Below, in pieces: positions 1-64,000 of a DNA stretch of 64,000 bases. Position numbers and translations under genes: made by a program. Every line of letters begins with the position of its first letter. Positions within the stretch are counted from its first letter, which is position 1. The notes below the pieces were generated by a model, which was not told the DNA's origin, did no database searches, and saw only the letters and a list, made by a program, of their open reading frames with translations. Source of the DNA: Psococerastis gibbosa (Eukaryota; Arthropoda; Insecta; Psocodea; Psocidae); the NCBI GenBank assembly GCA_963971405.1, contig OZ020493.1, positions 1,798,001 to 1,862,000 of the forward strand, in the 5' to 3' direction.

Positions 1-564
1 CTCAAGTCTACAGTAGACTTATCTAATTCTTCAGCATGCAGGTGAAGTACTGGAAGTGCCGGACTAACCACTATCTTTTTTTTTCTAGCAGTCGGGCGGT
101 TTCAATTGACTAGTGGGTACAATGTTTGACTGATTATGAAAAAAATGTTCAACAATTCCTACACACGGAGGGAATTTCAAACGTAAAGACACACTCCAGT
201 GGATTGCGGAAGACTTTCGATAATCGGACAACTACATAAATATTTGTGGGTGAGTACTTTTGGACACAGAGGCGTAATGTGTCCTTCCCTCTCCCAGCCT
301 CGAGCATTGTAAGTCGTGGTGGTTCATACGCCATGGTCCCCTTTGCAGCATTATGAATAGTAGCATTCCTAATAAGGAATATTCATAAAAGATTTAATAC
401 AGTATGTGGGTGAGTACATGTGGACTCGGGGCGAACAGCTACACCTATATAAATTAATATATACGTAGGGAATTAGGAATATTTATAAGGAAGGAATAAC
501 CCAGTTTTTATTTGCAGACTCCAATAAGTAAAGTGTAAACTCATGTCTGCAGTAGACATATTTA

Positions 565-651
565 ACACGGAGGGAATTTCAAAAGTGAAGACAAACTCCA
601 GTGAATTGCGGAAGACTTTCGAAAATCGGACAACTACATAAATATTTGTGG
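565..651 (+). repeat. Short D (d), 87 bp, representative copy
   Basis: A C monomer ending GACATATTTA runs directly into ACACGGAGGG, the last 87 bp of D. The T run, the CTAAC and the 7-A run are missing. Most copies read TTTCAAAAGTGAAGACAAAC where many full D copies read TTTCAAACGTGAAGACACAC. There are 27 copies, always after C and always before B or bc. The copy at 18786 has ACATGG; the copy at 38502 is a hybrid with a D-type 3' part. Confidence 0.9.
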
Positions 652-892
652 GTGAGTACTTTTGGACTCAGGGGCGTAATGTGTCCTTCCCTCCCCCAGC
701 CTCGAGCATTGTAAGACGTGGTGGTTCATACGTCATTATAACGCCTACGCCTATATAAATAAATATATATGTAGGGAATAAGGAATATTTATAAGGAAGG
801 AATAGCCCAGTTTTTATTTGCAGACTCCAATTAGTAAAGTGTAAACTCATGTCTGCAGTAGTCATATTTAAGATCTACATAAATATTTGTTA
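652..892 (+). repeat. Fused B-C monomer (bc), 241 bp, representative copy
   Basis: B breaks off after TTCATACGTCAT and continues as TATAACGCCTACGCC into the TATATAAATA of C, removing about 96 bp including the B CCCCTTTGCAG and the opening of C. All 14 copies (652, 5526, 7668, 11295, 16734, 23403, 25547, 27350, 33339, 43179, 46805, 52794, 55672, 61664) follow d and precede an A that starts TTGTTAGTGAGTAC, so bc marks the end of T4 and T6 units. The copy at 61664 has a private AACGACTACG. Confidence 0.9.
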
Positions 893-1641
893 GTGAGTAC
901 TTATGGACTGAAGGGCGTAAAGTTTGGGAAGGCTTTGCCCCCCCCCCCCCTCCTCGAGCACTGTGCGACGTGGTTCATACTTCATGGTCATATATAAGGG
1001 ATAAACAAGTTTTTATTTCCACGCTCGAATTAGTAAACAGTGAAATCATAATGTACTCAAGTCTACAGTAGACTTATCTAATTCTTCAGCATGCAGGTGA
1101 AGTACTGGAAGTGCCGGACTAACCACTATCTTTTTTTTTCTAGCAGTCGGGCTGTTTCAATTGACTAGTGGGTACAATGTTTGACTGATTATGAAAAAAA
1201 TGTTCAACAATTCCTACACACGGAGGGAATTTTAAAAGTGAAGACAAACTCCAGTGAATTGCGGAAGACTTTCGAAAATCGGACAACTACATAAATATTT
1301 GTGGGTGAGTACTTTTGGACTCAGGGGCGTAATGTGTCCTTCCCTCCCCCAGCCTCGAGCATTGTAAGACGTGGTGGTTCATACGTCATTTTCCCCTTTG
1401 CAGCATTATGAATAGTAGCATTCCTAATAAGGAATATACATAAAAGATTTAATACAGTTTGTGGGTGAGTACTTATGGACTCGGGGCGAACAGCTATACC
1501 TATGTAAATAAACATATATGTAGGGAATAAGGAATATTTATAAGGAAGGAATAACCCAGTTTTTATTTGCAGACTCCAATTAGTAAAGTGTAAACTCATG
1601 TCTGCAGTAGACATATTTAAGATCTACATAAATATTTGTGA
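893..1641 (+). repeat. Unit T1a
   Basis: Monomer starts: A 893 (A2 subtype), D 1097 (with GGGCTG), B 1305, C 1465. Follows T4, as T1a always does. Confidence 0.9.
1059..1075 (+). repeat. 17-bp hairpin AAGTCTACAGTAGACTT (representative)
   Basis: Two perfect 8-bp arms flank one central A. It lies near the 3' end of nearly every A and A' and is followed by ATCTAATTC. The copy near 5935 carries a substitution (GTCTGCAGTAGAC), and the one near 17145 has a changed flank (GACTAATCT). The related sequence at the end of C is less perfect. Confidence 0.85.
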
Positions 1642-1844
1642 GTGAGTACTTATGGACTAAAGGGCGTAAAGCTTGGGAAGGCTTTGCCCCCCCCCCCCTC
1701 CTCGGGCACTGTGCGACGTGGTTAATACTTCATTGTCATATATAAGGGATAACCAAATTTTTATTTCAACGCTCGAATTAGTAAACAGTGAAATCATAAG
1801 GTACTCAAGTCTACAGTAGACTTATCTAATTCTTCAGCATGCAG
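1642..1844 (+). repeat. Monomer A (representative copy)
   Basis: Opens with GTGAGTACTTATGGACT, then a run of 12 C at 1687-1698, CTCGGGCACTG (CTCGAGCACTG in most copies), GACGTGGTT, a TTTTTATTTCAACG stretch and a 17-bp hairpin near the end. Length follows the C run (about 191 + number of C). Its first half matches monomer B and its second half matches monomer C, except that C reads ATTTGCAG where A reads ATTTCAAC. Subtypes: A1 (GGACTAAAGGGCG), A2 (GGACTGAAGGGCG, after bc) and A3 (nine C, before A'). Confidence 0.92.
1687..1698 (+). repeat. Variable C run in monomer A (representative)
   Basis: A pure run of 12 C within TTTGC(n)TCCTCG. Across the array the run is 9 to 17 long and accounts for most length variation among A monomers. 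The run in the first A of T3 units is nine in all eight copies, while longer runs vary. Confidence 0.9.
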
Positions 1845-2052
1845 GTGAAGTACTGGAAGTGCCGGACTAACCACTATCTTTTTTTTTCTAGCAGTCGGGC
1901 GGTTTCAATTGACTAGTGGGTACAATGTTTGACTGATTATGAAAAAAATGTTCAACAATTCCTACACACGGAGGGAATTTCAAACGTGAAGACACACTCC
2001 AGTGAATTGCGGAAGACTTTCGATAATCGGACAACTACATAAATATTTGTGG
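1845..2052 (+). repeat. Monomer D (representative copy)
   Basis: Opens with GTGAAGTACTGGAAGTGCC, a diverged form of the opening of A, B and C, then CTAAC, a T run, CTAGCAG, a 7-A run and a 3' segment starting CACGGAGGGAATTTCAAA. By my count every full D is 208 bp except the one at 4215, which has ten T instead of nine. D always follows A or A' and is always followed by B, except the truncated copy at 4963. The 3' segment also exists alone as the short form d. Confidence 0.92.
1867..1894 (+). other. Splice-acceptor-like block in D (representative)
   Basis: CTAAC at 1867-1871 is followed by ACTATC, nine T, CTAG ending at 1891 and then CAG. The presumed branch A lies about 21 bases before the TAG, normal for a spliceosomal 3' site. 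The block is present in every full D. That it works as an acceptor is inference from the motif alone. Confidence 0.5.
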
Positions 2053-2212
2053 GTGAGTACTTTTGGACTCAGGGGCGTAAGGTGTCCTTCCCTCCCCCAG
2101 CCTCGAGCATTGTAATACGTGGTGGTTCATACGTCATTTTCCCCTTTGCAGCATTATGAATAGTAGCATTCCTAATAAGGAATATACATAAAAGATTTAA
2201 TACAGTTTGTGG
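2053..2212 (+). repeat. Monomer B (representative copy)
   Basis: A 160-bp monomer: GTGAGTACTTTTGGACTC, a pyrimidine-rich stretch ending CCCAG, CTCGAGCATTG, GTGGTTCATACG, then CCCCTTTGCAG, and an ATTCCT/AGGAAT inverted repeat with a 4-base loop. Main subtypes: Ba ends the central part CGTCATTTTCCCC; Bb has CGCCATGGTCCCC, often with TTTTGGACACAGAGG or CTTCCCTTCCCC. Subtype is fixed by position in the unit. A CGCCAAGG form marks the third B of T7 units. Confidence 0.92.
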
Positions 2213-2389
2213 GTGAGTACTTATGGACTCGGGGCGAACAGCTATACCTATGTAAATAAACATATATGTAGGGAATAAGGAATATTTATAAGGAAGGAAT
2301 AACCCAGTTTTTATTTGCAGACTCCAATTAGTAAAGTGTAAACTCATGTCTGAAGTAGACACATCTAAGATCTACATAAATATTTGTGA
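2213..2389 (+). repeat. Monomer C (representative copy)
   Basis: A 177-bp monomer: GTGAGTACTTATGGACTCGG, then an AT-rich stretch with AATAAA, GGAATAAGGAATATTTAT, a TTTTTATTTGCAG, and an imperfect hairpin ATGTCT-GCAGT-AGACAT in most copies. Only A, B or d can follow. Copies before A or d have CTGCAGTAGACATATTTAA; copies before B usually have CTGAAGTAGACAYATCTAAG. The GTGAGCAC-opening subtype always precedes d. Confidence 0.92.
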
Positions 2390-2726
2390 GTGAGTACTTT
2401 TGGACTCAGGGGCGTAATGTGTCCTTCCCTTCCCCAGCCTCGAGCATTGTAAGACGTGGTGGTTCATACGCCATGGTCCCCTTTGCAGCATTATGAATAG
2501 TAGCATTCCTAATAAGGAATATTCATAAAAGATTTAATACAGTATGTGGGTGAGTACATGTGGACTCGGGGAGAACAGCTACACCTATATAAATAAATAT
2601 AAATGTAGGGAATAAGGAATATTTATCAGGAAGGAATAACCCAGTTTTTATTTGCAGACTCCAATTAGTAAAGTGTAAACTCATGTCTGCAGTAGACATA
2701 TTTAAGATCTACATAAATATTTGTTA

Positions 2727-4010
2727 GTGAGTACTTATGGACTGAAGGGCGTAAAGTTTGGGAAGGCTTTGCCCCCCCCCTCCTCGAGCATTGTGCGACG
2801 TGGTTCATACTTCATGGTCATATATAAGGGATAAACAAGTTTTTATTTCCACGCTCGAATTAGTAAACAGTGAAATCATAAGGTACTCAAGTCTACAGTA
2901 GACTTATCTAATTCTTCAGCATGCAGGTGAAATGGACTGAAGGGCGTAACGTTTGGGAAGGCTTTGCCCCCCCCCCCCCCCCCTCCTCGAGCATTGTGCG
3001 ACGTGGTTCATACTTCATGGTCATATATAAGGGATAACCAAGTTTTTATTTCAACGCTCGAAGTAGTAAACAGTGAAATCATAAGGTACTCAAGTCTACA
3101 GTAGACTTATCTAATTCTTCAGCATGCAGGTGAAGTACTGGAAGTGCCGGACTAACCACTATCTTTTTTTTTCTAGCAGTCGGGCGGTTTCAATTGACTA
3201 GTGGGTACAATGTTTGACTGATTATGAAAAAAATGTTCAACAATTCCTACACACGGAGGGAATTTCAAACGTGAAGACACACTCCAGTGAATTGCGGAAG
3301 ACTTTCGATAATCGGACAACTACATAAATATTTGTGGGTGAGTACTTTTGGACACAGAGGCGTAATGTGTCCTTCCCTCTCCCAGCCTCGAGCATTGTAA
3401 GACGTGGTGGTTCATACGCCATGGTCCCCTTTGCAGCATTATGAATAGTAGCATTCCTAATAAGGAATATTCATAAAAGATTTAATACAGTATGTGGGTG
3501 AGTACATGTGGACTCGGGGCGAACAGCTACACCCATATAAATAAATATATATGTAGGGAATAAGGAATATTTATAAGGAAGGAATAACCCTGTTTTTTTT
3601 GCACACTCCAATTAGTAAAGTGTAAACTCATGTCTGCAGTAGACATATTTAAGATCTACATATATATTTGTGGGTGAGTACTTTTGGACTCAGGGGCGTA
3701 ATGTGTCCTTCCCTCCCCCAGCCTCGAGCATTGTAAGACGTGGTGGTTCATACGTCATTTTCCCCTTTGCAGCATTATGAATAGTAGCATTCCTAATAAG
3801 GAATATACATAAAAGATTTAATACAGTTTGTGGGTGAGTACTTATGGACTCGGGGCGAACAGCTATACCTATGTAAATAAACATATATGTAGGGAATAAG
3901 GAATATTTATAAGGAAGGAATAACCCAGTTTTTATTTGCAGACTCCAATTAGTAAAGTGTAAACTCATGTCTGCAGTAGACATATTTAAGATCTACATAA
4001 ATATTTGTGA
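2727..4010 (+). repeat. Unit T3
   Basis: Monomer starts: A 2727 (nine C), A' 2927, D 3130, B 3338, C 3498, B 3674, C 3834. The first C has the AACCCTGTTTTTTTTGCACA variant and ends CTACATATATATTTG, a marker of most T3 units. Confidence 0.9.
2927..3129 (+). repeat. A' monomer: A attached at the start of D
   Basis: The preceding A ends normally at GCAG. The next monomer starts GTGAAATGGACTGAAGG, combining the first bases of D with A from ATGGACT onward. The D body is therefore skipped and a second A follows in register. Eight copies exist, at 2927, 11736, 13015, 29624, 35612, 39463, 49078 and 57946, all with the same join, so it arose once and was spread by duplication. This copy has the longest C run I saw (17). 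Confidence 0.9.
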
Positions 4011-4760
4011 GTGAGTACTTATGGACTAAAGGGCGTAAAGCTTGGGAAGGCTTTGCCCCCCCCCCCCCTCCTCGAGCACTGTGCGACGTGGTTAATACTT
4101 CATTGTCATATATAAGGGATAACCAAATTTTTATTTCAACGCTCGAATTAGTAAACAGTGAAATCATAAGGTACTCAAGTCTACAGTAGACTTATCTAAT
4201 TCTTCAGCATGCAGGTGAAGTACTGGAAGTGCCGGACTAACCACTATCTTTTTTTTTTCTAGCAGTCGGGCGGTTTCAATTGACTAGTGGGTACAATGTT
4301 TGACTGATTATGAAAAAAATGTTCAACAATTCCTACACACGGAGGGAATTTCAAACGTGAAGACACACTCCAGTGAATTGCGGAAGAATTTCGATAATCG
4401 GACAACTACATAAATATTTGTGGGTGAGTACTTTTGGACTCAGGGGCGTAAGGTGTCCTTCCCTCCCCCAGCCTCGAGCATTGTAATACGTGGTGGTTCA
4501 TACGTCATTTTCCCCTTTGCAGCATTATGAATAGTAGCATTCCTAATAAGGAATATACATAAAAGATTTAATACAGTTTGTGGGTGAGTACTTATGGACT
4601 CGGGGCGAACAGCTATACCTATGTAAATAAACATATATGTAGGGAATAAGGAATATTTATAAGGAAGGAATAACCCAGTTTTTATTTGCAGACTCCAATT
4701 AGTAAAGTGTAAACTTATGTCTGCAGTAGACATATTTAAGATCTACATAAATATTTGTGA
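4011..4760 (+). repeat. Unit T1b
   Basis: Monomer starts: A 4011, D 4215 (209 bp, ten T), B 4424, C 4584. T1b markers are GAAGAATTTCG in D, GTAATACG in B and AAACTTATG in C. Confidence 0.9.
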
Positions 4761-5766
4761 GTGAGTACTTATGGACTAAAGGGCGTAAAGCTTGGGAAGG
4801 CTTTGCCCCCCCCCCCTCCTCGAGCACTGTGCGACGTGGTTCATACTTCATTGTCATATATAAAGGATAACCAAATTTTTATTTCAACGCTCGAATTAGT
4901 AAACAGTGAAATCATAAGGTACTCAAGTCTACAGTAGACTTATCTAATTCTTCAGCATGCAGGTGAAGTACTGGAAGTGCCGGACTAACCACTATCTTTT
5001 TTTTTCTAGCAGTCGGGCGGTTTCAATTGACTAGTGGGTACAATGTTTGACTGATTATGAAAAAAATGTTCATAAACTCATGTCTGAAGTAGACATATCT
5101 AAGATCTACATAAATATTTGTGAGTGAGTACTTTTGGACTCAGGGGCGTAATGTGTCCTTCCCTTCCCCAGCCTCGAGCATTGTAAGACGTGGTGGTTCA
5201 TACGCCATGGTCCCCTTTGCAGCATTATGAATAGTAGCATTCCTAATAAGGAATGTACATAAAAGATTTAATACAGTATGTAGGTGAGCACTTATGGACT
5301 CGGGGCGAACAGCTACACCTATATAAATTAATATATACGTAGGGAATTAGGAATATTTATAAGGAAGGAACAACCCTGTTTTTATTTGCAGACTCCAATA
5401 AGTAAAGTGTAAACTCATGTCTGCAGTAGACATATTTAACACGGAGGGAATTTCAAAAGTGAAGACAAACTCCAGTGAATTGCGGAAGACTTTCGAAAAT
5501 CGGACAACTACATATATATTTGTGGGTGAGTACTTTTGGACTCAGGGGCGTAATGTGTCCTTCCCTCCCCCAGCCTCGAGCATTGTAAGACGTGGTGGTT
5601 CATACGTCATTATAACGCCTACGCCTATATAAATAAATATATATGTAGGGAATAAGGAATATTTATAAGGAAGGAATAGCCCAGTTTTTATTTGCAGACT
5701 CCAATTAGTAAAGTGTAAACTCATGTCTGCAGTAGTCATATTTAAGATCTACATAAATATTTGTTA
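4761..5766 (+). repeat. Unit T6 with internal deletion of about 1.12 kb
   Basis: Monomer starts: A 4761, truncated D 4963-5072, C tail 5073, B 5124, C 5284, d 5439, bc 5526. D stops at ATGTTCA and continues as TAAACTCATG from the end of a C. Compared with the T6 at 14846, the sequence between the middle of D and the tail of the fourth C is missing. I saw this join only once in the window. Confidence 0.85.
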
Positions 5767-6516
5767 GTGAGTACTTATGGACTGAAGGGCGTAAAGTTTG
5801 GGAAGGCTTTGCCCCCCCCCCCCCCTCCTCGAGCACTGTGCGACGTGGTTCATACTTCATGGTCATATATAAGGGATCAACAAGTTTTTATTTCCACGCT
5901 CGAATTAGTAAACAGTGAAATCATAATGTACTCAAGTCTGCAGTAGACTTATCTAATTCTTCAGCATGCAGGTGAAGTACTGGAAGTGCCGGACTAACCA
6001 CTATCTTTTTTTTTCTAGCAGTCGGGCTGTTTCAATTGACTAGTGGGTACAATGTTTGACTGATTATGAAAAAAATGTTCAACAATTCCTACACACGGAG
6101 GGAATTTTAAAAGTGAAGACAAACTCCAGTGAATTGCGGAAGACTTTCGAAAATCGGACAACTACATAAATATTTGTGGGTGAGTACTTTTGGACTCAGG
6201 GGCGTAATGTGTGCTTCCCTCCCCCAGCCTCGAGCATTGTAAGACGTGGTGGTTCATACGTCATTTTCCCCTTTGCAGCATTATGAATAGTAGCATTCCT
6301 AATAAGGAATATACATAAAAGATTTAATACAGTTTGTGGGTGAGTACTTATGGACTCGGGGCGAACAGCTATACCTATGTAAATAAACATATATGTAGGG
6401 AATAAGGAATATTTATAAGGAAGGAATAACCCAGTTTTTATTTGCAGACTCCAATTAGTAAAGTGTAAACTCATGTCTGCAGTAGACATATTTAAGATCT
6501 ACATAAATATTTGTGA
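5767..6516 (+). repeat. Unit T1c
   Basis: Monomer starts: A 5767, D 5972, B 6180, C 6340. T1c marker GTGTGCTTCCC in B. The hairpin near 5935 has a private base. Confidence 0.9.
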
Positions 6517-7908
6517 GTGAGTACTTATGGACTAAAGGGCGTAAAGCTTGGGAAGGCTTTGCCCCCCCCCCCCCTCCTCGAGCACTGTGCGACGTGGTTC
6601 ATACTTCATTGTCATATATAAGGGATAACCAAATTTTTATTTCAACGCTCGAATTAGTAAACAGTGAAATCATAAGGTACTCAAGTCTACAGTAGACTTA
6701 TCTAATTCTTCAGCATGCAGGTGAAGTACTGGAAGTGCCGGACTAACCACTATCTTTTTTTTTCTAGCAGTCGGGCGGTTTCAATTGACTAGTGGGTACA
6801 ATGTTTGACTGATTATGAAAAAAATGTTCAACAATTCCTACACACGGAGGGAATTTCAAACGTAAAGACACACTCCAGTGGATTGCGGAAGACTTTCGAT
6901 AATCGGACAACTACATAAATATTTGTGGGTGAGTACTTTTGGACACAGAGGCGTAATGTGTCCTTCCCTCTCCCAGCCTCGAGCATTGTAAGTCGTGGTG
7001 GTTCATACGCCATGGTCCCCTTTGCAGCATTATGAATAGTAGCATTCCTAATAAGGAATATTCATAAAAGATTTAATACAGTTTGTGGGTGAGTACTTAT
7101 GGACTCGGGGCGAACAGCTATACCTATGTAAATAAACATATATGTAGGGAATAAGGAATATTTATAAGGAAGGAATAACCCAGTTTTTATTTGCAGACTC
7201 CAATTAGTAAAGTGTAAACTCATGTCTGAAGTAGACACATCTAAGATCTACATAAATATTTGTGAGTGAGTACTTTTGGACTCAGGGGCGTAATGTGTCC
7301 TTCCCTTCCCCAGCCTCGAGCATTGTAAGACGTGGTGGTTCATACGCCATGGTCCCCTTTGCAGCATTATGAATAGTAGCATTCCTAATAAGGAATATTC
7401 ATAAAAGATTTAATACAGTATGTGGGTGAGCACTTATGGACTCGGGGCGAACAGCTACACCTATATAAATTAATATATACGTAGGGAATTAGGAATATTT
7501 ATAAGGAAGGAACAACCCTGTTTTTATTTGCAGACTCCAATAAGTAAAGTGTAAACTCATGTCTGCAGTAGACATATTTAACACGGAGGGAATTTCAAAA
7601 GTGAAGACAAACTCCAGTGAATTGCGGAAGACTTTCGAAAATCGGACAACTACATAAATATTTGTGGGTGAGTACTTTTGGACTCAGGGGCGTAATGTGT
7701 CCTTCCCTCCCCCAGCCTCGAGCATTGTAAGACGTGGTGGTTCATACGTCATTATAACGCCTACGCCTATATAAATAAATATATATGTAGGGAATAAGGA
7801 ATATTTATAAGGAAGGAATAGCCCAGTTTTTATTTGCAGACTCCAATTAGTAAAGTGTAAACTCATGTCTGCAGTAGTCATATTTAAGATCTACATAAAT
7901 ATTTGTTA
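6517..7908 (+). repeat. Chimeric unit: T7 start joined to T6 end
   Basis: Monomer starts: A 6517, D 6721, B 6929, C 7089, B 7266, C 7426, d 7581, bc 7668. C 7426 opens TGTGGGTGAGCAC, joining a T7-type lead-in to a GTGAGCAC-type C. The unit bounds a 2.14-kb tandem duplication. Confidence 0.85.
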
Positions 7909-8656
7909 GTGAGTACTTATGGACTGAAGGGCGTAAAGTTTGGGAAGGCTTTGCCCCCCCCCCCCTCCTCGAGCACTGTGCGACGTGGTTCATACTTCAT
8001 GGTCATATATAAGGGATCAACAAGTTTTTATTTCCACGCTCGAATTAGTAAACAGTGAAATCATAATGTACTCAAGTCTACAGTAGACTTATCTAATTCT
8101 TCAGCATGCAGGTGAAGTACTGGAAGTGCCGGACTAACCACTATCTTTTTTTTTCTAGCAGTCGGGCTGTTTCAATTGACTAGTGGGTACAATGTTTGAC
8201 TGATTATGAAAAAAATGTTCAACAATTCCTACACACGGAGGGAATTTTAAAAGTGAAGACAAACTCCAGTGAATTGCGGAAGACTTTCGAAAATCGGACA
8301 ACTACATAAATATTTGTGGGTGAGTACTTTTGGACTCAGGGGCGTAATGTGTGCTTCCCTCCCCCAGCCTCGAGCATTGTAAGACGTGGTGGTTCATACG
8401 TCATTTTCCCCTTTGCAGCATTATGAATAGTAGCATTCCTAATAAGGAATATACATAAAAGATTTAATACAGTTTGTGGGTGAGTACTTATGGACTCGGG
8501 GCGAACAGCTATACCTATGTAAATAAACATATATGTAGGGAATAAGGAATATTTATAAGGAAGGAATAACCCAGTTTTTATTTGCAGACTCCAATTAGTA
8601 AAGTGTAAACTCATGTCTGCAGTAGACATATTTAAGATCTACATAAATATTTGTGA
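7909..8656 (+). repeat. Unit T1c
   Basis: Monomer starts: A 7909, D 8112, B 8320, C 8480. Near-identical to the unit at 5767. Confidence 0.9.
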
Positions 8657-10482
8657 GTGAGTACTTATGGACTAAAGGGCGTAAAGCTTGGGAAGGCTTT
8701 GCCCCCCCCCCCCCCTCCTCGAGCACTGTGCGACGTGGTTCATACTTCATTGTCATATATAAGGGATAACCAAATTTTTATTTCAACGCTCGAATTAGTA
8801 AACAGTGAAATCATAAGGTACTCAAGTCTACAGTAGACTTATCTAATTCTTCAGCATGCAGGTGAAGTACTGGAAGTGCCGGACTAACCACTATCTTTTT
8901 TTTTCTAGCAGTCGGGCGGTTTCAATTGACTAGTGGGTACAATGTTTGACTGATTATGAAAAAAATGTTCAACAATTCCTACACACGGAGGGAATTTCAA
9001 ACGTAAAGACACACTCCAGTGGATTGCGGAAGACTTTCGATAATCGGACAACTACATAAATATTTGTGGGTGAGTACTTTTGGACACAGAGGCGTAATGT
9101 GTCCTTCCCTCTCCCAGCCTCGAGCATTGTAAGTCGTGGTGGTTCATACGCCATGGTCCCCTTTGCAGCATTATGAATAGTAGCATTCCTAATAAGGAAT
9201 ATTCATAAAAGATTTAATACAGTTTGTGGGTGAGTACTTATGGACTCGGGGCGAACAGCTATACCTATGTAAATAAACATATATGTAGGGAATAAGGAAT
9301 ATTTATAAGGAAGGAATAACCCAGTTTTTATTTGCAGACTCCAATTAGTAAAGTGTAAACTCATGTCTGAAGTAGACACATCTAAGATCTACATAAATAT
9401 TTGTGAGTGAGTACTTTTGGACTCAGGGGCGTAATGTGTCCTTCCCTTCCCCAGCCTCGAGCATTGTAAGACGTGGTGGTTCATACGCCATGGTCCCCTT
9501 TGCAGCATTATGAATAGTAGCATTCCTAATAAGGAATATTCATAAAAGATTTAATACAGTATGTGGGTGAGTACATGTGGACTCGGGGAGAACAGCTACA
9601 CCTATATAAATAAATATAAATGTAGGGAATAAGGAATATTTATCAGGAAGGAATAACCCTTTTTTTATTTGCAGACTCCAATTAGTAAAGTGTAAACTCA
9701 TGTCTGAAGTAGACATATCTAAGATCTACATAAATATTTGTGAGTGAGTACTTTTGGACTCAGGGGCGTAATGTGTCCTTCCCTTCCCCAGCCTCGAGCA
9801 TTGTAAGACGTGGTGGTTCATACGCCAAGGTCCCCTTTGCAGCATTATGAATAGTAGCATTCCTAATAAGGAATGTACATAAAAGATTTAATACAGTATG
9901 TAGGTGAGCACTTATGGACTCGGGGCGAACAGCTACACCTATATAAATTAATATATACGTAGGGAATTAGGAATATTTATAAGGAAGGAACAACCCAGTT
10001 GTTATTTGCAGACTCCAATAAGTAAAGTGTAAACTCATGTCTGCAGTAGACATATTTAACACGGAGGGAATTTCAAAAGTGAAGACAAACTCCAGTGAAT
10101 TGCGGAAGACTTTCGAAAATCGGACAACTACATAAATATTTGTGGGAGAGTACTTTTGGACTCAGGGGCGTAATGTGTGCTTCCCTCCCCCAGCCTCGAG
10201 CATTGTAAGACGTGGTGGTTCATACGTCATTTTCCCCTTTGCAGCATTATGAATAGTAGCATTCCTAATAAGGAATATACATAAAAGATTTAATACAGTT
10301 TGTGGGTGAGTACTTATGGACTCTGGGCGAACAGCTATACCTATGTAAATAAACATATATGTAGGGAATAAGGAATATTTATAAGGAAGGAATAACCCAG
10401 TTTTTATTTGCAGACTCCAATTAGTAAAGTGTAAACTCATGTCTGCAGTAGACATATTTAAGATCTACATAAATATTTGTGA
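8657..10482 (+). repeat. Unit T7
   Basis: Monomer starts: A 8657, D 8862, B 9070, C 9230, B 9407, C 9567, B 9744, C 9904, d 10059, B 10146, C 10306. T7 markers: AACCCTTTTTTTATTTGCAG in C 9567, CGCCAAGG in B 9744, GACTCTGGGCG in C 10306. B 10146 has a private GAGAGTAC in place of the usual GTGAGTAC. Confidence 0.9.
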
Positions 10483-11535
10483 GTGAGTACTTATGGACTA
10501 AAGGGCGTAAAGCTTGGGAAGGCTTTGCCCCCCCCCCCTCCTCGAGCACTGTGCGACGTGGTTCATACTTCATTGTCATATATAAGGGATAACCAAATTT
10601 TTATTTCAACGCTCGAATTAGTAAACAGTGAAATCATAAGGTACTCAAGTCTACAGTAGACTTATCTAATTCTTCAGCATGCAGGTGAAGTACTGGAAGT
10701 GCCGGACTAACCACTATCTTTTTTTTTCTAGCAGTCGGGCGGTTTCAATTGACTAGTGGGTACAATGTTTGACTGATTATGAAAAAAATGTTCAACAATT
10801 CCTACACACGGAGGGAATTTCAAACGTAAAGACACACTCCAGTGGATTGCGGAAGACTTTCGATAATCGGACAACTACATAAATATTTGTGGGTGAGTAC
10901 TTTTGGACACAGAGGCGTAATGTGTCCTTCCCTCTCCCAGCCTCGAGCATTGTAAGTCGTGGTGGTTCATACGCCATGGTCCCCTTTGCAGCATTATGAA
11001 TAGTAGCATTCCTAATAAGGAATATTCATAAAAGATTTAATACAGTATGTGGGTGAGTACATGTGGACTCGGGGCGAACAGCTACACCTATATAAATTAA
11101 TATATACGTAGGGAATTAGGAATATTTATAAGGAAGGAATAACCCAGTTTTTATTTGCAGACTCCAATAAGTAAAGTGTAAACTCATGTCTGCAGTAGAC
11201 ATATTTAACACGGAGGGAATTTCAAAAGTGAAGACAAACTCCAGTGAATTGCGGAAGACTTTCGAAAATCGGACAACTACATAAATATTTGTGGGTGAGT
11301 ACTTTTGGACTCAGGGGCGTAATGTGTCCTTCCCTCCCCCAGCCTCGAGCATTGTAAGACGTGGTGGTTCATACGTCATTATAACGCCTACGCCTATATA
11401 AATAAATATATATGTAGGGAATAAGGAATATTTATAAGGAAGGAATAGCCCAGTTTTTATTTGCAGACTCCAATTAGTAAAGTGTAAACTCATGTCTGCA
11501 GTAGTCATATTTAAGATCTACATAAATATTTGTTA
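10483..11535 (+). repeat. Unit T4
   Basis: Monomer starts: A 10483, D 10685, B 10893, C 11053, d 11208, bc 11295. It is followed directly by T3 rather than T1a. Confidence 0.9.
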
Positions 11536-12814
11536 GTGAGTACTTATGGACTGAAGGGCGTAAAGTTTGGGAAGGCTTTGCCCCCCCCCTCCTCGAGCAT
11601 TGTGCGACGTGGTTCATACTTCATGGTCATATATAAGGGATAAACAAGTTTTTATTTCCACGCTCGAATTAGTAAACAGTGAAATCATAAGGTACTCAAG
11701 TCTACAGTAGACTTATCTAATTCTTCAGCATGCAGGTGAAATGGACTGAAGGGCGTAACGTTTGGGAAGGCTTTGCCCCCCCCCCCTCCTCGAGCATTGT
11801 GCGACGTGGTTCATACTTCATGGTCATATATAAGGGATAACCAAGTTTTTATTTCAACGCTCGAAGTAGTAAACAGTGAAATCATAAGGTACTCAAGTCT
11901 ACAGTAGACTTATCTAATTCTTCAGCATGCAGGTGAAGTACTGGAAGTGCCGGACTAACCACTATCTTTTTTTTTCTAGCAGTCGGGCGGTTTCAATTGA
12001 CTAGTGGGTACAATGTTTGACTGATTATGAAAAAAATGTTCAACAATTCCTACACACGGAGGGAATTTCAAACGTGAAGACACACTCCAGTGAATTGCGG
12101 AAGACTTTCGATAATCGGACAACTACATAAATATTTGTGGGTGAGTACTTTTGGACACAGAGGCGTAATGTGTCCTTCCCTCTCCCAGCCTCGAGCATTG
12201 TAAGACGTGGTGGTTCATACGCCATGGTCCCCTTTGCAGCATTATGAATAGTAGCATTCCTAATAAGGAATATTCATAAAAGATTTAATACAGTATGTGG
12301 GTGAGTACATGTGGACTCGGGGCGAACAGCTACACCCATATAAATAAATATATATGTAGGGAATAAGGAATATTTATAAGGAAGGAATAACCCAGTTTTT
12401 ATTTGCAGACTCCAATTAGTAAAGTGTAAACTCATGTCTGAAGTAGACACATCTAAGATCTACATAAATATTTGTGAGTGAGTACTTTTGGACTCAGGGG
12501 CGTAATGTGTCCTTCCCTTCCCCAGCCTCGAGCATTGTAAGACGTGGTGGTTCATACGCCATGGTCCCCTTTGCAGCATTATGAATAGTAGCATTCCTAA
12601 TAAGGAATATTCATAAAAGATTTAATACAGTATGTGGGTGAGTACATGTGGACTCGGGGAGAACAGCTACACCTATATAAATAAATATAAATGTAGGGAA
12701 TAAGGAATATTTATCAGGAAGGAATAACCCAGTTTTTATTTGCAGACTCCAATTAGTAAAGTGTAAACTCATGTCTGCAGTAGACATATTTAAGATCTAC
12801 ATAAATATTTGTTA
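11536..12814 (+). repeat. Unit T3, chimeric with T2 in its first C
   Basis: Monomer starts: A 11536, A' 11736, D 11933, B 12141, C 12301, B 12478, C 12638. C 12301 starts like T3 (ACACCCATATAAAT) but ends like T2 (GAAGTAGACACATC), and the following BC is T2-type. First copy of a 1279-bp tandem duplication. Confidence 0.88.
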
Positions 12815-14093
12815 GTGAGTACTTATGGACTGAAGGGCGTAAAGTTTGGGAAGGCTTTGCCCCCCCCCTCCTCGAGCATTGTGCGACGTGGTTCATACTT
12901 CATGGTCATATATAAGGGATAAACAAGTTTTTATTTCCACGCTCGAATTAGTAAACAGTGAAATCATAAGGTACTCAAGTCTACAGTAGACTTATCTAAT
13001 TCTTCAGCATGCAGGTGAAATGGACTGAAGGGCGTAACGTTTGGGAAGGCTTTGCCCCCCCCCCCCTCCTCGAGCATTGTGCGACGTGGTTCATACTTCA
13101 TGGTCATATATAAGGGATAACCAAGTTTTTATTTCAACGCTCGAAGTAGTAAACAGTGAAATCATAAGGTACTCAAGTCTACAGTAGACTTATCTAATTC
13201 TTCAGCATGCAGGTGAAGTACTGGAAGTGCCGGACTAACCACTATCTTTTTTTTTCTAGCAGTCGGGCGGTTTCAATTGACTAGTGGGTACAATGTTTGA
13301 CTGATTATGAAAAAAATGTTCAACAATTCCTACACACGGAGGGAATTTCAAACGTGAAGACACACTCCAGTGAATTGCGGAAGACTTTCGATAATCGGAC
13401 AACTACATAAATATTTGTGGGTGAGTACTTTTGGACACAGAGGCGTAATGTGTCCTTCCCTCTCCCAGCCTCGAGCATTGTAAGACGTGGTGGTTCATAC
13501 GCCATGGTCCCCTTTGCAGCATTATGAATAGTAGCATTCCTAATAAGGAATATTCATAAAAGATTTAATACAGTATGTGGGTGAGTACATGTGGACTCGG
13601 GGCGAACAGCTACACCCATATAAATAAATATATATGTAGGGAATAAGGAATATTTATAAGGAAGGAATAACCCTGTTTTTTTTGCACACTCCAATTAGTA
13701 AAGTGTAAACTCATGTCTGCAGTAGACATATTTAAGATCTACATATATATTTGTGGGTGAGTACTTTTGGACTCAGGGGCGTAATGTGTCCTTCCCTCCC
13801 CCAGCCTCGAGCATTGTAAGACGTGGTTGTTCATACGTCATTTTCCCCTTTGCAGCATTATGAATAGTAGCATTCCTAATAAGGAATATACATAAAAGAT
13901 TTAATACAGTTTGTGGGTGAGTACTTATGGACTCGGGGCGAACAGCTATACCTATGTAAATAAACATATATGTAGGGAATAAGGAATATTTATAAGGAAG
14001 GAATAACCCAGTTTTTATTTGCAGACTCCAATTAGTAAAGTGTAAACTCATGTCTGCAGTAGACATATTTAAGATCTACATAAATATTTGTGA
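12815..14093 (+). repeat. Unit T3
   Basis: Monomer starts: A 12815, A' 13015, D 13213, B 13421, C 13581, B 13757, C 13917. B 13757 has a private GTGGTTGTTC. Confidence 0.9.
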
Positions 14094-14845
14094 GTGAGTA
14101 CTTATGGACTAAAGGGCGTAAAGCTTGGGAAGGCTTTGCCCCCCCCCCCCCCCCTCCTCGAGCACTGTGCGACGTGGTTAATACTTCATTGTCATATATA
14201 AGGGATAACCAAATTTTTATTTCAACGCTCGAATTAGTAAACAGTGAAATCATAAGGTACTCAAGTCTACAGTAGACTTATCTAATTCTTCAGCATGCAG
14301 GTGAAGTACTGGAAGTGCCGGACTAACCACTATCTTTTTTTTTCTAGCAGTCGGGCGGTTTCAATTGACTAGTGGGTACAATGTTTGACTGATTATGAAA
14401 AAAATGTTCAACAATTCCTACACACGGAGGGAATTTCAAACGTGAAGACACACTCCAGTGAATTGCGGAAGAATTTCGATAATCGGACAACTACATAAAT
14501 ATTTGTGGGTGAGTACTTTTGGACTCAGGGGCGTAAGGTGTCCTTCCCTCCCCCAGCCTCGAGCATTGTAATACGTGGTGGTTCATACGTCATTTTCCCC
14601 TTTGCAGCATTATGAATAGTAGCATTCCTAATAAGGAATATACATAAAAGATTTAATACAGTTTGTGGGTGAGTACTTATGGACTCGGGGCGAACAGCTA
14701 TACCTATGTAAATAAACATATATGTAGGGAATAAGGAATATTTATAAGGAAGGAATAACCCAGTTTTTATTTGCAGACTCCAATTAGTAAAGTGTAAACT
14801 TATGTCTGCAGTAGACATATTTAAGATCTACATAAATATTTGTGA
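14094..14845 (+). repeat. Unit T1b
   Basis: Monomer starts: A 14094 (16 C), D 14301, B 14509, C 14669. Confidence 0.9.
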
Positions 14846-16974
14846 GTGAGTACTTATGGACTAAAGGGCGTAAAGCTTGGGAAGGCTTTGCCCCCCCCCC
14901 CTCCTCGAGCACTGTGCGACGTGGTTCATACTTCATTGTCATATATAAAGGATAACCAAATTTTTATTTCAACGCTCGAATTAGTAAACAGTGAAATCAT
15001 AAGGTACTCAAGTCTACAGTAGACTTATCTAATTCTTCAGCATGCAGGTGAAGTACTGGAAGTGCCGGACTAACCACTATCTTTTTTTTTCTAGCAGTCG
15101 GGCGGTTTCAATTGACTAGTGGGTACAATGTTTGACTGATTATGAAAAAAATGTTCAACAATTCCTACACACGGAGGGAATTTCAAACGTAAAGACACAC
15201 TCCAGTGGATTGCGGAAGACTTTCGATAATCGGACAACTACATAAATATTTGTGGGTGAGTACTTTTGGACACAGAGGCGTAATGTGTCCTTCCCTCTCC
15301 CAGCCTCGAGCATTGTAAGACGTGGTGGTTCATACGCCATGGTCCCCTTTGCAGCATTATGAATAGTAGCATTCCTAATAAGGAATATTCATAAAAGATT
15401 TAATACAGTATGTGGGTGAGTACATGTGGACTCGGGGCGAACAGCTACACCTATATAAATAAATATAAATGTAGGGAATAAGGAATATTTATAAGGAAGG
15501 AATAACCCAGTTTTTATTTGCAGACTCCAATTAGTAAAGTGTAAACTCATGTCTGAAGTAGACATATCTAAGATCTACATAAATATTTGTGAGTGAGTAC
15601 TTTTGGACTCAGGGGCGTAATGTGTCCTTCCCTTCCCCAGCCTCGAGCATTGTAAGACGTGGTGGTTCATACGCCATGGTCCCCTTTGCAGCATTATGAA
15701 TAGTAGCATTCCTAATAAGGAATGTACATAAAAGATTTAATACAGTATGTAGGTGAGCACTTATGGACTCGGGGCGAACAGCTACACCTATATAAATTAA
15801 TATATACGTAGGGAATTAGGAATATTTATAAGGAAGGAATAACCCAGTTTTTATTTGCAGACTCCAATAAGTAAAGTGTAAACTCATGTCTGCAGTAGAC
15901 ATATTTAACACGGAGGGAATTTCAAAAGTGAAGACAAACTCCAGTGAATTGCGGAAGACTTTCGAAAATCGGACAACTACATAAATATTTGTGGGTGAGT
16001 ACTTTTGGACACAGAGGCGTAATGTGTCCTTCCCTCTCCCAGCCTCGAGCATTGTAAGACGTGGTGGTTCATACGCCATGGTCCCCTTTGCAGCATTATG
16101 AATAGTAGCATTCCTAATAAGGAATATTCATAAAAGATTTAATACAGTATGTGGGTGAGTACATGTGGACTCGGGGAGAACAACTACACCTATATAAATA
16201 AATATAAATGTAGGGAATAAGGAATATTTATCAGGAAGGAATAACCCAGTTTTTATTTGCAGACTCCAATTAGTAAAGTGTAAACTCATGTCTGAAGTAG
16301 ACATATCTAAGATCTACATAAATATTTGTGAGTGAGTACTTTTGGAAACAGGGGCGTAATGTGTCCTTCCCTTCCCCAGCCTCGAGCATTGTAAGACGTG
16401 GTGGTTCATACGCCATGGTCCCCTTTGCAGCATTATGAATAGTAGCATTCCTAATAAGGAATGTACATAAAAGATTTAATACAGTATGTAGGTGAGCACT
16501 TATGGACTCGGGGCGAACAGCTACACCTATATAAATTAATATATACGTAGGGAATTAGGAATATTTATAAGGAAGGAACAACCCTGTTTTTATTTGCAGA
16601 CTCCAATAAGTAAAGTGTAAACTCATGTCTGCAGTAGACATATTTAACACGGAGGGAATTTCAAAAGTGAAGACAAACTCCAGTGAATTGCGGAAGACTT
16701 TCGAAAATCGGACAACTACATAAATATTTGTGGGTGAGTACTTTTGGACTCAGGGGCGTAATGTGTCCTTCCCTCCCCCAGCCTCGAGCATTGTAAGACG
16801 TGGTGGTTCATACGTCATTATAACGCCTACGCCTATATAAATAAATATATATGTAGGGAATAAGGAATATTTATAAGGAAGGAATAGCCCAGTTTTTATT
16901 TGCAGACTCCAATTAGTAAAGTGTAAACTCATGTCTGCAGTAGTCATATTTAAGATCTACATAAATATTTGTTA
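14846..16974 (+). repeat. Unit T6
   Basis: Monomer starts: A 14846, D 15048, B 15256, C 15416, B 15593, C 15753, d 15908, B 15995, C 16155, B 16332, C 16492, d 16647, bc 16734. B 16332 has a private TTGGAAACAGG. Confidence 0.9.
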
Positions 16975-17722
16975 GTGAGTACTTATGGACTGAAGGGCGT
17001 AAAGTTTGGGAAGGCTTTGCCCCCCCCCCCCTCCTCGAGCACTGTGCGACGTGGTTCATACTTCATGGTCATATATAAGGGATAAACAAGTTTTTATTTC
17101 CACGCTCGAATTAGTAAACAGTGAAATCATAATGTACTCAAGTCTACAGTAGACTAATCTAATTCTTCAGCATGCAGGTGAAGTACTGGAAGTGCCGGAC
17201 TAACCACTATCTTTTTTTTTCTAGCAGTCGGGCTGTTTCAATTGACTAGTGGGTACAATGTTTGACTGATTATGAAAAAAATGTTCAACAATTCCTACAC
17301 ACGGAGGGAATTTTAAAAGTGAAGACAAACCCCAGTGAATTGCGGAAGACTTTCGAAAATCGGACAACTACATAAATATTTGTGGGTGAGTACTTTTGGA
17401 CTCAGGGGCGTAATGTGTCCTTCCCTCCCCCAGCCTCGAGCATTGTAAGACGTGGTGGTTCATACGTCATTTTCCCCTTTGCAGCATTATGAATAGTAGC
17501 ATTCCTAATAAGGAATATACATAAAAGATTTAATACAGTTTGTGGGTGAGTACTTATGGACTCGGGGCGAACAGCTATACCTATGTAAATAAACATATAT
17601 GTAGGGAATAAGGAATATTTATAAGGAAGGAATAACCCAGTTTTTATTTGCAGACTCCAATTAGTAAAGTGTAAACTCATGTCTGCAGTAGACATATTTA
17701 AGATCTACATAAATATTTGTGA
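16975..17722 (+). repeat. Unit T1c-like
   Basis: Monomer starts: A 16975, D 17178, B 17386, C 17546. Lacks the T1c GTGTGCTTCCC marker and has AAACCCCAGTG in D, shared with 53240 and 62112. Confidence 0.88.
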
Positions 17723-19945
17723 GTGAGTACTTATGGACTAAAGGGCGTAAAGCTTGGGAAGGCTTTGCCCCCCCCCCCCTCCTCGAGCACTGTGCGACGT
17801 GGTTAATACTTCATTGTCATATATAAGGGATAACCAAATTTTTATTTCAACGCTCGAATTAGTAAACAGTGAAATCATAAGGTACTCAAGTCTACAGTAG
17901 ACTTATCTAATTCTTCAGCATGCAGGTGAAGTACTGGAAGTGCCGGACTAACCACTATCTTTTTTTTTCTAGCAGTCGGGCGGTTTCAATTGACTAGTGG
18001 GTACAATGTTTGACTGATTATGAAAAAAATGTTCAAAAATTCCTACACACGGAGGGAATTTCAAACGTGAAGACACACTCCAGTGAATTGCGGAAGACTT
18101 TCGATAATCGGACAACTACATAAATATTTGTGGGTGAGTACTTTTGGACTCAGGGGCGTAATGTGTCCTTCCCTCCCCCAGCCTCGAGCATTGTAAGACG
18201 TGGTGGTTCATACGCCATGGTCCCCTTTGCAGCATTATGAATAGTAGCATTCCTAATAAGGAATATTCATAAAAGATTTAATACAGTATGTGGGTGAGTA
18301 CATGTGGACTCGGGGCGAACAGCTACACCTATATAAATAAATATAAATGTAGGGAATAAGGAATATTTATAAGGAAGGAATAACCCAGTTTTTATTTGCA
18401 GACTCCAATTAGTAAAGTGTAAACTCATGTCTGAAGTAGACATATCTAAGATCTACATAAATATTTGTGAGTGAGTACTTTTGGACTCAGGGGCGTAATG
18501 TGTCCTTCCCTTCCCCAGCCTCGAGCATTGTAAGACGTGGTGGTTCATACGCCATGGTCCCCTTTGCAGCATTATGAATAGTAGCATTCCTAATAAGGAA
18601 TGTACATAAAAGATTTAATACAGTATGTAGGTGAGCACTTATGGACTCGGGGCGAACAGCTACACCTATATAAATTAATATATACGTAGGGAATTAGGAA
18701 TATTTATAAGGAAGGAATAACCCAGTTTTTATTTGCAGACTCCAATAAGTAAAGTGTAAACTCATGTCTGCAGTAGACATATTTAACATGGAGGGAATTT
18801 CAAAAGTGAAGACAAACTCCAGTGAATTGCGGAAGACTTTCGAAAATCGGACAACTACATAAATATTTGTGGGTGAGTACTTTTGGACACAGAGGCGTAA
18901 TGTGTCCTTCCCTCTCCCAGCCTCGAGCATTGTAAGACGTGGTGGTTCATACGCCATGGTCCCCTTTGCAGCATTATGAATAGTAGCATTCCTAATAAGG
19001 AATATTCATAAAAGATTTAATACAGTATGTGGGTGAGTACATGTGGACTCGGGGAGAACAGCTACACCTATATTAATAAATATAAATGTAGGGAATAAGG
19101 AATATTTATCAGGAAGGAATAACCCAGTTTTTATTTGCAGACTCCAATTAGTAGATGTAAACTCATGTCTGAAGTAGACATATCTAAGATCTACATAAAT
19201 ATTTGTGAGTGAGTACTTTTGGACTCAGGGGCGTAATGTGTCCTTCCCTTCCCCAGCCTCGAGCATTGTAAGACGTGGTGGTTCATACGCCATGGTCCCC
19301 TTTGCAGCATTATGAATAGTAGCATTCCTAATAAGGAATGTACAAAAGATTTAATACAGTATGTAGGTGAGCACTTATGGACTCGGGGCGAACAGCTACA
19401 CCTATATAAATTAATATATACGTAGGGAATTAGGAATATTTATAAGGAAGGAACAACCCAGTTTTTATTTGCAGACTCCAATAAGTAAAGTGTAAACTCA
19501 TGTCTGCAGTAGACATATTTAACACGGAGGGAATTTCAAAAGTGAAGACAAACTCCAGTGAATTGCGGAAGACTTTCGAAAATCGGACAACTACATAAAT
19601 ATTTGTGGGTGAGTACTTTTGGACTCAGGGGCGTAATGTGTCCTTCCCTCCCCCAGCCTCGAGCATTGTAAGACGTGGTGGTTCATACGTCATTTTCCCC
19701 TTTGCAGCATTATGAATAGTAGCATTCCTAATAAGGAATATACATAAAAGATTTAATACAGTTTGTGGGTGAGTACTTATGGACTCGGGGCGAACAGCTA
19801 TACCTATGTAAATAAACATATATGTAGGGAATAAGGAATATTTATAAGGAAGGAATAACCCAGTTTTTATTTGCAGACTCCAATTAGTAAAGTGTAAACT
19901 CATGTCTGCAGTAGACATATTTAAGATCTACATAAATATTTGTGA
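17723..19945 (+). repeat. Chimeric unit: T6-like start, last BC from T3
   Basis: Monomer starts: A 17723, D 17926, B 18134, C 18294, B 18471, C 18631, d 18786, B 18873, C 19033, B 19209, C 19367, d 19522, B 19609, C 19769. The terminal bc of T6 is replaced by a full T3-type BC. Small private deletions lie in C 19033 (GTAGATGTAAAC) and before C 19367 (GTACAAAAG). Confidence 0.85.
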
Positions 19946-20692
19946 GTGAGTACTTATGGACTAAAGGGCGTAAAGCTTGGGAAGGCTTTGCCCCCCCCCC
20001 CTCCTCGAGCACTGTGCGACGTGGTTAATACTTCATTGTCATATATAAGGGATAACCAAATTTTTATTTCAACGCTCGAATTAGTAAACAGTGAAATCAT
20101 AAGGTACTCAAGTCTACAGTAGACTTATCTAATTCTTCAGCATGCAGGTGAAGTACTGGAAGTGCCGGACTAACCACTATCTTTTTTTTTCTAGCAGTCG
20201 GGCGGTTTCAATTGACTAGTGGGTACAATGTTTGACTGATTATGAAAAAAATGTTCAACAATTCCTACACACGGAGGGAATTTCAAACGTGAAGACACAC
20301 TCCAGTGAATTGCGGAAGACTTTCGATAATCGGACAACTACATAAATATTTGTGGGTGAGTACTTTTGGACTCAGGGGCGTAATGTGTCCTTCCCTCCCC
20401 CAGCCTCGAGCATTGTAATACGTGGTGGTTCATACGTCATTTTCCCCTTTGCAGCATTATGAATAGTAGCATTCCTAATAAGGAATATACATAAAAGATT
20501 TAATACAGTTTGTGGGTGAGTACTTATGGACTCGGGACGAACAGCTATACCTATGTAAATAAACATATATGTAGGGAATAAGGAATATTTATAAGGAAGG
20601 AATAACCCAGTTTTTATTTGCAGACTCCAATTAGTAAAGTGTAAACTTATGTCTGCAGTAGACATATTTAAGATCTACATAAATATTTGTGA
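19946..20692 (+). repeat. Unit T1b
   Basis: Monomer starts: A 19946, D 20148, B 20356, C 20516. C has CGGGACGAAC, shared only with the unit at 21842. Unlike other T1b copies D has GAAGACTTTCG and B has GTAATGTG. Confidence 0.9.
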
Positions 20693-21841
20693 GTGAGTAC
20701 TTATGGACTAAAGGGCGTAAAGCTTGGGAAGGCTTTGCCCCCCCCCCCTCCTCGAGCACTGTGCGACGTGGTTCATACTTCATTGTCATATATAAGGGAT
20801 AATCAAATTTTTATTTCAACGCTCGAATTAGTAAACAGTGAAATCATAAGGTACTCAAGTCTACAGTAGACTTATCTAATTCTTCAGCATGCAGGTGAAG
20901 TACTGGAAGTGCCGGACTAACCACTATCTTTTTTTTTCTAGCAGTCGGGCGGTTTCAATTGACTAGTGGGTACAATGTTTGACTGATTATGAAAAAAATG
21001 TTCAACAATTCCTACACACGGAGGGAATTTCAAACGTAAAGACACACTCCAGTGGATTGCGGAAGACTTTCGATAATCGGACAACTACATAAATATTTGT
21101 GGGTGAGTACTTTTGGACACAGAGGCGTAATGTGTCCTTCCCTCTCCCAGCCTCGAGCATTGTAAGTCGTGGTGGTTCATACGCCATGGTCCCCTTTGCA
21201 GCATTATGAATAGTAGCATTCCTAATAAGGAATATTCATAAAAGATTTAATACAGTATGTGGGTGAGTACATGTGGACTCGGGGCGAACAGCTACACCTA
21301 TATAAATTAATATATACGTAGGGAATTAGGAATATTTATAAGGAAGGAATAACCCAGTTTTTATTTGCAGACTCCAATAAGTAAAGTGTAAACTCATGTC
21401 TGCAGTAGACATATTTAACACGGAGGGAATTTCAAAAGTGAAGACAAACTCCAGTGAATTGCGGAAGACTTTCGAAAATCGGACAACTACATAAATATTT
21501 GTGGGTGAGTACTTTTGGACTCAGGGGCGTAATGTGTCCTTCCCTCCCCCAGCCTCGAGCATTGTAAGACGTGGTGGTTCATACGTCATTTTCCCCTTTG
21601 CAGCATTATGAATAGTAGCATTCCTAATAAGGAATATACATAAAAGATTTAATACAGTTTGTGGGTGAGTACTTATGGACTCGGGGCGAACAGCTATACC
21701 TATGTAAATAAACATATATGTAGGGAATAAGGAATATTTATAAGGAAGGAATAACCCAGTTTTTATTTGCAGACTCCAATTAGTAAAGTGTAAACTCATG
21801 TCTGCAGTAGACATATTTAAGATCTACATAAATATTTGTGA
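20693..21841 (+). repeat. Chimeric unit: T4 start, last BC from T3
   Basis: Monomer starts: A 20693, D 20895, B 21103, C 21263, d 21418, B 21505, C 21665. T4 would end in bc after d; here a full BC follows. It forms the join of the 1.90-kb tandem duplication. Confidence 0.86.
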
Positions 21842-22590
21842 GTGAGTACTTATGGACTAAAGGGCGTAAAGCTTGGGAAGGCTTTGCCCCCCCCCCCCCT
21901 CCTCGAGCACTGTGCGACGTGGTTAATACTTCATTGTCATATATAAGGGATAACCAAATTTTTATTTCAACGCTCGAATTAGTAAACAGTGAAATCATAA
22001 GGTACTCAAGTCTACAGTAGACTTATCTAATTCTTCAGCATGCAGGTGAAGTACTGGAAGTGCCGGACTAACCACTATCTTTTTTTTTCTAGCAGTCGGG
22101 CGGTTTCAATTGACTAGTGGGTACAATGTTTGACTGATTATGAAAAAAATGTTCAACAATTCCTACACACGGAGGGAATTTCAAACGTGAAGACACACTC
22201 CAGTGAATTGCGGAAGACTTTCGATAATCGGACAACTACATAAATATTTGTGGGTGAGTACTTTTGGACTCAGGGGCGTAATGTGTCCTTCCCTCCCCCA
22301 GCCTCGAGCATTGTAATACGTGGTGGTTCATACGTCATTTTCCCCTTTGCAGCATTATGAATAGTAGCATTCCTAATAAGGAATATACATAAAAGATTTA
22401 ATACAGTTTGTGGGTGAGTACTTATGGACTCGGGACGAACAGCTATACCTATGTAAATAAACATATATGTAGGGAATAAGGAATATTTATAAGGAAGGAA
22501 TAACCCAGTTTTTATTTGCAGACTCCAATTAGTAAAGTGTAAACTTATGTCTGCAGTAGACATATTTAAGATCTACATAAATATTTGTGA
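21842..22590 (+). repeat. Unit T1b
   Basis: Monomer starts: A 21842, D 22046, B 22254, C 22414. Shares CGGGACGAAC with the unit at 19946, and the next A shares GATAATCAAA with the A at 20693. Confidence 0.9.
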
Positions 22591-23643
22591 GTGAGTACTT
22601 ATGGACTAAAGGGCGTAAAGCTTGGGAAGGCTTTGCCCCCCCCCCCTCCTCGAGCACTGTGCGACGTGGTTCATACTTCATTGTCATATATAAGGGATAA
22701 TCAAATTTTTATTTCAACGCTCGAATTAGTAAACAGTGAAATCATAAGGTACTCAAGTCTACAGTAGACTTATCTAATTCTTCAGCATGCAGGTGAAGTA
22801 CTGGAAGTGCCGGACTAACCACTATCTTTTTTTTTCTAGCAGTCGGGCGGTTTCAATTGACTAGTGGGTACAATGTTTGACTGATTATGAAAAAAATGTT
22901 CAACAATTCCTACACACGGAGGGAATTTCAAACGTAAAGACACACTCCAGTGGATTGCGGAAGACTTTCGATAATCGGACAACTACATAAATATTTGTGG
23001 GTGAGTACTTTTGGACACAGAGGCGTAATGTGTCCTTCCCTCTCCCAGCCTCGAGCATTGTAAGTCGTGGTGGTTCATACGCCATGGTCCCCTTTGCAGC
23101 ATTATGAATAGTAGCATTCCTAATAAGGAATATTCATAAAAGATTTAATACAGTATGTGGGTGAGTACATGTGGACTCGGGGCGAACAGCTACACCTATA
23201 TAAATTAATATATACGTAGGGAATTAGGAATATTTATAAGGAAGGAATAACCCAGTTTTTATTTGCAGACTCCAATAAGTAAAGTGTAAACTCATGTCTG
23301 CAGTAGACATATTTAACACGGAGGGAATTTCAAAAGTGAAGACAAACTCCAGTGAATTGCGGAAGACTTTCGAAAATCGGACAACTACATAAATATTTGT
23401 GGGTGAGTACTTTTGGACTCAGGGGCGTAATGTGTCCTTCCCTCCCCCAGCCTCGAGCATTGTAAGACGTGGTGGTTCATACGTCATTATAACGCCTACG
23501 CCTATATAAATAAATATATATGTAGGGAATAAGGAATATTTATAAGGAAGGAATAGCCCAGTTTTTATTTGCAGACTCCAATTAGTAAAGTGTAAACTCA
23601 TGTCTGCAGTAGTCATATTTAAGATCTACATAAATATTTGTTA
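22591..23643 (+). repeat. Unit T4
   Basis: Monomer starts: A 22591, D 22793, B 23001, C 23161, d 23316, bc 23403. Confidence 0.9.
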
Positions 23644-24395
23644 GTGAGTACTTATGGACTGAAGGGCGTAAAGTTTGGGAAGGCTTTGCCCCCCCCCCCC
23701 CCCCTCCTCGAGCACTGTGCGACGTGGTTCATACTTCATGGTCATATATAAGGGATAAACAAGTTTTTATTTCCACGCTCGAATTAGTAAACAGTGAAAT
23801 CATAATGTACTCAAGTCTACAGTAGACTTATCTAATTCTTCAGCATGCAGGTGAAGTACTGGAAGTGCCGGACTAACCACTATCTTTTTTTTTCTAGCAG
23901 TCGGGCTGTTTCAATTGACTAGTGGGTACAATGTTTGACTGATTATGAAAAAAATGTTCAACAATTCCTACACACGGAGGGAATTTTAAAAGTGAAGACA
24001 AACTCCAGTGAATTGCGGAAGACTTTCGAAAATCGGACAACTACATAAATATTTGTGGGTGAGTACTTTTGGACTCAGGGGCGTAATGTGTCCTTCCCTC
24101 CCCCAGCCTCGAGCATTGTAAGACGTGGTGGTTCATACGTCATTTTCCCCTTTGCAGCATTATGAATAGTAGCATTCCTAATAAGGAATATACATAAAAG
24201 ATTTAATACAGTTTGTGGGTGTGTACTTATGGACTCGGGGCGAACAGCTATACCTATGTAAATAAACATATATGTAGGGAATAAGGAATATTTATAAGGA
24301 AGGAATAACCCAGTTTTTATTTGCAGACTCCAATTAGTAAAGTGTAAACTCATGTCTGCAGTAGACATATTTAAGATCTACATAAATATTTGTGA
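23644..24395 (+). repeat. Unit T1a
   Basis: Monomer starts: A 23644 (16 C), D 23851, B 24059, C 24219. C has a private GTGTGTAC in place of GTGAGTAC. Confidence 0.9.
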
Positions 24396-25787
24396 GTGAG
24401 TACTTATGGACTAAAGGGCGTAAAGCTTGGGAAGGCTTTGCCCCCCCCCCCCCTCCTCGGGCACTGTGCGACGTGGTTAATACTTCATTGTCATATATAA
24501 GGGATAACCAAATTTTTATTTCAACGCTCGAATTAGTAAACAGTGAAATCATAAGGTACTCAAGTCTACAGTAGACTTATCTAATTCTTCAGCATGCAGG
24601 TGAAGTACTGGAAGTGCCGGACTAACCACTATCTTTTTTTTTCTAGCAGTCGGGCGGTTTCAATTGACTAGTGGGTACAATGTTTGACTGATTATGAAAA
24701 AAATGTTCAACAATTCCTACACACGGAGGGAATTTCAAACGTGAAGACACACTCCAGTGAATTGCGGAAGACTTTCGATAATCGGACAACTACATAAATA
24801 TTTGTGGGTGAGTACTTTTGGACTCAGGGGCGTAAGGTGTCCTTCCCTCCCCCAGCCTCGAGCATTGTAATACGTGGTGGTTCATACGTCATTTTCCCCT
24901 TTGCAGCATTATGAATAGTAGCATTCCTAATAAGGAATATACATAAAAGATTTAATACAGTTTGTGGGTGAGTACTTATGGACTCGGGGCGAACAGCTAT
25001 ACCTATGTAAATAAACATATATGTAGGGAATAAGGAATATTTATAAGGAAGGAATAACCCAGTTTTTATTTGCAGACTCCAATTAGTAAAGTGTAAACTC
25101 ATGTCTGAAGTAGACACATCTAAGATCTACATAAATATTTGTGAGTGAGTACTTTTGGACTCAGGGGCGTAATGTGTCCTTCCCTTCCCCAGCCTCGAGC
25201 ATTGTAAGACGTGGTGGTTCATACGCCAAGGTCCCCTTTGCAGCATTATGAATAGTAGCATTCCTAATAAGGAATGTACATAAAAGATTTAATACAGTAT
25301 GTAGGTGAGCACTTATGGACTCGGGGCGAACAGCTACACCTATATAAATTAATATATACGTAGGGAATTAGGAATATTTATAAGGAAGGAACAACCCAGT
25401 TTTTATTTGCAGACTCCAATAAGTAAAGTGTAAACTCATGTCTGCAGTAGACATATTTAACACGGAGGGAATTTCAAAAGTGAAGACAAACTCCAGTGAA
25501 TTGCGGAAGACTTTCGAAAATCGGACAACTACATAAATATTTGTGGGTGAGTACTTTTGGACTCAGGGGCGTAATGTGTCCTTCCCTCCCCCAGCCTCGA
25601 GCATTGTAAGACGTGGTGGTTCATACGTCATTATAACGCCTACGCCTATATAAATAAATATATATGTAGGGAATAAGGAATATTTATAAGGAAGGAATAG
25701 CCCAGTTTTTATTTGCAGACTCCAATTAGTAAAGTGTAAACTCATGTCTGCAGTAGTCATATTTAAGATCTACATAAATATTTGTTA
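24396..25787 (+). repeat. Chimeric unit: T2 start, T7 middle, d-bc end
   Basis: Monomer starts: A 24396, D 24600, B 24808, C 24968, B 25145, C 25305, d 25460, bc 25547. B 25145 has the T7 marker CGCCAAGG, while the unit ends in the bc found in T4 and T6. Confidence 0.84.
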
Positions 25788-26534
25788 GTGAGTACTTATG
25801 GACTGAAGGGCGTAAAGTTTGGGAAGGCTTTGCCCCCCCCCCCTCCTCGAGCACTGTGCGACGTGGTTCATACTTCATGGTCATATATAAGGGATCAACA
25901 AGTTTTTATTTCCACGCTCGAATTAGTAAACAGTGAAATCATAATGTACTCAAGTCTACAGTAGACTTATCTAATTCTTCAGCATGCAGGTGAAGTACTG
26001 GAAGTGCCGGACTAACCACTATCTTTTTTTTTCTAGCAGTCGGGCTGTTTCAATTGACTAGTGGGTACAATGTTTGACTGATTATGAAAAAAATGTTCAA
26101 CAATTCCTACACACGGAGGGAATTTTAAAAGTGAAGACAAACTCCAGTGAATTGCGGAAGACTTTCGAAAATCGGACAACTACATAAATATTTGTGGGTG
26201 AGTACTTTTGGACTCAGGGGCGTAATGTGTGCTTCCCTCCCCCAGCCTCGAGCATTGTAAGACGTGGTGGTTCATACGTCATTTTCCCCTTTGCAGCATT
26301 ATGAATAGTAGCATTCCTAATAAGGAATATACATAAAAGATTTAATACAGTTTGTGGGTGAGTACTTATGGACTCGGGGCGAACAGCTATACCTATGTAA
26401 ATAAACATATATGTAGGGAATAAGGAATATTTATAAGGAAGGAATAACCCAGTTTTTATTTGCAGACTCCAATTAGTAAAGTGTAAACTCATGTCTGCAG
26501 TAGACATATTTAAGATCTACATAAATATTTGTGA
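25788..26534 (+). repeat. Unit T1c
   Basis: Monomer starts: A 25788, D 25990, B 26198, C 26358. Followed by T4 instead of T7. Confidence 0.9.
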
Positions 26535-27590
26535 GTGAGTACTTATGGACTAAAGGGCGTAAAGCTTGGGAAGGCTTTGCCCCCCCCCCCCCCTCCTCGA
26601 GCACTGTGCGACGTGGTTCATACTTCATTGTCATATATAAGGGATAACCAAATTTTTATTTCAACGCTCGAATTAGTAAACAGTGAAATCATAAGGTACT
26701 CAAGTCTACAGTAGACTTATCTAATACTTCAGCATGCAGGTGAAGTACTGGAAGTGCCGGACTAACCACTATCTTTTTTTTTCTAGCAGTCGGGCGGTTT
26801 CAATTGACTAGTGGGTACAATGTTTGACTGATTATGAAAAAAATGTTCAACAATTCCTACACACGGAGGGAATTTCAAACGTAAAGACACACTCCAGTGG
26901 ATTGCGGAAGACTTTCGATAATCGGACAACTACATAAATATTTGTGGGTGAGTACTTTTGGACACAGAGGCGTAATGTGTCCTTCCCTCTCCCAGCCTCG
27001 AGCATTGTAAGTCGTGGTGGTTCATACGCCATGGTCCCCTTTGCAGCATTATGAATAGTAGCATTCCTAATAAGGAATATTCATAAAAGATTTAATACAG
27101 TATGTGGGTGAGTACATGTGGACTCGGGGCGAACAGCTACACCTATATAAATTAATATATACGTAGGGAATTAGGAATATTTATAAGGAAGGAATAACCC
27201 AGTTTTTATTTGCAGACTCCAATAAGTAAAGTGTAAACTCATGTCTGCAGTAGACATATTTAACACGGAGGGAATTTCAAAAGTGAAGACAAACTCCAGT
27301 GAATTGCGGAAGACTTTCGAAAATCGGACAACTACATAAATATTTGTGGGTGAGTACTTTTGGACTCAGGGGCGTAATGTGTCCTTCCCTCCCCCAGCCT
27401 CGAGCATTGTAAGACGTGGTGGTTCATACGTCATTATAACGCCTACGCCTATATAAATAAATATATATGTAGGGAATAAGGAATATTTATAAGGAAGGAA
27501 TAGCCCAGTTTTTATTTGCAGACTCCAATTAGTAAAGTGTAAACTCATGTCTGCAGTAGTCATATTTAAGATCTACATAAATATTTGTTA
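26535..27590 (+). repeat. Unit T4
   Basis: Monomer starts: A 26535, D 26740, B 26948, C 27108, d 27263, bc 27350. The end of A has a private CTAATACTTC. Confidence 0.9.
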
Positions 27591-28338
27591 GTGAGTACTT
27601 ATGGACTGAAGGGCGTAAAGTTTGGGAAGGCTTTGCCCCCCCCCCCCTCCTCGAGCACTGTGCGACGTGGTTCATAATTCATGGTCATATATAAGGGATA
27701 AACAAGTTTTTATTTCCACGCTCGAATTAGTAAACAGTGAAATCATAATGTACTCAAGTCTACAGTAGACTTATCTAATTCTTCAGCATGCAGGTGAAGT
27801 ACTGGAAGTGCCGGACTAACCACTATCTTTTTTTTTCTAGCAGTCGGGCTGTTTCAATTGACTAGTGGGTACAATGTTTGACTGATTATGAAAAAAATGT
27901 TCAACAATTCCTACACACGGAGGGAATTTTAAAAGTGAAGACAAACTCCAGTGAATTGCGGAAGACTTTCGAAAATCGGACAACTACATAAATATTTGTG
28001 GGTGAGTACTTTTGGACTCAGGGGCGTAATGTGTCCTTCCCTCCCCCAGCCTCGAGCATTGTAAGACGTGGTGGTTCATACGTCATTTTCCCCTTTGCAG
28101 CATTATGAATAGTAGCATTCCTAATAAGGAATATACATAAAAGATTTAATACAGTTTGTGGGTGAGTACTTATGGACTCGGGGCGAACAGCTATACCTAT
28201 GTAAATAAACATATATGTAGGGAATAAGGAATATTTATAAGGAAGGAATAACCCAGTTTTTATTTGCAGACTCCAATTAGTAAAGTGTAAACTCATGTCT
28301 GCAGTAGACATATTTAAGATCTACATAAATATTTGTGA
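27591..28338 (+). repeat. Unit T1a
   Basis: Monomer starts: A 27591, D 27794, B 28002, C 28162. A has a private TTCATAATTC. Confidence 0.9.
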
Positions 28339-29423
28339 GTGAGTACTTATGGACTAAAGGGCGTAAAGCTTGGGAAGGCTTTGCCCCCCCCCCCCTCCTC
28401 GGGCACTGTGCGACGTGGTTAATACTTCATTGTCATATATAAGGGATAACCAAATTTTTATTTCAACGCTCGAATTAGTAAACAGTGAAATCATAAGGTA
28501 CTCAAGTCTACAGTAGACTTATCTAATTCTTCAGCATGCAGGTGAAGTACTGGAAGTGCCGGACTAACCACTATCTTTTTTTTTCTAGCAGTCGGGCGGT
28601 TTCAATTGACTAGTGGGTACAATGTTTGACTGATTATGAAAAAAATGTTCAACAATTCCTACACACGGAGGGAATTTCAAACGTGAAGACACACTCCAGT
28701 GAATTGCGGAAGACTTTCGATAATCGGACAACTACATAAATATTTGTGGGTGAGTACTTTTGGACTCAGGGGCGTAAGGTGTCCTTCCCTCCCCCAGCCT
28801 CGAGCATTGTAATACGTGGTGGTTCATACGTCATTTTCCCCTTTGCAGCATTATGAATAGTAGCATTCCTAATAAGGAATATACATAAAAGATTTAATAC
28901 AGTTTGTGGGTGAGTACTTATGGACTCGGGGCGAACAGCTATACCTATGTAAATAAACATATATGTAGGGAATAAGGAATATTTATAAGGAAGGAATAAC
29001 CCAGTTTTTATTTGCAGACTCCAATTAGTAAAGTGTAAACTCATGTCTGAAGTAGACACATCTAAGATCTACATAAATATTTGTGAGTGAGTACTTTTGG
29101 ACTCAGGGGCGTAATGTGTCCTTCCCTTCCCCAGCCTCGAGCATTGTAAGACGTGGTGGTTCATACGCCATGGTCCCCTTTGCAGCATTATGAATAGTAG
29201 CATTCCTAATAAGGAATATTCATAAAAGATTTAATACAGTATGTGGGTGAGTACATGTGGACTCGGGGAGAACAGCTACACCTATATAAATAAATATAAA
29301 TGTAGGGAATAAGGAATATTTATCAGGAAGGAATAACCCAGTTTTTATTTGCAGACTCCAATTAGTAAAGTGTAAACTCATGTCTGCAGTAGACATATTT
29401 AAGATCTACATAAATATTTGTTA
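28339..29423 (+). repeat. Unit T2
   Basis: Monomer starts: A 28339, D 28542, B 28750, C 28910, B 29087, C 29247. Confidence 0.9.
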
Positions 29424-30700
29424 GTGAGTACTTATGGACTGAAGGGCGTAAAGTTTGGGAAGGCTTTGCCCCCCCCCTCCTCGAGCATTGTGCGACGTGG
29501 TTCATACTTCATGGTCATATATAAGGGATAAACAAGTTTTTATTTCCACGCTCGAATTAGTAAACAGTGAAATCATAAGGTACTCAAGTCTACAGTAGAC
29601 TTATCTAATTCTTCAGCATGCAGGTGAAATGGACTGAAGGGCGTAACGTTTGGGAAGGCTTTGCCCCCCCCCCTCCTCGAGCATTGTGCGACGTGGTTCA
29701 TACTTCATGGTCATATATAAGGGATAACCAAGTTTTTATTTCAACGCTCGAAGTAGTAAACAGTGAAATCATAAGGTACTCAAGTCTACAGTAGACTTAT
29801 CTAATTCTTCAGCATGCAGGTGAAGTACTGGAAGTGCCGGACTAACCACTATCTTTTTTTTTCTAGCAGTCGGGCGGTTTCAATTGACTAGTGGGTACAA
29901 TGTTTGACTGATTATGAAAAAAATGTTCAACAATTCCTACACACGGAGGGAATTTCAAACGTGAAGACACACTCCAGTGAATTGCGGAAGACTTTCGATA
30001 ATCGGACAACTACATAAATATTTGTGGGTGAGTACTTTTGGACACAGAGGCGTAATGTGTCCTTCCCTCTCCCAGCCTCGAGCATTGTAAGACGTGGTGG
30101 TTCATACGCCATGGTCCCCTTTGCAGCATTATGAATAGTAGCATTCCTAATAAGGAATATTCATAAAAGATTTAATACAGTATGTGGGTGAGTACATGTG
30201 GACTCGGGGCGAACAGCTACACCCATATAAATAAATATATATGTAGGGAATAAGGAATATTTATAAGGAAGGAATAACCCTGTTTTTTTTGCACACTCCA
30301 ATTAGTAAAGTGTAAACTCATGTCTGCAGTAGACATATTTAAGATCTACATATATATTTGTGGGTGAGTACTTTTGGACTCAGGGGCGTAATGTGTCCTT
30401 CCCTCCCCCAGCCTCGAGCATTGTAAGACGTGGTGGTTCATACGTCATTTTCCCCTTTGCAGCATTATGAATAGTAGCATTCCTAATAAGGAATATACAT
30501 AAAAGATTTAATACAGTTTGTGGGTGAGTACTTATGGACTCGGGGCGAACAGCTATACCTATGTAAATAAACATATATGTAGGGAATAAGGAATATTTAT
30601 AAGGAAGGAATAACCCAGTTTTTATTTGCAGACTCCAATTAGTAAAGTGTAAACTCATGTCTGCAGTAGACATATTTAAGATCTACATAAATATTTGTGA
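29424..30700 (+). repeat. Unit T3
   Basis: Monomer starts: A 29424, A' 29624 (ten C), D 29820, B 30028, C 30188, B 30364, C 30524. Confidence 0.9.
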
Positions 30701-31448
30701 GTGAGTACTTATGGACTAAAGGGCGTAAAGCTTGGGAAGGCTTTGCCCCCCCCCCCCTCCTCGAGCACTGTGCGACGTGGTTAATACTTCATTGTCATAT
30801 ATAAGGGATAACCAAATTTTTATTTCAACGCTCGAATTAGTAAACAGTGAAATCATAAGGTACTCAAGTCTACAGTAGACTTATCTAATTCTTCAGCATG
30901 CAGGTGAAGTACTGGAAGTGCCGGACTAACCACTATCTTTTTTTTTCTAGCAGTCGGGCGGTTTCAATTGACTAGTGGGTACAATGTTTGACTGATTATG
31001 AAAAAAATGTTCAACAATTCCTACACACGGAGGGAATTTCAAACGTGAAGACACACTCCAGTGAATTGCGGAAGAATTTCGATAATCGGACAACTACATA
31101 AATATTTGTGGGTGAGTACTTTTGGACTCAGGGGCGTAAGGTGTCCTTCCCTCCCCCAGCCTCGAGCATTGTAATACGTGGTGGTTCATACGTCATTTTC
31201 CCCTTTGCAGCATTATGAATAGTAGCATTCCTAATAAGGAATATACATAAAAGATTTAATACAGTTTGTGGGTGAGTACTTATGGACTCGGGGCGAACAG
31301 CTATACCTATGTAAATAAACATATATGTAGGGAATAAGGAATATTTATAAGGAAGGAATAACCCAGTTTTTATTTGCAGACTCCAATTAGTAAAGTGTAA
31401 ACTTATGTCTGCAGTAGACATATTTAAGATCTACATAAATATTTGTGA
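30701..31448 (+). repeat. Unit T1b
   Basis: Monomer starts: A 30701, D 30904, B 31112, C 31272. Confidence 0.9.
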
Positions 31449-33579
31449 GTGAGTACTTATGGACTAAAGGGCGTAAAGCTTGGGAAGGCTTTGCCCCCCC
31501 CCCCCCTCCTCGAGCACTGTGCGACGTGGTTCATACTTCATTGTCATATATAAAGGATAACCAAATTTTTATTTCAACGCTCGAATTAGTAAACAGTGAA
31601 ATCATAAGGTACTCAAGTCTACAGTAGACTTATCTAATTCTTCAGCATGCAGGTGAAGTACTGGAAGTGCCGGACTAACCACTATCTTTTTTTTTCTAGC
31701 AGTCGGGCGGTTTCAATTGACTAGTGGGTACAATGTTTGACTGATTATGAAAAAAATGTTCAACAATTCCTACACACGGAGGGAATTTCAAACGTAAAGA
31801 CACACTCCAGTGGATTGCGGAAGACTTTCGATAATCGGACAACTACATAAATATTTGTGGGTGAGTACTTTTGGACACAGAGGCGTAATGTGTCCTTCCC
31901 TCTCCCAGCCTCGAGCATTGTAAGACGTGGTGGTTCATACGCCATGGTCCCCTTTGCAGCATTATGAATAGTAGCATTCCTAATAAGGAATATTCATAAA
32001 AGATTTAATACAGTATGTGGGTGAGTACATGTGGACTCGGGGCGAACAGCTACACCTATATAAATAAATATAAATGTAGGGAATAAGGAATATTTATAAG
32101 GAAGGAATAACCCAGTTTTTATTTGCAGACTCCAATTAGTAAAGTGTAAACTCATGTCTGAAGTAGACATATCTAAGATCTACATAAATATTTGTGAGTG
32201 AGTACTTTTGGACTCAGGGGCGTAATGTGTCCTTCCCTTCCCCAGCCTCGAGCATTGTAAGACGTGGTGGTTCATACGCCATGGTCCCCTTTGCAGCATT
32301 ATGAATAGTAGCATTCCTAATAAGGAATGTACATAAAAGATTTAATACAGTATGTAGGTGAGCACTTATGGACTCGGGGCGAACAGCTACACCTATATAA
32401 ATTAATATATACGTAGGGAATTAGGAATATTTATAAGGAAGGAATAACCCAGTTTTTATTTGCAGACTCCAATAAGTAAAGTGTAAACTCATGTCTGCAG
32501 TAGACATATTTAACACGGAGGGAATTTCAAAAGTGAAGACAAACTCCAGTGAATTGCGGAAGACTTTCGAAAATCGGACAACTACATAAATATTTGTGCG
32601 TGAGTACTTTTGGACACAGAGGCGTAATGTGTCCTTCCCTCTCCCAGCCTCGAGCATTGTAAGACGTGGTGGTTCATACGCCATGGTCCCCTTTGCAGCA
32701 TTATGAATAGTAGCATTCCTAATAAGGAATATTCATAAAAGATTTAATACAGTATGTGGGTGAGTACATGTGGACTCGGGGAGAACAGCTACACCTATAT
32801 AAATAAATATAAATGTAGGGAATAAGGAATATTTATCAGGAAGGAATAACCCAGTTTTTATTTGCAGACTCCAATTAGTAAAGTGTAAACTCATGTCTGA
32901 AGTAGACATATCTAAGATCTACATAAATATTTGTGAGTGAGTACTTTTGGACTCAGGGGCGTAATGTGTCCTTCCCTTCCCCAGCCTCGAGCATTGTAAG
33001 ACGTGGTGGTTCATACGCCATGGTCCCCTTTGCAGCATTATGAATAGTAGCATTCCTAATAAGGAATGTACATAAAAGATTTAATACAGTATGTAGGTGA
33101 GCACTTATGGACTCGGGGCGAACAGCTACACCTATATAAATTAATATATACGTAGGGAATTAGGAATATTTATAAGGAAGGAACAACCCTGTTTTTATTT
33201 GCAGACTCCAATAAGTAAAGTGTAAACTCATGTCTGCAGTAGACATATTTAACACGGAGGGAATTTCAAAAGTGAAGACAAACTCCAGTGAATTGCGGAA
33301 GACTTTCGAAAATCGGACAACTACATAAATATTTGTGGGTGAGTACTTTTGGACTCAGGGGCGTAATGTGTCCTTCCCTCCCCCAGCCTCGAGCATTGTA
33401 AGACGTGGTGGTTCATACGTCATTATAACGCCTACGCCTATATAAATAAATATATATGTAGGGAATAAGGAATATTTATAAGGAAGGAATAGCCCAGTTT
33501 TTATTTGCAGACTCCAATTAGTAAAGTGTAAACTCATGTCTGCAGTAGTCATATTTAAGATCTACATAAATATTTGTTA
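31449..33579 (+). repeat. Unit T6
   Basis: Monomer starts: A 31449, D 31653, B 31861, C 32021, B 32198, C 32358, d 32513, B 32600, C 32760, B 32937, C 33097, d 33252, bc 33339. TTTGTGCGTGAG before B 32600 is shared only with the T6 at 41291. Confidence 0.9.
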
Positions 33580-34326
33580 GTGAGTACTTATGGACTGAAG
33601 GGCGTAAAGTTTGGGAAGGCTTTGCCCCCCCCCCCTCCTCGAGCACTGTGCGACGTGGTTCATACTTCATGGTCATATATAAGGGATCAACAAGTTTTTA
33701 TTTCCACGCTCGAATTAGTAAACAGTGAAATCATAATGTACTCAAGTCTACAGTAGACTTATCTAATTCTTCAGCATGCAGGTGAAGTACTGGAAGTGCC
33801 GGACTAACCACTATCTTTTTTTTTCTAGCAGTCGGGCTGTTTCAATTGACTAGTGGGTACAATGTTTGACTGATTATGAAAAAAATGTTCAACAATTCCT
33901 ACACACGGAGGGAATTTTAAAAGTGAAGACAAACTCCAGTGAATTGCGGAAGACTTTCGAAAATCGGACAACTACATAAATATTTGTGGGTGAGTACTTT
34001 TGGACTCAGGGGCGTAATGTGTGCTTCCCTCCCCCAGCCTCGAGCATTGTAAGACGTGGTGGTTCATACGTCATTTTCCCCTTTGCAGCATTATGAATAG
34101 TAGCATTCCTAATAAGGAATATACATAAAAGATTTAATACAGTTTGTGGGTGAGTACTTATGGACTCGGGGCGAACAGCTATACCTATGTAAATAAACAT
34201 ATATGTAGGGAATAAGGAATATTTATAAGGAAGGAATAACCCAGTTTTTATTTGCAGACTCCAATTAGTAAAGTGTAAACTCATGTCTGCAGTAGACATA
34301 TTTAAGATCTACATAAATATTTGTGA
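33580..34326 (+). repeat. Unit T1c
   Basis: Monomer starts: A 33580, D 33782, B 33990, C 34150. Confidence 0.9.
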
Positions 34327-35411
34327 GTGAGTACTTATGGACTAAAGGGCGTAAAGCTTGGGAAGGCTTTGCCCCCCCCCCCCTCCTCGAGCACTGTGCG
34401 ACGTGGTTCATACTTCATTGTCATATATAAGGGATAACCAAATTTTTATTTCAACGCTCGAATTAGTAAACAGTGAAATCATAAGGTACTCAAGTCTACA
34501 GTAGACTTATCTAATTCTTCAGCATGCAGGTGAAGTACTGGAAGTGCCGGACTAACCACTATCTTTTTTTTTCTAGCAGTCGGGCGGTTTCAATTGACTA
34601 GTGGGTACAATGTTTGACTGATTATGAAAAAAATGTTCAACAATTCCTACACACGGAGGGAATTTCAAACGTAAAGACACACTCCAGTGGATTGCGGAAG
34701 ACTTTCGATAATCGGACAACTACATAAATATTTGTGGGTGAGTACTTTTGGACACAGAGGCGTAATGTGTCCTTCCCTCTCCCAGCCTCGAGCATTGTAA
34801 GTCGTGGTGGTTCATACGCCATGGTCCCCTTTGCAGCATTATGAATAGTAGCATTCCTAATAAGGAATATACATAAAAGATTTAATACAGTTTGTGGGTG
34901 AGTACTTATGGACTCGGGGCGAACAGCTATACCTATGTAAATAAACATATATGTAGGGAATAAGGAATATTTATAAGGAAGGAATAACCCAGTTTTTATT
35001 TGCAGACTCCAATTAGTAAAGTGTAAACTCATGTCTGAAGTAGACACATCTAAGATCTACATAAATATTTGTGAGTGAGTACTTTTGGACTCAGGGGCGT
35101 AATGTGTCCTTCCCTTCCCCAGCCTCGAGCATTGTAAGACGTGGTGGTTCATACGCCATGGTCCCCTTTGCAGCATTATGAATAGTAGCATTCCTAATAA
35201 GGAATATTCATAAAAGATTTAATACAGTATGTGGGTGAGTACATGTGGACTCGGGGAGAACAGCTACACCTATATAAATAAATATAAATGTAGGGAATAA
35301 GGAATATTTATCAGGAAGGAATAACCCAGTTTTTATTTGCAGACTCCAATTAGTAAAGTGTAAACTCATGTCTGCAGTAGACATATTTAAGATCTACATA
35401 AATATTTGTTA
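34327..35411 (+). repeat. Chimeric unit: T7 start joined to T2 end
   Basis: Monomer starts: A 34327, D 34530, B 34738, C 34898, B 35075, C 35235. The T7-type B (GTAAGTCGTGG, CGCCATGG) changes to the T2 form (GGAATATACAT) between about 34832 and 34870. Its layout looks like T2, but the first B is not T2-type. Confidence 0.86.
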
Positions 35412-36692
35412 GTGAGTACTTATGGACTGAAGGGCGTAAAGTTTGGGAAGGCTTTGCCCCCCCCCTCCTCGAGCATTGTGCGACGTGGTTCATACTTCAT
35501 GGTCATATATAAGGGATAAACAAGTTTTTATTTCCACGCTCGAATTAGTAAACAGTGAAATCATAAGGTACTCAAGTCTACAGTAGACTTATCTAATTCT
35601 TCAGCATGCAGGTGAAATGGACTGAAGGGCGTAACGTTTGGGAAGGCTTTGCCCCCCCCCCCCCTCCTCGAGCATTGTGCGACGTGGTTCATACTTCATG
35701 GTCATATATAAGGGATAACCAAGTTTTTATTTCAACGCTCGAAGTAGTAAACAGTGAAATCATAAGGTACTCAAGTCTACAGTAGACTTATCTAATTCTT
35801 CAGCATGCAGGTGAAGTACTGGAAGTGCCGGACTAACCACTATCTTTTTTTTTCTAGCAGTCGGGCGGTTTCAATTGACTAGTGGGTACAATGTTTGACT
35901 GATTATGAAAAAAATGTTCAACAATTCCTACACACGGAGGGAATTTCAAACGTGAAGACACACTCCAGTGAATTGCGGAAGACTTTCGATAATCGGACAA
36001 CTACATAAATATTTGTGGGTGAGTACTTTTGGACACAGAGGCGTAATGTGTCCTTCCCTCTCCCAGCCTCGAGCATTGTAAGACGTGGTGGTTCATACGC
36101 CATGGTCCCCTTTGCAGCATTATGAATAGTAGCATTCCTAATAAGGAATATTCATAAAAGATTTAATACAGTATGTGGGTGAGTACATGTGGACTCGGGG
36201 CGAACAGCTACACCCATATAAATAAATATATATGTAGGGAATAAGGAATATTTATAAGGAAGGAATAACCCAGTTTTTATTTGCAGACTCCAATTAGTAA
36301 AGTGTAAACTCATGTCTGCAGTAGACATATTTAAGATCTACATATATATTTGTGGGTGAGTACTTTTGGACTCAGGGGCGTAATGTGTCCTTCCCTCCCC
36401 CAGCCTCGAGCATTGTAAGACGTGGTGGTTCATACGTCATTTTCCCCTTTGCAGCATTATGAATAGTAGCATTCCTAATAAGGAATATACATAAAAGATT
36501 TAATACAGTTTGTGGGTGAGTACTTATGGACTCGGGGCGAACAGCTATACCTATGTAAATAAACATATATGTAGGGAATAAGGAATATTTATAAGGAAGG
36601 AATAACCCAGTTTTTATTTGCAGACTCCAATTAGTAAAGTGTAAACTCATGTCTGCAGTAGACATATTTAAGATCTACATAAATATTTGTGA
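35412..36692 (+). repeat. Unit T3
   Basis: Monomer starts: A 35412, A' 35612, D 35811, B 36019, C 36179, B 36356, C 36516. C 36179 has the ordinary CAGTTTTTATTTGCAG, unlike most T3 copies; the T3 at 39263 shares this. Confidence 0.9.
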
Positions 36693-37439
36693 GTGAGTAC
36701 TTATGGACTAAAGGGCGTAAAGCTTGGGAAGGCTTTGCCCCCCCCCCCTCCTCGAGCACTGTGCGACGTGGTTAATACTTCATTGTCATATATAAGGGAT
36801 AACCAAATTTTTATTTCAACGCTCGAATTAGTAAACAGTGAAATCATAAGGTACTCAAGTCTACAGTAGACTTATCTAATTCTTCAGCATGCAGGTGAAG
36901 TACTGGAAGTGCCGGACTAACCACTATCTTTTTTTTTCTAGCAGTCGGGCGGTTTCAATTGACTAGTGGGTACAATGTTTGACTGATTATGAAAAAAATG
37001 TTCAACAATTCCTACACACGGAGGGAATTTCAAACGTGAAGACACACTCCAGTGAATTGCGGAAGAATTTCGATAATCGGACAACTACATAAATATTTGT
37101 GGGTGAGTACTTTTGGACTCAGGGGCGTAAGGTGTCCTTCCCTCCCCCAGCCTCGAGCATTGTAATACGTGGTGGTTCATACGTCATTTTCCCCTTTGCA
37201 GCATTATGAATAGTAGCATTCCTAATAAGGAATATACATAAAAGATTTAATACAGTTTGTGGGTGAGTACTTATGGACTCGGGGCGAACAGCTATACCTA
37301 TGTAAATAAACATATATGTAGGGAATAAGGAATATTTATAAGGAAGGAATAACCCAGTTTTTATTTGCAGACTCCAATTAGTAAAGTGTAAACTTATGTC
37401 TGCAGTAGACATATTTAAGATCTACATAAATATTTGTGA
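36693..37439 (+). repeat. Unit T1b
   Basis: Monomer starts: A 36693, D 36895, B 37103, C 37263. Confidence 0.9.
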
Positions 37440-39262
37440 GTGAGTACTTATGGACTAAAGGGCGTAAAGCTTGGGAAGGCTTTGCCCCCCCCCCCTCCTC
37501 GAGCACTGTGCGACGTGGTTCATACTTCATTGTCATATATAAAGGATAACCAAATTTTTATTTCAACGCTCGAATTAGTAAACAGTGAAATCATAAGGTA
37601 CTCAAGTCTACAGTAGACTTATCTAATTCTTCAGCATGCAGGTGAAGTACTGGAAGTGCCGGACTAACCACTATCTTTTTTTTTCTAGCAGTCGGGCGGT
37701 TTCAATTGACTAGTGGGTACAATGTTTGACTGATTATGAAAAAAATGTTCAACAATTCCTACACACGGAGGGAATTTCAAACGTAAAGACACACTCCAGT
37801 GGATTGCGGAAGACTTTCGATAATCGGACAACTACATAAATATTTGTGGGTGAGTACTTTTGGACACAGAGGCGTAATGTGTCCTTCCCTCTCCCAGCCT
37901 CGAGCATTGTAAGACGTGGTGGTTCATACGCCATGGTCCCCTTTGCAGCATTATGAATAGTAGCATTCCTAATAAGGAATATTCATAAAAGATTTAATAC
38001 AGTATGTGGGTGAGTACATGTGGACTCGGGGCGAACAGCTACACCTATATAAATAAATATAAATGTAGGGAATAAGGAATATTTATAAGGAAGGAATAAC
38101 CCAGTTTTTATTTGCAGACTCCAATTAGTAAAGTGTAAACTCATGTCTGAAGTAGACATATCTAAGATCTACATAAATATTTGTGAGTGAGTACTTTTGG
38201 ACTCAGGGGCGTAATGTGTCCTTCCCTTCCCCAGCCTCGAGCATTGTAAGACGTGGTGGTTCATACGCCATGGTCCCCTTTGCAGCATTATGAATAGTAG
38301 CATTCCTAATAAGGAATGTACATAAAAGATTTAATACAGTATGTAGGTGAGCACTTATGGACTCGGGGCGAACAGCTACACCTATATAAATTAATATATA
38401 CGTAGGGAATTAGGAATATTTATAAGGAAGGAATAACCCAGTTTTTATTTGCAGACTCCAATAAGTAAAGTGTAAACTCATGTCTGCAGTAGACATATTT
38501 AACACGGAGGGAATTTCAAACGTAAAGACACACTCCAGTGGATTGCGGAAGACTTTCGATAATCGGACAACTACATAAATATTTGTGGGTGAGTACTTTT
38601 GGACACAGAGGCGTAATGTGTCCTTCCCTCTCCCAGCCTCGAGCATTGTAAGTCGTGGTGGTTCATACGCCATGGTCCCCTTTGCAGCATTATGAATAGT
38701 AGCATTCCTAATAAGGAATATACATAAAAGATTTAATACAGTTTGTGGGTGAGTACTTATGGACTCGGGGCGAACAGCTATACCTATGTAAATAAACATA
38801 TATGTAGGGAATAAGGAATATTTATAAGGAAGGAATAACCCAGTTTTTATTTGCAGACTCCAATTAGTAAAGTGTAAACTCATGTCTGAAGTAGACACAT
38901 CTAAGATCTACATAAATATTTGTGAGTGAGTACTTTTGGACTCAGGGGCGTAATGTGTCCTTCCCTTCCCCAGCCTCGAGCATTGTAAGACGTGGTGGTT
39001 CATACGCCATGGTCCCCTTTGCAGCATTATGAATAGTAGCATTCCTAATAAGGAATATTCATAAAAGATTTAATACAGTATGTGGGTGAGTACATGTGGA
39101 CTCGGGGAGAACAGCTACACCTATATAAATAAATATAAATGTAGGGAATAAGGAATATTTATCAGGAAGGAATAACCCAGTTTTTATTTGCAGACTCCAA
39201 TTAGTAAAGTGTAAACTCATGTCTGCAGTAGACATATTTAAGATCTACATAAATATTTGTTA
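37440..39262 (+). repeat. Chimeric unit: T6 start, end from the T7/T2 chimera
   Basis: Monomer starts: A 37440, D 37642, B 37850, C 38010, B 38187, C 38347, d 38502, B 38589, C 38749, B 38926, C 39086. At 38502 d has the flank of a T6 d on the left and the ACGTAAAGACACAC of a full D on the right. The switch lies in the shared CACGGAGGGAATTTCAAA. Confidence 0.88.
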
Positions 39263-40543
39263 GTGAGTACTTATGGACTGAAGGGCGTAAAGTTTGGGAA
39301 GGCTTTGCCCCCCCCCTCCTCGAGCATTGTGCGACGTGGTTCATACTTCATGGTCATATATAAGGGATAAACAAGTTTTTATTTCCACGCTCGAATTAGT
39401 AAACAGTGAAATCATAAGGTACTCAAGTCTACAGTAGACTTATCTAATTCTTCAGCATGCAGGTGAAATGGACTGAAGGGCGTAACGTTTGGGAAGGCTT
39501 TGCCCCCCCCCCCCCTCCTCGAGCATTGTGCGACGTGGTTCATACTTCATGGTCATATATAAGGGATAACCAAGTTTTTATTTCAACGCTCGAAGTAGTA
39601 AACAGTGAAATCATAAGGTACTCAAGTCTACAGTAGACTTATCTAATTCTTCAGCATGCAGGTGAAGTACTGGAAGTGCCGGACTAACCACTATCTTTTT
39701 TTTTCTAGCAGTCGGGCGGTTTCAATTGACTAGTGGGTACAATGTTTGACTGATTATGAAAAAAATGTTCAACAATTCCTACACACGGAGGGAATTTCAA
39801 ACGTGAAGACACACTCCAGTGAATTGCGGAAGACTTTCGATAATCGGACAACTACATAAATATTTGTGGGTGAGTACTTTTGGACACAGAGGCGTAATGT
39901 GTCCTTCCCTCTCCCAGCCTCGAGCATTGTAAGACGTGGTGGTTCATACGCCATGGTCCCCTTTGCAGCATTATGAATAGTAGCATTCCTAATAAGGAAT
40001 ATTCATAAAAGATTTAATACAGTATGTGGGTGAGTACATGTGGACTCGGGGCGAACAGCTACACCCATATAAATAAATATATATGTAGGGAATAAGGAAT
40101 ATTTATAAGGAAGGAATAACCCAGTTTTTATTTGCAGACTCCAATTAGTAAAGTGTAAACTCATGTCTGCAGTAGACATATTTAAGATCTACATATATAT
40201 TTGTGGGTGAGTACTTTTGGACTCAGGGGCGTAATGTGTCCTTCCCTCCCCCAGCCTCGAGCATTGTAAGACGTGGTGGTTCATACGTCATTTTCCCCTT
40301 TGCAGCATTATGAATAGTAGCATTCCTAATAAGGAATATACATAAAAGATTTAATACAGTTTGTGGGTGAGTACTTATGGACTCGGGGCGAACAGCTATA
40401 CCTATGTAAATAAACATATATGTAGGGAATAAGGAATATTTATAAGGAAGGAATAACCCAGTTTTTATTTGCAGACTCCAATTAGTAAAGTGTAAACTCA
40501 TGTCTGCAGTAGACATATTTAAGATCTACATAAATATTTGTGA
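39263..40543 (+). repeat. Unit T3
   Basis: Monomer starts: A 39263, A' 39463, D 39662, B 39870, C 40030, B 40207, C 40367. Confidence 0.9.
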
Positions 40544-41290
40544 GTGAGTACTTATGGACTAAAGGGCGTAAAGCTTGGGAAGGCTTTGCCCCCCCCCCCT
40601 CCTCGAGCACTGTGCGACGTGGTTAATACTTCATTGTCATATATAAGGGATAACCAAATTTTTATTTCAACGCTCGAATTAGTAAACAGTGAAATCATAA
40701 GGTACTCAAGTCTACAGTAGACTTATCTAATTCTTCAGCATGCAGGTGAAGTACTGGAAGTGCCGGACTAACCACTATCTTTTTTTTTCTAGCAGTCGGG
40801 CGGTTTCAATTGACTAGTGGGTACAATGTTTGACTGATTATGAAAAAAATGTTCAACAATTCCTACACACGGAGGGAATTTCAAACGTGAAGACACACTC
40901 CAGTGAATTGCGGAAGAATTTCGATAATCGGACAACTACATAAATATTTGTGGGTGAGTACTTTTGGACTCAGGGGCGTAAGGTGTCCTTCCCTCCCCCA
41001 GCCTCGAGCATTGTAATACGTGGTGGTTCATACGTCATTTTCCCCTTTGCAGCATTATGAATAGTAGCATTCCTAATAAGGAATATACATAAAAGATTTA
41101 ATACAGTTTGTGGGTGAGTACTTATGGACTCGGGGCGAACAGCTATACCTATGTAAATAAACATATATGTAGGGAATAAGGAATATTTATAAGGAAGGAA
41201 TAACCCAGTTTTTATTTGCAGACTCCAATTAGTAAAGTGTAAACTTATGTCTGCAGTAGACATATTTAAGATCTACATAAATATTTGTGA
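40544..41290 (+). repeat. Unit T1b
   Basis: Monomer starts: A 40544, D 40746, B 40954, C 41114. Confidence 0.9.
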
Positions 41291-43419
41291 GTGAGTACTT
41301 ATGGACTAAAGGGCGTAAAGCTTGGGAAGGCTTTGCCCCCCCCCCCTCCTCGAGCACTGTGCGACGTGGTTCATACTTCATTGTCATATATAAAGGATAA
41401 CCAAATTTTTATTTCAACGCTCGAATTAGTAAACAGTGAAATCATAAGGTACTCAAGTCTACAGTAGACTTATCTAATTCTTCAGCATGCAGGTGAAGTA
41501 CTGGAAGTGCCGGACTAACCACTATCTTTTTTTTTCTAGCAGTCGGGCGGTTTCAATTGACTAGTGGGTACAATGTTTGACTGATTATGAAAAAAATGTT
41601 CAACAATTCCTACACACGGAGGGAATTTCAAACGTAAAGACACACTCCAGTGGATTGCGGAAGACTTTCGATAATCGGACAACTACATAAATATTTGTGG
41701 GTGAGTACTTTTGGACACAGAGGCGTAATGTGTCCTTCCCTCTCCCAGCCTCGAGCATTGTAAGACGTGGTGGTTCATACGCCATGGTCCCCTTTGCAGC
41801 ATTATGAATAGTAGCATTCCTAATAAGGAATATTCATAAAAGATTTAATACAGTATGTGGGTGAGTACATGTGGACTCGGGGCGAACAGCTACACCTATA
41901 TAAATAAATATAAATGTAGGGAATAAGGAATATTTATAAGGAAGGAATAACCCAGTTTTTATTTGCAGACTCCAATTAGTAAAGTGTAAACTCATGTCTG
42001 AAGTAGACATATCTAAGATCTACATAAATATTTGTGAGTGAGTACTTTTGGACTCAGGGGCGTAATGTGTCCTTCCCTTCCCCAGCCTCGAGCATTGTAA
42101 GACGTGGTGGTTCATACGCCATGGTCCCCTTTGCAGCATTATGAATAGTAGCATTCCTAATAAGGAATGTACATAAAAGATTTAATACAGTATGTAGGTG
42201 AGCACTTATGGACTCGGGGCGAACAGCTACACCTATATAAATTAATATATACGTAGGGAATTAGGAATATTTATAAGGAAGGAATAACCCAGTTTTTATT
42301 TGCAGACTCCAATAAGTAAAGTGTAAACTCATGTCTGCAGTAGACATATTTAACACGGAGGGAATTTCAAAAGTGAAGACAAACTCCAGTGAATTGCGGA
42401 AGACTTTCGAAAATCGGACAACTACATAAATATTTGTGCGTGAGTACTTTTGGACACAGAGGCGTAATGTGTCCTTCCCTCTCCCAGCCTCGAGCATTGT
42501 AAGACGTGGTGGTTCATACGCCATGGTCCCCTTTGCAGCATTATGAATAGTAGCATTCCTAATAAGGAATATTCATAAAAGATTTAATACAGTATGTGGG
42601 TGAGTACATGTGGACTCGGGGAGAACAGCTACACCTATATAAATAAATATAAATGTAGGGAATAAGGAATATTTATCAGGAAGGAATAACCCAGTTTTTA
42701 TTTGCAGACTCCAATTAGTAAAGTGTAAACTCATGTCTGAAGTAGACATATCTAAGATCTACATAAATATTTGTGAGTGAGTACTTTTGGACTCAGGGGC
42801 GTAATGTGTCCTTCCCTTCCCCAGCCTCGAGCATTGTAAGACGTGGTGGTTCATACGCCATGGTCCCCTTTGCAGCATTATGAATAGTAGCATTCCTAAT
42901 AAGGAATGTACATAAAAGATTTAATACAGTATGTAGGTGAGCACTTATGGACTCGGGGCGAACAGCTACACCTATATAAATTAATATATACGTAGGGAAT
43001 TAGGAATATTTATAAGGAAGGAACAACCCTGTTTTTATTTGCAGACTCCAATAAGTAAAGTGTAAACTCATGTCTGCAGTAGACATATTTAACACGGAGG
43101 GAATTTCAAAAGTGAAGACAAACTCCAGTGAATTGCGGAAGACTTTCGAAAATCGGACAACTACATAAATATTTGTGGGTGAGTACTTTTGGACTCAGGG
43201 GCGTAATGTGTCCTTCCCTCCCCCAGCCTCGAGCATTGTAAGACGTGGTGGTTCATACGTCATTATAACGCCTACGCCTATATAAATAAATATATATGTA
43301 GGGAATAAGGAATATTTATAAGGAAGGAATAGCCCAGTTTTTATTTGCAGACTCCAATTAGTAAAGTGTAAACTCATGTCTGCAGTAGTCATATTTAAGA
43401 TCTACATAAATATTTGTTA
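41291..43419 (+). repeat. Unit T6
   Basis: Monomer starts: A 41291, D 41493, B 41701, C 41861, B 42038, C 42198, d 42353, B 42440, C 42600, B 42777, C 42937, d 43092, bc 43179. First unit of the complete superunit. Confidence 0.9.
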
Positions 43420-44167
43420 GTGAGTACTTATGGACTGAAGGGCGTAAAGTTTGGGAAGGCTTTGCCCCCCCCCCCCTCCTCGAGCACTGTGCGACGTGGT
43501 TCATACTTCATGGTCATATATAAGGGATCAACAAGTTTTTATTTCCACGCTCGAATTAGTAAACAGTGAAATCATAATGTACTCAAGTCTACAGTAGACT
43601 TATCTAATTCTTCAGCATGCAGGTGAAGTACTGGAAGTGCCGGACTAACCACTATCTTTTTTTTTCTAGCAGTCGGGCTGTTTCAATTGACTAGTGGGTA
43701 CAATGTTTGACTGATTATGAAAAAAATGTTCAACAATTCCTACACACGGAGGGAATTTTAAAAGTGAAGACAAACTCCAGTGAATTGCGGAAGACTTTCG
43801 AAAATCGGACAACTACATAAATATTTGTGGGTGAGTACTTTTGGACTCAGGGGCGTAATGTGTGCTTCCCTCCCCCAGCCTCGAGCATTGTAAGACGTGG
43901 TGGTTCATACGTCATTTTCCCCTTTGCAGCATTATGAATAGTAGCATTCCTAATAAGGAATATACATAAAAGATTTAATACAGTTTGTGGGTGAGTACTT
44001 ATGGACTCGGGGCGAACAGCTATACCTATGTAAATAAACATATATGTAGGGAATAAGGAATATTTATAAGGAAGGAATAACCCAGTTTTTATTTGCAGAC
44101 TCCAATTAGTAAAGTGTAAACTCATGTCTGCAGTAGACATATTTAAGATCTACATAAATATTTGTGA
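43420..44167 (+). repeat. Unit T1c
   Basis: Monomer starts: A 43420, D 43623, B 43831, C 43991. Confidence 0.9.
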
Positions 44168-45991
44168 GTGAGTACTTATGGACTAAAGGGCGTAAAGCTT
44201 GGGAAGGCTTTGCCCCCCCCCCCCTCCTCGAGCACTGTGCGACGTGGTTCATACTTCATTGTCATATATAAGGGATAACCAAATTTTTATTTCAACGCTC
44301 GAATTAGTAAACAGTGAAATCATAAGGTACTCAAGTCTACAGTAGACTTATCTAATTCTTCAGCATGCAGGTGAAGTACTGGAAGTGCCGGACTAACCAC
44401 TATCTTTTTTTTTCTAGCAGTCGGGCGGTTTCAATTGACTAGTGGGTACAATGTTTGACTGATTATGAAAAAAATGTTCAACAATTCCTACACACGGAGG
44501 GAATTTCAAACGTAAAGACACACTCCAGTGGATTGCGGAAGACTTTCGATAATCGGACAACTACATAAATATTTGTGGGTGAGTACTTTTGGACACAGAG
44601 GCGTAATGTGTCCTTCCCTCTCCCAGCCTCGAGCATTGTAAGTCGTGGTGGTTCATACGCCATGGTCCCCTTTGCAGCATTATGAATAGTAGCATTCCTA
44701 ATAAGGAATATTCATAAAAGATTTAATACAGTTTGTGGGTGAGTACTTATGGACTCGGGGCGAACAGCTATACCTATGTAAATAAACATATATGTAGGGA
44801 ATAAGGAATATTTATAAGGAAGGAATAACCCAGTTTTTATTTGCAGACTCCAATTAGTAAAGTGTAAACTCATGTCTGAAGTAGACACATCTAAGATCTA
44901 CATAAATATTTGTGAGTGAGTACTTTTGGACTCAGGGGCGTAATGTGTCCTTCCCTTCCCCAGCCTCGAGCATTGTAAGACGTGGTGGTTCATACGCCAT
45001 GGTCCCCTTTGCAGCATTATGAATAGTAGCATTCCTAATAAGGAATATTCATAAAAGATTTAATACAGTATGTGGGTGAGTACATGTGGACTCGGGGAGA
45101 ACAGCTACACCTATATAAATAAATATAAATGTAGGGAATAAGGAATATTTATCAGGAAGGAATAACCCTTTTTTTATTTGCAGACTCCAATTAGTAAAGT
45201 GTAAACTCATGTCTGAAGTAGACATATCTAAGATCTACATAAATATTTGTGAGTGAGTACTTTTGGACTCAGGGGCGTAATGTGTCCTTCCCTTCCCCAG
45301 CCTCGAGCATTGTAAGACGTGGTGGTTCATACGCCAAGGTCCCCTTTGCAGCATTATGAATAGTAGCATTCCTAATAAGGAATGTACATAAAAGATTTAA
45401 TACAGTATGTAGGTGAGCACTTATGGACTCGGGGCGAACAGCTACACCTATATAAATTAATATATACGTAGGGAATTAGGAATATTTATAAGGAAGGAAC
45501 AACCCAGTTTTTATTTGCAGACTCCAATAAGTAAAGTGTAAACTCATGTCTGCAGTAGACATATTTAACACGGAGGGAATTTCAAAAGTGAAGACAAACT
45601 CCAGTGAATTGCGGAAGACTTTCGAAAATCGGACAACTACATAAATATTTGTGGGTGAGTACTTTTGGACTCAGGGGCGTAATGTGTGCTTCCCTCCCCC
45701 AGCCTCGAGCATTGTAAGACGTGGTGGTTCATACGTCATTTTCCCCTTTGCAGCATTATGAATAGTAGCATTCCTAATAAGGAATATACATAAAAGATTT
45801 AATACAGTTTGTGGGTGAGTACTTATGGACTCTGGGCGAACAGCTATACCTATGTAAATAAACATATATGTAGGGAATAAGGAATATTTATAAGGAAGGA
45901 ATAACCCAGTTTTTATTTGCAGACTCCAATTAGTAAAGTGTAAACTCATGTCTGCAGTAGACATATTTAAGATCTACATAAATATTTGTGA
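44168..45991 (+). repeat. Unit T7
   Basis: Monomer starts: A 44168, D 44371, B 44579, C 44739, B 44916, C 45076, B 45253, C 45413, d 45568, B 45655, C 45815. All T7 markers are present. Matches 8657-10482 at a shift of about 35.51 kb. Confidence 0.9.
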
Positions 45992-47045
45992 GTGAGTACT
46001 TATGGACTAAAGGGCGTAAAGCTTGGGAAGGCTTTGCCCCCCCCCCCCTCCTCGAGCACTGTGCGACGTGGTTCATACTTCATTGTCATATATAAGGGAT
46101 AACCAAATTTTTATTTCAACGCTCGAATTAGTAAACAGTGAAATCATAAGGTACTCAAGTCTACAGTAGACTTATCTAATTCTTCAGCATGCAGGTGAAG
46201 TACTGGAAGTGCCGGACTAACCACTATCTTTTTTTTTCTAGCAGTCGGGCGGTTTCAATTGACTAGTGGGTACAATGTTTGACTGATTATGAAAAAAATG
46301 TTCAACAATTGCTACACACGGAGGGAATTTCAAACGTAAAGACACACTCCAGTGGATTGCGGAAGACTTTCGATAATCGGACAACTACATAAATATTTGT
46401 GGGTGAGTACTTTTGGACACAGAGGCGTAATGTATCCTTCCCTCTCCCAGCCTCGAGCATTGTAAGTCGTGGTGGTTCATACGCCATGGTCCCCTTTGCA
46501 GCATTATGAATAGTAGCATTCCTAATAAGGAATATTCATAAAAGATTTAATACAGTATGTGGGTGAGTACATGTGGACTCGGGGCGAACAGCTACACCTA
46601 TATAAATTAATATATACGTAGGGAATTAGGAATATTTATAAGGAAGGAATAACCCAGTTTTTATTTGCAGACTCCAATAAGTAAAGTGTAAACTCATGTC
46701 TGCAGTAGACATATTTAACACGGAGGGAATTTCAAAAGTGAAGACAAACTCCAGTGAATTGCGGAAGACTTTCGAAAATCGGACAACTACATTAATATTT
46801 GTGGGTGAGTACTTTTGGACTCAGGGGCGTAATGTGTCCTTCCCTCCCCCAGCCTCGAGCATTGTAAGACGTGGTGGTTCATACGTCATTATAACGCCTA
46901 CGCCTATATAAATAAATATATATGTAGGGAATAAGGAATATTTATAAGGAAGGAATAGCCCAGTTTTTATTTGCAGACTCCAATTAGTAAAGTGTAAACT
47001 CATGTCTGCAGTAGTCATATTTAAGATCTACATAAATATTTGTTA
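45992..47045 (+). repeat. Unit T4
   Basis: Monomer starts: A 45992, D 46195, B 46403, C 46563, d 46718, bc 46805. Private changes: AATTGCTACAC in D, TGTATCC in B, ACATTAATAT in d. Confidence 0.9.
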
Positions 47046-47792
47046 GTGAGTACTTATGGACTGAAGGGCGTAAAGTTTGGGAAGGCTTTGCCCCCCCCCC
47101 CTCCTCGAGCACTGTGCGACGTGGTTCATACTTCATGGTCATATATAAGGGATAAACAAGTTTTTATTTCCACGCTCGAATTAGTAAACAGTGAAATCAT
47201 AATGTACTCAAGTCTACAGTAGACTTATCTAATTCTTCAGCATGCAGGTGAAGTACTGGAAGTGCCGGACTAACCACTATCTTTTTTTTTCTAGCAGTCG
47301 GGCTGTTTCAATTGACTAGTGGGTACAATGTTTGACTGATTATGAAAAAAATGTTCAACAATTCCTACACACGGAGGGAATTTTAAAAGTGAAGACAAAC
47401 TCCAGTGAATTGCGGAAGACTTTCGAAAATCGGACAACTACATAAATATTTGTGGGTGAGTACTTTTGGACTCAGGGGCGTAATGTGTCCTTCCCTCCCC
47501 CAGCCTCGAGCATTGTAAGACGTGGTGGTTCATACGTCATTTTCCCCTTTGCAGCATTATGAATAGTAGCATTCCTAATAAGGAATATACATAAAAGATT
47601 TAATACAGTTTGTGGGTGAGTACTTATGGACTCGGGGCGAACAGCTATACCTATGTAAATAAACATATATGTAGGGAATAAGGAATATTTATAAGGAAGG
47701 AATAACCCAGTTTTTATTTGCAGACTCCAATTAGTAAAGTGTAAACTCATGTCTGCAGTAGACATATTTAAGATCTACATAAATATTTGTGA
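47046..47792 (+). repeat. Unit T1a
   Basis: Monomer starts: A 47046, D 47248, B 47456, C 47616. Confidence 0.9.
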
Positions 47793-48877
47793 GTGAGTAC
47801 TTATGGACTAAAGGGCGTAAAGCTTGGGAAGGCTTTGCCCCCCCCCCCCTCCTCGGGCACTGTGCGACGTGGTTAATACTTCATTGTCATATATAAGGGA
47901 TAACCAAATTTTTATTTCAACGCTCGAATTAGTAAACAGTGAAATCATAAGGTACTCAAGTCTACAGTAGACTTATCTAATTCTTCAGCATGCAGGTGAA
48001 GTACTGGAAGTGCCGGACTAACCACTATCTTTTTTTTTCTAGCAGTCGGGCGGTTTCAATTGACTAGTGGGTACAATGTTTGACTGATTATGAAAAAAAT
48101 GTTCAACAATTCCTACACACGGAGGGAATTTCAAACGTGAAGACACACTCCAGTGAATTGCGGAAGACTTTCGATAATCGGACAACTACATAAATATTTG
48201 TGGGTGAGTACTTTTGGACTCAGGGGCGTAAGGTGTCCTTCCCTCCCCCAGCCTCGAGCATTGTAATACGTGGTGGTTCATACGTCATTTTCCCCTTTGC
48301 AGCATTATGAATAGTAGCATTCCTAATAAGGAATATACATAAAAGATTTAATACAGTTTGTGGGTGAGTACTTATGGACTCGGGGCGAACAGCTATACCT
48401 ATGTAAATAAACATATATGTAGGGAATAAGGAATATTTATAAGGAAGGAATAACCCAGTTTTTATTTGCAGACTCCAATTAGTAAAGTGTAAACTCATGT
48501 CTGAAGTAGACACATCTAAGATCTACATAAATATTTGTGAGTGAGTACTTTTGGACTCAGGGGCGTAATGTGTCCTTCCCTTCCCCAGCCTCGAGCATTG
48601 TAAGACGTGGTGGTTCATACGCCATGGTCCCCTTTGCAGCATTATGAATAGTAGCATTCCTAATAAGGAATATTCATAAAAGATTTAATACAGTATGTGG
48701 GTGAGTACATGTGGACTCGGGGAGAACAGCTACACCTATATAAATAAATATAAATGTAGGGAATAAGGAATATTTATCAGGAAGGAATAACCCAGTTTTT
48801 ATTTGCAGACTCCAATTAGTAAAGTGTAAACTCATGTCTGCAGTAGACATATTTAAGATCTACATAAATATTTGTTA
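47793..48877 (+). repeat. Unit T2
   Basis: Monomer starts: A 47793, D 47996, B 48204, C 48364, B 48541, C 48701. Confidence 0.9.
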
Positions 48878-50157
48878 GTGAGTACTTATGGACTGAAGGG
48901 CGTAAAGTTTGGGAAGGCTTTGCCCCCCCCCTCCTCGAGCATTGTGCGACGTGGTTCATACTTCATGGTCATATATAAGGGATAAACAAGTTTTTATTTC
49001 CACGCTCGAATTAGTAAACAGTGAAATCATAAGGTACTCAAGTCTACAGTAGACTTATCTAATTCTTCAGCATGCAGGTGAAATGGACTGAAGGGCGTAA
49101 CGTTTGGGAAGGCTTTGCCCCCCCCCCCCCTCCTCGAGCATTGTGCGACGTGGTTCATACTTCATGGTCATATATAAGGGATAACCAAGTTTTTATTTCA
49201 ACGCTCGAAGTAGTAAACAGTGAAATCATAAGGTACTCAAGTCTACAGTAGACTTATCTAATTCTTCAGCATGCAGGTGAAGTACTGGAAGTGCCGGACT
49301 AACCACTATCTTTTTTTTTCTAGCAGTCGGGCGGTTTCAATTGACTAGTGGGTACAATGTTTGACTGATTATGAAAAAAATGTTCAACAATTCCTACACA
49401 CGGAGGGAATTTCAAACGTGAAGACACACTCCAGTGAATTGCGGAAGACTTTCGATAATCGGACAACTACATAAATATTTGTGGGTGAGTACTTTTGGAC
49501 ACAGAGGCGTAATGTGTCCTTCCCTCTCCCAGCCTCGAGCATTGTAAGACGTGGTGGTTCATACGCCATGGTCCCCTTTGCAGCATTATGAATAGTAGCA
49601 TTCCTAATAAGGAATATTCATAAAAGATTTAATACAGTATGTGGGTGAGTACATGTGGACTCGGGGCGAACAGCTACACCCATATAAATAAATATATATG
49701 TAGGGAATAAGGAATATTTATAAGGAAGGAATAACCCTGTTTTTTTTGCACACTCCAATTAGTAAAGTGTAAACTCATGTCTGCAGTAGACATATTTAAG
49801 ATCTACATATATATTTGTGGGTGAGTACTTTTGGACTCAGGGGCGTAATGTGTCCTTCCCTCCCCCAGCCTCGAGCATTGTAAGACGTGGTGGTTCATAC
49901 GTCATTTTCCCCTTTGCAGCATTATGAATAGTAGCATTCCTAATAAGGAATATACATAAAAGATTTAATACAGTTTGTGGGTGAGTACTTATGGACTCGG
50001 GGCGAACAGCTATACCTATGTAAATAAACATATATGTAGGGAATAAGGAATATTTATAAGGAAGGAATAACCCAGTTTTTATTTGCAGACTCCAATTAGT
50101 AAAGTGTAAACGCATGTCTGCAGTAGACATATTTAAGATCTACATAAATATTTGTGA
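48878..50157 (+). repeat. Unit T3
   Basis: Monomer starts: A 48878, A' 49078, D 49277, B 49485, C 49645, B 49821, C 49981. C 49981 has AAACGCATG, shared only with the T3 at 57746, so those two are sister copies. Confidence 0.9.
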
Positions 50158-50903
50158 GTGAGTACTTATGGACTAAAGGGCGTAAAGCTTGGGAAGGCTT
50201 TGCCCCCCCCCCTCCTCGAGCACTGTGCGACGTGGTTAATACTTCATTGTCATATATAAGGGATAACCAAATTTTTATTTCAACGCTCGAATTAGTAAAC
50301 AGTGAAATCATAAGGTACTCAAGTCTACAGTAGACTTATCTAATTCTTCAGCATGCAGGTGAAGTACTGGAAGTGCCGGACTAACCACTATCTTTTTTTT
50401 TCTAGCAGTCGGGCGGTTTCAATTGACTAGTGGGTACAATGTTTGACTGATTATGAAAAAAATGTTCAACAATTCCTACACACGGAGGGAATTTCAAACG
50501 TGAAGACACACTCCAGTGAATTGCGGAAGAATTTCGATAATCGGACAACTACATAAATATTTGTGGGTGAGTACTTTTGGACTCAGGGGCGTAAGGTGTC
50601 CTTCCCTCCCCCAGCCTCGAGCATTGTAATACGTGGTGGTTCATACGTCATTTTCCCCTTTGCAGCATTATGAATAGTAGCATTCCTAATAAGGAATATA
50701 CATAAAAGATTTAATACAGTTTGTGGGTGAGTACTTATGGACTCGGGGCGAACAGCTATACCTATGTAAATAAACATATATGTAGGGAATAAGGAATATT
50801 TATAAGGAAGGAATAACCCAGTTTTTATTTGCAGACTCCAATTAGTAAAGTGTAAACTTATGTCTGCAGTAGACATATTTAAGATCTACATAAATATTTG
50901 TGA
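50158..50903 (+). repeat. Unit T1b
   Basis: Monomer starts: A 50158 (ten C), D 50359, B 50567, C 50727. Confidence 0.9.
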
Positions 50904-53034
50904 GTGAGTACTTATGGACTAAAGGGCGTAAAGCTTGGGAAGGCTTTGCCCCCCCCCCCCCTCCTCGAGCACTGTGCGACGTGGTTCATACTTCATTGTC
51001 ATATATAAAGGATAACCAAATTTTTATTTCAACGCTCGAATTAGTAAACAGTGAAATCATAAGGTACTCAAGTCTACAGTAGACTTATCTAATTCTTCAG
51101 CATGCAGGTGAAGTACTGGAAGTGCCGGACTAACCACTATCTTTTTTTTTCTAGCAGTCGGGCGGTTTCAATTGACTAGTGGGTACAATGTTTGACTGAT
51201 TATGAAAAAAATGTTCAACAATTCCTACACACGGAGGGAATTTCAAACGTAAAGACACACTCCAGTGGATTGCGGAAGACTTTCGATAATCGGACAACTA
51301 CATAAATATTTGTGGGTGAGTACTTTTGGACACAGAGGCGTAATGTGTCCTTCCCTCTCCCAGCCTCGAGCATTGTAAGACGTGGTGGTTCATACGCCAT
51401 GGTCCCCTTTGCAGCATTATGAATAGTAGCATTCCTAATAAGGAATATTCATAAAAGATTTAATACAGTATGTGGGTGAGTACATGTGGACTCGGGGCGA
51501 ACAGCTACACCTATATAAATAAATATAAATGTAGGGAATAAGGAATATTTATAAGGAAGGAATAACCCAGTTTTTATTTGCAGACTCCAATTAGTAAAGT
51601 GTAAACTCATGTCTGAAGTAGACATATCTAAGATCTACATAAATATTTGTGAGTGAGTACTTTTGGACTCAGGGGCGTAATGTGTCCTTCCCTTCCCCAG
51701 CCTCGAGCATTGTAAGACGTGGTGGTTCATACGCCATGGTCCCCTTTGCAGCATTATGAATAGTAGCATTCCTAATAAGGAATGTACATAAAAGATTTAA
51801 TACAGTATGTAGGTGAGCACTTATGGACTCGGGGCGAACAGCTACACCTATATAAATTAATATATACGTAGGGAATTAGGAATATTTATAAGGAAGGAAT
51901 AACCCAGTTTTTATTTGCAGACTCCAATAAGTAAAGTGTAAACTCATGTCTGCAGTAGACATATTTAACACGGAGGGAATTTCAAAAGTGAAGACAAACT
52001 CCAGTGAATTGCGGAAGACTTTCGAAAATCGGACAACTACATAAATATTTGTGGGTGAGTACTTTTGGACACAGAGGCGTAATGTGTCCTTCCCTCTCCC
52101 AGCCTCGAGCATTGTAAGACGTGGTGGTTCATACGCCATGGTCCCCTTTGCAGCATTATGAATAGTAGCATTCCTAATAAGGAATATTCATAAAAGATTT
52201 AATACAGTATGTGGGTGAGTACATGTGGACTCGGGGAGAACAGCTACACCTATATAAATAAATATAAATGTAGGGAATAAGGAATATTTATCAGGAAGGA
52301 ATAACCCAGTTTTTATTTGCAGACTCCAATTAGTAAAGTGTAAACTCATGTCTGAAGTAGACATATCTAAGATCTACATAAATATTTGTGAGTGAGTACT
52401 TTTGGACTCAGGGGCGTAATGTGTCCTTCCCTTCCCCAGCCTCGAGCATTGTAAGACGTGGTGGTTCATACGCCATGGTCCCCTTTGCAGCATTATGAAT
52501 AGTAGCATTCCTAATAAGGAATGTACATAAAAGATTTAATACAGTATGTAGGTGAGCACTTATGGACTCGGGGCGAACAGCTACACCTATATAAATTAAT
52601 ATATACGTAGGGAATTAGGAATATTTATAAGGAAGGAACAACCCTGTTTTTATTTGCAGACTCCAATAAGTAAAGTGTAAACTCATGTCTGCAGTAGACA
52701 TATTTAACACGGAGGGAATTTCAAAAGTGAAGACAAACTCCAGTGAATTGCGGAAGACTTTCGAAAATCGGACAACTACATAAATATTTGTGGGTGAGTA
52801 CTTTTGGACTCAGGGGCGTAATGTGTCCTTCCCTCCCCCAGCCTCGAGCATTGTAAGACGTGGTGGTTCATACGTCATTATAACGCCTACGCCTATATAA
52901 ATAAATATATATGTAGGGAATAAGGAATATTTATAAGGAAGGAATAGCCCAGTTTTTATTTGCAGACTCCAATTAGTAAAGTGTAAACTCATGTCTGCAG
53001 TAGTCATATTTAAGATCTACATAAATATTTGTTA
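50904..53034 (+). repeat. Unit T6
   Basis: Monomer starts: A 50904, D 51108, B 51316, C 51476, B 51653, C 51813, d 51968, B 52055, C 52215, B 52392, C 52552, d 52707, bc 52794. Matches 14846-16974 at a shift of about 36.06 kb. Confidence 0.9.
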
Positions 53035-54860
53035 GTGAGTACTTATGGACTGAAGGGCGTAAAGTTTGGGAAGGCTTTGCCCCCCCCCCCCCCTCCTCGA
53101 GCACTGTGCGACGTGGTTCATACTTCATGGTCATATATAAGGGATAAACAAGTTTTTATTTCCACGCTCGAATTAGTAAACAGTGAAATCATAATGTACT
53201 CAAGTCTACAGTAGACTTATCTAATTCTTCAGCATGCAGGTGAAGTACTGGAAGTGCCGGACTAACCACTATCTTTTTTTTTCTAGCAGTCGGGCTGTTT
53301 CAATTGACTAGTGGGTACAATGTTTGACTGATTATGAAAAAAATGTTCAACAATTCCTACACACGGAGGGAATTTTAAAAGTGAAGACAAACCCCAGTGA
53401 ATTGCGGAAGACTTTCGAAAATCGGACAACTACATAAATATTTGTGGGTGAGTACTTTTGGACTCAGGGGCGTAATGTGTCCTTCCCTCCCCCAGCCTCG
53501 AGCATTGTAAGACGTGGTGGTTCATACGTCATTTTCCCCTTTGCAGCATTATGAATAGTAGCATTCCTAATAAGGAATATTCATAAAAGATTTAATACAG
53601 TTTGTGGGTGAGTACTTATGGACTCGGGGCGAACAGCTATACCTATGTAAATAAACATATATGTAGGGAATAAGGAATATTTATAAGGAAGGAATAACCC
53701 AGTTTTTATTTGCAGACTCCAATTAGTAAAGTGTAAACTCATGTCTGAAGTAGACACATCTAAGATCTACATAAATATTTGTGAGTGAGTACTTTTGGAC
53801 TCAGGGGCGTAATGTGTCCTTCCCTTCCCCAGCCTCGAGCATTGTAAGACGTGGTGGTTCATACGCCATGGTCCCCTTTGCAGCATTATGAATAGTAGCA
53901 TTCCTAATAAGGAATATTCATAAAAGATTTAATACAGTATGTGGGTGAGTACATGTGGACTCGGGGAGAACAGCTACACCTATATAAATAAATATAAATG
54001 TAGGGAATAAGGAATATTTATCAGGAAGGAATAACCCTTTTTTTATTTGCAGACTCCAATTAGTAAAGTGTAAACTCATGTCTGAAGTAGACATATCTAA
54101 GATCTACATAAATATTTGTGAGTGAGTACTTTTGGACTCAGGGGCGTAATGTGTCCTTCCCTTCCCCAGCCTCGAGCATTGTAAGACGTGGTGGTTCATA
54201 CGCCAAGGTCCCCTTTGCAGCATTATGAATAGTAGCATTCCTAATAAGGAATGTACATAAAAGATTTAATACAGTATGTAGGTGAGCACTTATGGACTCG
54301 GGGCGAACAGCTACACCTATATAAATTAATATATACGTAGGGAATTAGGAATATTTATAAGGAAGGAACAACCCAGTTTTTATTTGCAGACTCCAATAAG
54401 TAAAGTGTAAACTCATGTCTGCAGTAGACATATTTAACACGGAGGGAATTTCAAAAGTGAAGACAAACTCCAGTGAATTGCGGAAGACTTTCGAAAATCG
54501 GACAACTACATAAATATTTGTGGGTGAGTACTTTTGGACTCAGGGGCGTAATGTGTGCTTCCCTCCCCCAGCCTCGAGCATTGTAAGACGTGGTGGTTCA
54601 TACGTCATTTTCCCCTTTGCAGCATTATGAATAGTAGCATTCCTAATAAGGAATATACATAAAAGATTTAATACAGTTTGTGGGTGAGTACTTATGGACT
54701 CTGGGCGAACAGCTATACCTATGTAAATAAACATATATGTAGGGAATAAGGAATATTTATAAGGAAGGAATAACCCAGTTTTTATTTGCAGACTCCAATT
54801 AGTAAAGTGTAAACTCATGTCTGCAGTAGACATATTTAAGATCTACATAAATATTTGTGA
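53035..54860 (+). repeat. Chimeric unit: T1c-like start joined to T7
   Basis: Monomer starts: A 53035, D 53240, B 53448, C 53608, B 53785, C 53945, B 54122, C 54282, d 54437, B 54524, C 54684. B 53448 has the T1-type CGTCATTTTCCCC but then GGAATATTCAT as in T7. All later T7 markers are present. Confidence 0.87.
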
Positions 54861-55912
54861 GTGAGTACTTATGGACTAAAGGGCGTAAAGCTTGGGAAGG
54901 CTTTGCCCCCCCCCCTCCTCGAGCACTGTGCGACGTGGTTCATACTTCATTGTCATATATAAGGGATAACCAAATTTTTATTTCAACGCTCGAATTAGTA
55001 AACAGTGAAATCATAAGGTACTCAAGTCTACAGTAGACTTATCTAATTCTTCAGCATGCAGGTGAAGTACTGGAAGTGCCGGACTAACCACTATCTTTTT
55101 TTTTCTAGCAGTCGGGCGGTTTCAATTGACTAGTGGGTACAATGTTTGACTGATTATGAAAAAAATGTTCAACAATTCCTACACACGGAGGGAATTTCAA
55201 ACGTAAAGACACACTCCAGTGGATTGCGGAAGACTTTCGATAATCGGACAACTACATAAATATTTGTGGGTGAGTACTTTTGGACACAGAGGCGTAATGT
55301 GTCCTTCCCTCTCCCAGCCTCGAGCATTGTAAGTCGTGGTGGTTCATACGCCATGGTCCCCTTTGCAGCATTATGAATAGTAGCATTCCTAATAAGGAAT
55401 ATTCATAAAAGATTTAATACAGTATGTGGGTGAGTACATGTGGACTCGGGGCGAACAGCTACACCTATATAAATTAATATATACGTAGGGAATTAGGAAT
55501 ATTTATAAGGAAGGAATAACCCAGTTTTTATTTGCAGACTCCAATAAGTAAAGTGTAAACTCATGTCTGCAGTAGACATATTTAACACGGAGGGAATTTC
55601 AAAAGTGAAGACAAACTCCAGTGAATTGCGGAAGACTTTCGAAAATCGGACAACTACATAAATATTTGTGGGTGAGTACTTTTGGACTCAGGGGCGTAAT
55701 GTGTCCTTCCCTCCCCCAGCCTCGAGCATTGTAAGACGTGGTGGTTCATACGTCATTATAACGCCTACGCCTATATAAATAAATATATATGTAGGGAATA
55801 AGGAATATTTATAAGGAAGGAATAGCCCAGTTTTTATTTGCAGACTCCAATTAGTAAAGTGTAAACTCATGTCTGCAGTAGTCATATTTAAGATCTACAT
55901 AAATATTTGTTA
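54861..55912 (+). repeat. Unit T4
   Basis: Monomer starts: A 54861, D 55062, B 55270, C 55430, d 55585, bc 55672. Confidence 0.9.
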
Positions 55913-56659
55913 GTGAGTACTTATGGACTGAAGGGCGTAAAGTTTGGGAAGGCTTTGCCCCCCCCCCCTCCTCGAGCACTGTGCGACGTGGTTCATACTT
56001 CATGGTCATATATAAGGGATAAACAAGTTTTTATTTCCACGCTCGAATTAGTAAACAGTGAAATCATAATGTACTCAAGTCTACAGTAGACTTATCTAAT
56101 TCTTCAGCATGCAGGTGAAGTACTGGAAGTGCCGGACTAACCACTATCTTTTTTTTTCTAGCAGTCGGGCTGTTTCAATTGACTAGTGGGTACAATGTTT
56201 GACTGATTATGAAAAAAATGTTCAACAATTCCTACACACGGAGGGAATTTTAAAAGTGAAGACAAACTCCAGTGAATTGCGGAAGACTTTCGAAAATCGG
56301 ACAACTACATAAATATTTGTGGGTGAGTACTTTTGGACTCAGGGGCGTAATGTGTCCTTCCCTCCCCCAGCCTCGAGCATTGTAAGACGTGGTGGTTCAT
56401 ACGTCATTTTCCCCTTTGCAGCATTATGAATAGTAGCATTCCTAATAAGGAATATACATAAAAGATTTAATACAGTTTGTGGGTGAGTACTTATGGACTC
56501 GGGGCGAACAGCTATACCTATGTAAATAAACATATATGTAGGGAATAAGGAATATTTATAAGGAAGGAATAACCCAGTTTTTATTTGCAGACTCCAATTA
56601 GTAAAGTGTAAACTCATGTCTGCAGTAGACATATTTAAGATCTACATAAATATTTGTGA
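55913..56659 (+). repeat. Unit T1a
   Basis: Monomer starts: A 55913, D 56115, B 56323, C 56483. Confidence 0.9.
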
Positions 56660-57745
56660 GTGAGTACTTATGGACTAAAGGGCGTAAAGCTTGGGAAGGC
56701 TTTGCCCCCCCCCCCCCTCCTCGGGCACTGTGCGACGTGGTTAATACTTCATTGTCATATATAAGGGATAACCAAATTTTTATTTCAACGCTCGAATTAG
56801 TAAACAGTGAAATCATAAGGTACTCAAGTCTACAGTAGACTTATCTAATTCTTCAGCATGCAGGTGAAGTACTGGAAGTGCCGGACTAACCACTATCTTT
56901 TTTTTTCTAGCAGTCGGGCGGTTTCAATTGACTAGTGGGTACAATGTTTGACTGATTATGAAAAAAATGTTCAACAATTCCTACACACGGAGGGAATTTC
57001 AAACGTGAAGACACACTCCAGTGAATTGCGGAAGACTTTCGATAATCGGACAACTACATAAATATTTGTGGGTGAGTACTTTTGGACTCAGGGGCGTAAG
57101 GTGTCCTTCCCTCCCCCAGCCTCGAGCATTGTAATACGTGGTGGTTCATGCGTCATTTTCCCCTTTGCAGCATTATGAATAGTAGCATTCCTAATAAGGA
57201 ATATACATAAAAGATTTAATACAGTTTGTGGGTGAGTACTTATGGACTCGGGGCGAACAGCTATACCTATGTAAATAAACATATATGTAGGGAATAAGGA
57301 ATATTTATAAGGAAGGAATAACCCAGTTTTTATTTGCAGACTCCAATTAGTAAAGTGTAAACTCATGTCTGAAGTAGACACATCTAAGATCTACATAAAT
57401 ATTTGTGAGTGAGTACTTTTGGACTCAGGGGCGTAATGTGTCCTTCCCTTCCCCAGCCTCGAGCATTGTAAGACGTGGTGGTTCATACGCCATGGTCCCC
57501 TTTGCAGCATTATGAATAGTAGCATTCCTAATAAGGAATATTCATAAAAGATTTAATACAGTATGTGGGTGAGTACATGTGGACTCGGGGAGAACAGCTA
57601 CACCTATATAAATAAATATAAATGTAGGGAATAAGGAATATTTATCAGGAAGGAATAACCCAGTTTTTATTTGCAGACTCCAATTAGTAAAGTGTAAACT
57701 CATGTCTGCAGTAGACATATTTAAGATCTACATAAATATTTGTTA
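56660..57745 (+). repeat. Unit T2
   Basis: Monomer starts: A 56660, D 56864, B 57072, C 57232, B 57409, C 57569. B 57072 has a private TTCATGCGTC. Confidence 0.9.
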
Positions 57746-59024
57746 GTGAGTACTTATGGACTGAAGGGCGTAAAGTTTGGGAAGGCTTTGCCCCCCCCCT
57801 CCTCGAGCATTGTGCGACGTGGTTCATACTTCATGGTCATATATAAGGGATAAACAAGTTTTTATTTCCACGCTCGAATTAGTAAACAGTGAAATCATAA
57901 GGTACTCAAGTCTACAGTAGACTTATCTAATTCTTCAGCATGCAGGTGAAATGGACTGAAGGGCGTAACGTTTGGGAAGGCTTTGCCCCCCCCCCCCTCC
58001 TCGAGCATTGTGCGACGTGGTTCATACTTCATGGTCATATATAAGGGATAACCAAGTTTTTATTTCAACGCTCGAAGTAGTAAACAGTGAAATCATAAGG
58101 TACTCAAGTCTACAGTAGACTTATCTAATTCTTCAGCATGCAGGTGAAGTACTGGAAGTGCCGGACTAACCACTATCTTTTTTTTTCTAGCAGTCGGGCG
58201 GTTTCAATTGACTAGTGGGTACAATGTTTGACTGATTATGAAAAAAATGTTCAACAATTCCTACACACGGAGGGAATTTCAAACGTGAAGACACACTCCA
58301 GTGAATTGCGGAAGACTTTCGATAATCGGACAACTACATAAATATTTGTGGGTGAGTACTTTTGGACACAGAGGCGTAATGTGTCCTTCCCTCTCCCAGC
58401 CTCGAGCATTGTAAGACGTGGTGGTTCATACGCCATGGTCCCCTTTGCAGCATTATGAATAGTAGCATTCCTAATAAGGAATATTCATAAAAGATTTAAT
58501 ACAGTATGTGGGTGAGTACATGTGGACTCGGGGCGAACAGCTACACCCATATAAATAAATATATATGTAGGGAATAAGGAATATTTATAAGGAAGGAATA
58601 ACCCTGTTTTTTTTGCACACTCCAATTAGTAAAGTGTAAACTCATGTCTGCAGTAGACATATTTAAGATCTACATATATATTTGTGGGTGAGTACTTTTG
58701 GACTCAGGGGCGTAATGTGTCCTTCCCTCCCCCAGCCTCGAGCATTGTAAGACGTGGTGGTTCATACGTCATTTTCCCCTTTGCAGCATTATGAATAGTA
58801 GCATTCCTAATAAGGAATATACATAAAAGATTTAATACAGTTTGTGGGTGAGTACTTATGGACTCGGGGCGAACAGCTATACCTATGTAAATAAACATAT
58901 ATGTAGGGAATAAGGAATATTTATAAGGAAGGAATAACCCAGTTTTTATTTGCAGACTCCAATTAGTAAAGTGTAAACGCATGTCTGCAGTAGACATATT
59001 TAAGATCTACATAAATATTTGTGA
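57746..59024 (+). repeat. Unit T3
   Basis: Monomer starts: A 57746, A' 57946, D 58144, B 58352, C 58512, B 58688, C 58848. Carries the AAACGCATG shared with 48878. Confidence 0.9.
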
Positions 59025-59771
59025 GTGAGTACTTATGGACTAAAGGGCGTAAAGCTTGGGAAGGCTTTGCCCCCCCCCCCTCCTCGAGCACTGTGCGACG
59101 TGGTTAATACTTCATTGTCATATATAAGGGATAACCAAATTTTTATTTCAACGCTCGAATTAGTAAACAGTGAAATCATAAGGTACTCAAGTCTACAGTA
59201 GACTTATCTAATTCTTCAGCATGCAGGTGAAGTACTGGAAGTGCCGGACTAACCACTATCTTTTTTTTTCTAGCAGTCGGGCGGTTTCAATTGACTAGTG
59301 GGTACAATGTTTGACTGATTATGAAAAAAATGTTCAACAATTCCTACACACGGAGGGAATTTCAAACGTGAAGACACACTCCAGTGAATTGCGGAAGAAT
59401 TTCGATAATCGGACAACTACATAAATATTTGTGGGTGAGTACTTTTGGACTCAGGGGCGTAAGGTGTCCTTCCCTCCCCCAGCCTCGAGCATTGTAATAC
59501 GTGGTGGTTCATACGTCATTTTCCCCTTTGCAGCATTATGAATAGTAGCATTCCTAATAAGGAATATACATAAAAGATTTAATACAGTTTGTGGGTGAGT
59601 ACTTATGGACTCGGGGCGAACAGCTATACCTATGTAAATAAACATATATGTAGGGAATAAGGAATATTTATAAGGAAGGAATAACCCAGTTTTTATTTGC
59701 AGACTCCAATTAGTAAAGTGTAAACTTATGTCTGCAGTAGACATATTTAAGATCTACATAAATATTTGTGA
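59025..59771 (+). repeat. Unit T1b
   Basis: Monomer starts: A 59025, D 59227, B 59435, C 59595. Confidence 0.9.
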
Positions 59772-61904
59772 GTGAGTACTTATGGACTAAAGGGCGTAAA
59801 GCTTGGGAAGGCTTTGCCCCCCCCCCCCCCCTCCTCGAGCACTGTGCGACGTGGTTCATACTTCATTGTCATATATAAAGGATAACCAAATTTTTATTTC
59901 AACGCTCGAATTAGTAAACAGTGAAATCATAAGGTACTCAAGTCTACAGTAGACTTATCTAATTCTTCAGCATGCAGGTGAAGTACTGGAAGTGCCGGAC
60001 TAACCACTATCTTTTTTTTTCTAGCAGTCGGGCGGTTTCAATTGACTAGTGGGTACAATGTTTGACTGATTATGAAAAAAATGTTCAACAATTCCTACAC
60101 ACGGAGGGAATTTCAAACGTAAAGACACACTCCAGTGGATTGCGGAAGACTTTCGATAATCGGACAACTACATAAATATTTGTGGGTGAGTACTTTTGGA
60201 CACAGAGGCGTAATGTGTCCTTCCCTCTCCCAGCCTCGAGCATTGTAAGACGTGGTGGTTCATACGCCATGGTCCCCTTTGCAGCATTATGAATAGTAGC
60301 ATTCCTAATAAGGAATATTCATAAAAGATTTAATACAGTATGTGGGTGAGTACATGTGGACTCGGGGCGAACAGCTACACCTATATAAATAAATATAAAT
60401 GTAGGGAATAAGGAATATTTATAAGGAAGGAATAACCCAGTTTTTATTTGCAGACTCCAATTAGTAAAGTGTAAACTCATGTCTGAAGTAGACATATCTA
60501 AGATCTACATAAATATTTGTGAGTGAGTACTTTTGGACTCAGGGGCGTAATGTGTCCTTCCCTTCCCCAGCCTCGAGCATTGTAAGACGTGGTGGTTCAT
60601 ACGCCATGGTCCCCTTTGCAGCATTATGAATAGTAGCATTCCTAATAAGGAATGTACATAAAAGATTTAATACAGTATGTAGGTGAGCACTTATGGACTC
60701 GGGGCGAACAGCTACACCTATATAAATTAATATATACGTAGGGAATTAGGAATATTTATAAGGAAGGAATAACCCAGTTTTTATTTGCAGACTCCAATAA
60801 GTAAAGTGTAAACTCATGTCTGCAGTAGACATATTTAACACGGAGGGAATTTCAAAAGTGAAGACAAACTCCAGTGAATTGCGGAAGACTTTCGAAAATC
60901 GGACAACTACATAAATATTTGTGGGTGAGTACTTTTGGACACAGAGGCGTAATGTGTCCTTCCCTCTCCCAGCCTCGAGCATTGTAAGACGTGGTGGTTC
61001 ATACGCCATGGTCCCCTTTGCAGCATTATGAATAGTAGCATTCCTAATAAGGAATATTCATAAAAGATTTAATACAGTATGTGGGTGAGTACATGTGGAC
61101 TCGGGGAGAACAGCTACACCTATATAAATAAATATAAATGTAGGGAATAAGGAATATTTATCAGGAAGGAATAACCCAGTTTTTATTTGCAGACTCCAAT
61201 TAGTAAAGTGTAAACTCATGTCTGAAGTAGACATATCTAAGATCTACATAAATATTTGTGAGTGAGTACTTTTGGACTCAGGGGCGTAATGTGTCCTTCC
61301 CTTCCCCAGCCTCGAGCATTGTAAGACGTGGTGGTTCATACGCCATGGTCCCCTTTGCAGCATTATGAATAGTAGCATTCCTAATAAGGAATGTACATAA
61401 AAGATTTAATACAGTATGTAGGTGAGCACTTATGGACTCGGGGCGAACAGCTACACCTATATAAATTAATATATACGTAGGGAATTAGGAATATTTATAA
61501 GGAAGGAACAACCCTGTTTTTATTTGCAGACTCCAATAAGTAAAGTGTAAACTCATGTCTGCAGTAGACATATTTAACACGGAGGGAATTTCAAAAGTGA
61601 AGACAAACTCCAGTGAATTGCGGAAGACTTTCGAAAATCGGACAACTACATAAATATTTGTGGGTGAGTACTTTTGGACTCAGGGGCGTAATGTGTCCTT
61701 CCCTCCCCCAGCCTCGAGCATTGTAAGACGTGGTGGTTCATACGTCATTATAACGACTACGCCTATATAAATAAATATATATGTAGGGAATAAGGAATAT
61801 TTATAAGGAAGGAATAGCCCAGTTTTTATTTGCAGACTCCAATTAGTAAAGTGTAAACTCATGTCTGCAGTAGTCATATTTAAGATCTACATAAATATTT
61901 GTTA
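59772..61904 (+). repeat. Unit T6
   Basis: Monomer starts: A 59772 (15 C), D 59978, B 60186, C 60346, B 60523, C 60683, d 60838, B 60925, C 61085, B 61262, C 61422, d 61577, bc 61664. Confidence 0.9.
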
Positions 61905-62656
61905 GTGAGTACTTATGGACTGAAGGGCGTAAAGTTTGGGAAGGCTTTGCCCCCCCCCCCCCCCCTCCTCGAGCACTGTGCGACGTGGTTCATACTTCAT
62001 GGTCATATATAAGGGATAAACAAGTTTTTATTTCCACGCTCGAATTAGTAAACAGTGAAATCATAATGTACTCAAGTCTACAGTAGACTTATCTAATTCT
62101 TCAGCATGCAGGTGAAGTACTGGAAGTGCCGGACTAACCACTATCTTTTTTTTTCTAGCAGTCGGGCTGTTTCAATTGACTAGTGGGTACAATGTTTGAC
62201 TGATTATGAAAAAAATGTTCAACAATTCCTACACACGGAGGGAATTTTAAAAGTGAAGACAAACCCCAGTGAATTGCGGAAGACTTTCGAAAATCGGACA
62301 ACTACATAAATATTTGTGGGTGAGTACTTTTGGACTCAGGGGCGTAATGTGTCCTTCCCTCCCCCAGCCTCGAGCATTGTAAGACGTGGTGGTTCATACG
62401 TCATTTTCCCCTTTGCAGCATTATGAATAGTAGCATTCCTAATAAGGAATATACATAAAAGATTTAATACAGTTTGTGGGTGAGTACTTATGGACTCGGG
62501 GCGAACAGCTATACCTATGTAAATAAACATATATGTAGGGAATAAGGAATATTTATAAGGAAGGAATAACCCAGTTTTTATTTGCAGACTCCAATTAGTA
62601 AAGTGTAAACTCATGTCTGCAGTAGACATATTTAAGATCTACATAAATATTTGTGA
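61905..62656 (+). repeat. Unit T1c-like
   Basis: Monomer starts: A 61905 (16 C), D 62112, B 62320, C 62480. Sister of the unit at 16975. Confidence 0.88.
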
Positions 62657-64000
62657 GTGAGTACTTATGGACTAAAGGGCGTAAAGCTTGGGAAGGCTTT
62701 GCCCCCCCCCCCCCTCCTCGAGCACTGTGCGACGTGGTTAATACTTCATTGTCATATATAAGGGATAACCAAATTTTTATTTCAACGCTCGAATTAGTAA
62801 ACAGTGAAATCATAAGGTACTCAAGTCTACAGTAGACTTATCTAATTCTTCAGCATGCAGGTGAAGTACTGGAAGTGCCGGACTAACCACTATCTTTTTT
62901 TTTCTAGCAGTCGGGCGGTTTCAATTGACTAGTGGGTACAATGTTTGACTGATTATGAAAAAAATGTTCAAAAATTCCTACACACGGAGGGAATTTCAAA
63001 CGTGAAGACACACTCCAGTGAATTGCGGAAGACTTTCGATAATCGGACAACTACATAAATATTTGTGGGTGAGTACTTTTGGACTCAGGGGCGTAATGTG
63101 TCCTTCCCTCCCCCAGCCTCGAGCATTGTAAGACGTGGTGGTTCATACGCCATGGTCCCCTTTGCAGCATTATGAATAGTAGCATTCCTAATAAGGAATA
63201 TTCATAAAAGATTTAATACAGTATGTGGGTGAGTACATGTGGACTCGGGGCGAACAGCTACACCTATATAAATAAATATAAATGTAGGGAATAAGGAATA
63301 TTTATAAGGAAGGAATAACCCAGTTTTTATTTGCAGACTCCAATTAGTAAAGTGTAAACTCATGTCTGAAGTAGACATATCTAAGATCTACATAAATATT
63401 TGTGAGTGAGTACTTTTGGACTCAGGGGCGTAATGTGTCCTTCCCTTCCCCAGCCTCGAGCATTGTAAGACGTGGTGGTTCATACGCCATGGTCCCCTTT
63501 GCAGCATTATGAATAGTAGCATTCCTAATAAGGAATGTACATAAAAGATTTAATACAGTATGTAGGTGAGCACTTATGGACTCGGGGCGAACAGCTACAC
63601 CTATATAAATTAATATATACGTAGGGAATTAGGAATATTTATAAGGAAGGAATAACCCAGTTTTTATTTGCAGACTCCAATAAGTAAAGTGTAAACTCAT
63701 GTCTGCAGTAGACATATTTAACACGGAGGGAATTTCAAAAGTGAAGACAAACTCCAGTGAATTGCGGAAGACTTTCGAAAATCGGACAACTACATAAATA
63801 TTTGTGGGTGAGTACTTTTGGACACAGAGGCGTAATGTGTCCTTCCCTCTCCCAGCCTCGAGCATTGTAAGACGTGGTGGTTCATACGCCATGGTCCCCT
63901 TTGCAGCATTATGAATAGTAGCATTCCTAATAAGGAATATTCATAAAAGATTTAATACAGTATGTGGGTGAGTACATGTGGACTCGGGGAGAACAGCTAC
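62657..64000 (+). repeat. T6-like unit cut by window end
   Basis: Monomer starts: A 62657, D 62861, B 63069, C 63229, B 63406, C 63566, d 63721, B 63808, C 63968 (partial). Sister of the unit at 17723, with the same GTTCAAAAATTCC in D. Confidence 0.88.

What the first reader, a model, noticed from the sequence alone, without database searches (positions are those of the whole stretch)
41291..59771. Three-level satellite organisation with a 9.6-kb superunit
Monomers (160-208 bp) form eight kinds of A-led unit, and units form a superunit T6-T1c-T7-T4-T1a-T2-T3-T1b. The complete copy is 41291-50903. A shorter copy follows directly with constant shifts of 8867-8870 bp. The six-unit block T4-T1a-T2-T3-T1b-T6 occurs whole three times (26535, 45992, 54861), each about 7.04 kb. 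Three nested levels with monomers of unequal length and variable content is more elaborate than a simple satellite.
Basis: seen in the sequence. Interest (0 to 1): 0.75.

Follow-up and report, generated by a model that had tools for sequence, protein, structure and literature searches.

The report
Layered satellite DNA array, 9.6-kb repeat
The whole stretch is one non-coding satellite DNA array, probably from a eukaryote, in which short repeats are grouped into units and the units into a 51-repeat block of 9.6 kb that has been copied almost perfectly and reshuffled; this layered layout is known from ape centromeres, though this satellite is not identified.

Summary
All 64 kb is one satellite array (339 monomer starts; main core 276 times on +, none found on -), with no convincing gene or RNA family. 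The superunit at 41291-50903 has 51 monomers (10 types at 5% divergence). The next copy, 50904-59771, differs by 8 substitutions in 8,862 aligned bases and one missing 748-bp unit. The three 7.04-kb blocks differ pairwise by 5-7 substitutions.

The full superunit occurs only once, and its period does not dominate the window. Still, the whole window can be rewritten from it with 20 jumps and 82 mismatches (0.13%); nine other references need 32-80 jumps.

The layering is real, but it is a known kind: a higher-order repeat (HOR) of the "cascading" type described for primate alpha satellite. Most variants fit out-of-step homologous recombination; at least one is a non-homologous deletion. Monomers are 158-242 bp, not 160-208, and the window holds 11 unit compositions, not 8. 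Species, chromosome position and function are unknown. A 3,870-base exact duplication should be checked for assembly error.

The parts
1..64000 (+). Satellite array filling the whole window, head to tail, 339 monomer starts
   Evidence: 276 main cores on + and none on -; 339 starts after splitting the long segments at their internal cores; no Rfam family at gathering score; one ORF of 150 aa or more, 162 aa, no Pfam match above its cut-off
41291..50903 (+). Canonical superunit, 51-monomer HOR, T6-T1c-T7-T4-T1a-T2-T3-T1b, 9613 bp
   Evidence: fewest jumps of the ten references tried for rewriting the window
50904..59771 (+). Second superunit copy, lacking T1c (8868 bp)
   Evidence: 8 substitutions in 8,862 aligned bases, one 748-bp gap
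59772..64000 (+). Third cycle: begins with T6, then departs from the canonical order; the last ~6.7 kb of the window matches ~12.3-19.0 kb
   Evidence: near-identical run of 6,674 collapsed bases with 8 mismatches
26535..33579 (+). Six-unit block T4-T1a-T2-T3-T1b-T6, first copy
45992..53034 (+). Six-unit block, second copy
54861..61904 (+). Six-unit block, third copy
41291..43419 (+). Unit T6 (Eabacabacd), 2129 bp
43420..44167 (+). Unit T1c (Eab), 748 bp; missing from the second copy
44168..45991 (+). Unit T7 (Eababacab), 1824 bp
45992..47045 (+). Unit T4 (Eacd), 1054 bp
47046..47792 (+). Unit T1a (Eab), 747 bp
47793..48877 (+). Unit T2 (Eabab), 1085 bp
48878..50157 (+). Unit T3 (Fabab), 1280 bp
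50158..50903 (+). Unit T1b (Eab), 746 bp; 17-20 substitutions from the T1a and T1c classes; its seven copies in the window show no substitution
   Evidence: homopolymers collapsed
34651..42371 (+). Two overlapping letter-for-letter copies of 3,870 bases, 3,851 apart: newest tandem duplication, or assembly error
   Evidence: longest exact raw repeat
4761..5766 (+). Deleted form of T6 (Xacd); 1,123 collapsed bases missing at a non-homologous junction near 5072/5073

Best explanation
This is a higher-order-repeat satellite array of an unidentified organism, most likely a eukaryote. Monomers of about 160, 177, 200-208 and 241-242 bp (10 types at 5% divergence in the superunit) are grouped into units, and the units into a 51-monomer, 9.6-kb cascading HOR. 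SHOWN: the organisation, the near-identity of copies, and that the window can be written as shifted copies of the superunit, with 15 of 20 joins falling where the two parent segments align in register on at least one side. INFERRED: the copies arose and were homogenised by repeated out-of-step homologous recombination (unequal sister exchange, break-induced replication or gene conversion) between in-register units, with occasional non-homologous deletions and slippage in a poly-C tract. INFERRED, weaker: the array is centromeric or pericentromeric heterochromatin and acts, if at all, through chromatin and not through a coded product.
For: Positions in the superunit keep their own variants: seven T1b copies show no substitution among themselves and differ by 17-20 from the T1a and T1c classes. 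Nine pairs of superunit or block copies compared are 99.83-100% identical. 89% of the homopolymer-collapsed window lies in near-identical repeats of 2.8 kb or more. The canonical reference rewrites the window with 20 jumps and 82 mismatches in 63,580, against 32-61 jumps for six other 9.6-kb stretches and 53-80 for three parts of it. At 11 of 20 jumps the parents are 89% or more identical over 100 bases on both sides, and at 4 more 92% or more on one side; 0.1% of 5,000 random position pairs, over 200 bases, reach 70%. The loss of T1c in copy 2 is one such in-register join. No convincing coding or RNA-family content.
Against: Five of 20 jumps are not in register: one non-homologous deletion, two 2-base length differences, two bounding a short unresolved patch. 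The jumps are not all independent: those at 34825 and 36276 recur at 38676 and 40127 through the 3.85-kb duplication, and 17828 and 62763 are the same join. The path-finding places jumps where they cost least, which favours in-register joins. The superunit lags do not exceed the highest shuffle maximum in autocorrelation. T1a and T1c differ by only 2 substitutions, no more than some copies of one class. Rolling-circle re-insertion could leave similar patterns. No centromere mark was found: no exact CENP-B box, no 10-bp WW peak in the superunit, no unusual single-strand folding in the two stretches tried (z about -1). No reads are available to rule out mis-assembly.
Confidence: 0.85

Rival explanations
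1. The array was built mainly by rolling-circle amplification of extrachromosomal circles holding several units, followed by re-insertion, and not by unequal exchange.
For: A direct tandem pair of 3,870 exact bases at a shift of 3,851 is what a small circle could give; circular DNA from plant satellites is the subject of PMC2543021 (title and start of abstract in a search listing).
Against: The jumps have many sizes, whereas one circle should give runs of one constant period. In the unit list I saw no series of three or more equal periods at unit scale, but ran no dedicated test for it.
Confidence: 0.15
2. Part of the long-range order is an assembly artefact: a mis-resolved satellite in which the same reads were used twice.
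For: 3,870 bases identical to the letter, poly-C tracts included, at 34651 and 38502.
Against: Other superunit and block copies differ at substitutions and in poly-C length; the six-unit block lies in three places with different substitutions; T1b variants are kept by position.
Confidence: 0.12
3. The monomers are remnants of a tandem gene or RNA-gene family (the monomer start GTGAGT and a T9-CTAG stretch look like splice signals; recalled consensus).
For: GTGAGT begins 254 of 276 main cores, counted from the contexts listed; a CTTTTTTTTTCTAG stretch is in the E, F and X segments shown.
Against: No Rfam match at gathering score in the window, and one chance-level match (E 4.5) in a permissive scan of 41291-50903; one ORF of 150 aa or more in 64 kb, with one sub-threshold Pfam match (E 0.17).
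Confidence: 0.03

Closest known systems
Cascading alpha-satellite superHOR, e.g. the 58mer of the orangutan Y (PMC12428378, abstract and discussion read)
   Same: Very long HOR (58 against 51 monomers), monomer types repeated inside the unit, very low divergence between copies (0.25% mean there; 0-0.17% in the nine pairs compared here), and variant copies beside canonical ones.
   Different: There 44 monomer types of ~171-bp alpha satellite over 67 HOR copies, 46 of them canonical; here 10 types at 5% divergence, lengths 158-242 bp, and one full and one shortened copy seen in 64 kb. No alignment to alpha satellite was run.
Willard-type alpha-satellite HORs (human and ape centromeres; PMC11630843, passages)
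   Same: HOR copies far more alike than the different monomers inside one HOR.
   Different: Each monomer type is used once per HOR there; here the types recur.
Chrysolina carnifex pericentromeric satellite (PMC8122249, passage)
   Same: HORs whose lengths are not whole multiples of the monomer (211, 477, 633 bp).
   Different: Dimers and trimers only, in the passage seen.
Chenopodium CficCl-61-40 satellite HORs (PMC6429384, passages)
   Same: HORs outside primates from one satellite family.
   Different: About 40-bp monomers; HOR units of up to a few hundred bp.

Membership tests
Satellite DNA | Long head-to-tail non-coding tandem array | tested here: met
   339 monomer starts in 64 kb; main core 276 times on +, none on -; no Rfam match, no Pfam match above cut-off
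Higher-order repeat (HOR) | Multi-monomer blocks recur with much higher identity than the different monomers inside a block | tested here: met
   Block copies 99.83-100% identical; monomers in one superunit fall in 10 types at 5% and 6 at 10% divergence; a, b, e1 and e2 are ~77-85% alike in gappy pairwise alignments. The contrast is weak for recurring types: T1a and T1c differ by 2 substitutions
Cascading HOR | Monomer types (5% threshold) repeated within one canonical HOR copy | tested here: met
   51 monomers, 10 types; definition and threshold from PMC11630843 passages
Cascading HOR | Many canonical HOR copies in tandem | tested here: inconclusive
   One complete and one shortened copy, the rest rearranged; the array runs off both window ends
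Alpha satellite | ~171-bp monomer | tested here: not met
   Monomer lengths 158-242, mostly 160, 177, 200-208 and 241-242
Alpha satellite | CENP-B box (consensus recalled from memory; present in only part of alpha monomers) | tested here: not met
   0 exact matches in 64 kb, 0.18 expected by chance
Centromeric satellite | CENP-A occupancy / position at the centromere | not testable with these tools
   No genome held for the window, no chromatin data

The most novel reading that the evidence does not exclude
A cascading HOR of 51 monomers outside primates, built from about ten monomer types of unequal length, perhaps with a still larger order: kilobase-scale near-identical matches, one of them including a non-canonical unit order, link the two ends of the window at shifts of about 45 kb. 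This would show that very long superHORs are a general outcome of satellite recombination and do not depend on alpha satellite or on a constant nucleosome-length monomer.
Probability: 0.4. Interest if true: 0.5.

Novelty: new member of a known kind. Interest (0 to 1): 0.35.

Why it matters
If the order holds in reads, this is a compact record of how an HOR array rearranges: one 9.6-kb template explains 64 kb with 20 joins, 15 of them in register on at least one side. It would also extend long cascading HORs to a satellite with unequal monomers; in the titles and abstract starts listed by my searches (open-licence papers only, most not opened) I saw cascading HORs described only for primate alpha satellite. 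It is otherwise an ordinary, though unusually layered, satellite.

Tried and rejected
Origin searches gave nothing. A 3-kb stretch (41291-44290) had no match in phages or plasmids. Exact patterns had no match in viral contigs or in the prokaryote genome collection. None of six sequence words occurred in the paper library. So the organism stays unknown, and "eukaryote" is inference.

Considered and rejected: coding or RNA gene family; alpha satellite (monomer length, CENP-B box); telomere-like repeats (0 TTAGGG or CCCTAA); strong secondary structure (z about -1 for one e1 monomer and one 337-bp dimer; e2, c and d were not folded); 10-bp nucleosome-type periodicity (power 0.66 of background in the superunit).

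Results against a regular superunit period are kept: the superunit lags do not beat the highest of 100 shuffle maxima in autocorrelation, and with composition labels only 7 of 2,000 shuffles reached a repeated run of 7 or more units. So the case rests on sequence identity, position-specific variants and unit order. The unit order was labelled by hand: near-identical variants were merged, the unit at 53035 was called T7 although it is 22-24 substitutions from the other two T7 units (it is the T1c/T7 join), and the leading acd fragment and the truncated last unit were left out (53 of 55 units used). Identity figures are on sequence with C and T runs cut to 7; one search gives both forms.

Full report
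OBSERVATION. The window (64,000 bases, 38-40% G+C in every 2-kb bin) is one tandem array. A 16-base core occurs 276 times on the + strand (up to 5 substitutions) and was not found on the - strand (up to 3). The 275 segments between cores are: 103 of 160 and one of 158 bases (a), 70 of 177 and six of 176 (b), 27 of 242 (c), 14 of 241 (d), 45 of 409-415 (E), 8 of 604-611 (F) and one of 363 (X). Splitting E, F and X at their internal, diverged cores gives 339 monomer starts, with monomers of 158-242 bases.

UNITS AND SUPERUNIT. T6 is Eabacabacd, T1 Eab, T7 Eababacab, T4 Eacd, T2 Eabab, T3 Fabab. The complete superunit T6-T1c-T7-T4-T1a-T2-T3-T1b occupies 41291-50903. The next copy, 50904-59771, lacks T1c and otherwise differs by 8 substitutions in 8,862 aligned bases. 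The six-unit block at 26535, 45992 and 54861 differs pairwise by 5-7 substitutions per ~7,040 bases, with no gap outside homopolymers. Among 21 Eab units, T1b forms one class (7 copies with no substitution) that differs by 17-20 from the T1a and T1c classes; two further units (19946, 21842) are 3 from T1b; T1a and T1c differ by only 2. So for T1b, position in the superunit and not merely unit kind is inherited; for T1a against T1c the distinction is slim.

CONTROLS. In the homopolymer-collapsed unit sequence the highest long lag is 28156 (0.443); none of 100 unit-order shuffles reached it (highest 0.425, mean of maxima 0.361). The superunit lags 8816 (0.416) and 9557 (0.372) stay below the highest shuffle maximum, though this compares one lag with the best of 28,000. 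Within 41291-59771 alone they are the two top peaks (0.848 and 0.645). With variant labels, 31 of 52 successive steps follow the superunit order; 10,000 shuffles give a mean of 4.0 and a maximum of 12. Seven of the 31 are the steps of the defining copy itself; the remaining 24 still exceed every shuffle. With composition labels only, a repeated run of 7 units is reached or passed in 7 of 2,000 shuffles, so that test alone is modest.

REWRITING THE WINDOW. A minimum-cost path through the circular superunit writes all 63,580 collapsed bases with 20 jumps and 82 mismatches (repeated). Nine other references do worse in jumps: five other 9.6-kb stretches need 37-61, the stretch from 50903 needs 32 (with 76 mismatches), and three parts of the superunit need 53-80. 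At 11 of 20 jumps the two parents are at least 89% identical over 100 bases on both sides; at 4 more at least 92% on one side; 5 show no register (one non-homologous 1,123-base deletion near 5073, two 2-base length differences at 36276 and 40127, and two bounding a 188-base patch at 19156-19343). Random pairs of positions average 26% over 200 bases and reach 70% in 0.1% of 5,000. The joins are not all independent, since some are copies of one another, and the path chooses cheap places to jump. This supports but does not prove homologous recombination.

ORIGIN OF THE MONOMERS. Segment d is a plus b with 96 bases missing across their junction; c is b with a ~65-base tail that matches the end of e2 (the second half of E); e1 (the first half of E) looks like the start of a followed by the end of b; F is E with its first monomer doubled. 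These alignments are gappy. The mosaic character points to older rounds of recombination at the monomer level, beneath the recent ones at the superunit level. That ordering is inference.

AGE AND ARTEFACT. Copies are so alike that the superunit expansion is recent or strongly homogenised. The main length-variable site is a poly-C tract (9-17 C; 62 runs of 8 or more), whose length does not follow superunit position, except that the first run of F is 9 C in 8 of 8. Small length differences elsewhere are rare (one a of 158, six b of 176, a 2-base difference among F units). One pair of stretches, from 34651 and 38502, is identical for 3,870 bases, poly-C included: either the newest duplication or an assembly error. 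Reads are needed.

WIDER ORDER. The last ~6.7 kb of the window matches ~12.3-19.0 kb with 8 mismatches, and this stretch includes a non-canonical order after T6; the first 5.0 kb matches copies 45.8 and 54.7 kb downstream with 4 and 2 mismatches (collapsed coordinates). Any two copies of the superunit would match like this, so a larger order than the superunit is possible but not shown.

COMPARISON. PMC11630843 (passages) distinguishes Willard HORs, with each monomer type used once, from cascading HORs, where types recur in the canonical copy, and uses a 5% threshold. By that measure this is a cascading 51-mer with 10 types (37 exact types). The orangutan Y 58mer has 44 types and 0.25% divergence (PMC12428378, abstract and discussion), and a 59mer is reported on orangutan chromosome 13 (PMC11276891, abstract). 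Outside primates, the passages I saw describe shorter HORs: beetle dimers and trimers (PMC8122249) and Chenopodium units of up to a few hundred bases (PMC6429384). Seven listings showed no title or abstract start describing a non-primate HOR of this length; most of those papers were not opened, and only open-licence papers are held.

FUNCTION. Nothing here shows a function. Average monomer spacing (64,000/339, about 189 bases) is near nucleosome repeat length (recalled), which fits heterochromatin, but no exact CENP-B box, WW periodicity or unusual fold was found. The most likely role is structural, in centromeric or pericentromeric chromatin, by analogy only.

Noticed in passing
window-wide, e1 monomers, e.g. 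within 41291-41492: A perfect 17-bp dyad AAGTCTACAGTAGACTT occurs 61 times; the counterpart in b and c (ATGTCTGCAGTAGACAT) keeps most of the symmetry, with one pair changed on both sides and one pair broken, and d carries one further change. Possibly a protein site, possibly chance.
   Followed up: partly
window-wide, E and F segments: A poly-C tract of 9-17 bases is the main length-variable site in otherwise near-identical copies; the first tract of F is 9 in 8 of 8.
   Followed up: partly
34651-38520 and 38502-42371: 3,870 bases identical to the letter, including poly-C tracts, at a shift of 3,851: newest duplication or assembly error.
   Followed up: partly
start of the monomers, window-wide: Monomers a, b and e1 share a start near GTGAGTACTTATGGACT..GGGCG (weaker in e2) although their interiors differ, which could be a conserved binding site or the scar of a founding junction.
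   Followed up: no
4761-5766: Unit X: T6 with 1,123 collapsed bases deleted at a junction without homology, unlike most other joins.
   Followed up: partly
about 57300-64000 against 12300-19000: Near-identical match at a shift of about 45 kb that includes a non-canonical unit order, hinting at a still larger repeat order.
   Followed up: no
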